NCBI GenBank assembly: GCA_022448955.1
Contig: JAKVCU010000053.1
Location: 62,001-126,000 of the forward strand
DNA from: Saprospiraceae bacterium
GTDB taxonomy: Bacteria; Bacteroidota; Bacteroidia; Chitinophagales; Saprospiraceae
Length of the DNA: 64,000 bases
Direction of reading: 5' to 3'
Under the pieces are notes generated by a model that ran no database searches, was not told where the DNA came from, and saw only the letters and a program-made list of their open reading frames with translations. A program made the position numbers and the translations under genes. This document shows, one piece after another, positions 1 to 64,000 of the stretch; the first letter of the stretch is position 1, and every line of letters starts with the position of its first letter.

Positions 1-2
1 GT

Positions 3-3000
3 GATGCGGATGGAAGTGTTACTTTGGATGCATTTGGTGGAATACCTTTCCCCGGTAATTTCTACCAGTATAGCTTAAATGGAAGCCCCTTTACGCCAGT
101 AAATGTATTCACAGATTTGCCTAGTGGAACTTATGCCTATCAAGTACAAGATGCTAATGCTTGTTTGGTGACTGGTGAACTGACGATTGAAGAACCCGAC
201 GAATTGGTTCTGGAGAACGATACCTTAAGTAACATTAACTGTTTTGATGAAGATAATGGTACGATTACACTGAGTGCAACTGGTGGAATACCAGATTACT
301 CTTTCTCTTTAGATCAAATCGATTACCAAACTAATGCCACTTTTGATAGTCTTGGCCCTGGTGATTATACAGCCTATGTTCAAGACAATAACAATTGTAT
401 TTCATCTTATAATTTCTCGATTACTGAGCCTGAAGCATTGAATCTGGATGTGAGCGATCAGATAGACTTAGATTGTGCAGGGGGGAATACTGGAGAAGTA
501 GTTTTGTTAGCTGCAGGAGGCAGTCCCAATTACCAGTATTCTTCAGATGGAGTAGATTTCCAAGATAGCAATACCTTCTCTGATTTAAGTGCGGGTGATT
601 ATCAATTTGTTGTAGAAGACAGTAATGCTTGCCAAACAACAGTAGATGTAACGATCGAAGAACCTAGTGCTATCGCAATTACAATAGATAGCCAAACAAA
701 CTTGCTTTGTGCAGGCGATTCAAATGGGGCATTTAGCGTAAGCGCAAATGGTGGAACAGGCGATTTATCCTTTGCAATTAATGGAAACAGTAGCTCCAAT
801 GGCAATTTTAGTGATTTAAGTGCAGGTGATTATATAGTAGAAGTCACAGATGCTAATGATTGTTCAAGTAGCATTGAAATAAGCATTACAGAACCGGAGG
901 CATTGACTTTAGAGAATACAGCCCAAACGAATGTAGGTTGTAATGGTGATTCAGATGGAGCAGTAAGCCTTTCGGCAAATGGTGGCATAGCTGGCTATCA
1001 ATATGAATTAAATGGACAAAATAATACGGATGGATCTTTTGATGGCCTAAGTGCAGGAACTTATACGGCTATAGTGACGGATGCTAATGATTGCTCTACT
1101 TCTTTGCAGATAGATATTGAGCAACCTACTGAGCTTTCTCTTATGAGCACTATGCAAATCGATGTGAATTGTAATGGTAATGCAAATGGCATCATTAGCC
1201 TTTCGGCAAATGGAGGGGCAGGTAATTATGAATTTACACTGAGTGATCAAACGAACACTACAGGCCAGTTTGATGGCCTAAGTGCAGGCGATTACACAGC
1301 TAGTGTTGTAGATGCTAATAACTGCCAGTCTACGCTTGATTTTACGATTGAAGAACCTGCTGAACTTGCTGTTTCTACTTTAAGCCAAACAGATGTAAGT
1401 TGTAATGGCGAAAGTGATGGTATGATTATGGCTGTAAGTTCTGGTGGAACTGGGCCTATCACCTATACGTTGGGGAATGAAACCAACACAACAGGTGTTT
1501 TCGAAAATCTTAGTGTAGGAACTTATCAAATTGTGATAGAAGATGCCAATAACTGTACGGCTAGCGTACAGGCAAATATTGAAGAGCCAACTGTACTAAC
1601 AGGAATTATTATCAAATTAGATGATGTGAGTTGTAATGGAGAAGGCGATGGAAGTATCTCTCTAACGGCTGAAGGAGGCACACCTGGCTATCAATTTGAG
1701 ATGAATGGAGAAACAAATACGGATGGTTTCTTTGTTAATATGGATGTTGGTGATTACTCTATTCAAATTACAGATGCTAATGGTTGTGAAATAACTATTG
1801 ATCTAAGTATCGAAGAGCCAGAACCAGTACTTCTAGATGTTCAACAAACGGCACAAAATGGTTGTAATGGCGATGCCAATGCCGCAATTGTGGCAACGGC
1901 AACTGGCGGAAATGGCGTATTTACATATAGCTTGAATGGACAGTCTAACGATACGGGTACATTTGATGGCTTGACAGAGGGAACATACATGGTCATGGTT
2001 TCTGATGAGATAGGCTGTACTTCTAGCGTAGAATATATAATTGAAGATCCTGCACCCATTGTTTTAAATGTTGAAGAAACTCAGTCGATACTATGTGCAG
2101 GAGAAGGTACTGCTACCATTCAAGTGATTGCAAATGGTGGAGCAGGTGACTACAATTTTGAGCTCGATGGAATAACTAATACAAATGGCATCTTTACAGA
2201 TTTAACTGCCGGGAATTATCTAGTAGAGGTAACAGATGGGGAAGGCTGTCAAAATACAATGGTTTTTACTATCGAAGAGCCAGCAGCTATTGAGGTAGGT
2301 CTGGATGCTGTTTTACCACTACTTTGCAATGGTGATGCCGATGCAGTCGTACAATTATTTGCTACAGGAGGCGCAGGTATCATTTCGTTTACACTAAATG
2401 GAGAAACGAATAATACAGGGATTTTCGATGGTTTAAGTGCGGGTAATTATGAAGCAAGTATTATAGATGAAAACGCTTGTCAAAGTACTTATGCCTTCGA
2501 AATTACAGAACCAGATGTTTTAAGCGTAACACCTGAGATTACAACAGATTTGTTGTGTAATGGTGATCAAAATGCAGCTGTTCAAGTAGTAACGAATGGT
2601 GGAACGGCTCCTTATTCTTACATGCTAGATAATGTAGTAAATGAAACAGGTTCTTTTGAAGGCTTAGGAGCTGGTACCTATCTAGGGGTTATTACAGATG
2701 CCAACAATTGTACACAAGCTTATGAGTTGAGCATTGAAGAGCCAACTGCAATTACAGCAGTAGCTAATGTGCAAGATGTATTATGTTTTGGTGATACGGA
2801 TGGCTCCATTAGCCTTTCGGCAAATGGCGGGACAGGTGTCCTAACATTTGAACTAGATGATCAGACGAATGATAATGGCATATTCTCTAACCTAAGTAGT
2901 GGTGATTATGTGATCAATGTCATTGATGAAAATGACTGTGTAGCGTCATTAGACGTGAGTGTAGAAGAACCAGAAGAGTTGCAATTAGATTGGGATATCA

Positions 3001-3440
3001 TCCAGTTTGTGCAATGTTTTGGTGATCAAAATGGATCAGTCGAGTTATTTGCAGGTGGTGGTGTTGAACCATACATCTTCTTCCTAGACAACCAAGAAAG
3101 TGAGTTTGGAGGATTTGATAATCTTGGTGCAGGTATTTATGAAGGAGAGGTAATAGACGCCAATGGCTGCGTAACAATCACTACTATTGAAGTGGAAGAG
3201 CCAGAAGAAGTTAGTGTCGATATAACCAATATTATCGATGATATTGACGGACAAGGAGGTGGCTTCACTTTAGTCCCTACAGTTGGGAATTCACCGTTCA
3301 TGTATTCTATTAATGGTGGGCCATTTGTAGAAGAAAATGTTTTCACTGGTCTTCCAGCAGGCGATTATGAGATTGAGGCAATGGATGCAGCAGGTTGTTC
3401 TATCTTTATTAGTGTAACGATTGATTCGATCAATGATACA
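3..3440 (+). repeat. Tandem array of ~231-bp SprB modules
   Basis: About 15 direct, in-frame copies of a ~231-bp unit (76-78 codons) make up nearly all of the adhesin fragment. Short stretches such as those encoding LSANGG and FDGLSAG are almost identical between neighbouring units, while others have diverged. Cys pairs recur once per unit, one near the start and one before the IEEP linker. Arrays like this can gain or lose units by recombination, and assemblies may collapse them. Confidence 0.85.
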
Positions 3441-3713
3441 TTCGAACCTACGTATGATGTGCATGCTTTGAAGGTATGGCCAAATCCATTCTCCAGCCAA
3501 CTAGCTATTGAGATTGACTTAGCCAGCAATCAGCGTTTGCAAATAGAATTATTTACGATCCATGGTCAAAAAGTGATGCAACAGCAAGTTGATTTAGGAC
3601 AAGGCGAGCATTTAGTATGGCTAGAAGGTACAGCAGATTTAGCGAAAGCGACCTACCTATTATCGGTAAGAAATGCTGAAAAGGTTTGGTACTTTAAGGT
3701 GTTGAAGCAGTGA
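3..3713 (+). CDS. SprB-repeat giant adhesin with T9SS sorting domain (5' end outside window)
   Basis: The reading frame is open from base 3, so the N-terminus lies upstream. The visible 1236 or so residues are about 15 tandem modules of roughly 77 residues. Most carry a Cys-x-Gly-(D/E)-x-(D/N)-G start, a central (S/T)xNGG turn, an LSAGDY-like strand, a DANxC Cys and an IEEP linker. This is the SprB repeat pattern of Bacteroidota surface adhesins, some of which are moved by the gliding machinery. The last module lacks its first Cys. The final ~80 residues form a Por/type A sorting domain (VWPNPFSSQL, then GQKV, then a TYLLSV strand), which targets the protein to the type IX secretion system. 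A terminator follows. The family is well supported; an actual gliding role is inference. Confidence 0.9.
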   Translation, partial: DADGSVTLDAFGGIPFPGNFYQYSLNGSPFTPVNVFTDLPSGTYAYQVQDANACLVTGELTIEEPDELVLENDTLSNINCFDEDNGTITLSATGGIPDYSFSLDQIDYQTNATFDSLGPGDYTAYVQDNNNCISSYNFSITEPEALNLDVSDQIDLDCAGGNTGEVVLLAAGGSPNYQYSSDGVDFQDSNTFSDLSAGDYQFVVEDSNACQTTVDVTIEEPSAIAITIDSQTNLLCAGDSNGAFSVSANGGTGDLSFAINGNSSSNGNFSDLSAGDYIVEVTDANDCSSSIEISITEPEALTLENTAQTNVGCNGDSDGAVSLSANGGIAGYQYELNGQNNTDGSFDGLSAGTYTAIVTDANDCSTSLQIDIEQPTELSLMSTMQIDVNCNGNANGIISLSANGGAGNYEFTLSDQTNTTGQFDGLSAGDYTASVVDANNCQSTLDFTIEEPAELAVSTLSQTDVSCNGESDGMIMAVSSGGTGPITYTLGNETNTTGVFENLSVGTYQIVIEDANNCTASVQANIEEPTVLTGIIIKLDDVSCNGEGDGSISLTAEGGTPGYQFEMNGETNTDGFFVNMDVGDYSIQITDANGCEITIDLSIEEPEPVLLDVQQTAQNGCNGDANAAIVATATGGNGVFTYSLNGQSNDTGTFDGLTEGTYMVMVSDEIGCTSSVEYIIEDPAPIVLNVEETQSILCAGEGTATIQVIANGGAGDYNFELDGITNTNGIFTDLTAGNYLVEVTDGEGCQNTMVFTIEEPAAIEVGLDAVLPLLCNGDADAVVQLFATGGAGIISFTLNGETNNTGIFDGLSAGNYEASIIDENACQSTYAFEITEPDVLSVTPEITTDLLCNGDQNAAVQVVTNGGTAPYSYMLDNVVNETGSFEGLGAGTYLGVITDANNCTQAYELSIEEPTAITAVANVQDVLCFGDTDGSISLSANGGTGVLTFELDDQTNDNGIFSNLSSGDYVINVIDENDCVASLDVSVEEPEELQLDWDIIQFVQCFGDQNGSVELFAGGGVEPYIFFLDNQESEFGGFDNLGAGIYEGEVIDANGCVTITTIEVEEPEEVSVDITNIIDDIDGQGGGFTLVPTVGNSPFMYSINGGPFVEENVFTGLPAGDYEIEAMDAAGCSIFISVTIDSINDTFEPTYDVHALKVWPNPFSSQLAIEIDLASNQRLQIELFTIHGQKVMQQQVDLGQGEHLVWLEGTADLAKATYLLSVRNAEKVWYFKVLKQ

Positions 3714-3820
3714 TTATAGTGAATAGTATACTAGTTAACGCTTAATGGTAGTATGTGCTCCATACACCATTGCATTTTTAACTAATAACTATGATACCAA
3801 AAATCAATAATCAAAAATAC

Positions 3821-3856
3821 GTCTGTTCGATTAATTTCGGGCAGACTTATTTTTTT
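3821..3856 (+). terminator. Intrinsic terminator after the adhesin gene
   Basis: A 10-bp RNA stem (3821-3830 with 3837-3846, including two G-U pairs, loop of 6) is followed by a T-rich run at 3847-3856. It lies 108 bases after the adhesin stop and before the sigma factor gene, so the two are probably separate transcription units. Confidence 0.7.
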
Positions 3857-3930
3857 GAAAAAAATAATGGTACTTGCACAAGTTTAATTGTCAAATGAAG
3901 TCTAAGCTTTAGAATATTCATCCAAAACCT

Positions 3931-4515
3931 ATGCACGAAAACGATCTCATTGCTGGTTTGTTAAAGGGTAACGAAAAATCCTTTGAACAACTCGTTGGCC
4001 AATATCAAGAGATGATTGGTAGCGTATGCATGGGATTTGTGCAAAACCAAACGGAGGCAGAGGAGTTGACGCAGGACGTTTTTGTAGAAGTTTTTCAATC
4101 GATTCAGAAATTTAAAGGTAATTCAAAACTTTCTACATGGTTATACAGAATAGCAGTGAATAAGTCTATTAATCTCGTCAACCATAAAAAACGGAAAAGA
4201 CAGATTAATAAAGTGAGCATATTTTTTGGATTTAGAGAGGAAAAAGAAAAGGACTTTAAAGATCATGGCTATAGAAGTGCAGAACAGAATATGGAGAATG
4301 AGGAGGTGAAAAAAGCGCTCGAACAAGCTTTAGCAAAATTGCCAGAGAATCAGCGCACGGCTTTCGTTTTACGTAAGTATGAAGAATTGTCTTACACCGA
4401 GATGAGCGAAATTATGGAAGTTAGTGTTTCGGCTATTGAATCACTCATTCATCGTGCGAGCAAGAATATGAAAAAGCATTTGAAGTATTTTTACTCCAAT
4501 TATTACTTGACTTAA
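3931..4515 (+). CDS. RNA polymerase ECF sigma factor (sigma-70 family)
   Basis: The 194-residue protein has the two ECF regions. Region 2 (about residues 20-75) contains the TQDVFVEVFQ and FKGNSKLSTWLYRIAVN core-binding and -10 recognition motifs. Region 4 (about 130-185) contains LPENQRTAFVLRKYEELSY and a helix-turn-helix ending in IHRASKNMKKHL. A basic linker rich in Lys/Arg separates them. Extracytoplasmic sigma factors direct RNA polymerase to a small regulon in response to a membrane signal. It heads a tight three-gene cluster: the next gene starts 12 bases after its stop and encodes a small membrane protein that may hold it at the membrane. The regulon is not visible from the sequence. 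Confidence 0.9.
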   Translation: MHENDLIAGLLKGNEKSFEQLVGQYQEMIGSVCMGFVQNQTEAEELTQDVFVEVFQSIQKFKGNSKLSTWLYRIAVNKSINLVNHKKRKRQINKVSIFFGFREEKEKDFKDHGYRSAEQNMENEEVKKALEQALAKLPENQRTAFVLRKYEELSYTEMSEIMEVSVSAIESLIHRASKNMKKHLKYFYSNYYLT

Positions 4516-4527
4516 ATTCGAACGTTT

Positions 4528-4845
4528 ATGAAGCACCAGGACAAAAAGATAGAAAAGAAGATAGAGGAAGCGCTCCATTATTATGGAAAAGAGCGTTATG
4601 AATCTAACCCATTTATGTATACTCGGATTCAGCAGCAATTGCGTAATGAAGCCGATGATGATAAAGAAGTACAACGCTTTTGGGCGTGGAAACCAGTCTT
4701 AGCTGCAGTTATGATTATATTAAACGCGACTGTGGTTTATCAAAGTTTTCAAGTAGATGAAGGAGATCTTTCTGCGGAAATATCAAGTGTGTATGAGATA
4801 GAAGAGAATGAACGTATATATTACTATGATTATTCAAATAACTAG
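4528..4845 (+). CDS. Small single-pass membrane protein, possible anti-sigma factor
   Basis: I do not recognise a named family. The 105 residues comprise a charged N-terminal cytoplasmic part (about 1-50, rich in Lys/Glu, helical), one predicted membrane helix (about 52-70, WKPVLAAVMIILNATVVYQ) and a short acidic, Tyr-rich outer tail. Position between an ECF sigma factor (12 bases upstream) and a Spy/CpxP-like protein (3 bases downstream) suggests a regulatory partner of the sigma factor. No zinc anti-sigma HxxxCxxC motif is present, so a classical ZAS domain is ruled out. The anti-sigma role is inference from context only. Confidence 0.7.
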   Translation: MKHQDKKIEKKIEEALHYYGKERYESNPFMYTRIQQQLRNEADDDKEVQRFWAWKPVLAAVMIILNATVVYQSFQVDEGDLSAEISSVYEIEENERIYYYDYSNN

Positions 4846-4848
4846 ACC

Positions 4849-5298
4849 ATGAGTAAGCGCACATCAAAAAACTGGTCGAATGTAATGATTATAGTTTTAA
4901 TCATTTTGAATTTGGTGTTGGTAAGTTTTATGGTGTTTAGGCCAAGACCACCAAGGCCTAACCCTCAGCGAATGGTTCAGCACTTAAAGCACAACTTGGA
5001 CTTGTCAGAGGAGCAATCAAAGCAATTTGTCGGGCTCATAAAAGAGCATCAGAAGCTTATGCAAGGGAATAGGCAACAGCTCCGAAAACTCAGAGGGGAT
5101 TTGCCTGAAACGGCAAATATGACGGCAGAGGCTAAGCAAAAGCACTTGGATCAAATTGCAGATTTAGAACGAATACAGGCCACTCAAATTGCAGATCATT
5201 TTAGTGATCTAAAGGAGTTATTAACATCCGAGCAGTTTGAGCAATTTAAACGATTACATAGAAACCGTTTAAGCCGACACCGGAGAGGACCAAATTAG
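4849..5298 (+). CDS. Spy/CpxP-like periplasmic protein (LTXXQ-type), membrane anchored
   Basis: The 149-residue protein has an N-terminal membrane segment (about residues 11-30) followed by a Pro/Arg-rich linker and a charged helical domain. That domain contains LDLSEEQSKQFVGLIKEHQK and later LTSEQFEQFKRLHRNR, which resemble the paired LTxxQ motifs of the CpxP/Spy/'heavy-metal sensor' family. Such proteins act in the periplasm as stress-inducible chaperones or sensors that damp envelope-stress signalling. It is the third gene of the sigma-factor cluster, so it may be sensor or feedback element for that sigma factor. The family assignment is moderate; the sensing role is inferred. Confidence 0.75.
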   Translation: MSKRTSKNWSNVMIIVLIILNLVLVSFMVFRPRPPRPNPQRMVQHLKHNLDLSEEQSKQFVGLIKEHQKLMQGNRQQLRKLRGDLPETANMTAEAKQKHLDQIADLERIQATQIADHFSDLKELLTSEQFEQFKRLHRNRLSRHRRGPN

Positions 5299-5386
5299 TT
5301 GTTGGTTTTTGAATGCCTAAATAGCATTATTTCCAACAGCCAAGAATCTGCAACTCCACGATGACTATCTGGACAACCAAGCATTA
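5299..5386. other. Hairpin between convergent genes
   Basis: The short gap between the convergent Spy-like gene and the esterase gene holds a two-part inverted repeat (5300-5305 with 5333-5338 and, inside it, 5312-5316 with 5324-5328). There is no clear T-run, so it is only a weak terminator candidate. Confidence 0.3.
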
Positions 5387-5953
5387 TCAATCAGCAAGCA
5401 AAATCTCTTTTACCTTTTTTAAGGCCTCTGGAAAACGGCTAAAGCTATGCCCTGTATTATCGTACCACTCTAGTGTATTTGCATTGGGATAAAGCGTAGG
5501 GATATCGGATAAATCTAAGATATCATCATCTGTTGCTAAAAAGAAATTGAGACGTTCTTCTTTGATATTCTTTTCTGCTTCTTCTTTTAGTCTTTTTAAA
5601 TCCGCTAAGTAAGCCTCTTGAAAGATATATGTGCGTCCTTTCTGGAAGGTCGTCCATGTGCCTATTCCTCTATGTAGGGTGGCATGTGGCCGGAGAGAGG
5701 GGTTAAATAAAAAGCAAGGCAAATTGTATTTTGCGGAGAAGTAGTAAGCATAAAACCCCCCTAAGGAAGTTCCAATGCAATAAGTCGGGCCTGTTTGTTT
5801 TGTAATCAGCGTATCTACGATTTGAACCACTTCCATAGGATGGGCAGGTAGGTCAGGCGATAAAACAGTTGCATGCTTAAACGCTTTGCGCAAACGATCA
5901 TACTTAAATCCTCCACCATCAGCATTAAAGCCATGCAGATACAATAAATTCAT
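5387..5953 (-). CDS. YqiA-like alpha/beta-hydrolase (UPF0227 esterase family)
   Basis: The 188-residue protein is short for an alpha/beta hydrolase, as is usual for the YqiA/UPF0227 group. It opens with NLLYLHGFNADGG (oxyanion-loop HGF), has the nucleophile elbow GTSLGGFYA (Ser near residue 84) and ends with DNTGHSF, whose His would complete the triad. An acidic residue is available in the ATDDDIL stretch. Substrate is unknown; characterised relatives cleave short-chain esters. It is transcribed alone and converges on the sigma-factor cluster. No signal peptide is visible, so it should be cytoplasmic. Confidence 0.8.
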   Translation of the reverse strand: MNLLYLHGFNADGGGFKYDRLRKAFKHATVLSPDLPAHPMEVVQIVDTLITKQTGPTYCIGTSLGGFYAYYFSAKYNLPCFLFNPSLRPHATLHRGIGTWTTFQKGRTYIFQEAYLADLKRLKEEAEKNIKEERLNFFLATDDDILDLSDIPTLYPNANTLEWYDNTGHSFSRFPEALKKVKEILLAD

Positions 5954-6067
5954 GCTTAAAATTTGCTCTAAATTAAAAATTTGCTGTTTCTAGCCAAACT
6001 ATGAAACAACGGGTGTTCATCTAGGGTTTTTATTAACATATTTATACTTCCTAAAAGCGCAAAAGAA

Positions 6068-6661
6068 ATGGAAAATCTACAAGCATATTGGACTAAAAGA
6101 TATGAAGAAGGACGTACAGGTTGGAATATAGGCTATCCCTCCACTCCAATAAAAGAATATTTCGATCAGTTAGAAAATAAGGATGTCAAAATCTTAATTC
6201 CAGGGGCTGGAAATGCTTATGAAGCGGAATATCTTTTTCAACAGGGTTTTCAAGATGTTCATGTTCTAGATATAGCTCGTCCTCCATTAGATGCTTTTCA
6301 AAAAAGAGTTCCTGATTTTCCAGTAGATCAACTGCTCCACGGCGATTTTTTTAGTCAGGAGGCTACTTATGATATTATCGTAGAACAAACTTTTTTCTGC
6401 GCATTAGAACCAAAGCCAGCACGAAGAAAGCAATACGCTGCACAAATGCACCGTTTGTTGAAAATGAATGGGAAACTGGTTGGGCTTTTATTTAAACATC
6501 CATTAGATTTGGCTCGTGGTCGTCCATTTGGCGGAAGCCTAACAGAATATCAATCTTACTTTGAAGAGATCTTTGATATAATTTATTTGGAAAATTGTTA
6601 TAATTCTATTCCTCCGCGAATGGGGAATGAGTATTTTATGGTGATGCAAAAGAAATCGTAA
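6068..6661 (+). CDS. TPMT-family SAM-dependent methyltransferase
   Basis: The 197-residue protein matches the thiopurine S-methyltransferase-like fold. The N-terminal YWTKRYEEGRTGWNIGYPS is the family signature, and ILIPGAGNAYEAEYL is the SAM-binding glycine motif I. An acidic residue ends the next strand (VHVLDIA), and QTFFCALEP corresponds to motif IV. Bacterial members methylate thiols, selenium/tellurium compounds or unknown small molecules, so the substrate is open. It lies 15 bases before the flippase gene and could share its transcript, but no functional link is evident. Confidence 0.85.
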   Translation: MENLQAYWTKRYEEGRTGWNIGYPSTPIKEYFDQLENKDVKILIPGAGNAYEAEYLFQQGFQDVHVLDIARPPLDAFQKRVPDFPVDQLLHGDFFSQEATYDIIVEQTFFCALEPKPARRKQYAAQMHRLLKMNGKLVGLLFKHPLDLARGRPFGGSLTEYQSYFEEIFDIIYLENCYNSIPPRMGNEYFMVMQKKS

Positions 6662-6676
6662 TTAAGCGTTTTGAGT

Positions 6677-8119
6677 ATGAATCGTACCTTTCTGAAGAAC
6701 ATTATATTTCTGATTTTTGTCAATCTTTTGGTAAAGCCTTTTTACCTGTTTGGCATTGATCGAGGGGTACAGAATGCTGTAGATGATGGGAGTTACGGCT
6801 TGTATTTTGCCTTGTTTAACTTTACATATCTTTTTCAGATTATTAATGATTTTGGGATTCAAAATTTTAATAATCGCAATATCGCTCAGTACAATCAATT
6901 ACTTGATAAGTACTTTCCTAATATCTTGGTACTAAAAGGTCTGCTAGCAGTAGTTTATCTTTTGGTGGTATTGGTATCTGCCTACGTTGGAAATTATAGT
7001 TTTGATATTTATCCATTCCTATTACTGATCACGATCAATCAAGTGTTAAGTTCTTTAATACTCTTTTTTCGATCTAATATATCTGGATTGGCCATGTACT
7101 GGGTAGATAGTATGATATCCATTTTGGATCGATTATTATTGATTATCATCTGTGGATTCCTGCTTTGGGCGCCTATGTTTCAGGGGCAATTTGAAATTTG
7201 GTGGTTTGTCTATGCGCAAACAATTACGCTTAGCATTACAGCACTAATTGCTTTTATTATTGTGCGTAAGCATATAAAACGCCTGCGCTTCCATTTTCAT
7301 CCAGCCTTTTTATTATTGATTCTAAAGAAAAGTTATCCATTTGCCTTAGTGGTTTTTTTGATGACACTTTACACTAGAATTGATGGGGTAATGATTGAAC
7401 GGATGTTGAGTGATGGCCTATTAGAAGCAGATATTTATGCATCTGCATTTCGCTTATTAGAGGCGAGTAATATGTTCGCTTTTTTGTTTGCGACCTTGCT
7501 CTTACCTATGTTTTCAAAAATGATCAAAGAGGGTGAATCTGTAGCACCTTTGGTAAGATTTAGTTTTCAATTCATAGGAGCAGGAGCAGTCAGCTTAACC
7601 TTTGCCATATTGTTTTTTCAGGAGGAAATTATGGTTAGTTTATATGATCATGGAAGTATTTATTCTGGGAAAATTTTAGGGTATTTGATGATTAGTTTTT
7701 TGGCTATGGCAGGTTCTACTGTTTATGGCACTTTACTGACTGCGAATGGAAGCTTAATGAAAATGAATGTTATCTTTCTAATTGGTGTATTTTTAAATGT
7801 TATTTTAAATGGGATACTCATCCCTGAATCAAAAGCATTGGGTGCGGCTATCGCATCTTGTATTACACAAGGACTGGTCTTTTTTGCACAATTGTTCTTA
7901 GCTAAGCAGGAACTGAAATTACGCTTCGCGACGGATATGATCATACGGATGCTCTTATTTATGATCGTTTCTTATGCAATGATGTATTGGTGTTGTGGTT
8001 ACTTAGATTGGAGATGGATTTACCGTTTTGTTAGTTGTTTGGGTTTAGGGATAATTCTTGCCATCTTATTTAAGCTTATTGATTTGGTACAATTGATAGA
8101 ATTGGTTCGGACTAGATAA
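6677..8119 (+). CDS. Polysaccharide flippase (Wzx/MATE-like, MOP superfamily)
   Basis: The ~480-residue protein is almost entirely hydrophobic with about 12-14 membrane helices, and contains the charged loop TRIDGVMIERM that is typical in mid-protein of O-antigen/teichoic-acid flippases. These move lipid-linked oligosaccharide units across the inner membrane. I chose ATG at 6677 rather than the in-frame TTG at 6671 because the stop of the upstream methyltransferase is at 6661 and ATG is the stronger start. Downstream lie a Wzz-like protein and an O-antigen ligase-like protein, which supports a surface-polysaccharide role. The exact substrate cannot be read. Confidence 0.85.
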   Translation: MNRTFLKNIIFLIFVNLLVKPFYLFGIDRGVQNAVDDGSYGLYFALFNFTYLFQIINDFGIQNFNNRNIAQYNQLLDKYFPNILVLKGLLAVVYLLVVLVSAYVGNYSFDIYPFLLLITINQVLSSLILFFRSNISGLAMYWVDSMISILDRLLLIIICGFLLWAPMFQGQFEIWWFVYAQTITLSITALIAFIIVRKHIKRLRFHFHPAFLLLILKKSYPFALVVFLMTLYTRIDGVMIERMLSDGLLEADIYASAFRLLEASNMFAFLFATLLLPMFSKMIKEGESVAPLVRFSFQFIGAGAVSLTFAILFFQEEIMVSLYDHGSIYSGKILGYLMISFLAMAGSTVYGTLLTANGSLMKMNVIFLIGVFLNVILNGILIPESKALGAAIASCITQGLVFFAQLFLAKQELKLRFATDMIIRMLLFMIVSYAMMYWCCGYLDWRWIYRFVSCLGLGIILAILFKLIDLVQLIELVRTR

Positions 8120-8158
8120 GTAGTAGGAATAAAAGCTTAGAGAGTAAAATGATTTTCC

Positions 8159-8166
8159 TACTTTTG
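8159..8166 (+). promoter_or_regulatory. Candidate -7 element for the Wzz-like/ligase genes
   Basis: TACTTTTG matches the Bacteroidota -7 consensus TAnnTTTG exactly and lies 86 bases before the Wzz-like start. I see no clear TTG at -33, so it is a partial match. Confidence 0.4.
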
Positions 8167-8251
8167 CGGAGTTCATACAGCTAATTGTCAATTTTGTTTT
8201 GGACGAAAACACAAATGTGTTAGTACATTCTCAAAATACAGTACCATATTA

Positions 8252-9355
8252 ATGGAAAATCAATACCATCTGCTTGGAATTTTAAAGATTCTTATAAAAT
8301 GGAGAAAACAGATTTTATATGCCTGTTTAGCAACAGCTATCGGTAGTGCATTAATCTCACTTCTATTGCCTGTTTATTTTCAGTCTTCTACTGTGTTTTT
8401 GGCCGCAAGCCCAGATCGAATTAGTATGGAAGCTTTTTTCCCAGAAGGAAATTTTAAAGTATACAACTATGGTACAGGTGAAGATATCGACCGTATATTA
8501 ACCATTGCTGAATCAGGTGAATTGGTCGAATTTATGGTGGACTCCTTTGATCTATATACACATTATGATATCAACCCTGAATTGTCGAAATCGCCTTACC
8601 GCATTGAAAAACGCTTTAGAGGTCTATACCATGTAGAAAAAGATAAAAGAGATGCTATTGTCCTTTCTATAGAAGATGAAGATAAAGCATTGGCTGCAGC
8701 GATGACTAAAGCTGTTCGTGAAAGAATTGACCAAATGGCTTTACAGCTTATTCGTTCAGTACAAAAAAGGAAAATAACAACTTTAAGAGAAAATATTGTA
8801 GATAACGAGACTAAAGTAAGAGTGCTAGGTGATACCCTTAAATCATTGCGGCAACGATATGGTATCTATAATGTGGAAGCTCAGACAGAATTACTACCTG
8901 CACAGTTCTCTTCTGCAGAAGCAAAACTGACTAGGGAGGCTGCTAAGTTAGAGGCTATGAAGACAACCAAAGGTATTCGTCTGGATACTATTCGATTTAC
9001 AGAAACTAGAGTAGCGGGTATTCGAAAAGAGGTAGAATTGTTAAGAGAGAAACTGACTCTGTTTAATGATGGGACAGCCCATGTAGATATTGTTCATAAG
9101 CAATACTTAGAAGCGAATCAAACCTTAGGTGAACAAATTGAAAACTTGAAGAAAAGCGAAGCGACTTACAATGCAGAAGGATCAGCAATCATTCTAGTAG
9201 AAGAAGCTCGAGTACCAGTGGTCAAATCATGGCCAAAGCGTAGTTTGATTGTAATCGGAGCTACTTTGTTGGTATTTATTTTTACTGTATTTGGTGTATT
9301 GTTATTTGAAACTTATAGAGATATTAATTGGAAGGAACTGCTAAATGCGAAGTAG
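8252..9355 (+). CDS. Wzz/chain-length-determinant family membrane protein
   Basis: The 367-residue protein has the two-helix layout of polysaccharide co-polymerases: a membrane segment near residues 22-42 and another near 328-350, with a long, charged, coiled-coil periplasmic region between. A Pro-rich stretch (EARVPVVKSWPKR) precedes the second helix, as is typical for the family. No C-terminal tyrosine-kinase domain is present, so it is the kinase-less type. It would set polymer length together with the O-antigen ligase/polymerase whose gene overlaps its 3' end by 11 bases, which suggests translational coupling. Confidence 0.85.
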   Translation: MENQYHLLGILKILIKWRKQILYACLATAIGSALISLLLPVYFQSSTVFLAASPDRISMEAFFPEGNFKVYNYGTGEDIDRILTIAESGELVEFMVDSFDLYTHYDINPELSKSPYRIEKRFRGLYHVEKDKRDAIVLSIEDEDKALAAAMTKAVRERIDQMALQLIRSVQKRKITTLRENIVDNETKVRVLGDTLKSLRQRYGIYNVEAQTELLPAQFSSAEAKLTREAAKLEAMKTTKGIRLDTIRFTETRVAGIRKEVELLREKLTLFNDGTAHVDIVHKQYLEANQTLGEQIENLKKSEATYNAEGSAIILVEEARVPVVKSWPKRSLIVIGATLLVFIFTVFGVLLFETYRDINWKELLNAK

Positions 9356-10826
9356 AATTAAAGACATATTACTTCCAAATGATACGACAACACGGCTAGT
9401 TCACTGGTTTAGTTTGACCGTGTTACTTTCCTTATTAACAGCGATAGCTTCTGAGCAATACTACTTAGTTGCTATTCCTCCTTTTTTGCTGTTAGTATTT
9501 CTTACAGTAGTAGACTTTAGTAAGGTATATTATCTATTACTATTCTGTATCCCATTATCTACAGAAATTTTTCTTCCGAATGGATTGAGTACTGATTTAC
9601 CAACAGAGCCCTTGATAGTGGGCTTGATGTTTGTATTTTTGGTATATTTTTTTTCTCCGCAGTCCAAATTTGACTCACAAGTACTTAAACATCCGATTAC
9701 CCTACTTTTGCTATTGCATGTAGCTTGGGGCTTTTTTTCCACTATAACATCCCATGATGTTATAGTATCCTTTAAATTTATGTTGGCAAAAACTTGGTAT
9801 ATCTGTACTTTCTTCTTTTTGACGACTATCATTCTTCGGAATTATAAAGATTACCTTACCGCTTTGTGGTGCATTTTTATTCCTTTGATGTTAACGATAC
9901 TAATCATTATTGTAAAACATGCCACGCTAGGTTTTGCTTTTGATACTATTTACCAAGTTTTGCATCCGTTTTACCGTAATCACGTGACCTATGCTGCCAT
10001 CATGGCCGTATTTATACCCATTCTTTGGTTTTGGAGATATTTTTATCCCACATATAGTTTTAAATGGTGGTTATTAGTGGGGTCGATATTGATTATGTTA
10101 GCCGCTATTCAATTATCTTATACAAGAGCAGCCTATTTAGCTGTATTTATTGCTATCGGAGCCTATTATATTATTCGTTGGCGTTTGACAAAATATGTGT
10201 TAGTTGCTGCTGTAATTGTTGTTGTGGCTGGTTTAAATTACTTAGCAAAAGATAATACTTACTTAGAGTTTGCTCCAAATTATGAAACTACGGTAGCACA
10301 TACGGATTTTAACAATCTTGTAGAGGCAACTTATCAACTAGAAGATATCTCTACAATGGAACGAGTCTATCGTTGGGTGGCAGGTTTTAATATGATTAAT
10401 ACAGAGCCTTTGATTGGCTTTGGGCCAGGAAATTTCTACTTTTTCTATAAAGGATATACAGTACGAAGTTTTGAAACATATGTGAGTGATAATCCCGAAC
10501 AATCAGGAATTCATAGCTATTACCTAATGCTGGCAGTAGAACAAGGAATTCCAGGTATGTTGATTTTTGTAGCTTTAGTATTTTATAGCCTTTTAGCAGC
10601 TGAACGGATGTATCATCAAATACCAGGCAAAGAAGAGCAGTGGATGGTGATGGCAGGAATTCTCTCCTTTATAGTTATTCTATCTTTGTTGTTGATCAAT
10701 GATTTGGTAGAAACAGATAAGATTGGCTCATTTTTCTTTATCATTTTGGCGATCCTAGTAAATCAAGAATTAAGTCTTTTAAAGAAGGACGATGTCAAAG
10801 AAGAAGTCTCATCTACCCAATATTGA
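9345..10826 (+). CDS. O-antigen ligase/polymerase family protein (WaaL/Wzy-like)
   Basis: The 493-residue protein has about 12 membrane helices and a large hydrophilic loop (about residues 300-390) before the last helices. In this loop the VYRWVAGFNMINTEPLIGFG and GIHSYYLMLAVEQGIPG motifs are typical of the Wzy_C/O-antigen ligase family, including the conserved His. Such enzymes polymerise or attach lipid-linked glycans in the periplasm. The start overlaps the Wzz-like gene by 11 bases. Ligase and polymerase cannot be told apart from sequence alone. The gene's 3' end overlaps the start of a broken VOC gene. Confidence 0.85.
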   Translation: MRSRIKDILLPNDTTTRLVHWFSLTVLLSLLTAIASEQYYLVAIPPFLLLVFLTVVDFSKVYYLLLFCIPLSTEIFLPNGLSTDLPTEPLIVGLMFVFLVYFFSPQSKFDSQVLKHPITLLLLLHVAWGFFSTITSHDVIVSFKFMLAKTWYICTFFFLTTIILRNYKDYLTALWCIFIPLMLTILIIIVKHATLGFAFDTIYQVLHPFYRNHVTYAAIMAVFIPILWFWRYFYPTYSFKWWLLVGSILIMLAAIQLSYTRAAYLAVFIAIGAYYIIRWRLTKYVLVAAVIVVVAGLNYLAKDNTYLEFAPNYETTVAHTDFNNLVEATYQLEDISTMERVYRWVAGFNMINTEPLIGFGPGNFYFFYKGYTVRSFETYVSDNPEQSGIHSYYLMLAVEQGIPGMLIFVALVFYSLLAAERMYHQIPGKEEQWMVMAGILSFIVILSLLLINDLVETDKIGSFFFIILAILVNQELSLLKKDDVKEEVSSTQY

Positions 10827-11219
10827 ACTAGCCTTTTTAGATCATGTGGCTATTAGAGTAGCGGATCTTTCCACTTCCGTGGAATGGTAAGAGCGTATAT
10901 TAGGTATGCAGAAGTATCAATTTGAAGAATGGGGGCCATTTCCAATATTCATGATGCAAGGAAAGTTTGGCGTAGCAATTTTTCCTATGAAAACAGAAGA
11001 ATCTATTCCGCTTGGGAAAAAAGATTTTATCAAAATTGATCATTTTGCATTTAAGGTAGATGCTGAAAATTTTGCGAAAGCAAAAGCCAGATAAGAAACC
11101 TTAGGCATTGAAATTCAAGATCATGACTTTTCCATTCTATTTATACTAAAGACTCTGATGGCCATACAGTAGAATTAACTACTTTAGTGGTAAGTGAAGA
11201 TTTCTACTTCATACCTTAG
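10792..11219 (+). pseudogene. Broken VOC-superfamily (glyoxalase/dioxygenase-like) gene
   Basis: Reading from ATG 10792 gives LDHVAIRVADLSTSVEW, then TAA at 10888-10890 exactly where this family has Tyr (EWYERILGM). The frame goes on with GMQKYQFEEWG and IDHFAFKV, hits a second TAA at 11092-11094, and continues with ETLGIEIQDHDF. One base then appears to be missing near 11133, after which the +1 frame reads HSIYTKDSDGHTVELTTL, the classical VOC C-terminal metal-ligand strand, to a stop at 11217-11219. Two stops plus one frameshift in an otherwise clear ~140-residue protein mean a recent pseudogene. Its 5' end overlaps the ligase gene by 35 bases. The original substrate is unknown. Confidence 0.85.
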
Positions 11220-11244
11220 TTGTTTCAAAAGATCAAATTTATAA

Positions 11245-11907
11245 GTGAAACTTTCAATCATAGCAGAAAATCGTTTTTGGGTCGCTATCAATAAGCCTGC
11301 AGGACTTATTGTAGAAAAAAGTCCATTCGAGTCGCCAACTATAGAAGATTTAGTATGGGAGTATCTTGAGAGTACAGTAAAAAAGCCTTTCCTTGGCATT
11401 GTACATAGGTTGGACCGTGTAACTTCAGGGGTGTTGATCTTAGCTAAGAAGAAGCTTGCGCTAAAAGAATTGAACCAGCAGTTTAGTGAGCGTTCTGTGG
11501 AGAAAGTATACCATGCTTTGACCGAAGCGATTCCTGAAAATAGGGAAGGGGAGTTGATCAATTGGTTAGAAAAAGACCAAAAAAATAAAAAAGCCATTCT
11601 ACATACAACACAAAAGCCGCAGACGAAACAAGCGGTATTAAACTACAAAGTCCTAAATCACGATCGTTCAAATGCATTGCTCGAAATAAAACCAGCTACA
11701 GGTCGCTTTCATCAAATTCGTGCACAGCTTGCGCAAATAGACTGCCCTATTGTAGGGGATGCAAAGTATGGTGCCGTAGAAGCATTTGCTGAAAAGCAAA
11801 TAGCCTTACATGCCTATCAATTGGACTTCACCTGCCCACTGACGAAGGAACGAATGAGCCTTACGGCAAATGCACCCTTTGGACTAGACAACAATCGAAA
11901 ACTCTAG
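11245..11907 (+). CDS. RluA-family RNA pseudouridine synthase
   Basis: The 220-residue protein carries the RluA catalytic motif GIVHRLDRVTSGVLILAK, whose Asp (near residue 58) attacks the uridine, plus NKPAGLIVE at the start and GRFHQIRAQLA near the end. No S4 RNA-binding domain precedes it, so it resembles the short RluA/RluC-like or TruC-like enzymes that modify rRNA or tRNA. The start is GTG at 11245, and I see no better in-frame ATG. Its last 24 bases overlap, on the opposite strand, the 3' end of the LacI-family gene. The exact target RNA cannot be assigned. Confidence 0.88.
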   Translation: MKLSIIAENRFWVAINKPAGLIVEKSPFESPTIEDLVWEYLESTVKKPFLGIVHRLDRVTSGVLILAKKKLALKELNQQFSERSVEKVYHALTEAIPENREGELINWLEKDQKNKKAILHTTQKPQTKQAVLNYKVLNHDRSNALLEIKPATGRFHQIRAQLAQIDCPIVGDAKYGAVEAFAEKQIALHAYQLDFTCPLTKERMSLTANAPFGLDNNRKL

Positions 11908-12972
11908 TGCTCTTTTTAGATAATATTCTACGTTCTCATTGACGACAATGTCTAATGGAAGGTATTGTAAAGGATCAATTTCTTTTTTTAGTAATAGATG
12001 ATTCACCAAATTCATGATCCCAAAATAGCCTTGTTGCACTGGATTTTGATTGATAAGGAAACTGATATCATTAGATCTCAGGTATTGTAGGTTTTCTTCT
12101 AGTAAATCATAGCCGACAATTTTCACTTCTTTCTTTCCTATGAGTTGTAAACATTTTGCAATTCTATATGCACGCGAGTTCGTTACAAATATACCAGTTG
12201 TTTTGGGGTGTTGTTCAAAGATAGTTTTTAAGAATCTGGATAATTTGGCATCATCTGTAAAATCTTCAAAATCTTTTTTGAGGACAGTAATTTCCTTTTC
12301 AGGAAGACTATTAAAATAATCACGAAAACCTCTTTCTTTATCCAATAAGTGTTTGGCATTAGTGACCCCTTTTGCTAAGTTGAGTACTAAGGTTGTATCT
12401 ACTTTATCACAACCAAAATCGATAAGCCTGCCCGCTAATACGCCAGATTGGTAGGAATCTTGCCCAATGTAGCACAAGCTTTCGCTATTTTCGATATTGG
12501 TGTTGATCATAGCCGTAGGGATATGCTTTTCGCTACATTGCTTAAGCAATTCACTCGCTTCCTTCAAGAAAAGAGGAGCTAGGAGCACACCACTAAATTC
12601 TTTTGATTGGTCCAAAATGTTATTGGCTTGCTGGCTAAATTCTTCTGCTTTAAAAAGGTTAAAATAAAAGGGAATGACTTCTACGCCATAGTGCTTAATC
12701 GATTCAATAGCTTTATCTATCCCAATTTTGGGTTGCTGCCAGTAAGGGTCTACATGATAATCAGGTAGTAGGGCGGCAATTTTGAATACTCTATTATAGG
12801 CCAACATACTGGCAATGATATTAGGCTCGTAGCCCAATTCCTCCATGACCTGTTTTACTTTTTGCTTTGTTTTTGGTGAAACATTCCCTCGTTTATGGAT
12901 GACTCGGTCAACGGTTCCTGTTGACACTCCTGCTTTCTCTGCGATATCTTTAATCCGAATTCTTCTTTCCAT
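11884..12972 (-). CDS. LacI-family transcriptional regulator of the amino-sugar locus
   Basis: The 362-residue protein has an N-terminal LacI helix-turn-helix (RIKDIAEKAGVSTGTVDRVIH) with hinge helix near residues 45-60, followed by a periplasmic-binding-protein-like sensor domain of the ribose/xylose type (about 65-350). The gene diverges from the ROK kinase gene, and the 231-base gap contains two near-palindromic sites with central CG at 13110-13123 and 13141-13154, the form expected for LacI operators. It probably represses the downstream amino-sugar genes and is released by a sugar or sugar phosphate; the effector is inferred. Its 3' end overlaps the RluA-family gene on the other strand. 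Confidence 0.9.
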   Translation of the reverse strand: MERRIRIKDIAEKAGVSTGTVDRVIHKRGNVSPKTKQKVKQVMEELGYEPNIIASMLAYNRVFKIAALLPDYHVDPYWQQPKIGIDKAIESIKHYGVEVIPFYFNLFKAEEFSQQANNILDQSKEFSGVLLAPLFLKEASELLKQCSEKHIPTAMINTNIENSESLCYIGQDSYQSGVLAGRLIDFGCDKVDTTLVLNLAKGVTNAKHLLDKERGFRDYFNSLPEKEITVLKKDFEDFTDDAKLSRFLKTIFEQHPKTTGIFVTNSRAYRIAKCLQLIGKKEVKIVGYDLLEENLQYLRSNDISFLINQNPVQQGYFGIMNLVNHLLLKKEIDPLQYLPLDIVVNENVEYYLKRALEFSIVV

Positions 12973-13109
12973 ATCGTACCTTTTGAATCGTTTAAACTAC
13001 CAAGCAACACCGTTAGAAACGTGGATCATAATAAAGTGTTGAATGCTTTGAAATGAAATTAAGCCAAATAAAAGTTGGTTGTTCTGTACGCTAAGTTAAT
13101 ATTTTTTTG

Positions 13110-13123
13110 TGTGTACGAACACA
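13110..13123. promoter_or_regulatory. LacI-type operator candidate 1
   Basis: TGTGTACGAACACA is a near-palindrome with 5-bp arms and central CG, as LacI-family operators usually have. It lies between the divergent LacI-family and ROK genes. Confidence 0.65.
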
Positions 13124-13140
13124 AAAACAAAAAAACACAT

Positions 13141-13154
13141 TGTGTGCGTACACG
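13141..13154. promoter_or_regulatory. LacI-type operator candidate 2
   Basis: TGTGTGCGTACACG shares the TGTGTnCGnACAC pattern with site 1. The two centres are 31 bp apart, about three helical turns, so two dimers could bind the same face of the DNA. It is ~50 bases upstream of the ROK kinase start. Confidence 0.65.
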
Positions 13155-13203
13155 GAATCATTTTTTTTGATTATCTTAGCTTCAAATTGATATACTCCTA
13201 TTT

Positions 13204-14223
13204 GTGGGGATCATCAAATTGTTGAACACTTTTAGAAGAGAGCATGTGGATTTAGCCCTAAGTATAGACATCGGAGGTACAAATACCAAAATGGCACTTA
13301 TTGCATACGGAGGTAACATCATTGCATCCGATACCGTGCCAACACAGCAGTTTCACAATGAATCCGCTTTTTTTCAAGGTTTATTCTTGGCTATTGGCAA
13401 TTTATTAAAACAAATTAAGCAGGATTATCAACTATTGGGTATTGGAATTGGTGCACCGAGTTGTAATGAGAATGAGGGTATCATTGAAAACCCTGCCAAT
13501 CTCCCCTTTTCAGATCGTGTAGAGATAGTTCAGATTTTTGAAAGACAATATGGCTTACCCACTTATCTTATAAAAGATAGTAATGCAGCAACGCTAGGAG
13601 AGTATCTTTTCGGTGCGGCAGTCGGTGTTCCAAACTTTGTGCTTCTTACACTTGGTACAGGTCTTGGTTGTGGCGTTATGGTCAATGGCCAATTAGCGAA
13701 AGGAGCAAATGGATTGGCAGGAGAGTTGGGGCATACTACAATTGTGCCTAATGGAAGAAGTTGTGGCTGTGGAAAAAGAGGATGTTTGGAAACGTACGTT
13801 TCGGCAACAGCCTTAAAAAGAACAGTTTTTGAATTGATGGCGACAACCTTGCACAAAAGTGTTTTACGCAAAACAAGCTATGAACGCCTAACTTCTAAAG
13901 ATATTTTTGATGCTGCTCAGCAAGATGATCGAATAGCAATTATGGCCTTCGAAGAAACAGGAAAAGTCCTCGGTAGGAAACTAGCAGATATCGTCGCTTA
14001 CTTGGAACCAGAGTTGATCATCTTAACAGGAGGATTGTCAAAGTCAGGTATTCTTCTGATTAAACCAACACTCAGGAGTATGGAAGAAAACTTACTGAAT
14101 ATGTATAAAGGAAGAGTTCGTATTCGAACTTCTGCATTGGGTGTTAATAATGCAGCTCTACTTGGTGCAGCTTCCTTAGTGTGGCAAGGGGAGGAATATC
14201 AACTGAAAGCGGAGAGTAATTAA
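13204..14223 (+). CDS. ROK-family sugar kinase, probably N-acetylglucosamine or glucose kinase
   Basis: The 339-residue protein shows the ATPase phosphate-1 motif DIGGTNTK (residues 22-29), the catalytic Asp in KDSNAA (D125), the phosphate-2 motif GTGLGCGV, and the ROK zinc site (H177 with CGCGKRGC at 187-194). It lacks a helix-turn-helix, so it is a kinase and not a NagC/Mlc-type repressor. Next to NagB and a hexosaminidase it most likely phosphorylates GlcNAc (or GlcN/glucose) in the cytoplasm. The start is uncertain: GTG 13204 is used, but TTG 13219/13222 or GTG 13246 are in frame and the usual ATG is missing. The gap to nagB is 28 bases. Confidence 0.88.
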   Translation: MGIIKLLNTFRREHVDLALSIDIGGTNTKMALIAYGGNIIASDTVPTQQFHNESAFFQGLFLAIGNLLKQIKQDYQLLGIGIGAPSCNENEGIIENPANLPFSDRVEIVQIFERQYGLPTYLIKDSNAATLGEYLFGAAVGVPNFVLLTLGTGLGCGVMVNGQLAKGANGLAGELGHTTIVPNGRSCGCGKRGCLETYVSATALKRTVFELMATTLHKSVLRKTSYERLTSKDIFDAAQQDDRIAIMAFEETGKVLGRKLADIVAYLEPELIILTGGLSKSGILLIKPTLRSMEENLLNMYKGRVRIRTSALGVNNAALLGAASLVWQGEEYQLKAESN

Positions 14224-14251
14224 ATCATTTATTTGAAAATTATAATCATTT

Positions 14252-16189
14252 ATGACAAGCATGTTAAAGGCTCATCAAAATGAATTGTTGAAATACGAGT
14301 TTAAATCACTCGAAAAACTCCCTCTAAAAATATGGGGAGAGTCAAGGGATGCTTCTATCCACATTGCAAAGTCGATTGGACTAGCTATTCGCCAAAAGCA
14401 ACAGGAAGGAGAATATATTGTCCTTGGTTTAGCAACTGGTTCTTCGCCAATAAAGGTATATGAAGAATTAGTGCGATTACATAAAGAGGAGGGGCTAAGT
14501 TTCCAAAATGTAATCACTTTCAATTTGGATGAGTATTATCCAATGCCACCTAATGCACAGCAAAGTTATGTTCGTTTTATGAACGAGCATCTATTTGATC
14601 ACGTGGATATTCCAAAGGAAAATATCAATATTCCAGACGGCACTATTCCAATGGATCAGGTACAAGCTTATTGCGAGTCTTATGAAAAGAAGATCGACTT
14701 GTTAGGTGGCATAGATATCCAATTGTTGGGTATTGGCCGCACAGGGCATATTGGTTTTAATGAACCAGGTTCATGGGAAAATTCATTAACGCGTTTAGTG
14801 CGATTGGATAATCTAACAAGATTAGATGCCATCAATGATTTTCGCCAAGAGGAAGACGTCCCTTATCGAGCGATTACAATGGGGATTGGTAGCATTATGA
14901 AGGCGCGGACTATCTATTTAATGGCTTGGGGGCAGCATAAAGCACCTATTGTAAAAGAAGCCATGGAAGGGCCAATTACAGCTGCAGTCCCTGCAACCTA
15001 CCTACAAAACCACCCTAATGTCAAGGTCTATATCGATAAGGGAGCGGCAGAGGAGTTAACGCGCATGAAGTCTCCTTGGCTTGTAGGTATGTGTAATTGG
15101 AATCCAGAGCTCGCTAGTCAGGCGGTTATTTGGCTTTCCGAAAAGGTAGGTAAACCAGTATTAAAGCTAACGGATCATGACTACAACGAAAATGGATTAA
15201 GTGATTTAATATTGGACTATTCTTCGGCTTATAGCTTAAATATTCAGGTTTTTAACCGTATCCAGCATACCATTACTGGTTGGCCTGGAGGCAAACCAAA
15301 TGCGGATGACTCTAATCGCCCTGAAAGAGCTCAACCTGCCAAGAAAAGGGTCATTATATTTAGCCCACACCCAGATGATGACGTGATTTCTATGGGGGGG
15401 ACTTTCTTACGCTTGGTAGATCAAGGCCACGAAGTGCATGTCGCTTATCAAACTTCCGGTAATATTGCAGTGCATGACCATGATGCTTTACGCTTTGTTG
15501 AATTTATGCATGAGTTTAATGGGAAAGGAAAAGAAGAAGGGGAAAAAGGAAAAGACTTTGCAAAAGTCTTGAAATTTTTAAAAACGAAACATCCTGATCA
15601 AGTCGATATTCCAGAAGTACGAAAAATTAAAGGACTGATTAGAAGAGGAGAGGCGCGAGCTGGTGCCCGATTTTGTGGTTTATCAGATGAAAATATCCAC
15701 TTTTTGGATCTACCATTTTACGAAACGGGGAAAAGGCGTAAACTTGGCTTGACACAAAATGATGTAGATATCATTGTTCAGTTGATGGAAGAGGTGAAAC
15801 CTCACCAAGTATTTGCAGCAGGTGATTTAGCGGATCCTCACGGGACACATCGAGTTTGTTTAGATGCTATTTTTGCTGCTTTCGAGCGGCTGAAAGGAAA
15901 GAAATGGGCTAAAGATTGCTGGCTTTGGTTGTATAGAGGTGCGTGGCATGAGTGGAGTATCCATGAAATTGAAATGGCAGTACCACTGAGCCCAACAGAA
16001 GTAGCAAGAAAACGAAAAGCCATCTTTATGCATCAATCGCAAAAAGATAGCCCTCCTTTCCCCGGAGATGATGAACGTGAATTTTGGCAAAGAGCGGAAG
16101 AACGCAATCGCGATACCGCACAGATGTATAGAAAATTAGGTTTAGCTGAATATGAGGCAATGGAAGCCTTTAGAAGGTGGCGATTTTAG
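14252..16189 (+). CDS. nagB: Glucosamine-6-phosphate deaminase fused to a PIG-L/LmbE deacetylase domain
   Basis: The 645-residue protein has two parts. Residues ~20-290 are a NagB isomerase/deaminase, with FNLDEYYPMP and GIGRTGHIGFNEPGS around the active site, converting GlcN-6-P to fructose-6-P and ammonia. Residues ~360-640 are a PIG-L/LmbE domain with the zinc motif PHPDDD (H373, D375, D376) and a second His cluster DPHGTHR (H530/H533). PIG-L enzymes N-deacetylate GlcNAc-containing substrates. Long NagB proteins of this kind are known in Bacteroidota. No nagA is present in the locus, so the C-terminal half may deacetylate GlcNAc-6-P; that is my inference. It is probably co-transcribed with the ROK kinase. 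A second in-frame ATG is at 14261. Confidence 0.92.
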   Translation: MTSMLKAHQNELLKYEFKSLEKLPLKIWGESRDASIHIAKSIGLAIRQKQQEGEYIVLGLATGSSPIKVYEELVRLHKEEGLSFQNVITFNLDEYYPMPPNAQQSYVRFMNEHLFDHVDIPKENINIPDGTIPMDQVQAYCESYEKKIDLLGGIDIQLLGIGRTGHIGFNEPGSWENSLTRLVRLDNLTRLDAINDFRQEEDVPYRAITMGIGSIMKARTIYLMAWGQHKAPIVKEAMEGPITAAVPATYLQNHPNVKVYIDKGAAEELTRMKSPWLVGMCNWNPELASQAVIWLSEKVGKPVLKLTDHDYNENGLSDLILDYSSAYSLNIQVFNRIQHTITGWPGGKPNADDSNRPERAQPAKKRVIIFSPHPDDDVISMGGTFLRLVDQGHEVHVAYQTSGNIAVHDHDALRFVEFMHEFNGKGKEEGEKGKDFAKVLKFLKTKHPDQVDIPEVRKIKGLIRRGEARAGARFCGLSDENIHFLDLPFYETGKRRKLGLTQNDVDIIVQLMEEVKPHQVFAAGDLADPHGTHRVCLDAIFAAFERLKGKKWAKDCWLWLYRGAWHEWSIHEIEMAVPLSPTEVARKRKAIFMHQSQKDSPPFPGDDEREFWQRAEERNRDTAQMYRKLGLAEYEAMEAFRRWRF

Positions 16190-16241
16190 CCACTCTGACT
16201 GTTATTAAACTTTATTGACTTTTGTTTCATACATTTCGAAG

Positions 16242-16300
16242 GGGGTCGTATCATAAGTCTAGTATCCTAAGACAAATGCCTTATGATGCGCCTCTTTTTT
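16242..16300 (+). terminator. Hairpin with T-run just before the GH20 start
   Basis: An imperfect long stem (16242-16257 with 16280-16295, several G-U pairs and one mismatch) is followed by a T-run to 16302. The run ends about 12 bases before the GH20 start codon. It looks like a terminator of the ROK-nagB transcript, but its position could also make it a leader or attenuator element for the hexosaminidase gene. Confidence 0.5.
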
Positions 16301-16313
16301 TATCCTAGTCACT

Positions 16314-18581
16314 ATGAAAAAATTAAGCTTTTTATTTACTGCTATTTGGATTTTAAGTGCTTGTAGTTCTAGTGAAAGATCCACTTCCAATATGAAAAAT
16401 ACCTATGCCATCGTTCCAGCTCCCGTGGAGCTTCTTCCCAAGGAAGGCCAATTTGAATGGAGTTCAAATACGGCTCTAATCATAGAGGATAACCTTATCG
16501 AAAATAATCAAAATGAATATTTAGCTTTTGCCCAAACGGCTAGTTTGAATGGACCTCAGAATGAAGTCCATCTTCATCTGGATGATAATATAGATGCTTC
16601 GGAAGCTTATCAGTTGAGTATAACAGCAAAAAAAATTGATCTAAAAGCAAAGACATCAGCAGGGCTTTTTTATGGTATTCAAAGCTTACGCCAATTAGCT
16701 ACGAAAAAAGAAGGACATTTGTATTTTCCAGCCTTGGAAATTAAAGATGCACCAAGGTATTCCTACAGGGGCTTACATCTAGATGTGGGCCGTCACTTTT
16801 TTCCGGTTGATTTTATTAAAAAGTATATTGATCTCTTGGCCTATCATAAAATGAATCGTTTTCATTGGCACTTGACAGAAGATCAAGGTTGGCGAATAGA
16901 GATTAAAAAGTACCCTAAACTAGCACAAATTGCAGCATTCCGAAAAGAAACATTAGTAGGGCATTATAGTGATCAACCTCATCAGTTTGATGGGCAACGC
17001 TATGGTGGGTTCTATACTCAAGAAGAAGTTAAGGAGGTTGTACAATATGCAACAGAAAGATTTGTGGAAGTGATCCCAGAAATCGAAATGCCAGGGCATT
17101 CTCTCGCTGCCCTAGCTGCTTATCCTGAGTTGGGCTGTACACCAGGGCCTTTTGAGGTAGGCACTAAATGGGGGGTAGTTGATGAAGTATATTGCCCCAA
17201 CGAAGTGACTTTCCAGTTTTTAGAAGATGTTTTGACGGAAGTTATGGAATTATTCCCTAGCAAATATATTCATATTGGTGGAGATGAATGTCCAAAAAAT
17301 AGATGGAAAGAAAGTGCCTTTTGCCAAGCTTTGATCAAGAAAGAAGGCTTAAAAGATGAGCATGAATTACAAAGTTATTTCATCAAGCGTATTGAGAAAT
17401 TTGTCAATTCAAAAGGTAGAGATATTATTGGTTGGGATGAGATTTTGGAAGGTGGGCTTGCGCCAAATGCGACCGTGATGTCGTGGCGTGGAATTGAAGG
17501 TGGTATTGCTGCCGCTAAACAGGGCCACAATGTAATTATGACGCCAACTTCTCATTGTTACTTCGATTATTATCAATCACAAGCGGAGGATGAACCGCTC
17601 GCCATTGGAGGTTTTTTGCCTTTACGAAAGGTTTATAGCTATGAGCCGACTCCAGAAGAATTAACCTCAGAACAGCAAAAATATATTCTAGGAGTTCAGG
17701 GAAATGTATGGACAGAGTATATAAAAACAGGAGATAAGGTGGAATACATGACTTATCCTCGTGCTTGTGCGCTTGCGGAGATAGCATGGCTACCAAAAGA
17801 GCAAAAAAACTATGATGATTTTGTACAGCGTATGCGCATTCATACCGATCGTTTGCAAGATATGGGGGTGAATGTAGCAGAGCATATGTTTGATGCAAAA
17901 GCAGAAATAGATGCGGGAAATGGAGTGAATATTTCCTTTTTCACAGAAGCAGATGGAACAAATTTACGTTACACAACAGATGGGGCAGAGCCTACTTTAG
18001 AAAGTCCCCTTTATTCAAATCCATTAGAAGTAGGTGCATCAACCACTTATAAAGTTGCTGCTTTTAATGAAGACGAAAAACTTGGAAGAAGTTATGAAGT
18101 GCAGTTCGATTGGCATAAAGCTGCCGGCAAAAAAATTAAATTGACTACTCCACCTGCGGAAAAGTATAGTGCAGGAGGTATTCACTCTATTGTAAATGGT
18201 GTTTTAGGAAGTAATGTCCGTTATGGTGATGCAGAATGGCTAGGCTTCGAAGGAAAAGATTTTGAAGCAATCATTGATCTGGAGCAACTAGATGAAGTAA
18301 ATAAAGTAAACCTTCGATTCTATCAAGGTAATGGGCAGTGGATTTATTTGCCGAAAGGCGTACAAGTTTCTATTTCTTCTGATGGAACGAACTATAAAAC
18401 AATTGCAGAAAGTAATGCTGTGGAAGGAGAAGGGAAAGTGGTTACGCTAAGCTTGGACACGAATGGGGCAACTGGACGATATCTAAAAGTAAAAGTAGAT
18501 CGTTATGGTATTATCCCTGAAGGCCGACAAGGTGGTGGACATGAAGCATGGCTATTTGTAGATGAAATTCAGGTCTACTAA
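16314..18581 (+). CDS. GH20 beta-N-acetylhexosaminidase lipoprotein
   Basis: The 755-residue protein begins with a lipoprotein signal ending LSAC (Cys about residue 17), so it is a lipoprotein on an envelope membrane. A GH20b N-domain (~30-145) is followed by the GH20 TIM barrel (~150-500) with YRGLHLDVGRHFF, HWHLTEDQGWRIE and the catalytic Asp-Glu pair in HIGGDECPKNRW (D324-E325). The C-terminal part has a chitobiase/Fn3-like segment (~525-600) and a discoidin-like sugar-binding domain (~615-755). It releases terminal GlcNAc/GalNAc from chitin oligomers, glycans or peptidoglycan fragments by substrate-assisted catalysis. It sits between nagB and a sodium symporter in the amino-sugar locus. 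Confidence 0.93.
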   Translation: MKKLSFLFTAIWILSACSSSERSTSNMKNTYAIVPAPVELLPKEGQFEWSSNTALIIEDNLIENNQNEYLAFAQTASLNGPQNEVHLHLDDNIDASEAYQLSITAKKIDLKAKTSAGLFYGIQSLRQLATKKEGHLYFPALEIKDAPRYSYRGLHLDVGRHFFPVDFIKKYIDLLAYHKMNRFHWHLTEDQGWRIEIKKYPKLAQIAAFRKETLVGHYSDQPHQFDGQRYGGFYTQEEVKEVVQYATERFVEVIPEIEMPGHSLAALAAYPELGCTPGPFEVGTKWGVVDEVYCPNEVTFQFLEDVLTEVMELFPSKYIHIGGDECPKNRWKESAFCQALIKKEGLKDEHELQSYFIKRIEKFVNSKGRDIIGWDEILEGGLAPNATVMSWRGIEGGIAAAKQGHNVIMTPTSHCYFDYYQSQAEDEPLAIGGFLPLRKVYSYEPTPEELTSEQQKYILGVQGNVWTEYIKTGDKVEYMTYPRACALAEIAWLPKEQKNYDDFVQRMRIHTDRLQDMGVNVAEHMFDAKAEIDAGNGVNISFFTEADGTNLRYTTDGAEPTLESPLYSNPLEVGASTTYKVAAFNEDEKLGRSYEVQFDWHKAAGKKIKLTTPPAEKYSAGGIHSIVNGVLGSNVRYGDAEWLGFEGKDFEAIIDLEQLDEVNKVNLRFYQGNGQWIYLPKGVQVSISSDGTNYKTIAESNAVEGEGKVVTLSLDTNGATGRYLKVKVDRYGIIPEGRQGGGHEAWLFVDEIQVY

Positions 18582-18714
18582 ATCTAGATATACTAGAATC
18601 AGATTGGTTTACCATTTCTACTTCAGTATATCCAATGGATTCATTAAATTAGGCTTTGAGTTATTGGGCTAACCTAGTTTTATACGCCTACTTACAACCA
18701 ACAAAACGAAAAAC

Positions 18715-20505
18715 ATGCAATTGACGACTTTAGACTGGTCTTTTATCATTTTCTTCTTTACCCTCTCTTTGGGGATTGGGATTTATGTCTCTCGACAATC
18801 AGGAAAAAGTACTTCCGAATACTTTCTTTCTGGCCGGAATATGCCTTGGTGGCTATTGGGTATGTCAATGGTGGCAACGACTTTCTCCACGGATACTCCT
18901 AATCTTGTAACTGATATCGTTCGACAGAATGGTGTGGCTGGTAACTGGGTATGGTGGGCCTTCCTATTGACAGGGATGTTGACGGTATTCGTGTATGCTC
19001 GCTTATGGCGAAAGTCTGAAGTTTTAACAGATATTGAGTTTTATGAACTGCGATATAGTGGTGGTGGTGCACGGTTTTTGAGGATGTTTAGGTCTGTGTA
19101 CTTAGGTTTGCTCTTTAACGTGCTAGCAACTGCTGCGGTTTGTTTGGCCGCCATGAAAATTGGCGAAGTCATGCTGGGGCTCAATAAGTTTGAAACCATT
19201 GGTATTGCTGCGGTGATTACTGTTATTTTCAGTTCTTTGGGTGGATTTAGAGGGGTGATTTATACCGACTTTATTCTTTTCTTCATAGCGATGATTGGAG
19301 CGATTGGAGCAGCAGTAGTAGCAGTGAATCATCCAGATGTGGGTGGCTTGAATGCTTTGGTAGCGAATGAAGCCATTCAATCTAAATTAGCAATTGTTCC
19401 AGATTTTTCTGACACAGAATTATTGATTTCGATCTTTATTATACCGCTAGCAGTACAATGGTGGAATTCTTGGTATCCGGGAGCTGAGCCAGGTGGAGGT
19501 GGATATATTGCACAACGTATGTTAGCTGCAAAGAATGAAGATCATGCAATAAAAGCAACTTTCTTTTTTAATATTCTTCATTATGCATTACGTCCATGGC
19601 CATGGATTTTAGTGGCTTTAGCATCATTGGTGGTATTTCCAGATTTAGACTCGATTAGAGAAGCTTTCCCTAATGTATCTGAGGATAAGATTGGGCATGA
19701 TTTAGCATATCCTGCCATGCTGACATTTTTGCCACATGGACTTTTAGGCTTAGTAGTTGCCTCCTTAGTTGCTGCATTTATGTCTACAGTTTCAACACAA
19801 TTGAATTGGGGAGCCTCTTACTTGGTGAATGACTTTTATGCACGGTTTGTAAAACCAGATGCTAGTGAGAAGGAATTAGTAATGGCTGGAAGAGTTTCTA
19901 CGGTTATTTTGATGTCCTTATCGGCCTTGTTTGCATTTTATATGCAAAATGCGAAGCAGGTATTTGATATCATTTTGATGTTTGGAGCAGGAACTGGTTT
20001 GATCTTTATTTTGAGATGGTTCTGGTGGCGGATTAATGCATGGGCAGAGATTTCAGCAATGATTATTTCTGGTATTGTATCGATTGGCTTTGCATTTCTG
20101 GGTTGGTATCCAGATACTTGGCCAGGGTGGGGGCAGTTTCCGACTGTAGTACTTATCACGACTATTGTTTGGGTGGTGAGTATGTTGGTGACTCCAGCTG
20201 AGGATGAGGCTACTTTGCGATCATTTTATAAAAAGATACAGCCAGGAGGGCCAGGTTGGCAAAAGATCATTGATGCAGCAAAGCAAGATGGTGAGGATAT
20301 TAAGGAAGAGGGCGAAAAATGGAGTGTACCATCGGGTATTTTGGCAATGATCTTGGGCTGTGTATTTGTTTATAGTGCTTTATTTGCTACAGGGAATTGG
20401 CTATATGGAAATATGAGCACAGCCGCTACTTTGACGATCATTTCCGCTGCAGCGGCATTTTTATTGTTCCGAATGTGGGGTAAAATTGGAAAATCTGTAT
20501 TATAG
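18715..20505 (+). CDS. Sodium:solute symporter, probably for amino sugars
   Basis: The 596-residue protein has ~14 hydrophobic segments and the SSS-family features: an N-terminal membrane helix followed by YFLSGRNMPWW, then STDTPNLV in helix 2 and a long helix pattern ending in a C-terminal soluble loop (~480-555) and a last helix pair. Family members import sugars, amino acids or vitamins with Na+. The neighbours (GH20, NagB, ROK) point to GlcNAc or a related sugar, as several Bacteroidota sugar loci carry SSS transporters. That substrate is inferred from context. A strong bidirectional terminator follows. Confidence 0.88.
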   Translation: MQLTTLDWSFIIFFFTLSLGIGIYVSRQSGKSTSEYFLSGRNMPWWLLGMSMVATTFSTDTPNLVTDIVRQNGVAGNWVWWAFLLTGMLTVFVYARLWRKSEVLTDIEFYELRYSGGGARFLRMFRSVYLGLLFNVLATAAVCLAAMKIGEVMLGLNKFETIGIAAVITVIFSSLGGFRGVIYTDFILFFIAMIGAIGAAVVAVNHPDVGGLNALVANEAIQSKLAIVPDFSDTELLISIFIIPLAVQWWNSWYPGAEPGGGGYIAQRMLAAKNEDHAIKATFFFNILHYALRPWPWILVALASLVVFPDLDSIREAFPNVSEDKIGHDLAYPAMLTFLPHGLLGLVVASLVAAFMSTVSTQLNWGASYLVNDFYARFVKPDASEKELVMAGRVSTVILMSLSALFAFYMQNAKQVFDIILMFGAGTGLIFILRWFWWRINAWAEISAMIISGIVSIGFAFLGWYPDTWPGWGQFPTVVLITTIVWVVSMLVTPAEDEATLRSFYKKIQPGGPGWQKIIDAAKQDGEDIKEEGEKWSVPSGILAMILGCVFVYSALFATGNWLYGNMSTAATLTIISAAAAFLLFRMWGKIGKSVL

Positions 20506-20533
20506 ATTTATTAGACTAAGTTTTATAAAAAAG

Positions 20534-20564
20534 TAGCGCCAATCAAAACATTTGATTGGCGCTA
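20534..20564. terminator. Bidirectional intrinsic terminator
   Basis: A perfect 14-bp stem (20534-20547 with 20551-20564) around a 3-base loop, with A-rich sequence on its left and T-rich sequence on its right. It separates the convergent symporter and DUF4286 genes and can serve both. Confidence 0.85.
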
Positions 20565-20570
20565 TTGCTT

Positions 20571-20882
20571 TTAGCTACTTACGACTTCCATCATGGTACG
20601 AAAAGCTACATAACGATCTTTATAGCGGTTCATGTGTTCTGTTTGGAGTCTTTTAGCATGTTTGCTTTGGTACTCCTCAAAATCTTCCATGCTGGCACTA
20701 AAATATTGGACGGCATAAGTAATACCATCTGCTTCGTCCAACCCTAATAGTTTACACATTTTGTATTCTTTAAAAAGGCCTGTGCTCATGACATCAGGAA
20801 TATGAACTTCGCACATCCATTGTTTCCACTCTTCATGGATTTGCGGATCTACCTTGAGGGTTACGTTATATAAAATCATCAT
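20571..20882 (-). CDS. DUF4286 family protein
   Basis: This 103-residue soluble protein opens with ILYNVTLKVDPQIHEEWKQW and contains YAVQYFSASMEDFEEYQ, the pattern of the DUF4286 family found in Bacteroidota. The fold is probably ferredoxin-like, similar to antibiotic-biosynthesis-monooxygenase dimers. No catalytic residues can be named and the function is unknown. It is 11 bases downstream of murA on the same strand, so it is probably the last gene of the DUF4290-murA-DUF4286 transcript. Two adjacent ATG codons (20882, 20879) are both possible starts. Confidence 0.85.
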   Translation of the reverse strand: MMILYNVTLKVDPQIHEEWKQWMCEVHIPDVMSTGLFKEYKMCKLLGLDEADGITYAVQYFSASMEDFEEYQSKHAKRLQTEHMNRYKDRYVAFRTMMEVVSS

Positions 20883-20893
20883 TTAGTATGCTA

Positions 20894-22204
20894 TTAAATT
20901 CTTCTAATATCTGCACCGATGGCTTGAAGTCGGGCGTCAATATTTTGATATCCTCTATCAATTTGATTGATATTGGAGATTACACTCTTTCCTTTTGCTG
21001 AAAGCGCTGCAATCAGCAAGGCTACACCAGCACGAATATCAGGAGAGGTCATATTGATACCTCGTAACTGATGTTTTCTTCCTAGGCCAATTACTGTAGC
21101 ACGGTGTGGATCACAAAGAATGATTTGTGCACCCATATCAATCAATTTGTCAACAAAGAACAAACGACTTTCAAACATCTTCTGATGAATTAACACGCTA
21201 CCTTTTGCTTGAGTTGCAACGACCAGCATGATACTCATCAAGTCAGGTGTAAAACCAGGCCATGGCGAATCATAAATAGTCATGATAGAGCCATCGATAA
21301 AGGTCTGAATCTCATAATCTTCTTGCTCTGGAATAAGGATGTCATCTCCTTGAATTTCAAGTTGCACACCTAGTCTTTCAAATGTATTAGGGATAATGCC
21401 TAGTTCATCAACTTGCACATCTTTGATACGAATTTCGGATTGTGTCATGGCAGCAAGGCCGATGAAGCTGCCAATTTCGATCATATCAGGTAGTAGACGA
21501 TGTTCTGTTCCACTTAATTGTTCTACGCCTTCAATTGTTAGCAAGTTGGAGCCTATTCCACTAATATTTGCTCCCATGCGAACGAGCATTTTGCAAAGTT
21601 GCTGAAGGTAAGGCTCACATGCTGCATTGTAAATTTGGGTAGTACCTTTGGCTAATACTGCTGCCATTACTACATTGGCGGTACCTGTTACAGATATTTC
21701 ATCCATTAGGATGTAGGTGCCATTTAATTGTTTCGTTTCTACGAAGAAAAGGTCTTTTTCTGCATCATATTTTAGCTCTCCACCTAGTTTTTGTATTCCA
21801 CGGAAGTGGGTGTCTAAGCGTCGTCGACCAATTTTATCTCCACCTGGTTTGGGTAAAAAGGCACGACCAAAGCGAGCTAATAAGGGGCCAATAAGCATTA
21901 CCGAGCCTCTAATTTTGCGAGCATTATTGTTGAATTCTTCTGTTTGGAAAAAATCTAAGTTTATTTGATCTGCTTGGAAAGTAAGGGTATCATGAGATTT
22001 TTCTTTGATCTTTACACCAAGTCCTTTGAGTAGTTCAAGAAGGCGTTCTACATCCCGAATTCTTGGGATATTAGAAATAGTGACTTCTTTATCGGTGAGT
22101 AGGGTGGCACAAAGGATTTGTAGTGCCTCATTTTTGGCGCCCTGAGGAACAAGCTCGCCATGAAGTTTTTTACCTCCGATTACTTCAAAAGCATCTAAGT
22201 TCAT
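20894..22204 (-). CDS. murA: UDP-N-acetylglucosamine 1-carboxyvinyltransferase with Asp at the catalytic Cys
   Basis: The 436-residue protein is a full-length MurA, which transfers enolpyruvate from PEP to UDP-GlcNAc in the first committed step of peptidoglycan synthesis. GAKNEALQIL holds the conserved Lys (K24), and IRGSVMLIGPLLARFGRA the substrate-binding Arg region. In the active-site loop the sequence is PGGDKIGRRRLDTHF, so the residue equivalent to E. coli Cys115 is Asp (D123). Asp at this position keeps activity but removes the thiol that fosfomycin alkylates, and is known from naturally fosfomycin-resistant MurA enzymes. The neighbour order DUF4290-murA is common in Bacteroidota. Confidence 0.95.
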   Translation of the reverse strand: MNLDAFEVIGGKKLHGELVPQGAKNEALQILCATLLTDKEVTISNIPRIRDVERLLELLKGLGVKIKEKSHDTLTFQADQINLDFFQTEEFNNNARKIRGSVMLIGPLLARFGRAFLPKPGGDKIGRRRLDTHFRGIQKLGGELKYDAEKDLFFVETKQLNGTYILMDEISVTGTANVVMAAVLAKGTTQIYNAACEPYLQQLCKMLVRMGANISGIGSNLLTIEGVEQLSGTEHRLLPDMIEIGSFIGLAAMTQSEIRIKDVQVDELGIIPNTFERLGVQLEIQGDDILIPEQEDYEIQTFIDGSIMTIYDSPWPGFTPDLMSIMLVVATQAKGSVLIHQKMFESRLFFVDKLIDMGAQIILCDPHRATVIGLGRKHQLRGINMTSPDIRAGVALLIAALSAKGKSVISNINQIDRGYQNIDARLQAIGADIRRI

Positions 22205-22453
22205 TGTAAATGAAAATTAGGAAAAATTAAAAAATAAGTATTTTACATACCATTTAGATGAATGGTAAACTCAAAGGCAAAGGAAAGGAAAAGTTGTGAG
22301 AGATGCTATTAGAAATGATTAAAAGCTGCTACTGAGCGATTATTAGTTATTGGGGTAAGCCTTAAAAGTATAACAGTATAATGATTTATGACATATAGTT
22401 TATAGTTGATGATTTATCACTTATAAACCATCAACTACAAAGTAATAACTATT

Positions 22454-23146
22454 TTAGTTACGACGTCTTCCTCTAGATTGGCCTCTATCGCGGTAACCTC
22501 TTCTACCATTGCTATGATGGCCTTTATCTCTATCGCCACGACCATTATTATCATTGCTACGTTTTCTGCGACGATTAGCATTTGTTAGATTATCTAAAGA
22601 AGCGTTATCATCTACCTCTAAAGAGCCTTCTGATAATGTTTCTAGATCATTTTTGATAACTTCGTCACTAACGTAGTGTTCTTTATTCCAAGTGCGGTAA
22701 GCTAGCTTCATGTAGGATGCAATAACGCCTACAAAACCAGATTTTTTACCACCTTCATCCATTCCTTGAGCTTTAGCAATTAACTGCTGTACATTATTAC
22801 CATAATGGCGGAATTTAGCTTGTGAGGAGGGATATTCTACTTTTTGCGGCTTTTTCAAACGATCTTCAGGCTGGGGTTGTTTGCCACTAGGTGTAGTCAC
22901 ATTTAAATCATAGCTGGAGATTCTAAATACGTGTTTCCACAGCTTTTCTCTGTAATCGTCTAAATTTTTGTTCTGTGGATGCATTTGCATCATTAGGTCA
23001 ACGATACGTTCCACAAAGACTTGGCGGTATTCATCATCTTCGATTGTTTTGGCATAATCAATCAATTTCTGGATATTACGACCATACTCAGGAATAATTA
23101 GTTTTTCTCTCGAAGAGTTATAAACCATATTTAATCCACCACTCAT
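22454..23146 (-). CDS. DUF4290 family protein with basic, Arg/Gly-rich tail
   Basis: The 230-residue protein has a DUF4290 helical domain (about residues 8-175; LIIPEYGRNIQKLIDYAK, then FRHYGNNVQQLIAKA). The C-terminal ~45 residues are low-complexity and very basic, with NRRRKRSNDNN, GRGDRDKG and SRGRRRN, which resembles RGG-type RNA-binding tails. Function is unknown. It lies 249 bases upstream of murA on the same strand, a gene order seen often in Bacteroidota. The start may be the first ATG or the one at codon 7 (23128). Confidence 0.82.
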   Translation of the reverse strand: MSGGLNMVYNSSREKLIIPEYGRNIQKLIDYAKTIEDDEYRQVFVERIVDLMMQMHPQNKNLDDYREKLWKHVFRISSYDLNVTTPSGKQPQPEDRLKKPQKVEYPSSQAKFRHYGNNVQQLIAKAQGMDEGGKKSGFVGVIASYMKLAYRTWNKEHYVSDEVIKNDLETLSEGSLEVDDNASLDNLTNANRRRKRSNDNNGRGDRDKGHHSNGRRGYRDRGQSRGRRRN

Positions 23147-23516
23147 ATTACACTGTATTTTCTAGATAATATTGAACTACTAAATTTCAATCACTGATAT
23201 GGATTTTGCATGTTGTATATTGACGGGAACATTACTTTCAATAAAAAATTATTGGGAGTAAATTGGTCAAAATGATGTAGCCAAAATCCTAAGTGATTAA
23301 CGGAATTCTTTTCTGATCCTTTTTGCTCAAAACTATTCGACTTTTCTAATCCTTAAAGGAACTTAAAATGGTAAGGCTTACGGAATGAATGATCAAATGT
23401 GGTAAGTACAATACCTGAGAAGCATTAAAGGAAATCCTTACAAATGTAAGTTTTAATTTCTAAAAAAGAAAAAAATCCAGAGACTATTAAAATAACGATA
23501 GCCTCTGGAAATTGTT
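23147..23516. other. Intergenic region between DUF4290 and glmS
   Basis: I find no convincing gene in these 370 bases. They hold the glmS terminator at the right end and one minus-strand TACATTTG (23441-23448), an exact -7 type match that could serve DUF4290-murA with a long leader. No glmS ribozyme-like structure is relevant here, because this region is downstream of glmS. Confidence 0.4.
23463..23508 (-). terminator. Intrinsic terminator of glmS
   Basis: An 11-bp stem with one mismatch (23477-23487 with 23498-23508) lies 8 bases after the glmS stop. On the minus strand it is followed by a long U-rich tract (23463-23476). Confidence 0.8.
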
Positions 23517-25355
23517 TTATTCTACAGTAACTGATTTTGCAAGATTTCGAGGCTGATCAACATTGCAGTCACGCATCAAAGCGATATGGTAAGAAAGTAA
23601 TTGTAAAGGAATCACAGAAAGAAGTGGCGTGAAAGGCTCCTCTGTATCAGGAATTTCGATGGTATAATCTGCTATTTGGCTGATTACTTCATCACCCTCT
23701 GTGACCACTGCAATTACTAAGCCTTTTCTCGCTTTTACTTCTTGAATATTACTTGCAATTTTGTCGTAAGCACTTTTATTGGTGGCGATTACGATGACGG
23801 GCATTTCTTCATCGATCAAAGCAATAGGTCCGTGCTTCATTTCTGCTGCAGGATAGCCTTCTGCATGGATATAAGAAATCTCCTTCAGTTTCAATGCCCC
23901 TTCCAATGCGATAGGGAAGTTGTAACCACGGCCTAAGTAAAGTGCATTTGGCTTGTCTTTGATTTCTTGAGCGATGTACTCTATCTTTTTATTGCTTTCT
24001 AATACCTTCTCCACTTTCTTCGGGATGTTAGACATTTCGTTCAACAATTGCTGAAAGTAAGAAGTAGAGATTGTCCCGCGCTTGTGAGCTAGGCTCAGTG
24101 CCATCATGGTCAGTAAAGTCACTTGGCCAGTAAATGCTTTTGTAGAAGCAACACCAATCTCAGGACCTGCGTGGATATATGAACCAGCATCTGTAATACG
24201 TGCAATAGAAGAGCCGACTACATTAACGATACCATATATCAATGCCCCTTTTTCCTTAGCTAGTTCTAATGCTGCTAGGGTATCTGCTGTTTCACCGGAT
24301 TGAGAAATAGCGATAACAACATCATCTTCTGTAATGATTGGATTGCGATAACGTAGTTCAGAAGCATATTCTACTTCTACGGGTAGACGTGCAAGATCCT
24401 CGATCAAATACTCTGCAATTAAACCCGCATGCCATGATGTTCCGCAAGCTGCGATAATAATGCGCTTCGCTTTGGTAATACGATTAACATGCTCTTCCAA
24501 ACCACCAAGCATAATCCATCCCTCGTCTGCATTTAAACGTCCACGCATACAATCTGAAATAGTGGTAGGTTGTTCATGAATTTCTTTCAACATGAAGTAA
24601 TCATAGCCACCTTTTTCAAGCATCTCAATTTTCATATCTAGTTCGTGGATAAAAGGTGCTTGAACCTCATTATTTATAGTACGGATATCATAGCTGCCAG
24701 AACGACGAACTACGGCAATTTCTTCATCGTTTAGGTAAATCACCTTTTTGGTATGCTCTATGATAGGGGTAGCATCAGAAGCTAAGAAAAATTCATTTTC
24801 CCCAATACCAATAACTAAAGGAGATGCTTTTCTTGCAGCAACTAATTTATTTGGATCGTTTTTGTCTAATACAACAATAGCATAAGCACCGACAACTCTA
24901 GTTAGTGCAATACGTATGGCTTCTTCTAGTGGTAGATTATCTCTATTTTGTATTTCTTCTATCAAGTGAACGAGAACTTCCGTATCTGTTTCGCTATGAA
25001 ATACATGGCCTTCTTTTTCCAATGCTTTTTTGAGTAGAGCATAGTTTTCAATGATACCATTATGTACTAAAGCTAAGCGTCCATCACCTGATACATGAGG
25101 GTGAGCATTTAAATCATCAGGTGCTCCATGTGTTGCCCAGCGAGTATGTCCGATCCCTAAGGTGCCATTCTTTTTGGCTCCTTGTGCATGATTAACTAAC
25201 TCTTGAACTTTTCCTTTTTTCTTGTAAACGTTTACGTCTCCATTAAGTAAGGCAACACCTGCACTATCATAGCCCCGGTATTCTAGTCGTTTAAGGCCCT
25301 TAATGAGTAAAGGATATGCTTCCTTTTCACCGATGTAAGCCACGATTCCACACAT
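23517..25355 (-). CDS. glmS: Glutamine-fructose-6-phosphate aminotransferase (isomerizing)
   Basis: The 612-residue protein has the normal GlmS length and layout. The N-terminal class II glutaminase starts MCGIVAYIG with Cys2 as nucleophile, followed by LEYRGYDSAG and GHTRWATHG. Two SIS domains follow (about 290-425 and 460-600; AACGTSWHAG, ISQSGETADT), and the C-terminus is DQPRNLAKSVTVE as in the family. It makes glucosamine-6-phosphate from fructose-6-phosphate and glutamine for the peptidoglycan and LPS pathways, the reverse direction of the NagB encoded 8 kb away. No obvious ribozyme was seen upstream of its start. Confidence 0.97.
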   Translation of the reverse strand: MCGIVAYIGEKEAYPLLIKGLKRLEYRGYDSAGVALLNGDVNVYKKKGKVQELVNHAQGAKKNGTLGIGHTRWATHGAPDDLNAHPHVSGDGRLALVHNGIIENYALLKKALEKEGHVFHSETDTEVLVHLIEEIQNRDNLPLEEAIRIALTRVVGAYAIVVLDKNDPNKLVAARKASPLVIGIGENEFFLASDATPIIEHTKKVIYLNDEEIAVVRRSGSYDIRTINNEVQAPFIHELDMKIEMLEKGGYDYFMLKEIHEQPTTISDCMRGRLNADEGWIMLGGLEEHVNRITKAKRIIIAACGTSWHAGLIAEYLIEDLARLPVEVEYASELRYRNPIITEDDVVIAISQSGETADTLAALELAKEKGALIYGIVNVVGSSIARITDAGSYIHAGPEIGVASTKAFTGQVTLLTMMALSLAHKRGTISTSYFQQLLNEMSNIPKKVEKVLESNKKIEYIAQEIKDKPNALYLGRGYNFPIALEGALKLKEISYIHAEGYPAAEMKHGPIALIDEEMPVIVIATNKSAYDKIASNIQEVKARKGLVIAVVTEGDEVISQIADYTIEIPDTEEPFTPLLSVIPLQLLSYHIALMRDCNVDQPRNLAKSVTVE

Positions 25356-25552
25356 AGATTTTTGGTTTTCTTGTTTTATTAAAAGATGCTATACAGCCTA
25401 TTCGTGTAAATTGAATAGAGAATGCTTTGTTGTTACAACTTCTGGATGAATACTTTGAAGCTTAAACCTCAAATAATTTAGAAAGGTTGGGTTGAAAATA
25501 ATTTAAAGACAAGCGAAAAGTAATTTTCCTGACAAGATTAGCATTTTGAAGT

Positions 25553-25606
25553 AAAAAAGCCAATTTTAGAGCAAAAAAAAATAAAAACTCTAAAATTGGC
25601 TTTTTT
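25553..25606 (-). terminator. Long stem terminator after the DUF4270 gene
   Basis: A perfect 19-bp stem (25553-25571 with 25588-25606) overlaps the DUF4270 stop codon by one base. Both ends are A/T tracts, so it can terminate in either direction. Confidence 0.85.
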
Positions 25607-26958
25607 TATAGCTCGGTGTAAGCAATCTTTAATTTAACGCCAAATTCTGGATGACTTGTGCCATAAAAGATAGTTCGATTTGCCATATTAGCCTTTGGGA
25701 AAGCAGATAGATAAAGGGTAGAACCTTCACCCGTTTCGATATAATTTTGCAAATAAGCAGCAATATTCATTAGATAAGTGGATGGCTCATTTTCATCACC
25801 CTCCAATACTTGACCACCAAAAGCATTTCCCAAATCAAGACCTCTTAGTGTAATGATCTCAATATCTTCGATCACCACTCGGTCAGTCTGGTCATCATTA
25901 TCTCGACCTAATACCAATTGCGGAATGAAGGAGTAGGCGTCAGTATCATCACCATCGACTGGTGCAATGCTCAGTTCTATCTCCGCTTTATTAATAATAC
26001 TATTTTGCAGATAGGATAGATCAGGTAGCTCAATTTTTACATCAACACCAGCCATTCCTTGCGAAAACACTAAATCAGCAGTAGGATCAGCATCATTGAC
26101 GGCTGTTTCTACAATGGTACCGGTTATCTCGTGTTCAAAAGAAGCTACTTTTGCACTAAAGGGGTTGAATTGGTAGTGATATTGAAGAGGGACTGTATCA
26201 TTCTGAGTATAGTACAAAAAGATACCACCATCGGGAGAATTGAATAGATCGAAAGATATCAACCCATTAGTACCCAGTGTTGGTTGCAAATAAATTCCAT
26301 TGAGTACTTCAATAAATGCAGAATCACTTTGATAGGATGCAGAATCCAAACGAGTGAGTCTTGTTCCAAGTTCAGGGTCTAATGGTAATCTGAGTTGGTT
26401 TACAACACTAACTGTATCTGGAAATCCACTCGAATAATCTATCACTGTGAGTGTATCTGGATTAGGAGTAAAGGTATAACTTCCCATAGGAACTGCATCT
26501 GTCATGAATGATACGTCTGAATTATAGTCAGCCGTTCGATCCATTTTTTCGAACATTTCGAATACATCTAATCCAAATTCCTCTTGCCAAATTCCAAAAA
26601 ACGAAGCAGTATCATAAGGGAGTACTAATACAACAGAATCCACATCTATGGAAAAAAAATCTGGTTGTAGGAATGATAAGCGAGCTTCTAGGTATAGTTC
26701 TGATTTGGATCGGCCGAAAATAGGATCGGTCATATCCCCAAATAAATAGGATCGAATTTGTGCAGATGGAGAATACGTGCGTATCGTATCACTAAGTATG
26801 GTAGTTGCTTTTAATGTTATGGTATCAGAAAAACCTACATTAGCTTGATCTTCTTCTAAAAGCTCGGCACCTATAGAAGTAGGATCGTTACAAGATTGCA
26901 TTCCGATAAAAAGTGCCATTACAAACAATATACCAATCCCATGATTAAGCGGGTTCAT
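25606..26958 (-). CDS. DUF4270 family lipoprotein
   Basis: The 450-residue protein has a lipoprotein signal ending in GMQSC (Cys near residue 23), then DPTSIGAELL, the typical start of DUF4270 proteins, which are Bacteroidota outer-surface lipoproteins of unknown function. The body is beta-rich with many Asp and Thr. It ends with a YFGTSHPEFGVKLKI-like strand (FYGTSHPEFGVKLKIAYTEL). It lies 74 bases downstream of the GT5-like gene on the same strand, a pairing common in this phylum. No enzymatic motif is visible. Confidence 0.85.
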   Translation of the reverse strand: MNPLNHGIGILFVMALFIGMQSCNDPTSIGAELLEEDQANVGFSDTITLKATTILSDTIRTYSPSAQIRSYLFGDMTDPIFGRSKSELYLEARLSFLQPDFFSIDVDSVVLVLPYDTASFFGIWQEEFGLDVFEMFEKMDRTADYNSDVSFMTDAVPMGSYTFTPNPDTLTVIDYSSGFPDTVSVVNQLRLPLDPELGTRLTRLDSASYQSDSAFIEVLNGIYLQPTLGTNGLISFDLFNSPDGGIFLYYTQNDTVPLQYHYQFNPFSAKVASFEHEITGTIVETAVNDADPTADLVFSQGMAGVDVKIELPDLSYLQNSIINKAEIELSIAPVDGDDTDAYSFIPQLVLGRDNDDQTDRVVIEDIEIITLRGLDLGNAFGGQVLEGDENEPSTYLMNIAAYLQNYIETGEGSTLYLSAFPKANMANRTIFYGTSHPEFGVKLKIAYTEL

Positions 26959-27032
26959 GCTTAAAAGTTTTTATCTAAGAAGGTGGCCAAACAGAGCATT
27001 TGGCCCATTAATCAATGAAAAGGAAAAGATAA

Positions 27033-27845
27033 CTATACTTCTAGACCAAGAATTTCTTGGTAAAACTCGAAGTAATTAGCAAGGTATTCTTCACCTAAAT
27101 AGTCAAGTACGGGCTTTCCAGCTTCTTCAAGTGCTTTAGTAACGCTATTCTGTATAACTTCGCTGCCCTTGATCACGCCATCTGCAAATTCAACAGCGCC
27201 TTGGTGTAGAGTGATACCCTCCTCATTATTATAGGCGCTAAGGTCTTCAGCTGTCAGATTATTGATACTGGCTTTGTCTAAGAAATTGTCAGGAAAAGTA
27301 TCTTCCAAAGTCTTATCGTAAATCGAATAGATTACTCTAGAGTTTTGAAAAAGTGGCTCGTTTTTGTATGCCGATTTCAAGTAAAAAGGGATCAGACTGG
27401 TCATCCATCCATGGCAATGTATAATGTCAGGTGGCCATCCAAACTTTTTAACGGTTTCTAAGACGCCTTTACAGAAGAAAACCATTCGATCGGCATTGTC
27501 TTCAAATAAGTCACCATTTTCTTTTTCGAAAATAGCTTTGCGCTTGAAAAAGTCTTCATTATCAAGGAAGTATACCTGCATTCTTGCTTCTGGAAGAGAG
27601 GCAACTTTGATGATTAATGGAAAGTCGTCATCGTCAACAATGATGTTCATTCCTGAGAGGCGAACGACTTCGTGCAAGCGGTGACGTCTCTCATTTATAG
27701 TACCAAAGCGGGGCATTAAAACCCTAATTTCCATTCCTTGTTCTTGAACATACTGGGGGAGCTTTCGAGCAATATCTGCAATTTCTGAAAACGCAGTATA
27801 AGGCTGCATTTCCTGGGTAACAATCAGCACTTTCTTTTTACTCAT
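27033..27845 (-). CDS. Half-length glycogen/starch synthase-like protein (GT5 N-domain only)
   Basis: The 270-residue protein matches the N-terminal catalytic domain of GT5 glycogen synthases: VLIVTQEMQPYTAFSEIADI corresponds to the ADP-glucose synthase start, and IIHCHGWMTSLIPFYLK to the conserved HxHxW region. Full-length GlgA is about 480 residues. The C-terminal ADP-glucose-binding half is absent and no frameshifted remnant is visible downstream. Short forms of this kind occur widely in Bacteroidota next to panC and DUF4270, so it is probably a stable variant and not a fresh truncation. Whether it has synthase activity is doubtful. Confidence 0.82.
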   Translation of the reverse strand: MSKKKVLIVTQEMQPYTAFSEIADIARKLPQYVQEQGMEIRVLMPRFGTINERRHRLHEVVRLSGMNIIVDDDDFPLIIKVASLPEARMQVYFLDNEDFFKRKAIFEKENGDLFEDNADRMVFFCKGVLETVKKFGWPPDIIHCHGWMTSLIPFYLKSAYKNEPLFQNSRVIYSIYDKTLEDTFPDNFLDKASINNLTAEDLSAYNNEEGITLHQGAVEFADGVIKGSEVIQNSVTKALEEAGKPVLDYLGEEYLANYFEFYQEILGLEV

Positions 27846-27905
27846 AAAGTTTCAAATCTGATGATACGAATAATGGACATCATGCCCATATCAAAATAAG
27901 ACTGC

Positions 27906-27913
27906 AAAGATAG
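27906..27913 (-). promoter_or_regulatory. Candidate -7 element for the GT5-like gene
   Basis: On the minus strand the sequence reads TATCTTTG, an exact TAnnTTTG match, 61 bases upstream of the start at 27845. It faces away from the panC candidate promoter. Confidence 0.5.
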
Positions 27914-27973
27914 CAAATTTTGAAGAGTTTAACCTAATTAGTATTAACTTAATACTCTCTTAACAAAAAGGTC

Positions 27974-27981
27974 TATATTTG
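27974..27981 (+). promoter_or_regulatory. Candidate -7 element for panC
   Basis: TATATTTG matches TAnnTTTG exactly. It lies ~150 bases before the panC start, which implies a long leader. No strong -33 TTG was found. Confidence 0.45.
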
Positions 27982-28131
27982 CCTCATGTATTGAAAAACA
28001 TATAGTTAAACCAAGTACCTACTTATCCACTCTTTCTATTTTGATATTTATTGGCTTTTAATGTATTTGTTTTTGAATAGATTTTGTCCAACAATTAGTC
28101 AATCGAAAGAGAAAATTTTTATTTGTACTTC

Positions 28132-28986
28132 ATGTATTTTTTTAAGACAACAGAAGAATTAAAAAGGCATATCAGTCAAAACAAATCTAGCAATCAGAAG
28201 ATTGGTTTTGTTCCAACTATGGGTGCCTTACATCAGGGGCATCTGTCGCTTATTCAGCAATCACAGTCCGTTTGTTCTCATACCATTTGTAGTGTCTTCG
28301 TTAATCCTACGCAGTTTAACGAATCGTCGGATTTGCAAAAGTATCCTCGTACTCCTGCTAAAGACATCGAATTATTGACTTTGGTTGGTACCGATATTCT
28401 ATTTATGCCAAAATTGTCTGAAGTTTACCCTAATGGTATGGAAAGTAGTTTGGCAATTGATCTTAAAGGGTTGGATAGCGTAATGGAAGGCAAATTCAGG
28501 CCTGGCCATTTTGAAGGTGTCACACAAGTTGTACATCGATTGTTGGAATTGACGCAACCAGATGTATTATTTATGGGTCAAAAAGACTTCCAGCAGTGTG
28601 TCATTGTAGGTCGGATGATAAAAGCCTTATCGCTCGACCTCGAACTGGTTGCTTGTCCAATTGTTAGAAATAGTAGTGGATTGGCCTTAAGCTCAAGAAA
28701 TATGAGGCTATCAGTGCGAGGAAGGGAACAAGCTTTAATCCTTTTTGCATCCTTGCAAAAGGCAAAAGTGACTCTTGAAAAAGAAAGCGTCAAAAGTATA
28801 GTAAGTAGCGTGAAGAAGCAATTTCTAGAAAGTAATGCAGATTTGGAGTATTTTGAAATTGTGGATGGGCATACTTTAGAGCCAATAGCTGATGAAAAGG
28901 ATACTGACTTTGTCGTAGCCTGTATCGCAGCATACATAGAGGGTGTACGATTAATTGACAATATGATTTTGAAAGGCGGATTTTAA
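28132..28986 (+). CDS. panC: Pantothenate synthetase
   Basis: The 284-residue protein condenses pantoate and beta-alanine with ATP in the cytoplasm. It has PTMGALHQGHLSLI with the HxGH nucleotide motif, FVNPTQF, GKFRPGHFEGVTQVV, FMGQKDFQQ and LSSRNMRLS, all standard PanC landmarks, and the usual length. I placed the start at ATG 28132; the in-frame TTG at 28123 would only add three residues. panD, which makes the beta-alanine, follows after 171 bases of AT-rich sequence. Confidence 0.96.
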   Translation: MYFFKTTEELKRHISQNKSSNQKIGFVPTMGALHQGHLSLIQQSQSVCSHTICSVFVNPTQFNESSDLQKYPRTPAKDIELLTLVGTDILFMPKLSEVYPNGMESSLAIDLKGLDSVMEGKFRPGHFEGVTQVVHRLLELTQPDVLFMGQKDFQQCVIVGRMIKALSLDLELVACPIVRNSSGLALSSRNMRLSVRGREQALILFASLQKAKVTLEKESVKSIVSSVKKQFLESNADLEYFEIVDGHTLEPIADEKDTDFVVACIAAYIEGVRLIDNMILKGGF

Positions 28987-29157
28987 TTCTTTTTTTTGCA
29001 TCACAATTTCATTTCTTTTAAAAATAAGCTATTAGACGGTTAACAATATTTTCAAACCCTAGCTAATAATATTTTGTTTATTAGTAATAAGGGTGTTTTA
29101 TATGTGGAAAATTAAATTGAAAATATTTTTAACCAAATTATATATTTTTTTGTAGCT

Positions 29158-29508
29158 ATGATGATTCAACGTTTTAAATCCAAAATACATAGAGCCACTA
29201 TTACAGAAGCTAACTTGAATTATGTAGGTAGTATCACTATTGATGCAGATTTATTGGATGCTGCGGGTATAATAGAAGGCGAAAAAGTACAGATTGTGAA
29301 TAATAATAATGGAGAGCGCTTGGAAACCTATACGATCAAGGGAGAGCCAGGATCTGGTGTGATTTGCTTGAATGGTGCTGCTGCAAGAAGAGCACAAGTT
29401 GGGGATACCGTTATTATTATCAGTTATGCTTGGATGGGCTTAGAAGAAGCAAAAGCTTTTGAACCCGCTGTAGTTTTTCCAGATGAACAGAATAGAATTG
29501 TTTTATAG
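29158..29508 (+). CDS. panD: Aspartate 1-decarboxylase
   Basis: The 116-residue proenzyme decarboxylates aspartate to beta-alanine for pantothenate. Starting at the first of two ATG codons gives the standard numbering, with self-cleavage between Gly24 and Ser25 in NYVGSITID, which produces the pyruvoyl cofactor. [20 protein letters not shown] is the conserved core. It partners with panC upstream, and a terminator candidate lies just downstream. Confidence 0.96.
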
Positions 29509-29866
29509 TCTATTCTCTTTTACAGAATCGTCAGCAAAGAGATTTACTTTCGTAAAATGACCTCTTTGCTGGCCATCTTATTTTACAAGCAATTTTGACT
29601 AGGCACTTATATCTTTATTGCTAATTAGGTATTATATTTGCCCTTTATTAGAGCAAAAAGAAAACATGTAATGAGTACAGTAGGGATAGGTAGTCTGGAT
29701 GCTTGTTTTACGGTTTATTTTATGCCTAAGTTGTCTTTTTGATGAAGTGGGTAAGCTCTCTGGAATCCACTTAAGTAGGCTCATGAAGAAGCTCAAACTT
29801 GGTTTGTTGGAGCTTAGAGTTTAGCGAATTGAAACGTTTGAATTACTTCAATAAATACATCTCCCT
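29509..29866. other. Intergenic region and possible long leader before the flippase-like gene
   Basis: This 358-base gap holds the panD terminator candidate and TATATTTG at 29633-29640, an exact -7 match. If that promoter is used, the downstream gene has a leader of about 220 bases. A 23-codon frame starts at ATG 29671, but I see nothing to support it as a gene, and no known riboswitch motif. Confidence 0.35.
29532..29571 (+). terminator. Terminator candidate after panD
   Basis: A perfect 10-bp stem (29532-29541 with 29562-29571) with a nested small hairpin in the loop. The tail is only moderately T-rich. Confidence 0.5.
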
Positions 29867-30922
29867 TTGGACTGGAAGAAAAATATTATTAATTTCCTAA
29901 AGTTTGTCATCTTTTTGGGAATTGGTTTAGGGATATTATATCTCGTTTATCAAAATCAAAACGCAGCTTATCAAGCTCAATGCGCCTTGGACGGCGTGCC
30001 GGCTTCGGATTGTAGCCTTATTAGTAAGGTAATCAATGACTTTAAAGGTGCTAATTATTTTTGGGTGATGATTGTCCTGATTGCTTTTACAGTAAGTAAT
30101 GTGAGCCGTGCGATAAGATGGAATATGTTGATTCACCCCCTTGGTTATCGACCTCGTTTTGTAAATAGCTTTTTGAGTACAGTACTCGGCTATTTTGCCA
30201 ATCTAGGTTTGCCAAGAATAGGGGAGGTTGTGAGAGGAGGAACATTATCAAGATACGAAAAAATACCTTTAGAAAAGGTCATGGGTACTATTGTGGTGGA
30301 TCGAATAGTAGATGTTATAAGTATTCTTTTGGTAACCAGTTTGGCATTTTTACTGGAGTTCCAAACCTTATGGGGTTTTGCTCAGCAATACATCCCAGTT
30401 GATCGATTAGTGCAAGTTATGGTAATTCTAGGCATATTGGGTGTACTAGGCTTAGGCGTATTATGGTTATTGCGCAAGGCTTTGGCAAAAACCAAATTCT
30501 ATGAAAAGTTCATGAATATTCTCATGGGTTTTTATGATGGTTTAAAGACAATTGGGCAGTTAGAAAAGCCATGGCTTTTTGTCTTCCATAGCATCAATAT
30601 TTGGTTGATGTATTATTTAATGACTTACCTGTGTTTCTTTGCCTTTGCACCCACTGCTGGTTTATCGCCTTTGGCAGGCTTGGTGGTGTTTGTATTCGGC
30701 GGGTGGGGAATTGTGATTCCTTCTCCCGGAGGCATGGGGACTTATCATTTTTTGGTACAAATTGCATTAGGTATTTATGGGATAGGAGGGGATGATGCTT
30801 TTTCATTTGCTAATATTGCTTTTTTCTCTATTCAGTTAGGATGCAATGTTTTTATTGGTCTATTGGCACTATTGCTATTGCCAATACTTAATCGCTCTAA
30901 TGAGCCTAAATTAGAGGAATAA
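29867..30922 (+). CDS. Lysylphosphatidylglycerol synthase TM-region-like (UPF0104/AglD) membrane protein
   Basis: The 351-residue protein has about 8 membrane helices. It contains NVSRAIRWNMLIHPLGYRPR, LGYFANLGLPRIGEVVRG, VVDRIVDVISIL and a C-terminal GGWGIVIPSPGGMGTYHFL, the pattern of the UPF0104/LPG_synthase_TM family. Related proteins are lipid or glycolipid flippase domains. No aminoacyl-transfer domain is attached, so MprF-type lysylation is not expected. The only plausible start is TTG at 29867, because an in-frame stop lies 15 bases upstream. Its stop overlaps the next start by one base (TAATG), implying translational coupling with the rfaE2-like gene. Confidence 0.82.
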   Translation: MDWKKNIINFLKFVIFLGIGLGILYLVYQNQNAAYQAQCALDGVPASDCSLISKVINDFKGANYFWVMIVLIAFTVSNVSRAIRWNMLIHPLGYRPRFVNSFLSTVLGYFANLGLPRIGEVVRGGTLSRYEKIPLEKVMGTIVVDRIVDVISILLVTSLAFLLEFQTLWGFAQQYIPVDRLVQVMVILGILGVLGLGVLWLLRKALAKTKFYEKFMNILMGFYDGLKTIGQLEKPWLFVFHSINIWLMYYLMTYLCFFAFAPTAGLSPLAGLVVFVFGGWGIVIPSPGGMGTYHFLVQIALGIYGIGGDDAFSFANIAFFSIQLGCNVFIGLLALLLLPILNRSNEPKLEE

Positions 30923-31419
30923 TGACTGCTTTGGATAGTGTACTAGATAAAATTAAGAATTGGAAGACAGCAGCAAGTGTAGTGCGAAGGTGGAAAGATC
31001 TTGGAGATGAGATTGTTTTTACAAATGGCTGTTTTGACTTGATTCATTTTGGACATTTACATTATTTAGCGAAAGCTAAAGAACTAGGGCAGCGTTTAGT
31101 GATTGGGCTTAATTCAGATGCTTCTGTTAGCCGTCTGAAAGGGGAGCATCGCCCGATTAAGGATTTAAACTCTCGTCAAATGCAACTTGCAGCGCTTGAG
31201 TTTGTTGATTTAGTAGTAGTATTTGAAGAAGATACCCCTAAGGAGCTAATTGAATGCTTGTTGCCAGATATTTTAGTAAAGGGAGGAGATTACGATCCAG
31301 AAGATATTGTAGGCTATGAGACAGTGTTAGAAAATGGAGGAGCAGTGAGGACACTAAACTTTATTGAAGGATATTCGACAACAGCTTTTGAAACAAAGAT
31401 AAAAGCAGCAAGATTATAA
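30922..31419 (+). CDS. rfaE2: D-glycero-beta-D-manno-heptose 1-phosphate adenylyltransferase (RfaE2 type)
   Basis: The 165-residue cytidylyltransferase-fold protein carries FTNGCFDLIHFGHLHYL with the HxGH motif and later LVKGGDYDPEDIVG, both standard in RfaE2/HldE C-domains. It adenylylates heptose-1-phosphate on the way to ADP-heptose for the LPS core. The HldE kinase domain is absent, so this is the stand-alone RfaE2 form. Bacteroidota often place this gene beside a UPF0104 protein. Its start overlaps the upstream stop by one base. Confidence 0.92.
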   Translation: MTALDSVLDKIKNWKTAASVVRRWKDLGDEIVFTNGCFDLIHFGHLHYLAKAKELGQRLVIGLNSDASVSRLKGEHRPIKDLNSRQMQLAALEFVDLVVVFEEDTPKELIECLLPDILVKGGDYDPEDIVGYETVLENGGAVRTLNFIEGYSTTAFETKIKAARL

Positions 31420-31423
31420 AGTG

Positions 31424-32476
31424 ATGAAGGTAAAAGAATTGGTACGATACCTCGAGTCTATTGCACCGCCATCTTATCAAGAGGGATATGATAATGCGGG
31501 ATTGATAACTGGAGATTATAATTGGGAGCTTAGTGGGGTTATCACTTGTTTAGACTCGACGGAAGCAGTCATTGAAGAAGCTATCGCAAAAGGTTGTAAT
31601 CTCGTTGTAGCACATCATCCTATTGTTTTTAAAGGATTAAAAAGGTTCAATGGTAATAATTATGTAGAAAGAGTAATCATTAAAGCAATTCAGCATAATA
31701 TTGCTATCTATGCCATTCATACCAATTTGGATAATGTTTATCACAAGGGAGTAAATGCAAAGATTGCGGAGAAGTTACAGCTGAGGGAGACGAAAATTTT
31801 AGCGCCGAAAAAGACGTTGCTAAAATTAGTAGCCTATGTACCTATTGATGAAAGTGATACCATTACAAATGCATTGTTTGAAGCAGGGGCAGGGCAACTT
31901 CACCCTCACACAAACCTTAGCTTTTTAAGTACGGGGACCGCAACGATCAATGAAAAAAGCGAGACTTTAGCAAAATTAGAGCTGAGTTTGCCTCGTGCGA
32001 AAAAAGGAGCGATATTAAATGCTTTGTTTAAAGCCTATCAGCCTGCTTCCACAAATTATCAACTATCATCTATTGATAACACAGATGCTGCGATTGGGTC
32101 AGGCATAATTGGTCAGTTGGATAAGCCAATGAAGGGGGAAGCTTTTTTGAAGTATTTGAAAAAGCAAATGAATGTAGGCTGTATTAAACACACTGCTTTA
32201 CTTGATCAAGATATCAAGACCGTAGCTGTTTGTGGCGGAGCAGGAGGGTTTTTATTAAGGAATGCAATCAGTAAAGGGGCAGATGTTTTTATTACTTCTG
32301 ATTACAAATATCATGAGTTTTTTGATGCTGATAATAAGATTATGATTGCTGATATTGGCCATTATGAAAGTGAGCAATTTACTATTGAACTACTTTTTGA
32401 GCTTATATCTGAAAAATTTAGTAATTTTGCGGTTCATTGTACGGAGGTGATAACCAATCCAGTACACTATTTTTAA
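31424..32476 (+). CDS. Nif3-like dinuclear metal center protein
   Basis: The ~350-residue protein is a Nif3/YbgI-family member: VVAHHPIVFKGLKRF and YAIHTNLDNVYHKGVN hold the metal-ligand His residues, and the C-terminal DIGHYESEQF provides the last ligands. Length suits the longer Nif3 form with an inserted PII-like domain in the middle (~120-240). The family forms hexamers, and its role is still unclear (a GTP cyclohydrolase I type 2 name is widely misused for it). I prefer ATG 31424 to GTG 31421. The gene is 2-4 bases after rfaE2 and is followed by the zinc-ribbon gene, a conserved pairing. Confidence 0.9.
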   Translation: MKVKELVRYLESIAPPSYQEGYDNAGLITGDYNWELSGVITCLDSTEAVIEEAIAKGCNLVVAHHPIVFKGLKRFNGNNYVERVIIKAIQHNIAIYAIHTNLDNVYHKGVNAKIAEKLQLRETKILAPKKTLLKLVAYVPIDESDTITNALFEAGAGQLHPHTNLSFLSTGTATINEKSETLAKLELSLPRAKKGAILNALFKAYQPASTNYQLSSIDNTDAAIGSGIIGQLDKPMKGEAFLKYLKKQMNVGCIKHTALLDQDIKTVAVCGGAGGFLLRNAISKGADVFITSDYKYHEFFDADNKIMIADIGHYESEQFTIELLFELISEKFSNFAVHCTEVITNPVHYF

Positions 32477-32516
32477 ACAACCATTTCTTACCGAAATAAA
32501 ATAATACTAATAAAGG

Positions 32517-33272
32517 ATGGCAGAACCTACTGTAGAGGAAAAATTAAGAATGTTATATGAGCTTCAGATGATTGACTCTAAAAAGGATGAAATCGAAATT
32601 CTGAAGGGAGAACTTCCCATGGAAGTAAGTGATTTGGAAGATGAGATTGGAGGTTTAGAAACTAGGATCAACCGTTTGAAAAGTAATGTCGACGATATGG
32701 AAGGGGAGGTCAATAGACATCACGCCAATATCAAAGAAGCGGAGTCATTAATTGAGCGTTATCAATCTCAGATGGACAATGTAAAGAATAATCGTGAATA
32801 CGAGGCTTTATCCAAAGAGATCGAACTTCAAAAGTTAGAAATTCAGCTTTCTGAAAAGAAAATTCGTCAAGGAAGGGGTGATATCGATAACAAGCAGGAT
32901 ACTTTGAAAGCAACGGAGCTGCGTTTGGAAAATAAGCGTAAAGATTTGGAGACCAAGCGAGTGGAGCTGGAAAAGATTATCGAAAAGACGGAAAAAGAAG
33001 AAGAAAAGTTAGCGAAGCATTCGGAGAAGGCACGTACAAAAATTGAAGCGCGTTTGATCAAGTCTTATGATCGTGTTAGGACGTCTTACCGAAATGGCTT
33101 GGCTGTAGTGAAAGTAGAAAGAAATTCATGTGGTGGTTGTTTTAATAAAATTCCGCCTCAGTTACAATTAGAAATTAGCCAGCGCAAAAAGATTATCGCT
33201 TGTGAGCACTGTGGAAGAATCCTTGTTGATGATTACATCATGGGAGATGAACCACAAGATGCTTCAAAATAA
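32517..33272 (+). CDS. Coiled-coil protein with C4 zinc ribbon (CT398/DUF164 type)
   Basis: The 251-residue protein has a long coiled coil (about residues 5-180, heptad-rich in Glu/Lys/Leu) and a C-terminal zinc ribbon with two Cys pairs, CGGC and CEHC (about 203-232), which is the zf-RING_7 form. Similar proteins sit beside nif3-like genes in many bacteria. Their role is unknown, possibly binding nucleic acid or an envelope/flagellar partner. A strong terminator lies 62 bases after its stop, so it ends the flippase-rfaE2-nif3 transcript. Confidence 0.9.
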   Translation: MAEPTVEEKLRMLYELQMIDSKKDEIEILKGELPMEVSDLEDEIGGLETRINRLKSNVDDMEGEVNRHHANIKEAESLIERYQSQMDNVKNNREYEALSKEIELQKLEIQLSEKKIRQGRGDIDNKQDTLKATELRLENKRKDLETKRVELEKIIEKTEKEEEKLAKHSEKARTKIEARLIKSYDRVRTSYRNGLAVVKVERNSCGGCFNKIPPQLQLEISQRKKIIACEHCGRILVDDYIMGDEPQDASK

Positions 33273-33334
33273 GAGGCCTTAATCGATATTAAAGCAACAT
33301 TATAATGCAGTGGCACTAGGCGTTAGTGCATATT

Positions 33335-33382
33335 TAACCTCAGTAGGAGATGCACTTGGATCACCTACTGAGGTTATTTTTT
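33335..33382 (+). terminator. Strong intrinsic terminator of the rfaE2-nif3 operon
   Basis: A perfect 13-bp stem (33335-33347 with 33364-33376) is followed by six T's. It lies inside the artificial extension of the next reading frame, which argues for the later start at 33400. Confidence 0.9.
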
Positions 33383-33399
33383 ATGAGAAAAAACGATCT

Positions 33400-34884
33400 A
33401 TGAAAACTATATTAAGCACTGTATTTATTTTTCTTTTTTGCTTATCTGGATTTGCAGGAGAGTTTATTTATTCACCTTTAGCGAAAGCGGCCTACGAGAA
33501 TGTCATGAGCCTTCGTTTTGAGGAGGCGTATCTACAAATTGCCCAACTGAAGCAGACTGAACCCAATAACTTAGTGGCCTACCATATTGAAAATTATATT
33601 GATTTTTTTCGAATTTACATTAGTGAGAATCGAGAGGTGTTTAATCGGCTAAAGAAGAATAAAGAGGCTAGGCTAGAACTAATTGAGCAGGGGGACCCCA
33701 ATTCTCCTTATTTCTTATTTATTCAAGCGGATATTCGCCTGCAGTGGGCATTGGCCCGATTAAAGTTTGAAGAGTATCTGACGGCCTTCAGAGAAGTAAG
33801 TAAAGCCTTTAGGCTATTGGAGAAGAACAAAAAAAAGTTTCCAGACTTTATGCCCAATTTGAAAGATCTAGGGATTTTACATGCGATCATAGGGACGATT
33901 CCAGATAATTATAAGTGGGGTATAAAATTTTTCTCAGGTTTGGAAGGAACCATAGAACAAGGGCAGAGAGAAATTGAAGTAGTTTTGGCTTACGCCAAAT
34001 CCAATGAGTTTATATTTAGAGATGAAACTAATGTTTTGTATGCTTTTTTAATGCTTCATCTCAATAACAATGACAGCGAGGCTTGGTCTGTTTTACAGGC
34101 GAGTAATTTGGAACCTAATAAAAACCCTCTGCACACATTTATCATGGCAAATATTGCTATGCATGTTGGTAAAAATGATGAAGCGATTGATTTGCTAATC
34201 AATCGTCCGAAAGGCGGAGTATTTTTTGATTTTCCTTATTTAGACTTTATGCTTGGTTTAGCGAAGTTGCGTAGAGCAGATCGAGATGCTAGTTTTTACT
34301 TTAAGAAATATTTGGCTCGCTTCAAAGGGCAAAATTTCATAAAGGAGGCTTATCAAAAGCTGGCTTGGCAAGAATTACTCAATGGAAATACTGCTGCTTA
34401 TCATAAGTATATGAACATCTGCCTTGAAAAAGGAAGTACGATAGTTGGAGAGGATAAGAATGCGGAAAAGGAAGCAGCATCGAGTATACTACCGGATCCA
34501 GTTTTAATTAAAGCCAGATTACTATTTGATGGAGCCTACTACCAGGAAGCCTATAATTTGGTGAAAGATAAATCTTCTTCTTTTTTTTCTGATAAAGGCC
34601 ACCAATTGGAATTTATATATCGAAAAGCTCGTATACTGCATGGGTTAAAAAGGAATGAGGAAGCGATTGAAGCTTATAAAGAAACCATAAAGCAGGGTAG
34701 TAATGAGGCTTACTTTTTTGCTTGTAATGCAGCACTACAAATTGGGTTGATTTACGAGCAGGATGGGCAGAATGTAAAGGCCATTGAATACTTTAAAGAA
34801 TGCCTTAAGATTAGGCCAGATGAGTATCGAACTGGGCTGCATCATAAAGCGAAAGCAGCTTTAGAGCGGCTAAAGCAAAAGTAG
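33400..34884 (+). CDS. Secreted/periplasmic TPR-repeat protein
   Basis: The 494-residue protein starts with a clear signal peptide (MKTILSTVFIFLFCLSGFAG). The rest is helical: an N-terminal part rich in paired helices and, near the C-terminus, recognisable TPR units (ALQIGLIYEQDGQNVKAIEY, FKECLKIRPDEY). TPR proteins act as protein-binding scaffolds. No enzyme motif is visible. I use ATG 33400 because the open frame further upstream overlaps a terminator and lacks a plausible start. It converges with the DtxR gene. Function is unknown. Confidence 0.8.
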   Translation: MKTILSTVFIFLFCLSGFAGEFIYSPLAKAAYENVMSLRFEEAYLQIAQLKQTEPNNLVAYHIENYIDFFRIYISENREVFNRLKKNKEARLELIEQGDPNSPYFLFIQADIRLQWALARLKFEEYLTAFREVSKAFRLLEKNKKKFPDFMPNLKDLGILHAIIGTIPDNYKWGIKFFSGLEGTIEQGQREIEVVLAYAKSNEFIFRDETNVLYAFLMLHLNNNDSEAWSVLQASNLEPNKNPLHTFIMANIAMHVGKNDEAIDLLINRPKGGVFFDFPYLDFMLGLAKLRRADRDASFYFKKYLARFKGQNFIKEAYQKLAWQELLNGNTAAYHKYMNICLEKGSTIVGEDKNAEKEAASSILPDPVLIKARLLFDGAYYQEAYNLVKDKSSSFFSDKGHQLEFIYRKARILHGLKRNEEAIEAYKETIKQGSNEAYFFACNAALQIGLIYEQDGQNVKAIEYFKECLKIRPDEYRTGLHHKAKAALERLKQK

Positions 34885-34904
34885 TATTTCACGAAAGTAA
34901 GCAC

Positions 34905-35570
34905 TTACTGCTGCTGTAAGAAGAGGTTTTGGCTTACTTTCTTAGAGATTGTCCATTCTTTTTGGCCATTGATAATTACTCGGAGAGATTCATCAAAGTC
35001 ATATTTTTCTAGAATTTCGACGCTGGCACCGAGCACTAAGCCTAGCTGATCAAGAAACTGAAGAAAGGCGGGAGAGTGTTCATATACACCAACGATAACT
35101 CCTTTATCTCCTTTCTTAAGCTTCGTTAGTAAAATTTGTTTACGGTAAGTAAAACGACCTTGTTCATCTGGAATGGGATCACCATGAGGATCGAACTTTG
35201 GATAAGATAAAAAGTGCTCGAGGCGTTCTACTAGTTTAGGAGAGCGTATATGTTCTAATTGCTCTGCGATTTCATGAACTTCATCCCATGAAAAGTCTAA
35301 TTTTTCAACTAGAAAAACCTCCCAGAGGCGATGCTTCCGTATAAGGCTAGTAGCAATATCATTACCTGTTTCAGTTAATGTAACGCCCTTATAACGTTCA
35401 TAATGGATAAACTCTTTTTTTTCCAACCTTTTGATCATATCTGTAACCGAAGCAGCACTAGTATTCATGGCATTTGAGATAGCATTCGTACTAGCAGCCT
35501 TACCTTTCCGTTCACAGATTTTGAAAATAGCCTTAAGGTAATTTTCTTCCGTTTGTGAAAAATCTGACAT
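34905..35570 (-). CDS. DtxR/MntR-family metal-dependent regulator
   Basis: The 221-residue protein has a winged helix (about 1-65; SQTEENYLKAIFKI, NTSAASVTDMIKRLEKKEFI), a metal-binding dimerisation domain (RKHRLWEVFLVEKLDFSWDE with EIAEQLEHI) and a C-terminal SH3/FeoA-like domain (~145-215). Relatives repress or activate iron or manganese uptake genes when the metal is bound. Whether Fe or Mn is sensed cannot be settled, and no uptake gene is adjacent. It is a single gene, convergent with the TPR gene. Confidence 0.9.
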   Translation of the reverse strand: MSDFSQTEENYLKAIFKICERKGKAASTNAISNAMNTSAASVTDMIKRLEKKEFIHYERYKGVTLTETGNDIATSLIRKHRLWEVFLVEKLDFSWDEVHEIAEQLEHIRSPKLVERLEHFLSYPKFDPHGDPIPDEQGRFTYRKQILLTKLKKGDKGVIVGVYEHSPAFLQFLDQLGLVLGASVEILEKYDFDESLRVIINGQKEWTISKKVSQNLFLQQQ

Positions 35571-35705
35571 GCGTTAAAAGTACAGAATTCTTATGATGAA
35601 GAAAAAACCTTTTTGTAAAAAGAGGAAGTGATTGCAAGGAAAAGAAATGAAGCATTCCACTTTACCATACATGTTGACGTTTATCAGTTCGTATACTGTA
35701 TTATG

Positions 35706-36401
35706 CTAAAGGAAGTTTAGACGCCCCATTAAAACGGGTTTATTCGCCCTACTGATAGGAATAACTTTCTTATCGATAACCATTGTATTTTCTTCGATAT
35801 CGACGATTTTGTCTAAATTAATGATATAGGATCGGTGAACCTTGAGAAATCGGCCATCTTTTAGCTTTTCATCAATTCCTTTGAGGGTACTATGTATAAT
35901 GAGGACCTGAGTTTCAGTTTGGACTTTTACATAGTCACCAACATTTTCAAAGTATAGGATTTCTTCGAAAGGTACTCTGACAAACCGACCATCTGCTTTG
36001 ATATAAACAGCATTGGATTCTTCTTTGTAGAGGGTAATTTGCTTATGCTTTTCAACTGCTTTATCGGTTGCACGCAAAAACTCCTTGGGACCTATTGGTT
36101 TTTTGAGGTAATCAATGGCTTCGTAGTGGTAGGCATCAAAGGCATATTCTGTTTTAGAAGTGGTAACGATAACAATGGGCATATATTTGACCTCTTCTAA
36201 GAATTCGATACCACTCAGTCCTGGCATTTCAATATCTAAAAAAACGAGGTCAATATTCGCATCTTTTTCCAAAATTTTGAGTCCTTCTTCTGCATTTTCA
36301 CATTGATAAACTAAGTCGAGGTTACTAACCTTTGAGCAGTGTTTCTCAATGGTTTTTCTGGATAAGATATCATCATCGACGGACATACAACGTAGTAGCA
36401 T
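35706..36401 (-). CDS. LytTR-type response regulator
   Basis: The 231-residue protein has a receiver domain (~3-120) with phospho-acceptor Asp56 in LVFLDIEMPG, and a LytTR DNA-binding domain (~130-231; ILYFENVGDYVKV, LKVHRSYIINLDKI). It is 18 bases downstream of the hybrid kinase on the same strand, so it is its likely output. LytTR regulators activate or repress promoters carrying direct repeats. The regulon is not visible here. Confidence 0.93.
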   Translation of the reverse strand: MLLRCMSVDDDILSRKTIEKHCSKVSNLDLVYQCENAEEGLKILEKDANIDLVFLDIEMPGLSGIEFLEEVKYMPIVIVTTSKTEYAFDAYHYEAIDYLKKPIGPKEFLRATDKAVEKHKQITLYKEESNAVYIKADGRFVRVPFEEILYFENVGDYVKVQTETQVLIIHSTLKGIDEKLKDGRFLKVHRSYIINLDKIVDIEENTMVIDKKVIPISRANKPVLMGRLNFL

Positions 36402-36419
36402 GAGTAACTTGAGGTTTTG

Positions 36420-38576
36420 TTATTTATTGATAAATGCTTGCATCTTTTTGAGTTCCTGTTTCAGGATAGGTATAAAAATGCTTAGTTCTTCCTTTACTTC
36501 TTTAAAGAGCAATTCAATAGTATTAATTTCTGTTTTTTCTTTGGCTGTTTGTTCAAGTGCAGCCATATGATCTGTAATATGTGTAAGCCCTACCATAGCG
36601 AAGGCGGGTTTCATTTTATGTGCTGCTTTTCTAATCTCTTCATATTTTTTGGAAGCGATTAAAGCTTCTAGATGGTCTACTTCAGGTAAGGTATATTCAA
36701 TAAATATACTAAACATATCGCTAGCATAGTCCAGATCGCCTTCATAACAATCCTCTAAATAGTCGAGATCGAGTTTAGCATTAAAAGAAAATATTGCTTC
36801 CATATCTTCCTGGTTTTGATTAGGGTTATTGATTTCCTCTTGATTTACATGTTTATTTAGGCATCTGAGGAGTTCTATGGGTGCGAAGGGCTTGGATAAA
36901 AAGTCATTCATACCAATAGAAAAGGCTTTATCTTTTTCTTTAGTTAGGGCAGAGGCTGTGAGTGCGATAATTGGGGTTTTTTGGTTAAGGTTGGTAGTGT
37001 TCCTTATACTAATGGTCGCTTCAAATCCATCTACTTCCGGCATTTGTATATCCATAAGGATGATATCAAATTCTTGCTTTTTCGTTGCTTCAATAGCTTC
37101 TTGACCATCATGCGCCATCACTGGGTTAATATCCCATTTTTTAAGGAGGGTATTAATATACTTACGGTTCATGATATTGTCTTCAGCGACTAAAACTCTG
37201 CAATGCTCGCCAATAAACGTAAGTTTTTTCGGTAATTGATTATTTTTAATAATAGCTTCTCTACCTGTATCTTCGTAAGGAATAGTGAAGGAGAATCTAG
37301 TACCTTTTCCAATTTCACTTTCCACCCATATTTTTCCTTTTTGCATTTCAATGAGCCTTTTCGTAATAGCTAAGCCAAGACCGGTTCCTCCATATTTTAA
37401 TTTTATTTCTTTATTTACTTGTTTGAAGTCTTGGAAGATTAAATTCTGTTTTTTCTTTGGGATGCCAATTCCTGTATCATAAACATCAAATTGGAGGGTT
37501 TTCATTTTATCTTTTGAGTCAATGACTTTGACATTTACTCCTACAACTCCTTCACTTGTAAATTTGATGGCATTGCCCACCAAGTTGAAGAGGATTTGGT
37601 TGAGCATCAAATCATCGCCAATGAGCATATTCTGGATTTGAGGATCTAATCGGGATCGTACTTCGACTGGTTTCTTTTCTACCTTTAATTGGAATGTTTT
37701 TTCTAGGGATTTCAACAGGCCTATCAGGTCAAATTCTCGAGGGGCGACTTCCATTTGGCCAGATTCTATTTTAGAAAAATCTAGAATATCATTGATCAAA
37801 CCTTTGAGCAAGTCTGCAGAGCTTCTTAGTATGGCGAGGTATTCTTTTTGTTTAGGGCTGAGTTTGGTATCAAATAAGAGGTGAGTCATGCCGATGACAG
37901 CATTGAGCGGCGTTCGGATTTCATGACTCATATTGGCCAAGAATTGTTTTTCAGCTTGCTGAGCAGACTCTGCAACTTTTCTAGCTTCGATCAAGTCATT
38001 CTGTAAATTTTTTTGAGCGGTAATATCGTAGTGTACACCTACAGAGCCAATAATATTATCATTTGTGTCATACATAGGAGCACCACTGATTAGTACCCAA
38101 ATTTTTTCGCCATTTTTCTTTTTTATTTGTAATTCGTAGACGCCAGCTTGGCCTCTTTTTCGGTTGTCATTTTGAGCGTCAATAAGTTCTCTCTGATCTT
38201 GTGTCAAGAAAACATTACCTGCATCTTTTCCAAGTAATTCATTTTCTGTGTATCCTGTCATATCACAAAACCAATCATAGGCACGAATGACTTTACCATC
38301 ATTATCGACTTCTAGTAAGCCCAGCTCCATATTTTCAATAATGCGCTTATAACGGATTTCACTTTCGACTAGTGCTTTTGATCGCTCGGCAATTTTATTC
38401 TCAAGGTCTTCGTTCAAAGCTCTTAGCTCTTCATTAGCCTTGAACAGTTCTAATGCTTTTTGTTCCAAAATAGATTCTGCCTGTTTTCTAGCATTTCTCT
38501 CGCGCTCAAGCCTCCTTTGTAGCATTGCTAGCTGTTTTTCCATTGTAACAGTAGAATTGTTTTGCATTACATTCAT
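36420..38576 (-). CDS. Soluble hybrid histidine kinase (coiled coil-PAS-HisKA-HATPase-REC-Hpt)
   Basis: The 718-residue protein has no membrane helix. Order: coiled coil (1-70), PAS (~72-190; VHYDITAQKNL at its end), HisKA with His218 (FLANMSHEIRTPLNAVIG), HATPase (~325-445; NLVGNAIKFTSEG, DTGIGIP, GGTGLGLAI), receiver (~458-580; LVAEDNIMNRK, LMDIQMPEVDGFEA) and Hpt (~620-710; AAHKMKPAFAMVG). It can therefore run a full phosphorelay. The upstream H-NOX gene is 86 bases away, a typical arrangement in which the gas-bound H-NOX protein controls a soluble kinase. The LytTR regulator follows 18 bases downstream. Confidence 0.95.
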   Translation of the reverse strand: MNVMQNNSTVTMEKQLAMLQRRLERERNARKQAESILEQKALELFKANEELRALNEDLENKIAERSKALVESEIRYKRIIENMELGLLEVDNDGKVIRAYDWFCDMTGYTENELLGKDAGNVFLTQDQRELIDAQNDNRKRGQAGVYELQIKKKNGEKIWVLISGAPMYDTNDNIIGSVGVHYDITAQKNLQNDLIEARKVAESAQQAEKQFLANMSHEIRTPLNAVIGMTHLLFDTKLSPKQKEYLAILRSSADLLKGLINDILDFSKIESGQMEVAPREFDLIGLLKSLEKTFQLKVEKKPVEVRSRLDPQIQNMLIGDDLMLNQILFNLVGNAIKFTSEGVVGVNVKVIDSKDKMKTLQFDVYDTGIGIPKKKQNLIFQDFKQVNKEIKLKYGGTGLGLAITKRLIEMQKGKIWVESEIGKGTRFSFTIPYEDTGREAIIKNNQLPKKLTFIGEHCRVLVAEDNIMNRKYINTLLKKWDINPVMAHDGQEAIEATKKQEFDIILMDIQMPEVDGFEATISIRNTTNLNQKTPIIALTASALTKEKDKAFSIGMNDFLSKPFAPIELLRCLNKHVNQEEINNPNQNQEDMEAIFSFNAKLDLDYLEDCYEGDLDYASDMFSIFIEYTLPEVDHLEALIASKKYEEIRKAAHKMKPAFAMVGLTHITDHMAALEQTAKEKTEINTIELLFKEVKEELSIFIPILKQELKKMQAFINK

Positions 38577-38662
38577 ATTCCTTGTAGTTGAATGGTCATA
38601 TGTCCATCCCTGTTGTCGTGGTTAAGTAAACTGGTAATACCATTTGGTATTGAATGATATGC

Positions 38663-39202
38663 TTATAGTTTTTTAATAATAAATTGTACTTCGCTGCCAC
38701 TGTCATTTTTGGGGTTCATGTCAATAGTACCTTTTTCGCCAAAGTATTCCATACTACTTTCGATGAGGCCCATAGCAAAGTCACCCATTTTCCTTTCGGA
38801 AAAATAATTCATTTCTAGTGTTTTCCCATCTAAAAGAGCAGTTTCAAACTTTGGAAGTTCTGCATCTGGATATAACTTGCGAACTTCAACATGTATGTAT
38901 TTCTCGATTGATTCTAAGAAATCAAAAAAGCTATCAGAGGCTTCTAAAAATTCAGGATACCTTTTCGTAAAAGATTGAAATATGTATTTTCCAAATGCAA
39001 ATAATAAATCCGAGACTGGAGCTTTAGTCCTTTGGCTCAAAGTAGTAACCAAGGAAATCATTTCGCTATAATCATAAGTTCCTATGGAGGTGTAAGATCC
39101 CCCGGAAGGTAATTCATTGGATTCGATTAAATCATCCGCCATTTCATAGCCGAATGTTTGCTCGACCATTTCGATAAATTCAGTAAAAACAATACCTTTC
39201 AT
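38663..39202 (-). CDS. Heme NO-binding (H-NOX/HNOB) sensor protein
   Basis: The 179-residue protein matches H-NOX end to end. It has MKGIVFTEF, LPSGGSYTSIGTYDY, the proximal heme ligand H104 (YIHVEVRKLYPDAELP, with the heme-bending Pro117), and the propionate-binding YxSxR as Y133-F-S135-E-R137. Offsets match the Thermoanaerobacter protein numbering +2. At the position of its oxygen-stabilising distal Tyr140 this protein has F142, so it should bind NO and not O2. It is cytoplasmic and encoded next to a soluble hybrid kinase, its likely partner. Confidence 0.93.
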   Translation of the reverse strand: MKGIVFTEFIEMVEQTFGYEMADDLIESNELPSGGSYTSIGTYDYSEMISLVTTLSQRTKAPVSDLLFAFGKYIFQSFTKRYPEFLEASDSFFDFLESIEKYIHVEVRKLYPDAELPKFETALLDGKTLEMNYFSERKMGDFAMGLIESSMEYFGEKGTIDMNPKNDSGSEVQFIIKKL

Positions 39203-39417
39203 ACTGTTGTCAAATAGTAGTTTTATAAATAATTAAGATGTAGCTCTCTTAAATGAAATGAGTGATTCTTTTTGTTTAATCAGGATTGGACGTTAGTATA
39301 AACAGCAAAGAACTATTTATAACTACAGGTATTTAACCAAATGGTAAGTGATGTTGTGTTTGAAATATAAAAATAACAATCTTTTTGCAAAGATGCCAAT
39401 GAAGAAGTCTAATCCCT

Positions 39418-40311
39418 CTAAAAACTAGCTTTTCCTATGCCAATATTCCATAGGCTAGCCCTGACAAAGGCTTTTAGATGATCCCATTCCCGCTTGAGTA
39501 AATAGGTGATCACCCATCGAGGGAAGGTGACAAGAATGAAAAATAAAGAGAATAAAACTAAGTGATACCATTTTGCCGTGCGGCGCATAAATAAAATACG
39601 ATTACGAGTAAGGTAGAAGGTCTTTAGTGCACTCATTTTACCTACAGACATGGATTCTTTGTGTAAAATTACTGCAGATGGCTCAAACATGATTTTATAT
39701 CCTAATCTTCGAATTTGAACACACCAGTCCAACTCTTCATAATACAGGAAATACAAATCGGGCATTTCGCCTATTTTTTCAACTACTTCTCTTTTTAACA
39801 TCATGGCTGCACCATGTGCATAAGGAACTTCTTTTCGCTCATCATATTGACCAAGATCCTTTTCTTTGTCACCAATAGTAAAACCGCGAGCAGTGAGGGG
39901 ATTGACTTCCGTAAAACCAGCATATTGGATGATGTCTGGATAATTGAAATATCTAATTTTAGGTGCGATTACTCCGATGTCAGGAGTTGTAAAAGCATCC
40001 AAGCAATTTTGAATTAATCCATCCTCGAATATAGTATCATTATTAACAAAAAAAAGAAAATCTCCTTTAGCGGCCTGAATGCCTAGATTATTACCACCCG
40101 CAAAGCCTCTGTTTTCTTTACTAATAAGAACGTTTACCGTGGGATAGTGTCGCTGAAATTGTTCTGTTTTATCTTCTAGCGAGCCATTGTCTACAATGAT
40201 CACTTCTATATTTGGGTAGTCATGATGAGCCAATGAGTCGAGTAATGCACAAGTGATAGATGCATCCCTAAAATTGATCGTAATGATGGAGACGAGAGCT
40301 GGATTTTTCAA
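39418..40311 (-). CDS. Family 2 glycosyltransferase
   Basis: The 297-residue enzyme has a GT2 GT-A domain (VSIITINFRDASITCALLD, VIIVDNGS, FFVNNDTIFEDG with the DxD-like NND, YEELDWCVQIRRLGY) resembling rhamnosyltransferases (WbbL type). The C-terminus (about 235-290) is hydrophobic and may anchor it in the membrane. The start is TTG at 40311; no ATG is available in frame. It begins one base after the flippase stop, so the two are coupled. It adds one sugar to a lipid-linked polysaccharide precursor; the donor is unknown. Confidence 0.88.
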   Translation of the reverse strand: MKNPALVSIITINFRDASITCALLDSLAHHDYPNIEVIIVDNGSLEDKTEQFQRHYPTVNVLISKENRGFAGGNNLGIQAAKGDFLFFVNNDTIFEDGLIQNCLDAFTTPDIGVIAPKIRYFNYPDIIQYAGFTEVNPLTARGFTIGDKEKDLGQYDERKEVPYAHGAAMMLKREVVEKIGEMPDLYFLYYEELDWCVQIRRLGYKIMFEPSAVILHKESMSVGKMSALKTFYLTRNRILFMRRTAKWYHLVLFSLFFILVTFPRWVITYLLKREWDHLKAFVRASLWNIGIGKASF

Positions 40312-40312
40312 T

Positions 40313-41641
40313 TTATTCTGATTTAGGCTTAAGTTTTATCTTCAAAATAGTGGTAACCGATTGAATATACTCGATCATCAGCCTAAAAATATTAAAATGA
40401 TTGATTTTTAGTCGTTTCGATAATAAAAATTGTCCTAAAATAATGGTAATCCATATAGCTAAAAGTGTGGCCACTGCCGCTCCTTCCAGCCCCATGATAG
40501 GTATAAGTGTAGCATTCAGGCTAATATTGAAAAGTAAACTCACTATCAACATTTTAAAGTTGAGTACAGGTTGACCTATTGCATCTAGGGTAATACCGAA
40601 TAATCGTCCCCATGGTTTAATTAAGCCAGCAAGAACTAAAAGTTTCAAAACGATTGTTGCTTCAAGATATTCTTGTCCTGCTAAAATGATTATAATGGGT
40701 TCTGCGAAGAGAAAGACAAAAATTGCAATAGGCATGCTGATTAGAAATAACAAAGCAACAGACTTTTCATATAGTTTGGACACTTCAATAAGTCCTTCTT
40801 TCTGCCTTTCTGCTATTCTAGGATAAATCACTTGCGCCAAACTATTCATGGGTACTTCCATATAATTATTTACTCTTGATGCTACATTATATAGAGATAC
40901 CGCAATAGGATTGATGAATGCACCTAGCATCATTACATCCATTCTGTTGAATAGCATGGAACTGAAGTTGGTTCCAAAAACATATTTTCCAAAATGGAAG
41001 AGCTTCCAGAAAAATATACGATTGAAGACACCGAATTGGAAGTAGGAGGTTTGATATAATAAAATGAATACTAGTGCGACTAGTGCAGCAATGGATTGAA
41101 AGATAATTAGCCTGTATAAGGCTATATTTAGCTCGAAGTACCAATAATAAAGAATACCCCCTAAAAAAAAGATACCATAAAGTACATTAGCTACAAAAAC
41201 ACCACGAAAGTCTTGTTTAGCTATCTGGATGAACTCTGTTAGTTTTAGACTTCCAAATAAAAAGGCATAAAGTATATACCAAGGAACAATTTGGGTTAGA
41301 ATGTCTGCTGACCACAAATCAGCGAGTACGAATGATAATCCCCACAAAAAAAGCGCTCCAACTAAGCCCACGAGAGTACTTAAAACAAAGGCCGTACTGA
41401 TCCACTCCTTCCTTTCCCTATCATTAGAGGCTGAGTAAAACTTTACAAAACCATTTTGTACAAACCCTATTCTAGTCATTTCTGCAAAGGAAGTTAGAGT
41501 AAGGTAAAGTACCCAAACCCCAAAATCATCCTGTGATAGTATTCTAACTAATACTAAAAAAGCCAAAAAATTGAAACCCAATTGTGCAATATTAGCGAGA
41601 AGAGAAAAACTACCCGCTTTTAACCAGCTGTCTTTACTCAT
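40313..41641 (-). CDS. Polysaccharide flippase (Wzx-like, MOP superfamily)
   Basis: The 442-residue protein has 12-14 hydrophobic helices and the MOP-family marks SLLANIAQLGFNFLAFLVLV and MLFNRMDVMMLGAFINP. It probably translocates an undecaprenyl-linked oligosaccharide across the inner membrane. It is the second such flippase in the window (the first is at 6.7-8.1 kb), which points to two separate polysaccharides. It sits 21 bases after the GT4 gene and immediately before the GT2 gene in a minus-strand cluster. Confidence 0.86.
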   Translation of the reverse strand: MSKDSWLKAGSFSLLANIAQLGFNFLAFLVLVRILSQDDFGVWVLYLTLTSFAEMTRIGFVQNGFVKFYSASNDRERKEWISTAFVLSTLVGLVGALFLWGLSFVLADLWSADILTQIVPWYILYAFLFGSLKLTEFIQIAKQDFRGVFVANVLYGIFFLGGILYYWYFELNIALYRLIIFQSIAALVALVFILLYQTSYFQFGVFNRIFFWKLFHFGKYVFGTNFSSMLFNRMDVMMLGAFINPIAVSLYNVASRVNNYMEVPMNSLAQVIYPRIAERQKEGLIEVSKLYEKSVALLFLISMPIAIFVFLFAEPIIIILAGQEYLEATIVLKLLVLAGLIKPWGRLFGITLDAIGQPVLNFKMLIVSLLFNISLNATLIPIMGLEGAAVATLLAIWITIILGQFLLSKRLKINHFNIFRLMIEYIQSVTTILKIKLKPKSE

Positions 41642-41662
41642 AATCTGATTGTTTCGAATAGG

Positions 41663-42829
41663 TTATGGTTTTTTTGAAATGAGCTTTGAATAGACTGCTG
41701 CAGTCTTTTGGGCAATAATGTCCCAAGAAAATTTTTTCATGACATAGGATTCGCCAAAATTCCCCATTCTTTTAGCTTCTTTTGGATGATCAAATAACCA
41801 ATTAATACTCTTGGCTATTTCATCTGTATTACCTTTTTCAAATAAGATCCCGTTTTCACCATTTTCAACCATCTCATTAATGCCATTGATATTCGACGCC
41901 AACACTGGTCTTCCACAAATATTTGCCTCCATTAACACAATACCTTGTGTTTCGTAAAAGGATGGCAAGACAAGTGCATAGGAACGATCAACCCATTCAA
42001 ATACTTTTTGCATACTCACAGCACCTTTCAAGATGACATTTTCTTGGAGGTTTTTTCTTTGAATGTCTTGTTCTAGAGAAGATCGATCTGGGCCATCGCC
42101 CAAAACAACTAATTTTATGTCTCTTCTTACTTTTTGCATAGCTTCCATAAGAGGAAAAATCCCCTTGATACTGCTTAAACGTCCAACAAATAGTAAAATC
42201 TTGGATTTCAAATTAATTGTGGAGGGGGTGAAATTGGGAGGATCAATACCATTATAGATAATAGAAGATTTTTTGATATGCTCAGGGTACTGTTCCTCTA
42301 ATAATCGTTGCATCTCGTTACTAACACTAATCATCGCATCAGCACGTTGAAACTGTTTAGCTTCAAACTTTTTGGTTCTTTTTTTATGCCACCGATGATC
42401 CAATGACATACAGCTATTACTATTAGACCGTGAATATTCAATATCTATTAAGCCATGAAGGGTAATGACAATAGGTATTTCACTAAACTTCCTTTCCCAG
42501 TCAAAGAGATAGCCACTCCTCCCTTGCATATGTATTACTTCGAAACTATTGGCATGCTTATTTAACCATTTTGCAGCCGCTTTATTGAATGCATATTCTT
42601 CCGCAAATAATGGTACAAAGGGAAGTTTCCTTCCAGGGAAAAAAGGGATTTTATGGATGATTCGACCATCTATCTCTTCTGTTTCCTCTTTATCTTTAAA
42701 ACTACCTCCTGATAGAATATGAACTTCATGACCAAGCTTTGTTAGCCACTTACTAATTTTCCAAACGTGTGTTTGGATTCCGCCTTTAAAGGTGCTTGGC
42801 AGTGATTTACAAACCATTAATATCTTCAT
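41663..42829 (-). CDS. Family 4 glycosyltransferase
   Basis: The 388-residue GT-B enzyme has an N-domain opening with SLPSTFKGGIQTHVWKIS and a C-domain with LFVGRLSSIKG and the EX7E signature (YETQGIVLMEANICGRPVLA). No membrane helix is obvious. It transfers sugars from nucleotide donors in the cytoplasm. Upstream lies a 207-base gap, downstream the flippase. The sugar and acceptor cannot be stated. Confidence 0.9.
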   Translation of the reverse strand: MKILMVCKSLPSTFKGGIQTHVWKISKWLTKLGHEVHILSGGSFKDKEETEEIDGRIIHKIPFFPGRKLPFVPLFAEEYAFNKAAAKWLNKHANSFEVIHMQGRSGYLFDWERKFSEIPIVITLHGLIDIEYSRSNSNSCMSLDHRWHKKRTKKFEAKQFQRADAMISVSNEMQRLLEEQYPEHIKKSSIIYNGIDPPNFTPSTINLKSKILLFVGRLSSIKGIFPLMEAMQKVRRDIKLVVLGDGPDRSSLEQDIQRKNLQENVILKGAVSMQKVFEWVDRSYALVLPSFYETQGIVLMEANICGRPVLASNINGINEMVENGENGILFEKGNTDEIAKSINWLFDHPKEAKRMGNFGESYVMKKFSWDIIAQKTAAVYSKLISKKP

Positions 42830-43036
42830 AAGAATAGTTCTTTGATATTACTAAGTGATTAGACAAAATTGCTTGTTATGTAAAATTATTGGGCAAAAAA
42901 ATAGTAGGTTGCTGGCAATAGTTCAGTTAGCACGATTTTTAGACTAGCTCGAACTTGTCAGCCTTTGGCTGAAATGATAGGGTGCCAATTTATTGGGCTT
43001 ACTACTTAATGGTATAAACACAGATCTGGAGCTTTA

Positions 43037-43156
43037 TTAAGCTTCCAAATCACTTTCTCTTTTCTTTTGATCTTTTTTGCCAGAATTAATACCCATTAAA
43101 AATCCTATCAACATAAAAACTAAAATGATATGCCAAGGCATTCCTTCTCCGAACAT
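43037..43156 (-). CDS. 39-residue single-pass membrane peptide coupled to the GT2 gene
   Basis: The short frame (MFGEGMPWHIILVFMLIGFL onward, then a basic, charged tail) has one hydrophobic segment (about 8-23) and a Lys/Arg/Glu-rich tail, which gives a typical small membrane protein. Its ATG overlaps the stop of the upstream GT2 gene by one base (TAATG), so ribosomes can reinitiate. The overlap and the clear amphipathic layout support a real gene. Such peptides often bind larger membrane enzymes; here the processive GT2 would be the candidate. Function is inferred. Confidence 0.7.
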   Translation of the reverse strand: MFGEGMPWHIILVFMLIGFLMGINSGKKDQKKRESDLEA

Positions 43157-44352
43157 TATTTTATTTTTTGAGTTTTCGTATTAAAATCAACAAATGTGTG
43201 GGGGGTATGAATGAATTTTTTGTTGGCATTGCCTACCTTCAAAAGTGCTTTAAAGGAAGAAAAAAGTGCAATAGGCAAACCAAAAAAAACCGCTTTCCAA
43301 TGTCTACGGAAGTAAAGGGAAGGTGTTGCGATTAGGAAGCTCAAAATATTGATGGCCAGTGCAGACCCCCACAAAATTGTAAAGGTGCTGCTACCAATCA
43401 GAAAGCTAACGAAGGTAAAAGTGAATAAGAGGACAGGCAGGAAAATACGAGGTGGTAGTGCCATCTGAATAGATTTATTGAAAAAGTCTACTCTTCCATC
43501 TAAAAGCAAAGCTTTAAAGCCTTTTGGCAGGTATTGATTAGCATAGTGAAACTGTGCCGCTATCCATCTACTCCTCTGTTTTGTTAGATGTGCTGGTTTT
43601 CTTACTTTTTCGTCATAGACTTGTGCATGGTGGTCATAGTCTAATTTGATACCTGCTTGTGTGAATTTTAGCTCTAGTTCTTTATCAAAACCACCTACAG
43701 CATTTACACTTTTCATGACTTTTTTGAAAAGTTTGTAATCAAAAGCCATAGCAGAACCTGCTAGCCGAACGGAAAGACCAACTAATTGATGACCTTTGCA
43801 CAATATGCGGTTGTTGATATCCTCGCTCGCTGCATCCAGGATAGCCATTGGTGTGTCATAATTTTTAGCTACTCGTCTTCCTTGTACGACGACAGAACCT
43901 TCATTAAAACGTTGGTTCATTCTTTCAAGAAAATCATTGGCCATGACATTGTCTGCGTCTAATATGACAGCCATTTCATAAGTATCAGTGAGTTGGGCGA
44001 GGGTTCTATTCAGGGCTTTTGATTTGGTGCTTTTTTTAAAGCTAACTTGAATGACTTTTATGGCTAATTTGTTCAAACTATTTAAAGTTTCTTCGCGCAA
44101 AGAATCTGCAATGACAATCACATCATATTTTTCTGATGGATAAGATTGCTTTAAGGCAGCTTCTGCTACAGAGTTAATAACAGCATCTTCCTTGTAACAA
44201 GGAATGAATACTGCTATTTTTCGAATTTTGTTTTTTATAGTAGGACGCTTTGGAGTTGGAAATAGGCTAGCGAAAGAAAAGATAAATTGATATAAAGCAG
44301 CCCAAGCTAGATATGCGAAAAACATGTAGAATATGATTGTTAGGTAGATCAT
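43156..44352 (-). CDS. Membrane-bound processive family 2 glycosyltransferase
   Basis: The 398-residue protein has an N-terminal membrane helix (~1-30), a GT2 catalytic domain (KIAVFIPCYKEDAVINSV, VILDADNVMANDF with DxD) and the processive-type QRSRW motif (TKQRSRWIAAQFHYANQ), then two to three C-terminal helices (~295-370). This layout resembles cellulose/hyaluronan-synthase-like enzymes that polymerise and extrude a glycan, though it is shorter. It heads the minus-strand polysaccharide cluster and overlaps the 39-residue peptide gene by one base. Confidence 0.87.
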   Translation of the reverse strand: MIYLTIIFYMFFAYLAWAALYQFIFSFASLFPTPKRPTIKNKIRKIAVFIPCYKEDAVINSVAEAALKQSYPSEKYDVIVIADSLREETLNSLNKLAIKVIQVSFKKSTKSKALNRTLAQLTDTYEMAVILDADNVMANDFLERMNQRFNEGSVVVQGRRVAKNYDTPMAILDAASEDINNRILCKGHQLVGLSVRLAGSAMAFDYKLFKKVMKSVNAVGGFDKELELKFTQAGIKLDYDHHAQVYDEKVRKPAHLTKQRSRWIAAQFHYANQYLPKGFKALLLDGRVDFFNKSIQMALPPRIFLPVLLFTFTFVSFLIGSSTFTILWGSALAINILSFLIATPSLYFRRHWKAVFFGLPIALFSSFKALLKVGNANKKFIHTPHTFVDFNTKTQKIK

Positions 44353-44830
44353 GATATAAACTTGTTTGCATGAATCAATTGTGGAATTATTTAAAATTAG
44401 CTTGAAAAACTGTTTATTATTGATGGATTTAGATGATTGGATAAATCGGCCAAGAGAATGGTGGGTATGTATCTTTTTTTGGTAGGGACATCAATTTATC
44501 GCTAACGAAAAGAAAGGCCGGCAAATCAAAGTTTGCCGGCCCACAATAACTAAAATACAATCATGACCTAAACTTAACATATCTTGAATTGACCTTCCAG
44601 AAAAAGGTGCCGCAACAATCCCCCAAAAAGCGTTGCGGCACGGCAATTAAACCTCTCAAAAGTCAATCATTTTTCTTATTGGGTCGCGTATGTAATACGC
44701 ATCAAACAGAACATCAGCTGGATGTCTGATTAATAAATGAGTGCTCTTTGAACATACACTTTCGTTAAAAAGTATATTGCTGTGATTGTACATATAAACC
44801 TAAACGTTCTAACAACTTGGTAGGAGGCAG
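44353..44830. other. Intergenic region upstream of the GT2 gene
   Basis: These 478 bases contain a strong hairpin (44516-44541), but I see no convincing gene on either strand. AT-rich sequence between 44353 and 44480 may carry the promoter of the polysaccharide cluster, though no exact TAnnTTTG match was found. Confidence 0.4.
44516..44541 (-). terminator. Terminator for the minus-strand 45-kb genes
   Basis: A perfect 10-bp G/C-rich stem (44516-44525 with 44532-44541, loop 6) has a U-rich tail on the minus strand. It would end transcripts coming from the response-regulator gene at 45.4 kb. Confidence 0.75.
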
Positions 44831-44992
44831 TTAAGTCATCCTTAAACTGGCTCTAAAAATTCTTCTTGTATTAATAGCAAGAGCTATAGCGAAGAAGGCT
44901 GGCAACAAAAGTACTCCAAGAATAGAGGCGAAAAATAGTAGGACGAAGGTTTGGATCGACGTATAGTTTTTCATTTCTCGGCTGATTTGCAT
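44831..44992 (-). CDS. Possible 53-residue membrane protein
   Basis: A 53-codon frame has one long hydrophobic stretch (about residues 14-40, SIQTFVLLFFASILGVLLLP) and a basic C-terminus (NTRRIFRASLRMT). This is the shape of a small membrane protein. It lies between the response-regulator gene and a minus-strand terminator, so it would be transcribed. No family is recognised and the start is arbitrary. It could be chance. Confidence 0.4.
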   Translation of the reverse strand: MQISREMKNYTSIQTFVLLFFASILGVLLLPAFFAIALAINTRRIFRASLRMT

Positions 44993-45058
44993 AGCGGATA
45001 ATTCTTTTGTTATCCATTATTTTTTCATAAAATTTTAAGCTTTTAGGTTGGCACTCTT

Positions 45059-45436
45059 TTATGGAACCTGGGAGACAGCTAATAAACTTTTTATTTTTAG
45101 GTCTAATATCTGGGGACGGAATGGCTTTAGTATATAATCATTCGCGCCAGATTGAAGACAAGCAATTTTATTATCACTGTTTTTTTCCCCCGAAAGTATT
45201 ATTAAGGGGATCGTACTGGATATAGTAGATCTAAAATATTTAGTGAATTCTAAACCATCCATTATTGGCATTTGGAGGTCAGCTATCACTAGTTGGGGAA
45301 CGATTCCTTTTTTTAACCATTCTATAGCATCTTTTCCATTTTCAAGACTAACAACATCAAAGGTGTTTTTAAAGAGGTGCGATAAAAACTTTCTCATGAT
45401 TTTGCTATCTTCTATAATCAATATTTTTTTTGCCAT
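45059..45436 (-). CDS. Single-domain response regulator (CheY-like)
   Basis: The 125-residue protein is one receiver domain: IIEDSKIMRKFL with the acidic pair, phospho-acceptor in IADLQMPIMDGLEF (Asp near 53), Ser/Thr in IILSGEKN and the conserved Lys in ILKPFRPQ. No output domain is attached, so it acts by protein contact or as a phosphate carrier. No kinase is adjacent; the nearest kinase is the H-NOX-linked one 7 kb away. A TATATTTG promoter candidate precedes it. Confidence 0.92.
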   Translation of the reverse strand: MAKKILIIEDSKIMRKFLSHLFKNTFDVVSLENGKDAIEWLKKGIVPQLVIADLQMPIMDGLEFTKYFRSTISSTIPLIILSGEKNSDNKIACLQSGANDYILKPFRPQILDLKIKSLLAVSQVP

Positions 45437-45870
45437 GATTTCTAAATTTGGTCATTAGTGTATTCATTAATTATTACCTTAACAAATATAGTTTGGAAAA
45501 ATACTAGGAGGGATATTCTTCGATTTCTGGTATCTATATTACAAGAAACGGTATATTTTTTACCGTTTTTGGAAAAAGCGAAGAGGAGATGGAAAATTGA
45601 TTTAAACCTTATGCTGACTTAAGGAATAAATCCAGGGCTAGAATAGGAAGAGTCCTTTGTTATTGAAGATGAGCATGAAAATTGGTCCGTTAAAAAAGTC
45701 TCAGCTGGCGAAACTATATAAGAAGAGAAAATAGAAATAAGATGTAATATTAACAGCTCTATTTCAATATATTGGAATACAAATTGTTGACTATAGTCTT
45801 AGGAGTTTTTTTCTTTCTATTATCATAAAGTTAGTGAAATCGTTATTTTTGATTTAAAATTTATATTGAT
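45437..45870. other. Divergent intergenic region (CheY-like / nitroreductase)
   Basis: These 434 bases hold the minus-strand promoter candidate and, close to the nitroreductase start, TATTTTTG (45844-45851), which could serve that gene. A basic 21-codon frame at 45669-45734 (KIGPLKKSQLAKLYKK) is visible but too short to support. No other structure stands out. Confidence 0.4.
45483..45490 (-). promoter_or_regulatory. Candidate -7 element for the CheY-like gene
   Basis: On the minus strand the sequence reads TATATTTG, an exact TAnnTTTG match, 46 bases upstream of the start. No clear -33 TTG. Confidence 0.45.
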
Positions 45871-46446
45871 ATGGATATCCGAGCTTTTAATCAATTAATT
45901 AAGAGCAGGCGATCAATTTTCCCACAAACATATACTGATCAGCCCATAGCTCAAGACATTATTGAGCAAATTCTTGAAAATGCCAACTGGGCACCTAATC
46001 ATAAAAAGACAGAGCCTTGGCGATTTAAAGTGTTTAGAGGAGCAGCCTTAGAACGACTAAGCGATTACTTGGGAGAATGGTACATGGCCAACACAGCCGA
46101 AGAAAAATTTTCTGAAAAGAAGTTAGAAAAAACTAAGAAAAAACCAATGCAGTCAGCTTGTGTGATAGCTATTTGTATGCAGCGTGACCCTAAAGAAAGT
46201 TTACCTGAATGGGAAGAAATTGCAGCAGTTGCCTGTGCAGTTCAAAATATGTGGTTGAGCTGTACGGCTTACAATATTGGCTGTTACTGGAGCTCTCCAA
46301 GAAGTATCATTGAAGCAAAGGACTTCTTAGAATTAGGGGAAGGAGAGCAGTGTTTTGGACTTTTTTATATGGGATATCATAAGATGCCCCTAATAGAAAT
46401 TCAAAGAGGTGATATAAATGATAAAGTGAGTTGGATAGATGAATAG
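45871..46446 (+). CDS. Nitroreductase-family FMN oxidoreductase
   Basis: The 191-residue protein has the nitroreductase fold marks: IKSRRSIFPQTYTDQPI (FMN phosphate contacts), ANWAPNHKKTEPWRF and a C-terminal GEGEQCFGLFYMGYHK. It uses NAD(P)H to reduce nitro-compounds, quinones or flavins; the native substrate is unknown. The closest known groups are YdjA-like short nitroreductases. It is transcribed alone and diverges from the CheY-like gene. Confidence 0.88.
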   Translation: MDIRAFNQLIKSRRSIFPQTYTDQPIAQDIIEQILENANWAPNHKKTEPWRFKVFRGAALERLSDYLGEWYMANTAEEKFSEKKLEKTKKKPMQSACVIAICMQRDPKESLPEWEEIAAVACAVQNMWLSCTAYNIGCYWSSPRSIIEAKDFLELGEGEQCFGLFYMGYHKMPLIEIQRGDINDKVSWIDE

Positions 46447-46606
46447 GCAAATTTAATATGCCTTTTAGAGTGTAGCTCCATGCCTTTTTAGGTTTTAAGG
46501 TGATTTGATAGTAATATATTTTTGTGAGACTGTCTACATGCTTAGATAAGTATAATCGAATCTGCATTAAATCGAACCATAAGCCATTCATTATTAAATA
46601 ATTTAG

Positions 46607-46637
46607 TTGGACAAGCCATAAAATTGCTTTAGCTTTG
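46607..46637 (+). promoter_or_regulatory. Promoter of the membrane pyrophosphatase gene
   Basis: TTG (46607-46609), a 20-base spacer and TAGCTTTG (46630-46637) together match the Bacteroidota -33/-7 consensus well. A short GGGG-TAAA-CCCC hairpin (46659-46670) lies in the leader before the start at 46707. Confidence 0.6.
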
Positions 46638-46706
46638 CCCCCCGAACGAAAAGCCTCTGGGGTAAACCCCTAATGTATAAACTATTAATTAAAAACTCGA
46701 GAAATT

Positions 46707-48869
46707 ATGGGTCAGACAATTACACTTGCAATTCCTGTGTTTGGAGTGTTAGCCTTGTTGTACACATTTTGGCGCTCATCATGGGTATCTAAGCAAGAAG
46801 TAGGTACAGATCGCATGGCACGTATTGCAGAGAATATCGCAGATGGTGCGATGGCATTTTTGAAAGCAGAATATAGAGTGCTTTCTATTTTCGTATTAGC
46901 AGTGGCAATCCTTCTAGCAGTAACTGCGAATGCTGAGAATTCTTCTTGGCTTATCGCTGTTTCCTTCGTTTTAGGTGCAATTTGTTCTGCTTTAGCAGGA
47001 TTTATCGGAATGCGTGTTGCAACGAAAGCGAACGTTAGAACAACCAATGCAGCTAGAACAAGTCTTGGAAAAGCATTAGAAGTGGCTTTTGCAGGTGGTG
47101 CAGTAATGGGTCTTGGTGTTGTAGGTCTTGGTGTTCTTGGCCTTGGCGTGTTGTTTATCACTTATTCAAATATGGGATGGGATATTAATAAAGTAATTAC
47201 TGTAATTACTGGTTTCTCATTTGGTGCTTCTTCTATCGCATTATTCGCTCGTGTAGGTGGTGGTATTTATACCAAAGCTGCTGATGTAGGTGCAGATTTG
47301 GTAGGAAAAGTAGAAGCTGGTATCCCTGAAGATCACCCGTTAAATCCTGCAACTATCGCAGATAACGTAGGTGATAATGTGGGTGATGTAGCTGGTATGG
47401 GTGCTGACCTGTTCGAATCATATGTAGGTTCTATCATTGGTACAATGGTATTAGGAGCAGCGTTTATTGGTGTTTCAACTGGTTTTGAAGCTACCAATGA
47501 ATATGGTGGATTGAATGCAGTATTATTACCACTAGTACTAGCAGGTGTTGGTATCGTAACTTCTATTATAGGTACTTTTTTCGTAAAAGTTAAAGAAGGT
47601 GGTGATCCTCAAAAAGCATTGAACCTCGGAGAATTCTTATCTGCTGGGTTAATGTTGGCTGCTACTTGGTTTATTGTAACAACAATTCTTCCTGCTGAAT
47701 GGGTATTTGAAGAAAAAACTTATTCCGCAAACGGCGTTTTCTTTGCTGTACTATTCGGTTTGGCTTCTGGTTTATTAATCGGTTTGGTTACTGAATTTTA
47801 CACGGGTACTGGTACAAAGCCAGTTCAAGGTATTGTTGATCAGTCATTAACCGGTTCTGCAACAAACATCATCGCTGGTTTGAGTGTAGGTATGCAATCA
47901 ACTGCTATTCCAATTTTAATCTTAGCGGCAGCTATCATTGGCGCTCACCATTTCGCTGGTCTTTATGGTATAGCGATTGCAGCAGTAGGTATGCTTTCAA
48001 ATACAGGTATTCAGTTAGCAGTAGATGCTTACGGTCCTGTTTCTGATAACGCAGGTGGTATTGCTGAGATGGGAGACTTGCCAAAAGAAGTGCGTCAGCG
48101 TACAGATAAATTGGATGCAGTAGGTAACACTACAGCTGCAATTGGTAAAGGTTTTGCGATTGGTTCTGCTGCTTTAACTGCATTGGCTCTTTTCGCTGCC
48201 TTCATGACTACAGCAAAAATCAACTCTATCGATATTTCTAAGCCACTCGTGATGGCTGGCCTATTATTAGGTGGTATGTTGCCATTTTTGTTCTCTGCAT
48301 TATCAATGAGTGCAGTAGGGCGTGCAGCAATGGATATGATCAAAGAGGTTCGTCGTCAATTCGCTGAAATTCCTGAATTGAAAGCGGCATTAAATGTAAT
48401 GCGTAAAAATGGCGATACAGAATACGAAGATTGGTCTGATGCAGATAAGAAAACTTTCGATGCTGCTGACGGTAAAGCTGAATATAGCAAGTGTGTAGAA
48501 ATTTCTACAGCAGCTTCCATCCGTGAGATGATTCTTCCTGGTTTAATTGCAGTAATTAGCCCAGTGGTTGTAGGCTTTTTGGGCGGTGCTGAAATGCTTG
48601 GTGGTTTGCTTGCAGGTGTGACTGTTTGTGGCGTATTGATGGCGATTTTCCAATCAAACGCAGGTGGTGCATGGGATAACGCTAAAAAGATGTTTGAAGA
48701 AGGAGTTAGCATACAAGGTGAGACTTACTACAAAAAATCTGAGCCACATAAGGCAGCAGTTGTAGGTGACACAGTTGGTGATCCGTTTAAAGATACTTCA
48801 GGACCATCATTAAACATCTTATTAAAATTGATGTCAGTGGTAGCACTTGTGATTGCTCCACTATTGTAA
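46707..48869 (+). CDS. hppA: Membrane-bound ion-pumping pyrophosphatase, K+-dependent type
   Basis: The 720-residue protein has ~16 membrane helices and the M-PPase signature [20 protein letters not shown], with [19 protein letters not shown] binding Mg-pyrophosphate. It couples PPi hydrolysis to H+ or Na+ export across the inner membrane. In the motif [10 protein letters not shown] the diagnostic residue is Ala477 (K+-independent pumps have Lys there), so it should need K+; all known Na+-pumping forms belong to that K+-dependent class. Which ion is moved cannot be decided from this. A good promoter and a strong terminator flank it, so it is a single-gene unit. Confidence 0.95.
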
Positions 48870-48894
48870 GAGATAGATATTATATATCATAGTC

Positions 48895-48933
48895 AAAAGC
48901 CCTGAATGCATCGTCATTCAGGGCTTTTGTTTT
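48895..48933 (+). terminator. Intrinsic terminator of hppA
   Basis: A perfect 14-bp stem (48895-48908 with 48915-48928, loop 6) is followed by a T-run, 26 bases after the hppA stop. Confidence 0.9.
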
Positions 48934-49044
48934 TAAAACTCGTTAGAGTTAAGTTAAAAATTGGCCGTATATCGAAAGTTTCAAAACAATTTATTCAAAA
49001 TAAGGTATATTTATTGATAAAATGTACGTTTGTTATGGAGTGTG

Positions 49045-49077
49045 TTGCTACTTCATGCTTAGTAAGAGATAACTTTG
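49045..49077 (+). promoter_or_regulatory. Promoter candidate for the tail-specific protease gene
   Basis: TTG (49045-49047), 22-base spacer, TAACTTTG (49070-49077). It lies 56 bases before the ATG at 49133. Confidence 0.5.
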
Positions 49078-49132
49078 TTAAACGAATATGGAGAATTACC
49101 TTTCTCTCTCCATCTTACCAAAAAATAAATTT

Positions 49133-51238
49133 ATGAAATTCAGGGGTTCAATTTTCTTTTCCATTTTGGCAGTCGGTTTGCTAGTTGCTGCATATCTCCC
49201 CCAAGAGGATAATTCAGAAAAAGAGGCCGTATTGATACGTACGATTTTAAATGGCCTAAATCAATTACATTACAAACCTATTTCAGTAAACAATGAATTC
49301 TCGCAAAAGGTATATGATCAATATCTCGATCAGATGGATGGTAATCGCCGTTTCCTAACTGCTCGCGATGTTGCTATTTTAGATACTTATAAAAATCAAT
49401 TAGATGATGAAGCTTTAGGTGGAACCTACGAGTTTTTTGATCAATCATTGTCTCTATTGAATGCAGGTTTGGAAAAAACACAAGGATTTTATCGTGAAAT
49501 CTTAAAGCAACCTTTCGATTTTGCTGTAAATGAAACAATTGAATTAGATGGCGAAAAGAGAGGATTTGCTGAAAACGATGAAGCACTAAAAGATTATTGG
49601 CGCAAGTATCTGAAGTTTGAAACACTGACACGTGTGAATGACGCTTTGGAAGAAGAAAAAGAAAAAGGTGAAGAAGCAGAAAAGAAAAGCTTCGATGATA
49701 TCGAAAAAGAAGCAAGAGAAGATGTGTTAGAAATGTTTGATCGTTGGTATGAGCGTATGTTCAAAATAAAGCGTGAGGATCGCCTTAGCTTCTATTTAAA
49801 TACCATTACAAGTATTTACGATCCACATACCGTTTACTTGAAGCCTATCGACAAAGAAAACTTCAATATCCGTTTCTCGGGGCGTCTTGAAGGAATTGGT
49901 GCTAGATTACAGACAGATGGTGATTTTACGAAAGTGGTTGATGTTGTGGTCGGCGGTCCTGCCTGGAAAGGTAAAGAATTACAAGAGAATGATCTGATTC
50001 TAAAAGTAGCACAGGGAAAAGGGGATAATAAAGACGCAGCAATCGATATCAAAGGTATGGTATTGGACGATGTGGTGCAACAGATTAGAGGTAAGAAAGG
50101 TACCAATGTAACTTTAACTGTGAAAAAGGTAGATGGTACGGTAAAAGACATCACAATCACAAGAGATGTTGTCATTATGGAAGAACGTTTTGCAAAATCT
50201 CTTATTATGGAAGGCATAGAAGGTGAGAGAATTGGATATCTATATCTACCAAGTTTCTATGCAGACTTTGAAAATAGAGATGGTCGTTTCTGTGCAAAAG
50301 ATGTAGCCGCTGAATTAGAAAAGCTAGATGAACAAAACGTAGATGGTATCATCTTCGATTTACGTAATAATGGTGGTGGTTCTTTAAGAGATGTAGTAAA
50401 GATGTCAGGTTTCTTCATCGAAGAAGGTCCAATTGTACAGGTGAAGAGTCGTGGTCGTGAGCCAGAAGTACTGATGGATGTTGATGACCGTGTACAATAT
50501 GATGGACCACTAGTAGTTATGGTAAACCAAAATAGTGCTTCTGCATCTGAGATTTTGGCGGCAGCCCTGCAAGATTACGGACGGGCTGTAATTGTGGGTA
50601 GTAAATCTACTTTCGGAAAAGGTACTGTACAACGGTTCATTGATTTAGATCGTACAATTCGTGGATTTAATGAAATCAAGCCTTTGGGTGAAATCAAATT
50701 AACAACACAGAAGTTTTACCGTATTAATGGGGGCTCCACTCAGCTGAAAGGCGTCGTTCCAGATATCATCCTTCCAGATAGTTATCAATATATTAAGACT
50801 GGCGAAAAACAAGAAGAGTATGCGATGGAGTGGACAGAAATCAAGCCAGTAGCCTATTCACAAAAAGTAACTTCTTTGGATAATTTAGAAGCAGTTAAAA
50901 AACAAAGTGCAGCAAGAGTGGCAAGTCATTTTGTGTTTCAAAAAGTATTAGAAAATGCAGAACGATTTAAAAAGCAACGAGACCTTTCTTCCTACTCCAT
51001 CAGTTTAGAGGGATATCAAGCATTTGAAACGGCTCAAGAAGAGGAAGCTGCAAAGTATAAAGACATCATGAAGGACGTCGTTAATCGAAATGTTAGAAAC
51101 TTAGCAGTTGACCTACCTGCTTTAGAAGCAGATGAGTCAAAGAGAGAAAGAAATAAAAACTGGATGGAATCTGTATCTAAAGATATCTATATTAAAGAAA
51201 CATTAAGTATTATTCATGATCTAATCACAGCTAATTAA
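49133..51238 (+). CDS. prc: Carboxy-terminal processing (tail-specific) protease, S41 family
   Basis: The ~701-residue protein has an N-terminal signal/anchor (MKFRGSIFFSILAVGLLVAA), a Tsp N-terminal domain (~30-220), a PDZ domain (~245-330; FSGRLEGIGARLQ) and the S41 catalytic core with NQNSASASEI (Ser) and STFGKGTVQ (Lys) forming the Ser/Lys dyad. A DUF3340-like tail (~560-690) completes the Prc/Tsp layout. It degrades or processes periplasmic proteins from their C-terminus. I chose ATG 49133 because it gives a good signal peptide; the ATG at 49088 would bury it. A terminator follows. Confidence 0.93.
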   Translation: MKFRGSIFFSILAVGLLVAAYLPQEDNSEKEAVLIRTILNGLNQLHYKPISVNNEFSQKVYDQYLDQMDGNRRFLTARDVAILDTYKNQLDDEALGGTYEFFDQSLSLLNAGLEKTQGFYREILKQPFDFAVNETIELDGEKRGFAENDEALKDYWRKYLKFETLTRVNDALEEEKEKGEEAEKKSFDDIEKEAREDVLEMFDRWYERMFKIKREDRLSFYLNTITSIYDPHTVYLKPIDKENFNIRFSGRLEGIGARLQTDGDFTKVVDVVVGGPAWKGKELQENDLILKVAQGKGDNKDAAIDIKGMVLDDVVQQIRGKKGTNVTLTVKKVDGTVKDITITRDVVIMEERFAKSLIMEGIEGERIGYLYLPSFYADFENRDGRFCAKDVAAELEKLDEQNVDGIIFDLRNNGGGSLRDVVKMSGFFIEEGPIVQVKSRGREPEVLMDVDDRVQYDGPLVVMVNQNSASASEILAAALQDYGRAVIVGSKSTFGKGTVQRFIDLDRTIRGFNEIKPLGEIKLTTQKFYRINGGSTQLKGVVPDIILPDSYQYIKTGEKQEEYAMEWTEIKPVAYSQKVTSLDNLEAVKKQSAARVASHFVFQKVLENAERFKKQRDLSSYSISLEGYQAFETAQEEEAAKYKDIMKDVVNRNVRNLAVDLPALEADESKRERNKNWMESVSKDIYIKETLSIIHDLITAN

Positions 51239-51440
51239 ATTAATTCAACAAATAAAACAGAAGGGTTATGTCGTCAAGGCGTAACCCTTTTTTCTTTGGC
51301 TTTTCACAAGAATTTATAATGTTTTACATTATAAATCAGGATAATGTTTTGAATTCAAATATATTACATTATCTTTAATCTGTAATTAGGAAAAATGATA
51401 TTTAATCTCAAGCCCCCCCTCTACCCTAATCACAGCTAAT
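51221..51440 (+). repeat. 15-bp direct repeat around the end of prc
   Basis: CTAATCACAGCTAAT occurs at 51221-51235 (covering the prc stop) and again at 51426-51440, spaced 190 bases. The cause is unknown: a small duplication or the footprint of a lost insertion are both possible. Confidence 0.6.
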
Positions 51441-51865
51441 AAGAGTTTGTTTGGATATCCATTATTAAAATTAGGTTTATAAACCACTAGTTAAGTATTG
51501 ATTGCTGGTGTTTATCAGAATTCGGTAATGACGAGTTATGCCTTTTAATTGTACTAAATTAATTGGAATGACCTTGTATTCTTAGCTTTCAAAAGGCTTA
51601 TTAGTGAACCAAATAGACCTGCCAACAAATCCTAAACATAAATTAAAGGTGTGTTTAAATTTAATTCAAACTGACAACCAACGATTTGTGAAGGCGTTCA
51701 GCGAGCTAAATAACTGATCCAATCGGACGCCATTGATCTCAAATCTCTGGTTTTCAGGCAGTAGAAAATTTAAATATGCTCTAAGTCTTTTATAGTTTAT
51801 CCTAAGTATTAAACCATTTATTTTATTGGTATTATTTTTTTTTAAACTTAAAACTTATATATCGT
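51239..51865. other. Long intergenic region between prc and the HYR/T9SS gene
   Basis: These 627 bases contain the prc terminator (51261-51294) and a second copy, at 51426-51440, of a 15-base stretch from the prc 3' end. The rest is AT-rich with no convincing frame on either strand and no exact promoter motif near the next gene. Confidence 0.4.
51261..51294 (+). terminator. Intrinsic terminator of prc
   Basis: An 8-bp stem (51261-51268 with 51282-51289) is followed by T's, 23 bases after the prc stop. Confidence 0.65.
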
Positions 51866-54283
51866 ATGAGAGATATGATTTGTACCCTCTTATGCCTCTC
51901 TCTGGCATTTTTTACGCATGCACAGGGTTGTTTAGCAGATATAGAACCACCAGTGGCGAATTGCCCAAGCCCAGCAGCAGGGATGAATATACTGAATAAC
52001 TTCTCTTTTGAGAGTAATGGTGGCCATAACACGCCCTTTGGCTCGGAATATGGACCATTTGGTGCAGTATTTACGCTAGATGCTAATCTTATGCCAGTAA
52101 ATGCAAAAGATGGTGATTATTTCCTTAAGATGTTTGGTGCAGTATCAGGAGTCACCCAATCACATCCAATGAATGCGGGGGAGACAGTTACAGCGACAGT
52201 TGATATTATGAATGCTTCTTTTGATCCAATGTTGCCAGGATGTTTTGGCCTGGCTAAGGTAGAATTCTACAATGCAGGTGGTGGAAAAATTTCGGAAGTG
52301 GAAGGCAACAAGATTTTTCACACGAATCCATCAAATATATGGACCCCTTCGACTGTTACCGCTGTTGCCCCAGCAGGTACTGCTTCTGTATTATATGTAG
52401 CTGTTATGGTGTGTTCTGGAGGAGGAGCAGTAATGTTTGATAATGCTACCATGAGTATCGATGATGGAAGTGCTCCGGGTGCTGATTTTATTCTAAATAG
52501 TAATCTAGGTCAGTGTGGAGCTATTTTTGACTACACTATTCCTGATCCAACAGATAATTGTAATGCCACATCCGTAGCAGATATTCCTTCTGGCTCTTTA
52601 TTTGATGTAGGAACAAATGTAGTTACTGTAACGGCAACAGATGATGCGGGTAATTCAAGCACTTGTACATTTAATGTAATTGTAAATGATATAGAGGATC
52701 CTATTGCTAACTGTCCAACACTACCAGATGGATCCAATATCTTAAATAACTTCTCTTTTGAAAATAATAATGGTCATGATACGCCTTTTAATATAAGTTA
52801 TGGACCATTTGGTGCAGTATTCGTTTTAGATGCTAATCTTATGCCCGTAGATGCAAAGGATGGTGATTATTTTCTTAAGATGTTTGGTGCAGTATCTGGT
52901 GTTACTCAGGATCATCCAGTTGCATCAGGTCAGAGTGTAACAGCAAGTGTTGATATTATGAATGCTTCTTTCGATCCGATGTTACCAGGTTGTTTTGGGT
53001 TGGCTAAGGTAGAATTCTATAATTCTTCAGGTGCAAAAATTTCAGAAGTGGAGGGAAATAAGATTTTTCACACAAACCCCCAAAATGAATGGACAACATC
53101 TTCCATAACAGCCACTGCACCTGCTGGAGCAGTATCTGTAAAATATGTAGCTGTTATGGTATGTTCTGCAGGAGGAGCAGTAATGTTTGACAATGCTAGC
53201 TTATCTATAAATGGAAATAATCCAGGTGACTTCACGATAGACTATGATCCAGACTTATGTATGGCAACGGTTAGTTTTACAATACCACCAGCAAGTGATA
53301 ACTGTCCAGGGCCAGTTTCAATGGCTAGTCCTCCATCAGGAACAATGCTACCTGTAGGCCAAAACACGATTACTGTAACAGCAATGGATGCTTCTGGCAA
53401 TTCAAGTAGTTGTGCTGTAAACGTGACTGTAGAAGCACCTCTACCATGTGGATATGACAGTGCAACAATTGGCTGTGCAGGTGATGAGGCTGCTTCGTAT
53501 GACGATGCAACGGGTACCTTCTCTTTGACAAGTGATAACTGTACACCAGGTTTCCCTTATATAGGTGATAGTCAATCTTTCATTTTTACCGAACTGTGTG
53601 GGAATGGTTATATTAAGGCTCTGGTAGATAATGTAAATGGTAATGGCTTTGCTGGAATTCAAATGCGTGATGATCTTATGCAGGGGGCTAAGAAAGTTGA
53701 TATTAGTACTAATATGGTCAACCGCTTAGGAAGGTCCTATCGTTTTGCTGACAACTATCCGGCTTATCCTCAGGAAATCTATTCTTTAGATAAGTTTTGG
53801 TTAAAGATTGAGCGCACTGGAAATGTATTTAGGGCATATGCTTCAGCAGATGATGTGACGTATATTCCTTACTTATATGTCAGTATCCAAATGGGGGCAT
53901 GCTTAGAGGTTGGCATGTTTGTTTACAGCAAAAATAGCGGTGTTGTAGAAGCGAACTTTAGCAATGTAGAGGTTGTTCCAACAGGAATGAATCCTTTAGA
54001 GAGTACTCCAAATACTATGGCATCATCAAATGCAGCAATAGGTTTAGGCTTAACGCCAAATCCAGCTCGTGATCTAGTAAGCTTAAACTTAGATCAAATA
54101 ATTGGAGAGGCAGCGACAATTAGTATCTTTAATATGAATGGTCAAATGATAGAGATGATTCAGTACGATAGCATCGAAGATGCCAATGAAGAGATTAACA
54201 TCAGTGATCTTCCGGTAGGTACATATTATATAAGTGTAAGAACAGCATCCTCTCAAGAAACACTGAAGTTGATTAAGCAATAA
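51866..54283 (+). CDS. Secreted HYR-domain protein with internal duplication and T9SS sorting domain
   Basis: The 805-residue protein has a signal peptide (~1-19). Two ~250-residue units follow (residues ~27-276 and 277-522). Each has a jelly-roll-like region (ILNNFSFE, YGPFGAVF, DGDYFLKMFGAVSGVTQ) then a HYR domain (VGTNVVTVTATDDAGNSSTC). A third region (~530-700) is concanavalin-like with MFVYSKNSG near its end. The last ~75 residues are a Por sorting domain (LTPNPARDLVSL, NGQMIEM, VGTYYISV), so it leaves by type IX secretion. A role in surface adhesion or carbohydrate binding is plausible; no catalytic motif is visible. A terminator follows. Confidence 0.88.
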   Translation: MRDMICTLLCLSLAFFTHAQGCLADIEPPVANCPSPAAGMNILNNFSFESNGGHNTPFGSEYGPFGAVFTLDANLMPVNAKDGDYFLKMFGAVSGVTQSHPMNAGETVTATVDIMNASFDPMLPGCFGLAKVEFYNAGGGKISEVEGNKIFHTNPSNIWTPSTVTAVAPAGTASVLYVAVMVCSGGGAVMFDNATMSIDDGSAPGADFILNSNLGQCGAIFDYTIPDPTDNCNATSVADIPSGSLFDVGTNVVTVTATDDAGNSSTCTFNVIVNDIEDPIANCPTLPDGSNILNNFSFENNNGHDTPFNISYGPFGAVFVLDANLMPVDAKDGDYFLKMFGAVSGVTQDHPVASGQSVTASVDIMNASFDPMLPGCFGLAKVEFYNSSGAKISEVEGNKIFHTNPQNEWTTSSITATAPAGAVSVKYVAVMVCSAGGAVMFDNASLSINGNNPGDFTIDYDPDLCMATVSFTIPPASDNCPGPVSMASPPSGTMLPVGQNTITVTAMDASGNSSSCAVNVTVEAPLPCGYDSATIGCAGDEAASYDDATGTFSLTSDNCTPGFPYIGDSQSFIFTELCGNGYIKALVDNVNGNGFAGIQMRDDLMQGAKKVDISTNMVNRLGRSYRFADNYPAYPQEIYSLDKFWLKIERTGNVFRAYASADDVTYIPYLYVSIQMGACLEVGMFVYSKNSGVVEANFSNVEVVPTGMNPLESTPNTMASSNAAIGLGLTPNPARDLVSLNLDQIIGEAATISIFNMNGQMIEMIQYDSIEDANEEINISDLPVGTYYISVRTASSQETLKLIKQ
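51944..53431 (+). repeat. Two tandem ~745-bp units in the HYR gene
   Basis: Unit 1 spans about 51944-52693 (250 codons) and unit 2 about 52694-53431 (246 codons). Long stretches of DNA are near-identical, for example around 52045-52240 and 52800-52995, so the duplication is recent or kept uniform by conversion. Confidence 0.85.
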
Positions 54284-54359
54284 GGTAAGAAATCATATTA
54301 CTTCTTAGGAAGTGAAGAATATTTCATAGAATTTCTAAAACGATATCATATCTTTTCTG

Positions 54360-54395
54360 AAAGAGTACTACTCAGTAATTTGGGTAGTACTCTTT
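54360..54395 (+). terminator. Intrinsic terminator of the HYR/T9SS gene
   Basis: A perfect 12-bp stem (54360-54371 with 54384-54395) running into T's, 77 bases after the stop. Confidence 0.8.
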
Positions 54396-54542
54396 TTGTA
54401 TTTAGGGCGAGGGTTGATTCTAAGCTTATCGAGCTTCCAGTATTGGAAGCAGAACATTTAAGGGATGAAAGCTTTCTTTTTTCGGATAATTATTTTGTCC
54501 ATGCTTCCAAATATTCACTAATTGCTCCGCTCCTGTACTTTG

Positions 54543-55424
54543 TTAATATTTTACAAGACTTTCCACCATTGCCCACTCATAAAAGCGTTCGATCCAACGG
54601 TCAGAGGGAAAGCCTTTTATACGCATGCCGAATCCATGATCGCCTTTTGAATACATGTGAAGAGCAACATTCTTCCTAGCCTTAAACCAAGATGTGTATA
54701 GATCGATAGCACCTTGGGCTAGCCCAAGTGCATCGTCTGTAGCGCAGACAATCAGCATTGGTGGGGCATTATCGGATGGAGTTTGGACGGGCATAGCAGT
54801 GGTCCACGGATAAACAGGAACTAAGAAATTTGGCTGATTTTTGGTTTCACTGTTATAAGTAACACCCATAGTAACCGCTCCTCCTGCAGAAAACCCCATA
54901 AACCCAATTTTATTGGGGTCAAGGCCGTATTTTTTAGCATTGGTGCGCACATATTCTACGGCATTAAGACCATCAGCTACAGAGTAGGGCATGACCTGAG
55001 CCACGTTTTTCATGAGTTGCATCGGATTTTTTTGACCCAACTCGTTAATCTCTGCCACACCATCTTCGCCTGTGGGGACCAAACGATATTTTAAAATAAA
55101 TGCTGTAATTCCTTTGGTAACAAGCCAATTTGCCACATCAATTCCCTCACTATTAATACTTAAGGCATATAAACCACCACCTGGTGCAATAATGACCGAG
55201 GTACCAGTCTTTTTCTCTGCTGTAGGTTCATAAACAGTCAGAGTAGGCTCAGATACATTGGTAACGACAGTTGTGCCCCATAATTTTGAAAAATACTGCG
55301 TTTCATCCCTATCAAATGTTACTTCGGGTATCTCATCAAAAGGGAGTGACACCACTTCTTGAGCGGAAATAGTCATACTAAGTACCATAAAGAATAATAG
55401 TAATTGGAAACGTTTCATATACAT
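54543..55424 (-). CDS. Secreted alpha/beta-hydrolase (BD-FAE/acetyl-esterase-like)
   Basis: The ~291-residue protein has a signal peptide ending near AQEVV (~residue 22). Catalytic marks are APGGGLY (oxyanion HGG-like), GFSAGGAVTMG (nucleophile Ser), CATDDALG (Asp) and KGDHGFGM (His). This layout fits the BD-FAE/xylan esterase-like group within Bacteroidota that removes acetyl or feruloyl groups from plant polysaccharides, but a broader role is possible. Two ATG codons are close (55424 and 55418). No polysaccharide-degradation operon surrounds it; it is a single gene. Confidence 0.87.
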   Translation of the reverse strand: MYMKRFQLLLFFMVLSMTISAQEVVSLPFDEIPEVTFDRDETQYFSKLWGTTVVTNVSEPTLTVYEPTAEKKTGTSVIIAPGGGLYALSINSEGIDVANWLVTKGITAFILKYRLVPTGEDGVAEINELGQKNPMQLMKNVAQVMPYSVADGLNAVEYVRTNAKKYGLDPNKIGFMGFSAGGAVTMGVTYNSETKNQPNFLVPVYPWTTAMPVQTPSDNAPPMLIVCATDDALGLAQGAIDLYTSWFKARKNVALHMYSKGDHGFGMRIKGFPSDRWIERFYEWAMVESLVKY

Positions 55425-55652
55425 TAAGATTTACAGAATGATTTTGAGATTATCAAATTAGTGAAATTTTAGTGGATAATCTCAAAGGTGATGTGAAATT
55501 TGATCAGGCTGCTCACTTTGTAGCTGTTACGAAATCTAACTATTTTGGTATTATCCATTCATCTCTTTCCCCTAATACTCAGTTTAGCAGGTTTAGGGTA
55601 GCATATTCTGCAGCTTATTCATTTGAAATAAGGCAAATAGTATCTATGCATT
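55425..55652. other. Non-coding stretch before the sorting-domain remnant
   Basis: No gene or exact promoter motif seen. The open frame at 55472-55717 runs through the decayed region and is not supported as a gene. Confidence 0.35.
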
Positions 55653-55762
55653 ACAAAAATCATTGGACAATCAAATGCAGCATTATGGGTGGGCTTAGCC
55701 CAAAATCCAGCTCGTGATCTTGTCACACCAAACCTTAGATCAAGTAATGAGTGAAGTGGCTA
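55653..55762 (+). pseudogene. Decayed remnant of a T9SS sorting domain, paralogous to the HYR gene 3' end
   Basis: This stretch aligns with the live gene at about 54009-54120. Both contain ATCAAATGCAGCA, then AAATCCAGCTCGTGATCT, then CTTAGATCAA in the same order and spacing. In the remnant one extra A shifts the frame before NPARDLV, and a TGA follows soon after. No other coding homology is visible upstream, so most of the paralog is gone or too diverged. Confidence 0.7.
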
Positions 55763-55855
55763 TCCTCTGTATTTTTATATCACTTTCTTAAGCTCTTTTC
55801 CTTATCTTGTGTTTCCTTCATAATATTGATGAACTTATCGTGAAATTTAGCAAGC

Positions 55856-57730
55856 GTGAATTATCTGACTTTAGAAAATGTAAGTAAATCATACGGAGAT
55901 AAAGTCCTTTTTAATAAAATCAATTTACAGATTAGTAAAGGGCAAAAGATTGCACTAGTTGCTAAGAATGGTTCTGGTAAATCTACCTTGCTGCGTGTCA
56001 TTGGAGGTCAGGAAGCACCAGAAGGCGAAACTGCAAAAATTCTTGTTCGGAAAGATATTAAAATTGGATTCTTGGATCAAGAACCCGATTTTTTTGATGA
56101 GCATACGGTATTTGAAGCAGTCTTTGATTCAGAAAATGCAGAAATTCAAGCAATTAAAGCTTATGAAGAAGCTTTGCGCAAAAACGATAATGACGCATTA
56201 CAACTTGCTTTAGATCAGATGGACAAGCTGAAAGCTTGGGACATTGAAGCGAAGGTCAAAGAACTGCTCACAAGGTTTAATATCGGGGATTTTGAAAAGA
56301 AAGTGAAGCAACTTTCTGGCGGACAGAAAAAACGATTAGCATTAGTAAAACTAGTGATTGAAGCACCAGAGTTCATCATCATGGATGAGCCGACCAACCA
56401 TTTGGATATTGATATGATCGAATGGTTGGAAGAATACCTGCAAAGAGCTAATCTTACGCTGCTCATGGTAACGCACGATCGCTATTTTCTCGAAAGAGTG
56501 TGTGATGTGATTATTGAATTAGACCATGGCGAAATTTTTAAGTACAATGGAAATTATTCTGACTTCTTGACCAAAAAGGCAATTCGTCATGAAACGGAAA
56601 GTGCTGAAATGGAGAAAACCAAGAAGTTGTTTAAGAGAGAGTTAGATTGGGTACGTCGAAGTCCACAAGCGCGAAGTACAAAGGCCAAAGCTAGGGTAGA
56701 TGCATTTTATGATATCAAGGATAAGGTTTCGCAAAAGCGTGATAATACAGAGATGCAGATTGATATCAAAGGGCAACGTCTTGGAAAGAAGATTGTAGAA
56801 ATGCATAATGTGTACAAATCATTTGGTGACCTAAAACTTATCAAAGGCTTTGATTATAAATTTAGAAAGAAAGAACGTGTAGGAATCGTAGGGCCTAATG
56901 GCGTTGGTAAATCTACTTTTTTACAAGTAATGACGGGGCAATTGAGGCCAGACGGTGGTAAGGTAGTAGTGGGAGGTAATACCGTTTTTGGATACTATAC
57001 ACAATCGGGTATTCAATTGAGAGATGATAAACGTGTGATTGATGTAGTCCAAGATATAGCAGAGTACATTCCTTTGGATAAAGGTCAAAAATTAACTGCT
57101 CCACAATTGTTAGAGCGGTTCCTATTTAGTCGAAAGCAGCAACAAGTATATGTTTCACAGTTGAGTGGTGGTGAACGACGACGTTTGTACCTACTGACTG
57201 TTTTAATGGAGAATCCTAACTTCCTAATACTTGATGAGCCTACGAATGATTTAGATATCCTGACATTAAATGTATTAGAAGATTTCTTGTTAGAGTTTCC
57301 AGGTTGTGTGATTATAGTAACGCACGATCGTTATTTCATGGATAAATTGGTTGACCACTTATTTGTATTTAAAGGAGATGGTATCATCAAAGATTTTAAT
57401 GGTGATTATACCGATTATCGCGAGATGATTAAGGTGGAAGAACGCGAACAAAGAAAGCTAGAACGGGAAGAACAGCTTAAGCAAAAGGCTAAAGAAAAGG
57501 CTGCCGAAGCGAAACAACCTGGCCTCAGTCAAGAAGAAAAGAAAGAGCTCAAACGCTTAGAAAAACAAATTGCCAAGCTAGAAGAGAAGAAAGAGGAGCT
57601 CAGCGAGCGTTTTAATAGCACCGACATTTCGCCAGAGCAAATTGAGGAGTGGTCTAAAGAACTATCAGCTGTAACAGAAGAGTTAGAAGAAAAAGAAATG
57701 CGCTGGATGGAATTAGCGGATATGGCTTAA
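55856..57730 (+). CDS. ABC-F family ATPase, Uup-like
   Basis: The 624-residue soluble protein has two ABC ATPase domains (Walker A AKNGSGKST at ~35 and GPNGVGKST at ~350; signatures LSGGQKKRLAL and LSGGERRRLYL; Walker B FIIMDEPTN and FLILDEPTN) joined by the ABC-F linker (~230-300). The C-terminal ~85 residues form a coiled coil like Uup's DNA-binding tail. ABC-F proteins act on ribosomes to relieve stalls or drug inhibition. The start is GTG 55856; no ATG lies in frame nearby. The gene stands alone. Confidence 0.92.
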   Translation: MNYLTLENVSKSYGDKVLFNKINLQISKGQKIALVAKNGSGKSTLLRVIGGQEAPEGETAKILVRKDIKIGFLDQEPDFFDEHTVFEAVFDSENAEIQAIKAYEEALRKNDNDALQLALDQMDKLKAWDIEAKVKELLTRFNIGDFEKKVKQLSGGQKKRLALVKLVIEAPEFIIMDEPTNHLDIDMIEWLEEYLQRANLTLLMVTHDRYFLERVCDVIIELDHGEIFKYNGNYSDFLTKKAIRHETESAEMEKTKKLFKRELDWVRRSPQARSTKAKARVDAFYDIKDKVSQKRDNTEMQIDIKGQRLGKKIVEMHNVYKSFGDLKLIKGFDYKFRKKERVGIVGPNGVGKSTFLQVMTGQLRPDGGKVVVGGNTVFGYYTQSGIQLRDDKRVIDVVQDIAEYIPLDKGQKLTAPQLLERFLFSRKQQQVYVSQLSGGERRRLYLLTVLMENPNFLILDEPTNDLDILTLNVLEDFLLEFPGCVIIVTHDRYFMDKLVDHLFVFKGDGIIKDFNGDYTDYREMIKVEEREQRKLEREEQLKQKAKEKAAEAKQPGLSQEEKKELKRLEKQIAKLEEKKEELSERFNSTDISPEQIEEWSKELSAVTEELEEKEMRWMELADMA

Positions 57731-57844
57731 TTTGAAACGCTGGCGAACAAGTATTGAGGATTAAAATATAGCGGTCTGATGGAAAATTCGTGAAATTAAC
57801 GTTTGCTCAAGACGGATTGTCTATAGCTAGCTGCAACAAATAAA

Positions 57845-58429
57845 ATGAATAAAAAAAATATTGACCATTTGACAGCTGAAGATTGGGGAAATCTATTTCC
57901 AATCATGATATCTCCATATAATCCAAACTGGCCCGTTCTTTTTAATGAAGAAAAGGAAAGGATTAAAAATACCCTTTCTTACTTGGTGAATCTCCAGATA
58001 GAGCACTTTGGGAGTACTTCAGTTCCAGGATTACAAGCAAAAGATACAATCGATATCCTCATCGGAATACCACATGCTGAATTATTCGCCCAACAAATTA
58101 TAGACTCAATGAATGAAATAGGATATCATTACTTTCTACAGCAAGATAATGAGGCAGACTATATGGTGTTTGGTAAAGGTTATAAGCTTGAAGGAAGAAA
58201 AGAACAGACATTTCATGTACATATGAGTGCTACCAATCATCCAATTTGGGAGAGAATTTATTTCCGTGATTTTCTTCGAGAGCATCCTGAAACTGCAAAA
58301 AAGTACGCTGATCTTAAAATTCAATTGGCTAAAAAGTTTAGAAATAGAAGAGTTGACTATCGAATAGCTAAAACTGATTTTGTAACTAGAATAACAAAAA
58401 AAGGAAAAGCATTAGCTAACAATACCTAG
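57845..58429 (+). CDS. GrpB-family protein (UPF0157 nucleotidyltransferase-like)
   Basis: The 194-residue protein has the GrpB marks ISPYNPNWPVLFNEEKERI, IEHFGSTSVPGLQAKDTIDI (the nucleotidyltransferase GS and DxD region) and FHVHMSATNHPIW. Members are related to nucleotidyltransferases and sometimes fused to CoaE, but no reaction is established. It lies 114 bases after the ABC-F gene. Confidence 0.87.
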   Translation: MNKKNIDHLTAEDWGNLFPIMISPYNPNWPVLFNEEKERIKNTLSYLVNLQIEHFGSTSVPGLQAKDTIDILIGIPHAELFAQQIIDSMNEIGYHYFLQQDNEADYMVFGKGYKLEGRKEQTFHVHMSATNHPIWERIYFRDFLREHPETAKKYADLKIQLAKKFRNRRVDYRIAKTDFVTRITKKGKALANNT

Positions 58430-58637
58430 ACTACAGTGAAATTCAGTTTAGCCAAACCGCTATTGGAATATCCGTGAGGCCGGATAATAAATCCCCAACA
58501 GATTCTTAATATTTTCGATAAATAATCTCGACTAAGTGCATCTTTTTTAAAATCGGAATTATAATGATTTCGCTTAAAGCTTTAAGCGGGTCAAGAGTAG
58601 GTATACAAGGGAAGAATAACGTCATAAAGAAATAGAA

Positions 58638-59180
58638 ATGAAAAAAATCCTCGCATTTGGTGCAAGTAATAGTAGGAGTAGTATCAATCAGCAGTTGGCC
58701 AAATTTACTGCTCATCAGTTAAAAAATGTAGAAGTTACGATACTAGATTTAAATGATTTCGAAATACCTATTTATGGTATTGACAAAGAGAAGGAGAGTG
58801 GTATTCCTGAAAAGGCTCAAAAATTCATAGACTTATTAGAATCGCACGATGGAATGATTATCTCCCTTGCAGAGCACAATGGAAATTATACGGTGGCATT
58901 TAAAAATGTACAAGATTGGGCTTCTCGATTGAAGAAGAGGATGTGGGGTGGTATACCTATATTTTTATTAAGTACTTCTCCTGGTGGTAGGGGTGGTGCA
59001 AATGTTATGAACGTGGCGCTACAGTTAATGCCGCGTATGGGGGCGGAAGTTGTTGCACATTTTTCCCTACCCTTGTTTAAAGATCATTTTTCAGAAGAAG
59101 GCATAACAAACCAAGAATTGAAGCTTGAATTTGAAAAGCAGCTCAGTCTTTTCGAAAAACAGTTGTCGACCGTATCCTAA
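58638..59180 (+). CDS. NADPH-dependent FMN reductase
   Basis: The 180-residue flavodoxin-like protein has ILAFGASNSRSSINQQLA (FMN phosphate loop), SLAEHNGNYTVAFKNVQDW and STSPGGRGGANVM, the standard landmarks of the NADPH_FMN_red family (chromate/azo/quinone reductases). The natural substrate is unknown. It converges with cysS, with an inverted repeat between the two stops. Confidence 0.9.
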   Translation: MKKILAFGASNSRSSINQQLAKFTAHQLKNVEVTILDLNDFEIPIYGIDKEKESGIPEKAQKFIDLLESHDGMIISLAEHNGNYTVAFKNVQDWASRLKKRMWGGIPIFLLSTSPGGRGGANVMNVALQLMPRMGAEVVAHFSLPLFKDHFSEEGITNQELKLEFEKQLSLFEKQLSTVS

Positions 59181-59188
59181 AAAGCTTT

Positions 59189-59225
59189 CCGTTATGTGGT
59201 CCGCGGTAGGCGGGACACATAACGG
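59189..59225. terminator. Inverted repeat between convergent genes
   Basis: A 10-bp perfect stem (59189-59198 with 59216-59225) continuing with partial pairing in the middle. It separates the FMN reductase and cysS genes; only short T-tracts flank it. Confidence 0.5.
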
Positions 59226-59243
59226 TCTCTTATTTAGATTTAT

Positions 59244-60749
59244 TTATCCGATTGTCCAAGACGTACCGTCTTTTCCATCTTTTAATTGAATGTCTAATTC
59301 TTTGAGGACATCTCTAATTTTATCAGAGGTACCCCAGTCTTTATTTGCACGCGCATCGGCACGCATTTCGATGATCAATTGCATCAAGCCGTCCATTGCG
59401 CTATTATCTCCATCTCCAGCATCCATCTCATCTTTTAGACCGAAAATAACATAGATGAAATCGCTGAATGCTTTTTTCAATTTCTCAAGCGTTTCAGCAC
59501 TGAGTTCCTTTGCATCAAGGTGTCCAGCTTTGATACCGTTGATTTTTGGTACTAACTCGAATAAACGTGCCAATGTTTTTGGTGTATTAAAATCATCCCG
59601 CATTTCTGCGAAAGCTTGATCGATCAATTGATCAATTTCTTGATCAAGTTCACCTGCTTGTGCACCTTTCGCTGCCGCTAAACCTTGCAATACCTTGTTC
59701 GCTTCCATTAGTCTGCGGTATGCTTTTTCTGCACCTAGCAGTGCATCATCTGTTAGGTCAAGTGTGGATCTGTAGTGTGCTTGAAGCATGAAGAAACGAA
59801 TAGCCATTGGGCTATAGGCTTTAGAAATGTGTGGGCTATCACCTGTAAATAGCTGATTAGGAGTGATCGTATTACCATCACTCTTTGACATTTTGCGACC
59901 ATTCATTAAAAGCATATTGGCATGAAGCCAGTATTGTGCAGGAGAGCAACCACAAGCACCTACATTTTGAGCAATTTCATTTTCATGATGTGGAAATTTC
60001 AGGTCATTACCACCTCCATGAATATCAAATTTTTGACCAAGATACTTAGTGCTCATTGCCGAACATTCCAAATGCCAGCCAGGAAACCCAACAGACCAAG
60101 GAGAATTCCAGCGCATTAAGTGACGAGGGTCGGCTTTAATCCAAATGGCAAAATCAGCAGGATGTTCCTTCTCACTTTGATTTTTGAGATTATCTCTAGA
60201 CTCTGCTAGTAGGTCGTCTATAACACGACCTGATAATTTACCATATTCATCATTTTCTTGAGCAAACTTAGCCGTATTGAAATAAACAGAACCATTTTTT
60301 TCGTAGCCATAACCGTTATCTATAATACTTTGCACCATTTCGATTTGCTCAATAATATGACCAGTGGCGCGTGGTTCGATACTAGGTGGAAGCGTATTAA
60401 AAATCCGCATCATATCATGAAAACCATTAGAATAGTGCTGAACTACCTCCATTGGCTCCAAACGCTCTAAACGTGCCTTTTTTGATATCTTATCCTCTGC
60501 ATCAGAGTCTGCATCACCTTCTAAGTGTCCTACATCGGTAATATTACGAACATAGCGGACTTTGTTCCCCAAAAACATCAAATAGCGATAAATGATATCA
60601 AAACTTACAAAGGTCCGACAGTTTCCTAAATGTACATCACTGTAAACCGTAGGACCACACACATACATTCCTACGTAACCATCTTCTAATGGCTTAAATT
60701 CTTCTTTCTGTCGGCTAAGACTATTATGAATGTAAAGCTTATTGTTCAT
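59244..60749 (-). CDS. cysS: Cysteinyl-tRNA synthetase
   Basis: The 501-residue class I synthetase has YVCGPTVYSDVHLGN with the HIGH-type motif, zinc-binding Cys/His residues (WHLECSAM, GGNDLKFPHHENE) and RKMSKSDGNT as the KMSKS loop, followed by the helical anticodon-binding part. It charges tRNA-Cys in the cytoplasm. Length and motifs are standard. Confidence 0.97.
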   Translation of the reverse strand: MNNKLYIHNSLSRQKEEFKPLEDGYVGMYVCGPTVYSDVHLGNCRTFVSFDIIYRYLMFLGNKVRYVRNITDVGHLEGDADSDAEDKISKKARLERLEPMEVVQHYSNGFHDMMRIFNTLPPSIEPRATGHIIEQIEMVQSIIDNGYGYEKNGSVYFNTAKFAQENDEYGKLSGRVIDDLLAESRDNLKNQSEKEHPADFAIWIKADPRHLMRWNSPWSVGFPGWHLECSAMSTKYLGQKFDIHGGGNDLKFPHHENEIAQNVGACGCSPAQYWLHANMLLMNGRKMSKSDGNTITPNQLFTGDSPHISKAYSPMAIRFFMLQAHYRSTLDLTDDALLGAEKAYRRLMEANKVLQGLAAAKGAQAGELDQEIDQLIDQAFAEMRDDFNTPKTLARLFELVPKINGIKAGHLDAKELSAETLEKLKKAFSDFIYVIFGLKDEMDAGDGDNSAMDGLMQLIIEMRADARANKDWGTSDKIRDVLKELDIQLKDGKDGTSWTIG

Positions 60750-60786
60750 TATTACTTGTAAGTTTAGGGATACAAACGAAGAATAG

Positions 60787-60820
60787 CAAAATTAGTTCCA
60801 TTCTTCTCTATTGGCGCAAA
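60787..60820 (-). promoter_or_regulatory. Promoter candidate for cysS
   Basis: On the minus strand TTTG (60820-60817), a 22-base spacer and TAATTTTG (60794-60787) fit the Bacteroidota consensus, about 38 bases before the start. Confidence 0.5.
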
Positions 60821-60878
60821 AATAACAAGAACCTTGTTCTTTACACTGCAAAAGAGATAGAAAGTACAGAAATAAAAA

Positions 60879-60902
60879 GGCCTTTCAAGTTATTGAAAGG
60901 CC
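60879..60902 (-). terminator. Intrinsic terminator of the kelch gene
   Basis: A perfect 10-bp stem (60879-60888 with 60893-60902, loop 4) with a U-rich tail on the minus strand. Confidence 0.85.
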
Positions 60903-60940
60903 ATAATATGCTTTTGTAGTAAAATTAAGATCTTTTTGTA

Positions 60941-62164
60941 TTAATTTTTCTGTACTTTTTTCATAATGGTGGTGCTTCCTTCCTTTTGGAAGGAAAACAG
61001 ATAAATACCTTTTGCCAAATTGCTCATATCAAACCTAAAGGTATTGTCATTATGTTTTGCTGAGTGAATCGTTTGGCCAAGAGGATTAAGAATACTGATA
61101 TTCCACTGTTCTGTGCTAGGCAGTTGAACTTCAACTAAAGCATTAGTTGGATTAGGAAATACTTCAATTTTTTCTTGCTGGTCAATTTCTACATTAGATG
61201 TAGGATTATCTAATGCAGCAAGATCAAATTTCCACATACTGATATCACTAAGGTCATCAAAATCTAATCCATTAAAGTAATACACCTCATCGTTAATGAT
61301 AAAGGAGGAAGGTGCCCAACGACTTCCATTAGGCAGTGGAGGGAGCTCTTCCCAATCATCAGTCTGTTGGTTGTATCTTATGAATGTTTGCCATACCGGT
61401 ACATGATCGTGCCATGCATCGTCACCAGCTAAGACATATCCATAGCCATTATGCTGGAACTGTGTGCCAGCTACTCTTCCTTCTGGGTAGTTGCTAATCG
61501 GTGCCCACTCCTCTGTAGCTGGATCGTAGCGGAGCCAGTTGAAAGCATGACCTCCACCTACATATACATAATCATCTATAGAAAAGAAAAAGGGATGATG
61601 TCTTACAACACCTGGTATATCAGGCTTCTGTGTCCAGGTCTGTGTAATCATATCATACTCCCACCAATCTTTCAAATCTCCGTTACCAGTTGATCCAGAT
61701 CCCATAAAGATTTTATCATTATGTGCAATAAAGGCAGGGTGCGTTCTTCCTTGGCAAGGACAGGAAGGCAGCTGTGTAAATGTTTGTGTACTGGGGTCAA
61801 ATTCCCAAAGGTCGTTGAGACGTTCGTTGCTACCATCACCAAATCCATAGTAGTATTTTCCATTCCAGTCGTCACCAATGGCAATACCTCTGGCTTCGCC
61901 AGGGAAATCCTCTAACTGAACCCAAGTATCTGTTTCGGCGGTATACATCCAAACTTCATTAGAAACTTGGTTTGGTCCATCATTCTGATAAACACCTTCA
62001 ATGACATAAGCCTTGCCATCAATTCCAAATCCGTTAGAATGGTGTTTTTGGAAAGGGGGATCATTTAATTGAATCCATTCTTGTCCAAACGTAAAGGAAA
62101 ATGTAACTATTTGAATAAACAGGATCAATAAAAATTTGTAGAAGTGATTAGCCATCTGTATCAT
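60941..62164 (-). CDS. Secreted kelch-repeat protein with T9SS sorting domain
   Basis: The ~404-residue protein has a signal peptide (ANHFYKFLLILFIQIVTFSF...), then about six kelch blades (~25-315) recognisable by repeated WTQ or WVQLEDFPG and YYFGGDGS-like strands (YYYGFGDGSNERLNDLWEFD), forming a beta-propeller. The C-terminal ~80 residues are a Por sorting domain (VFPNPTNALVEVQL, NPLGQTIH, KGIYLFSF), so it is exported by type IX secretion. Similar proteins bind or oxidise carbohydrates; no catalytic Cu ligands are clear. ATG 62155 is an alternative start. Confidence 0.87.
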   Translation of the reverse strand: MIQMANHFYKFLLILFIQIVTFSFTFGQEWIQLNDPPFQKHHSNGFGIDGKAYVIEGVYQNDGPNQVSNEVWMYTAETDTWVQLEDFPGEARGIAIGDDWNGKYYYGFGDGSNERLNDLWEFDPSTQTFTQLPSCPCQGRTHPAFIAHNDKIFMGSGSTGNGDLKDWWEYDMITQTWTQKPDIPGVVRHHPFFFSIDDYVYVGGGHAFNWLRYDPATEEWAPISNYPEGRVAGTQFQHNGYGYVLAGDDAWHDHVPVWQTFIRYNQQTDDWEELPPLPNGSRWAPSSFIINDEVYYFNGLDFDDLSDISMWKFDLAALDNPTSNVEIDQQEKIEVFPNPTNALVEVQLPSTEQWNISILNPLGQTIHSAKHNDNTFRFDMSNLAKGIYLFSFQKEGSTTIMKKVQKN

Positions 62165-62305
62165 TTTTAATCAAAGAATATATGCTAGTTCAAGCTTTAA
62201 TAGAATAATGAGGAAATAGTTTTCGACACACAAAAAATTTAAAGTAAGAAATTAGAGGAATTCAGATAAGTATTAATTTCTCATTTGCTAACTAGCAGTC
62301 AAAAA

Positions 62306-63364
62306 TTAGGGCTTCTGGTGAAGCTTAAGCTGGCTTACCACGGGGTAATGATCAGAGAAGATAGAGCTTTGTATACTCGTTTTGCAAACATGGATTTTGG
62401 GGTCAACTAGTATATGATCAATATGTAATGCAGGAATACTTCCAGCGTAAGTAATGCCAAGTCCACGACCTGCAGTTTTAAAGGTATCCTTTAGATTTTG
62501 GCTGATTAGATAATAGGCATAGGACTGGGGTGTTTCGTTGAGGTCACCACAAAGAATGATGGGGTAGGGACTTTTATCAATTAGACGGGCAATTCTTTCA
62601 GCCTCAGCTGATCGCTTCTGAGCTGCCCTTTTATAGTTACGGAGGATAAATCGGATATCTTTCCAGGTTTGTTTTTTTTGGATATTGCCATTCGATGCTA
62701 CTCGATCAGCTGTTTGGGAAACGCCATTGCTAAGTAAGTGTAGATTAAAAAGGCGAAGTTTTTGATTTTTTATACGTACATCTACAATTTGATAACCATT
62801 GGCATGATTACCAAAGGATTGATGAATTCCATTTTCTAGTGGAAATTTTGAATAAATAGCAAGACCTCTGCCTACCTGTGAAAATTTATATTTATAACCT
62901 TTTTTCTTCAAAAATCTAGAAAATAGATTTTGATGATGTCTAGACTGAACAAACTCTTGAATACATAAAATTTCTGCATCTAGCTTTGGAAAATACTTTT
63001 CTAATTCTTGCTCTGAATTCATAGCAGTTGGTGAGCCTAGGCTGCGGAAAGAGTACCCATTAAAGGATGCTACTTTTATAGTGGATGTACAGTCAGCTAC
63101 AAAATGATAACCAACAAAACTTTGAAAATGTGTCCACCCAAGTACTATTGTAGTCAAAGAAAAAAGAAAGTAATGATGCTTTCTTAAAATCCAAAAGAAA
63201 ATAAATCCGAGATTAGCGAACAATAAAAATGGATAGGTCAAACCTAATATGGCCAACGGCCAACATACTTTTGGATGAATATAAGGCGAAAGATAACAAG
63301 CAAAAGTAATAAGGATGAGGAGCAAATTGCTCCATTTGATTAGTGTGCTAACTTTTTGGCGCAA
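62306..63364 (-). CDS. Endonuclease/exonuclease/phosphatase-family membrane protein
   Basis: The 352-residue protein has three N-terminal membrane helices (~8-85) and a periplasm-facing EEP domain (~95-350) with VASFNGY, ILCIQEF, LCGDLNETPQS, IDHILVDP and SDHYPVVSQL, the Mg-dependent catalytic set. The phosphodiester substrate is unknown. It is two bases downstream of the rhomboid gene, so the two are co-transcribed. Confidence 0.9.
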   Translation of the reverse strand: MRQKVSTLIKWSNLLLILITFACYLSPYIHPKVCWPLAILGLTYPFLLFANLGFIFFWILRKHHYFLFSLTTIVLGWTHFQSFVGYHFVADCTSTIKVASFNGYSFRSLGSPTAMNSEQELEKYFPKLDAEILCIQEFVQSRHHQNLFSRFLKKKGYKYKFSQVGRGLAIYSKFPLENGIHQSFGNHANGYQIVDVRIKNQKLRLFNLHLLSNGVSQTADRVASNGNIQKKQTWKDIRFILRNYKRAAQKRSAEAERIARLIDKSPYPIILCGDLNETPQSYAYYLISQNLKDTFKTAGRGLGITYAGSIPALHIDHILVDPKIHVCKTSIQSSIFSDHYPVVSQLKLHQKP

Positions 63365-63366
63365 AA

Positions 63367-64000
63367 TTATTTTTTACTAGCGTTAAAGAGAAACTCTTTC
63401 TCTGAATCTGTCAAGCTATCGTAGCCTGATTGCTTGATTTTATCCAAAATTTCGTCTAGACGCTCTTGATGAGAGCGGTTGTCACTTTTATTATTACCCC
63501 GGCTTGAAGCGCCTCTTGTGCGTTTAGTTTTTGGGCGATTTGCTTTTTCTGTGTTTTTATAAACGACTCTAGGGCCCTTCTTTTTTCTAGCTTTAGCTTT
63601 AAATAAAGATACAAACCAATTACTCATCATATCGATAAAGTTATTGATAGGAACAGCTAGGTCATTTCCTTCTCTTAGTTGACGTACGAAAATGTAGCCA
63701 AAAATAGCCCCCCCAAGGTGGGCAAAATGGCCACCTGTGTTATTCATACCTGCAACTCCTAATAAATCTAGGAAAAGCAGAACTGCTACCAAATATTTTA
63801 ACTTTACGTCTCCTAGAAAAAGTAATCGGATAACGTAATCAGGCGAAATGGCACCTGCTGCAACTACTATAGCCATGACAGATGCAGATGCACCTAGCAT
63901 ATAAGAGCCACTATTAGGTGGAAGAAAATTTAGATTTGCCGAGATAAAATAAAGTAATGCGCCAGAAAGACCACCTAATAAATAGAGCGGAAGAATGCGT
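63367..64000 (-). CDS. Rhomboid-family intramembrane serine protease (5' end outside window)
   Basis: The frame is open to the window edge, beyond the apparent ATG at 63900: residues encoded at 63901-63999 read LLGGLSGALLYFISANLN and lead into SYMLGASASVMAIV, where the catalytic Ser sits in the GASAS loop. GGHFAHLGGAIFGYIF gives the catalytic His. The visible C-terminus is a long basic cytoplasmic tail (KARKKKGPRVVYK...). Starting at 63900 would remove helices needed for activity, so the true start lies outside. Confidence 0.88.
   Translation of the reverse strand, partial: RILPLYLLGGLSGALLYFISANLNFLPPNSGSYMLGASASVMAIVVAAGAISPDYVIRLLFLGDVKLKYLVAVLLFLDLLGVAGMNNTGGHFAHLGGAIFGYIFVRQLREGNDLAVPINNFIDMMSNWFVSLFKAKARKKKGPRVVYKNTEKANRPKTKRTRGASSRGNNKSDNRSHQERLDEILDKIKQSGYDSLTDSEKEFLFNASKK

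Follow-up and report, generated by a model that had tools for sequence, protein, structure and literature searches.

The window analysed here, a stretch of 64,000 nt from a Saprospiraceae bacterium, carries on its minus strand, in this order, genes for an H-NOX protein, a soluble hybrid histidine kinase and a receiver-LytTR regulator. This arrangement raises the questions of which signal is sensed, how the sensor reaches the kinase, and which output is controlled. We propose, with a probability of about 0.72, that the locus is an NO-responsive phosphorelay in which H-NOX acts on a coil of the kinase and the signal ends in a LytTR gene switch.

Sensor, kinase and regulator of the cassette

The H-NOX gene (38663..39202) encodes a predicted heme-NO sensor of 179 aa that matches Pfam HNOB (PF07700) with 143.2 bits (E-value 8.8e-42; cut-off 25.5 bits). 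Residues H104, P117, Y133-F-S135-E-R137 and F142 were read directly in the protein, so the proximal His, the YxSxR motif and Pro117 named in the sequence-only reading are all in place. Among 122 H-NOX sampled from the family and the class to which the window belongs, His104 is present in 122 and Pro117 in 121, and none has Tyr at position 142, in agreement with the NO-type heme pocket that had been read from the missing distal Tyr (Phe142). This set was obtained after exclusion of G108:C483, G110:C178, G195:C79, G339:C18, both G356:C2 pieces and G202:C97 (fragments, a broken gene, and one below the cut-off). H-NOX proteins without the distal Tyr are NO-selective (PMC8738867). Judged by its pocket residues, the window protein is probably NO-selective as well. 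Folding of the single sequence gave a model (pLDDT 72.1) whose best Foldseek match was the Kordia algicida H-NOX 6bde (3.2e-16, 45% identity), followed by 6bdd and the Shewanella woodyi H-NOX 6ocv (44%). A Cu-type nitrite reductase (TIGR02376) was not found in the organism's own genome.

The kinase (718 aa, 36420..38576) consists of an N-terminal charged coil (aa 17-69, 38370..38528), a PAS domain (aa 75-187, 38016..38354; PAS_9, 2.1e-19), HisKA with the phospho-acceptor His218 (37758..37952; 3.9e-23), HATPase_c (37272..37619; 1.7e-27), a receiver with Asp509 (36864..37196; Response_reg, 2.1e-26) and an Hpt domain with His653 (36489..36719; 1.6e-7); the catalytic residues H218, D509 and H653 are intact. 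The regulator (231 aa, 35706..36401) combines a receiver (Response_reg, 1e-17) that has the phospho-acceptor Asp56 with a LytTR DNA-binding domain (aa 139-226, 35724..35987; 4.3e-20). The gaps are 86 bp between the H-NOX and kinase genes, 18 bp between the kinase and regulator genes, and 215 bp between the H-NOX gene and the preceding glycosyltransferase gene. Because the best 19-residue hydropathy mean across the three proteins is 1.2, none has a transmembrane-like stretch. Thus, the three-gene cassette described earlier is real in coordinates, strand and domains, and both gene adjacency and the N-terminal coil support the soluble hybrid kinase as the H-NOX partner. Downstream lies a gene for a DtxR-type repressor with a FeoA domain (34905..35570, minus strand, by Pfam), and a similar gene adjoins the regulator ortholog in the relatives L062, L188 and L189.

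The same gene order recurs in relatives, so the cassette is more than a chance arrangement: 45 of the 122 H-NOX genes are followed, within 8 kb, by a kinase gene and by a receiver-LytTR gene on the same strand (44 loci, as both H-NOX of L040 share one regulator). In the regulator tree, 40 of the 45 cassette rows fall in one clade (support 82/80), with 21 LytTR paralogs of the organism's own genome outside it, as are the other five rows. This recurrence, together with the common clade, supports the view of the LytTR protein as the dedicated output. Nine relatives (L067, L084, L088, L090, L102, L104, L138, L141, L143) encode receiver and Hpt in separate genes yet retain both, which fits a relay from kinase through receiver and Hpt to LytTR; in L080, the kinase lacks the Hpt domain and the LytTR protein lacks the receiver. 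A profile could not tell genomes that have the regulator ortholog from those that lack it, because paralogs give matches in 149 of 150 genomes at 1e-40. Three composite ORFs were discarded: the apparent kinase-LytTR fusion of L065 crosses a gap in the assembly (a run of X); in the apparent H-NOX-kinase fusion of L245, the N-terminal ~220 residues come from a different reading frame across H-NOX, and the true kinase begins at the coil; and the H-NOX-Hpt ORF of L197 covers only Pfam model positions 1-86 of H-NOX (deletion or misassembly) and was not used.

The kinase coil and two H-NOX subfamilies

The new element in this analysis is the N-terminal coil as a feature that appears to be tied to H-NOX neighbours. 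The first ~50 residues of the kinase form a charged coil, with R25, R30, E34 and E38 near-invariant (kinase numbering), that occurs mostly on proteins encoded beside H-NOX. Its profile has one match in the organism's own genome, the window kinase, and matches of at least 40 bits lie within 600 bp of an H-NOX gene in 48 of 52 cases in the family sample and in 26 of 28 in the class sample. Applied to 88 further H-NOX loci, the model, which had been built on Bacteroidota, found the coil at 81, versus 14 of 1286 other ORFs of at least 150 aa. The carriers in these loci are kinases and GGDEF-EAL enzymes. Besides GGDEF-EAL enzymes, HD and HisKA_3 proteins can also have the coil, some of the matches being weak (E-values 6e-5 to 6e-4). 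A short helix or coil at the start of the kinase seems to mark the partners of H-NOX sensors in many bacteria.

A second H-NOX subfamily pairs with HNOBA-domain kinases. Among 210 H-NOX, the partner N-terminus is the coil in 157 cases, HNOBA in 39 and neither in 14, and in no case are both partner types present, which favours direct docking of H-NOX on the kinase in the window. The window kinase has no Pfam match to HNOBA (PF07701); the one such match in its genome is partial and lies elsewhere. On a tree of 100 rows drawn at random from the typed H-NOX (the 14 of 210 with neither partner type excluded), the partner type changes once. Diagnostic residues were counted in the 112 Bacteroidota H-NOX that had been found by HMM and whose partner could be typed (73 coil, 39 HNOBA). 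Position 106 is Glu in 71 of 73 coil-type and Arg in 36 of 39 HNOBA-type proteins, and the coil type is further characterized by K109 (73/73), E14 (68/73) and E47 (63/73). In the folded model, positions 14, 47, 106 and 109 fall in helices A, C and F, and HDX-MS in Shewanella and Vibrio implicates regions matching these helices (PMC7108781).

The covariation between H-NOX and coil exceeds 12 random-pairing nulls, by a statistic that ignores phylogeny. The best DCA pair joins H-NOX D23 and coil R4 (R21 in the kinase); the two residues carry opposite charges in 131 of 157 cases but show no swap, and clean charge swaps were not found among the H-NOX/coil pairs. D23 is not diagnostic of the subfamily, with Glu in 19 of 39 HNOBA-type proteins. 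A search for solved structures carrying the coil returned three matches with E-values up to 1, the best, a heme oxygenase (5e-4 over 36 positions), being a chance helix match. None of the literature titles searched concerned the coil of bacterial H-NOX partners. A Shewanella paper of 2017 reportedly placed H-NOX binding on the N-terminal domain of the kinase; in that case, the coil proposal would build on existing work.

We give somewhat better than even odds to a general reading in which the coil can be carried from protein to protein as a docking module for H-NOX, its near-invariant Arg/Arg/Glu/Glu stripe reading helices A-C and F. Any carrier, be it a hybrid or plain kinase, a GGDEF-EAL enzyme or an HD-domain protein, even one encoded away from H-NOX, would then be an H-NOX client. 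Bacterial H-NOX would form two lineages with exchangeable outputs and separate docking, one read by the coil and one by HNOBA akin to soluble guanylate cyclase, and the window would be a case of the coil type in which the output is a LytTR gene switch. Alternatively, the coil could have been inherited along with the kinase and not retained for docking.

The proposed relay and its alternatives

The sequences themselves show the components with their catalytic residues intact, the recurrence of the cassette, the clade of regulators and the link between coil and H-NOX; NO selectivity, docking, sign of control and phosphate flow are inferred as follows. H-NOX would sit on the charged coil of the kinase via helices A-C and F, and in its ferrous form would bind NO. 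Without NO, the kinase would autophosphorylate at H218, and the phosphate would be relayed within the kinase, first to the receiver (D509) and next to the Hpt (H653), and from there to Asp56 of the LytTR regulator, which, once phosphorylated, would change transcription. Elsewhere, kinases are inhibited by NO-bound H-NOX (PMC8738867; PMC8846402).

Sensing of O2 or redox state in place of NO appears very improbable: some H-NOX do bind O2, and that of Vibrio cholerae responds to oxidation through zinc-bound cysteines (PMC7108781), but the window protein contains no cysteine, has Phe at the position where Tyr is missing throughout the 122 proteins, and has the K. algicida and S. woodyi H-NOX as its closest solved relatives. 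It is also unlikely, though less so, that the regulator is a hub of several kinases that H-NOX only modulates, with NosP (FIST) kinases or the adjacent DtxR-type repressor as the constant partner. Regulator orthologs occur in genomes in which H-NOX was not found (G018, G125, G028, G132), so the regulator can serve other inputs, and two orthologs without H-NOX still lie beside a DtxR-type gene (L188, L189). In L067 and L138, the operon also encodes a FIST protein, confirmed by Pfam, and a further kinase, which share its Hpt and LytTR regulator; L104 and L143 resemble them by similarity, in L187 a FIST gene and a kinase gene follow the LytTR gene, and the organism's own genome has three FIST genes. 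Operons of this kind, with both H-NOX and NosP, would place a single regulator under two NO sensors. However, the scan of ten window genes around the cassette showed no FIST gene, an Hpt domain is built into the window kinase, whose gene lies 18 bp from that of the regulator, and one clade holds nearly all cassette regulators.

Within the NO-responsive relay, the target remains to be considered. The sequence-only reading suggested NO control of surface glycans through the neighbouring polysaccharide cluster, which we regard as doubtful as the target; the four upstream glycan genes (GT2, flippase, GT4, GT2; 39418..44352, minus strand) are candidate members at most. Conservation of gene order speaks for this suggestion: L062 (same genus, 67-72% identity) and L040 (another genus, 39-49%) have GT2b, GT4 and flippase genes in the same order before H-NOX. 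Nonulosonate genes lie upstream in L066 and L082, as well as in L078 and in part of L058, neither of which showed a LytTR gene on the stretch analysed; a UDP-sugar dehydrogenase and a GT2 gene lie upstream in L084, and HnoX/HahK controls the syp polysaccharide locus in V. fischeri (PMC12369376). The locus-level test of enrichment, in contrast, was not significant: of the 45 LytTR loci, 6 have glycan genes in the run of same-strand genes upstream, compared with 4 of the 76 remaining H-NOX loci (Fisher p=0.17), with a search panel derived from these same genes. By family, the 55 upstream genes include six GT2, three GT1, three flippases, two NeuB, two DegT and two cytidylyltransferases, and the 66 background genes two GT2, two GT1 and two flippases, the background loci being no random sample because regulator orthologs or weak coil matches were the grounds for choosing them. 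A binding motif, such as autoregulation by the LytTR protein would call for, was also not found upstream of H-NOX in 31 cassettes. Expectation-maximization gave none that was convincing (width 10, 37.5 vs. 30.8-34.2 in controls; width 14, inside the controls; width 22, 82.8 vs. 69.3-76.0, and width 32, 113.6 vs. 97.5-107.6, both modestly above; four controls each, with an AT-rich consensus). Support for control of these glycan genes by the relay is weak.

HnoX inhibits HahK by an unknown mechanism (PMC12369376), and according to PMC8738867 there is no high-resolution structure of H-NOX with a partner. As a short sequence mark of partners with candidate residues on both sides, the coil makes the mechanism of H-NOX control directly testable and would allow H-NOX clients to be predicted from sequence. 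In a field whose focus has been c-di-GMP and quorum sensing, the LytTR cassette provides a further, recurring output in the form of a gene switch.

Comparison with known systems

One of the closest known systems is HnoX-HahK-SypF/LuxU-SypG of Vibrio fischeri, which also comprises H-NOX, a kinase with a receiver, an Hpt step and a DNA-binding regulator; there, H-NOX inhibits the kinase, HahK acts through Hpt proteins on SypG, and the target is a polysaccharide locus (PMC12369376). In the window, however, the Hpt is a domain of the kinase, and a LytTR protein from the same cassette serves as regulator. The Shewanella oneidensis system (H-NOX/HnoK/HnoB/HnoD/HnoC) likewise has H-NOX and a neighbouring kinase, together with several regulators that include one transcription factor, HnoC (PMC8738867). 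Its main output is a c-di-GMP phosphodiesterase, whereas no GGDEF, EAL or HD-GYP gene was found among the ten genes scanned at 34905-46446. Since HnoC and SypG are known, a DNA-binding output is less unusual for H-NOX than had been implied. In Vibrio harveyi, H-NOX acts on a cytosolic hybrid kinase, HqsK, in a phosphorelay, which, unlike that of the window, feeds quorum sensing through LuxU; in the excerpts of that paper, the sole mention of LytTR concerns AgrA (PMC6769237).

The pairing of H-NOX with HNOBA kinases, similar to that in soluble guanylate cyclase, has the same order of H-NOX gene and kinase gene, and a LytTR regulator is also present at 6 of 39 HNOBA-type H-NOX, but the partner there starts with HNOBA (PF07701), which the window kinase lacks. 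With LytS/LytR-type two-component systems, the window shares the receiver-LytTR regulator. The usual partner in those systems is a membrane kinase, and at several LytTR loci of the organism's own genome the preceding gene resembles one by eye, whereas the partner in the window is a soluble HisKA hybrid.

Cassette organization and recurrence

The three genes of the cassette follow each other on the minus strand, namely H-NOX (38663-39202; Pfam HNOB), a kinase of 718 residues (36420-38576; Pfam PAS, HisKA, HATPase_c, receiver, and Hpt), and a regulator of 231 residues (35706-36401; Pfam receiver and LytTR). The intergenic gaps are 86 bp (H-NOX/kinase) and 18 bp (kinase/regulator). The open reading frames confirm the positions assigned to these genes in the sequence-only reading, and the H-NOX features it named (the proximal His, Pro117, YxSxR, and F142) are all found, as H104, P117, YFSER, and F142. 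Read from the sequence, the catalytic residues are intact (H218, D509, and H653 in the kinase, D56 in the regulator), and the H-NOX is free of cysteine. The top matches of a single-sequence model of this H-NOX (pLDDT 72) are the H-NOX proteins of Kordia algicida (45%) and Shewanella woodyi (44%). The genome encodes 1 H-NOX, 22 LytTR proteins, and 3 FIST proteins. Elsewhere, the window encodes a 1229-aa protein (24-3713) that combines SprB repeats with a sorting tail for type 9 secretion, amino-sugar genes (14252-25355; a glucosamine isomerase/PIG-L fusion, GH20, a sodium symporter, and a SIS/glutamine amidotransferase protein), and a 720-aa membrane H+-pyrophosphatase (46707-48869).

H-NOX is present in 61 of the 150 sampled genomes of the family and in 60 of 296 sampled genomes of the class. 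We read the neighborhoods of 122 H-NOX genes, the window included and fragments excluded. A kinase lies at most 400 bp from H-NOX in 105 of these. In 46, the kinase is accompanied by a LytTR gene on the same strand at most 8 kb away; the number is 45 after removal of L080, whose LytTR protein lacks a receiver. Other outputs were seen as well: an NtrC-type (sigma-54) regulator of 450 residues upstream at L096 (the one such regulator tested) and a SpoIIE phosphatase domain on receivers downstream of H-NOX kinases in L092 and L095 (two tested). In L197 (3671-4420), the start of H-NOX is fused to an Hpt domain in one ORF ahead of a LytTR regulator; this ORF was attributed to deletion or misassembly and left out of the analysis.

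The kinase coil and two H-NOX lineages

The initial ~50 residues of the window kinase form a charged helix (the coil, aa 17-69), a proposed docking element for H-NOX. A search of the window genome with A1, an alignment of 29 coil segments from LytTR cassettes, yielded a single match, the window kinase. Among matches of at least 40 bits, 48 of 52 in the family sample and 26 of 28 in the class sample lie within 600 bp of H-NOX, with the window kinase counted in both samples and A1 built partly from these loci. The genomes of the non-adjacent matches carry H-NOX elsewhere in three cases and none in one (family), and elsewhere in one and none in one (class). Matches below 40 bits are H-NOX-adjacent in 2 of 5 (family) and 1 of 25 (class) cases.

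A fairer test comes from 88 further loci, comprising 8 of 19 plasmid matches to the window H-NOX and 80 kept from a genome scan. With A1 unchanged, the coil was found at the start of the ORF adjoining H-NOX in 81 of the 88, versus 14 of 1286 other ORFs of at least 150 aa. The loci of this set lack independence, since many are from Paenibacillus and three from Vibrio are nearly identical, and the scan pattern, IH[VKP]EV[KR][KR]LY, already includes residues typical for coil-type H-NOX. The 81 include L211, where the match is on a 71-residue ORF in a frame other than that of the annotated GGDEF gene, itself coil-less. Among the seven misses, L245, L257, and L290 have the coil on a kinase placed outside by the adjacency rule, L249 gives a weak match (E 0.084), and the coil frame of L287 is interrupted in the equivalent genome; in L274 and L280, A1 found no coil. 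The 14 non-adjacent matches are the kinases of L245, L257, and L290, an HD-domain protein of L242, and ten ORFs matching chiefly the second half of the A1 model. The L242 protein (4241-5170) has the coil at its N-terminus and lies on the opposite strand, 1.8 kb off H-NOX.

Among the effectors bearing the coil are HisKA hybrids, HisKA_3 kinases, kinases of other types, one HD-domain protein, and five GGDEF-EAL proteins (L207, L250, L268, L273, and L279), four of which match weakly (E 6e-5 to 6e-4). Across 157 sequences, coil positions R8 (157), R13 (153), E17 (156), and E21 (151) are conserved, corresponding to R25, R30, E34, and E38 of the window kinase.

Coil-less Bacteroidota kinases mostly start with another domain, Pfam HNOBA, which was detected in 7/7 tested and was absent from both coil kinases tested. 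Over 210 H-NOX genes, the partner is of the coil type in 157, HNOBA in 39, neither in 14, and both in 0, a split that is partly circular since each model was rebuilt from the same neighbors. In a quick tree of 100 typed H-NOX, the label switches once, on a branch with an SH-aLRT of 100. The proteins differ accordingly within the HMM-found Bacteroidota set (73 coil-type, 39 HNOBA-type): position 106 is Glu in 71/73 coil-type vs Arg in 36/39 HNOBA-type proteins, position 109 is Lys in 73/73 vs mostly Leu or Asn, position 47 is Glu in 63/73 vs mostly Ile, Leu, or Val, and position 14 is Glu in 68/73 coil-type proteins. These positions are located in helices F, C, and A of the predicted model; for Shewanella and Vibrio H-NOX, the kinase contact according to HDX-MS is at helices A-C and F, as reported in PMC7108781. 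Direct coupling over 157 H-NOX/coil pairs (effective 121) gave H-NOX D23/coil R4 as the top pair and exceeded 12 random-pairing nulls, which leave shared ancestry in. LytTR output occurs in both lineages (39/73 coil-type, 6/39 HNOBA-type), and L040 (3875-10425) combines them in tandem, with H-NOX, coil kinase, H-NOX, and HNOBA kinase followed by a single LytTR regulator.

Regulator, relay, and glycan genes

The LytTR protein had been read as the dedicated output. In a 74-protein tree with 45 rows labelled as cassette regulators (L080 being one of them), 40 of these rows share the main regulator clade (moderate support, 82/80) with five more LytTR proteins near H-NOX. None of the 21 other LytTR proteins of the window genome belongs to this clade. 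However, close orthologs (322-335 bits) are kept in four genomes where H-NOX was not found, which counts against exclusive H-NOX use: in L188 and L189, from two genomes of one genus, the ortholog adjoins a DtxR-type gene with no neighboring kinase, and in L190 and L191 it follows a coil-less hybrid kinase. The five cassette regulators outside the clade (L080, L109, L118, L121, and L122) indicate that LytTR regulators were taken up by H-NOX kinases more than once. In L185, L186, and L187, a coil kinase and LytTR regulator have no adjoining H-NOX, which is encoded elsewhere in the same genomes; a FIST gene and a kinase come after the pair in L187.

Phosphate would pass from the kinase to the receiver, then to Hpt and the LytTR regulator. 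In nine relatives (L067, L084, L088, L090, L102, L104, L138, L141, and L143), neither a receiver nor an Hpt is part of the kinase, and neighboring genes ahead of the LytTR regulator provide both, as the proposed relay would predict; L080, which has no Hpt, is the exception. In L067 and L138, the operon order is receiver, H-NOX, kinase, FIST protein (NosP type; FIST identified by Pfam), second kinase, Hpt, and LytTR regulator, suggesting that two candidate NO sensors, H-NOX and FIST, share one regulator. L104 and L143 resemble this operon by similarity only, and their proteins seeded the FIST model.

NO control of the adjacent polysaccharide genes had also been suggested. Glycan genes lie immediately upstream of the cassette in the window and in L062 from the same genus, and L040, from another genus, keeps three of the four in order. 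Nonulosonate genes are found at two more LytTR loci (L066 and L082), and genes for a UDP-sugar dehydrogenase and GT2 at another (L084). This conserved gene order favors the suggestion, but glycan genes occur in 6/45 LytTR loci vs 4/76 non-LytTR H-NOX loci (p=0.17, in a panel built from these genes), and no convincing promoter motif was found. Control of the adjacent glycan genes by the regulator is possible but weakly supported, and Vibrio fischeri offers a precedent (PMC12369376). In L066 and L082, as in L078, four nonulosonate-type genes lie immediately upstream of H-NOX, and in L058 one does.

Relation to known H-NOX pathways

Known H-NOX/kinase/regulator pathways include DNA-binding outputs (PMC8738867; PMC12369376). 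In the accessible portions of the literature naming H-NOX and LytTR together, we found no description of a recurring cassette with LytTR output, and the H-NOX literature examined, likewise partial, yielded neither a coil that marks the partners of H-NOX nor the coil/HNOBA split. In Shewanella, H-NOX reportedly binds the N-terminal domain of its kinase. S-helix coils are described as lying between signaling domains (PMC1592074), whereas the coil of H-NOX partners is at the N-terminus.
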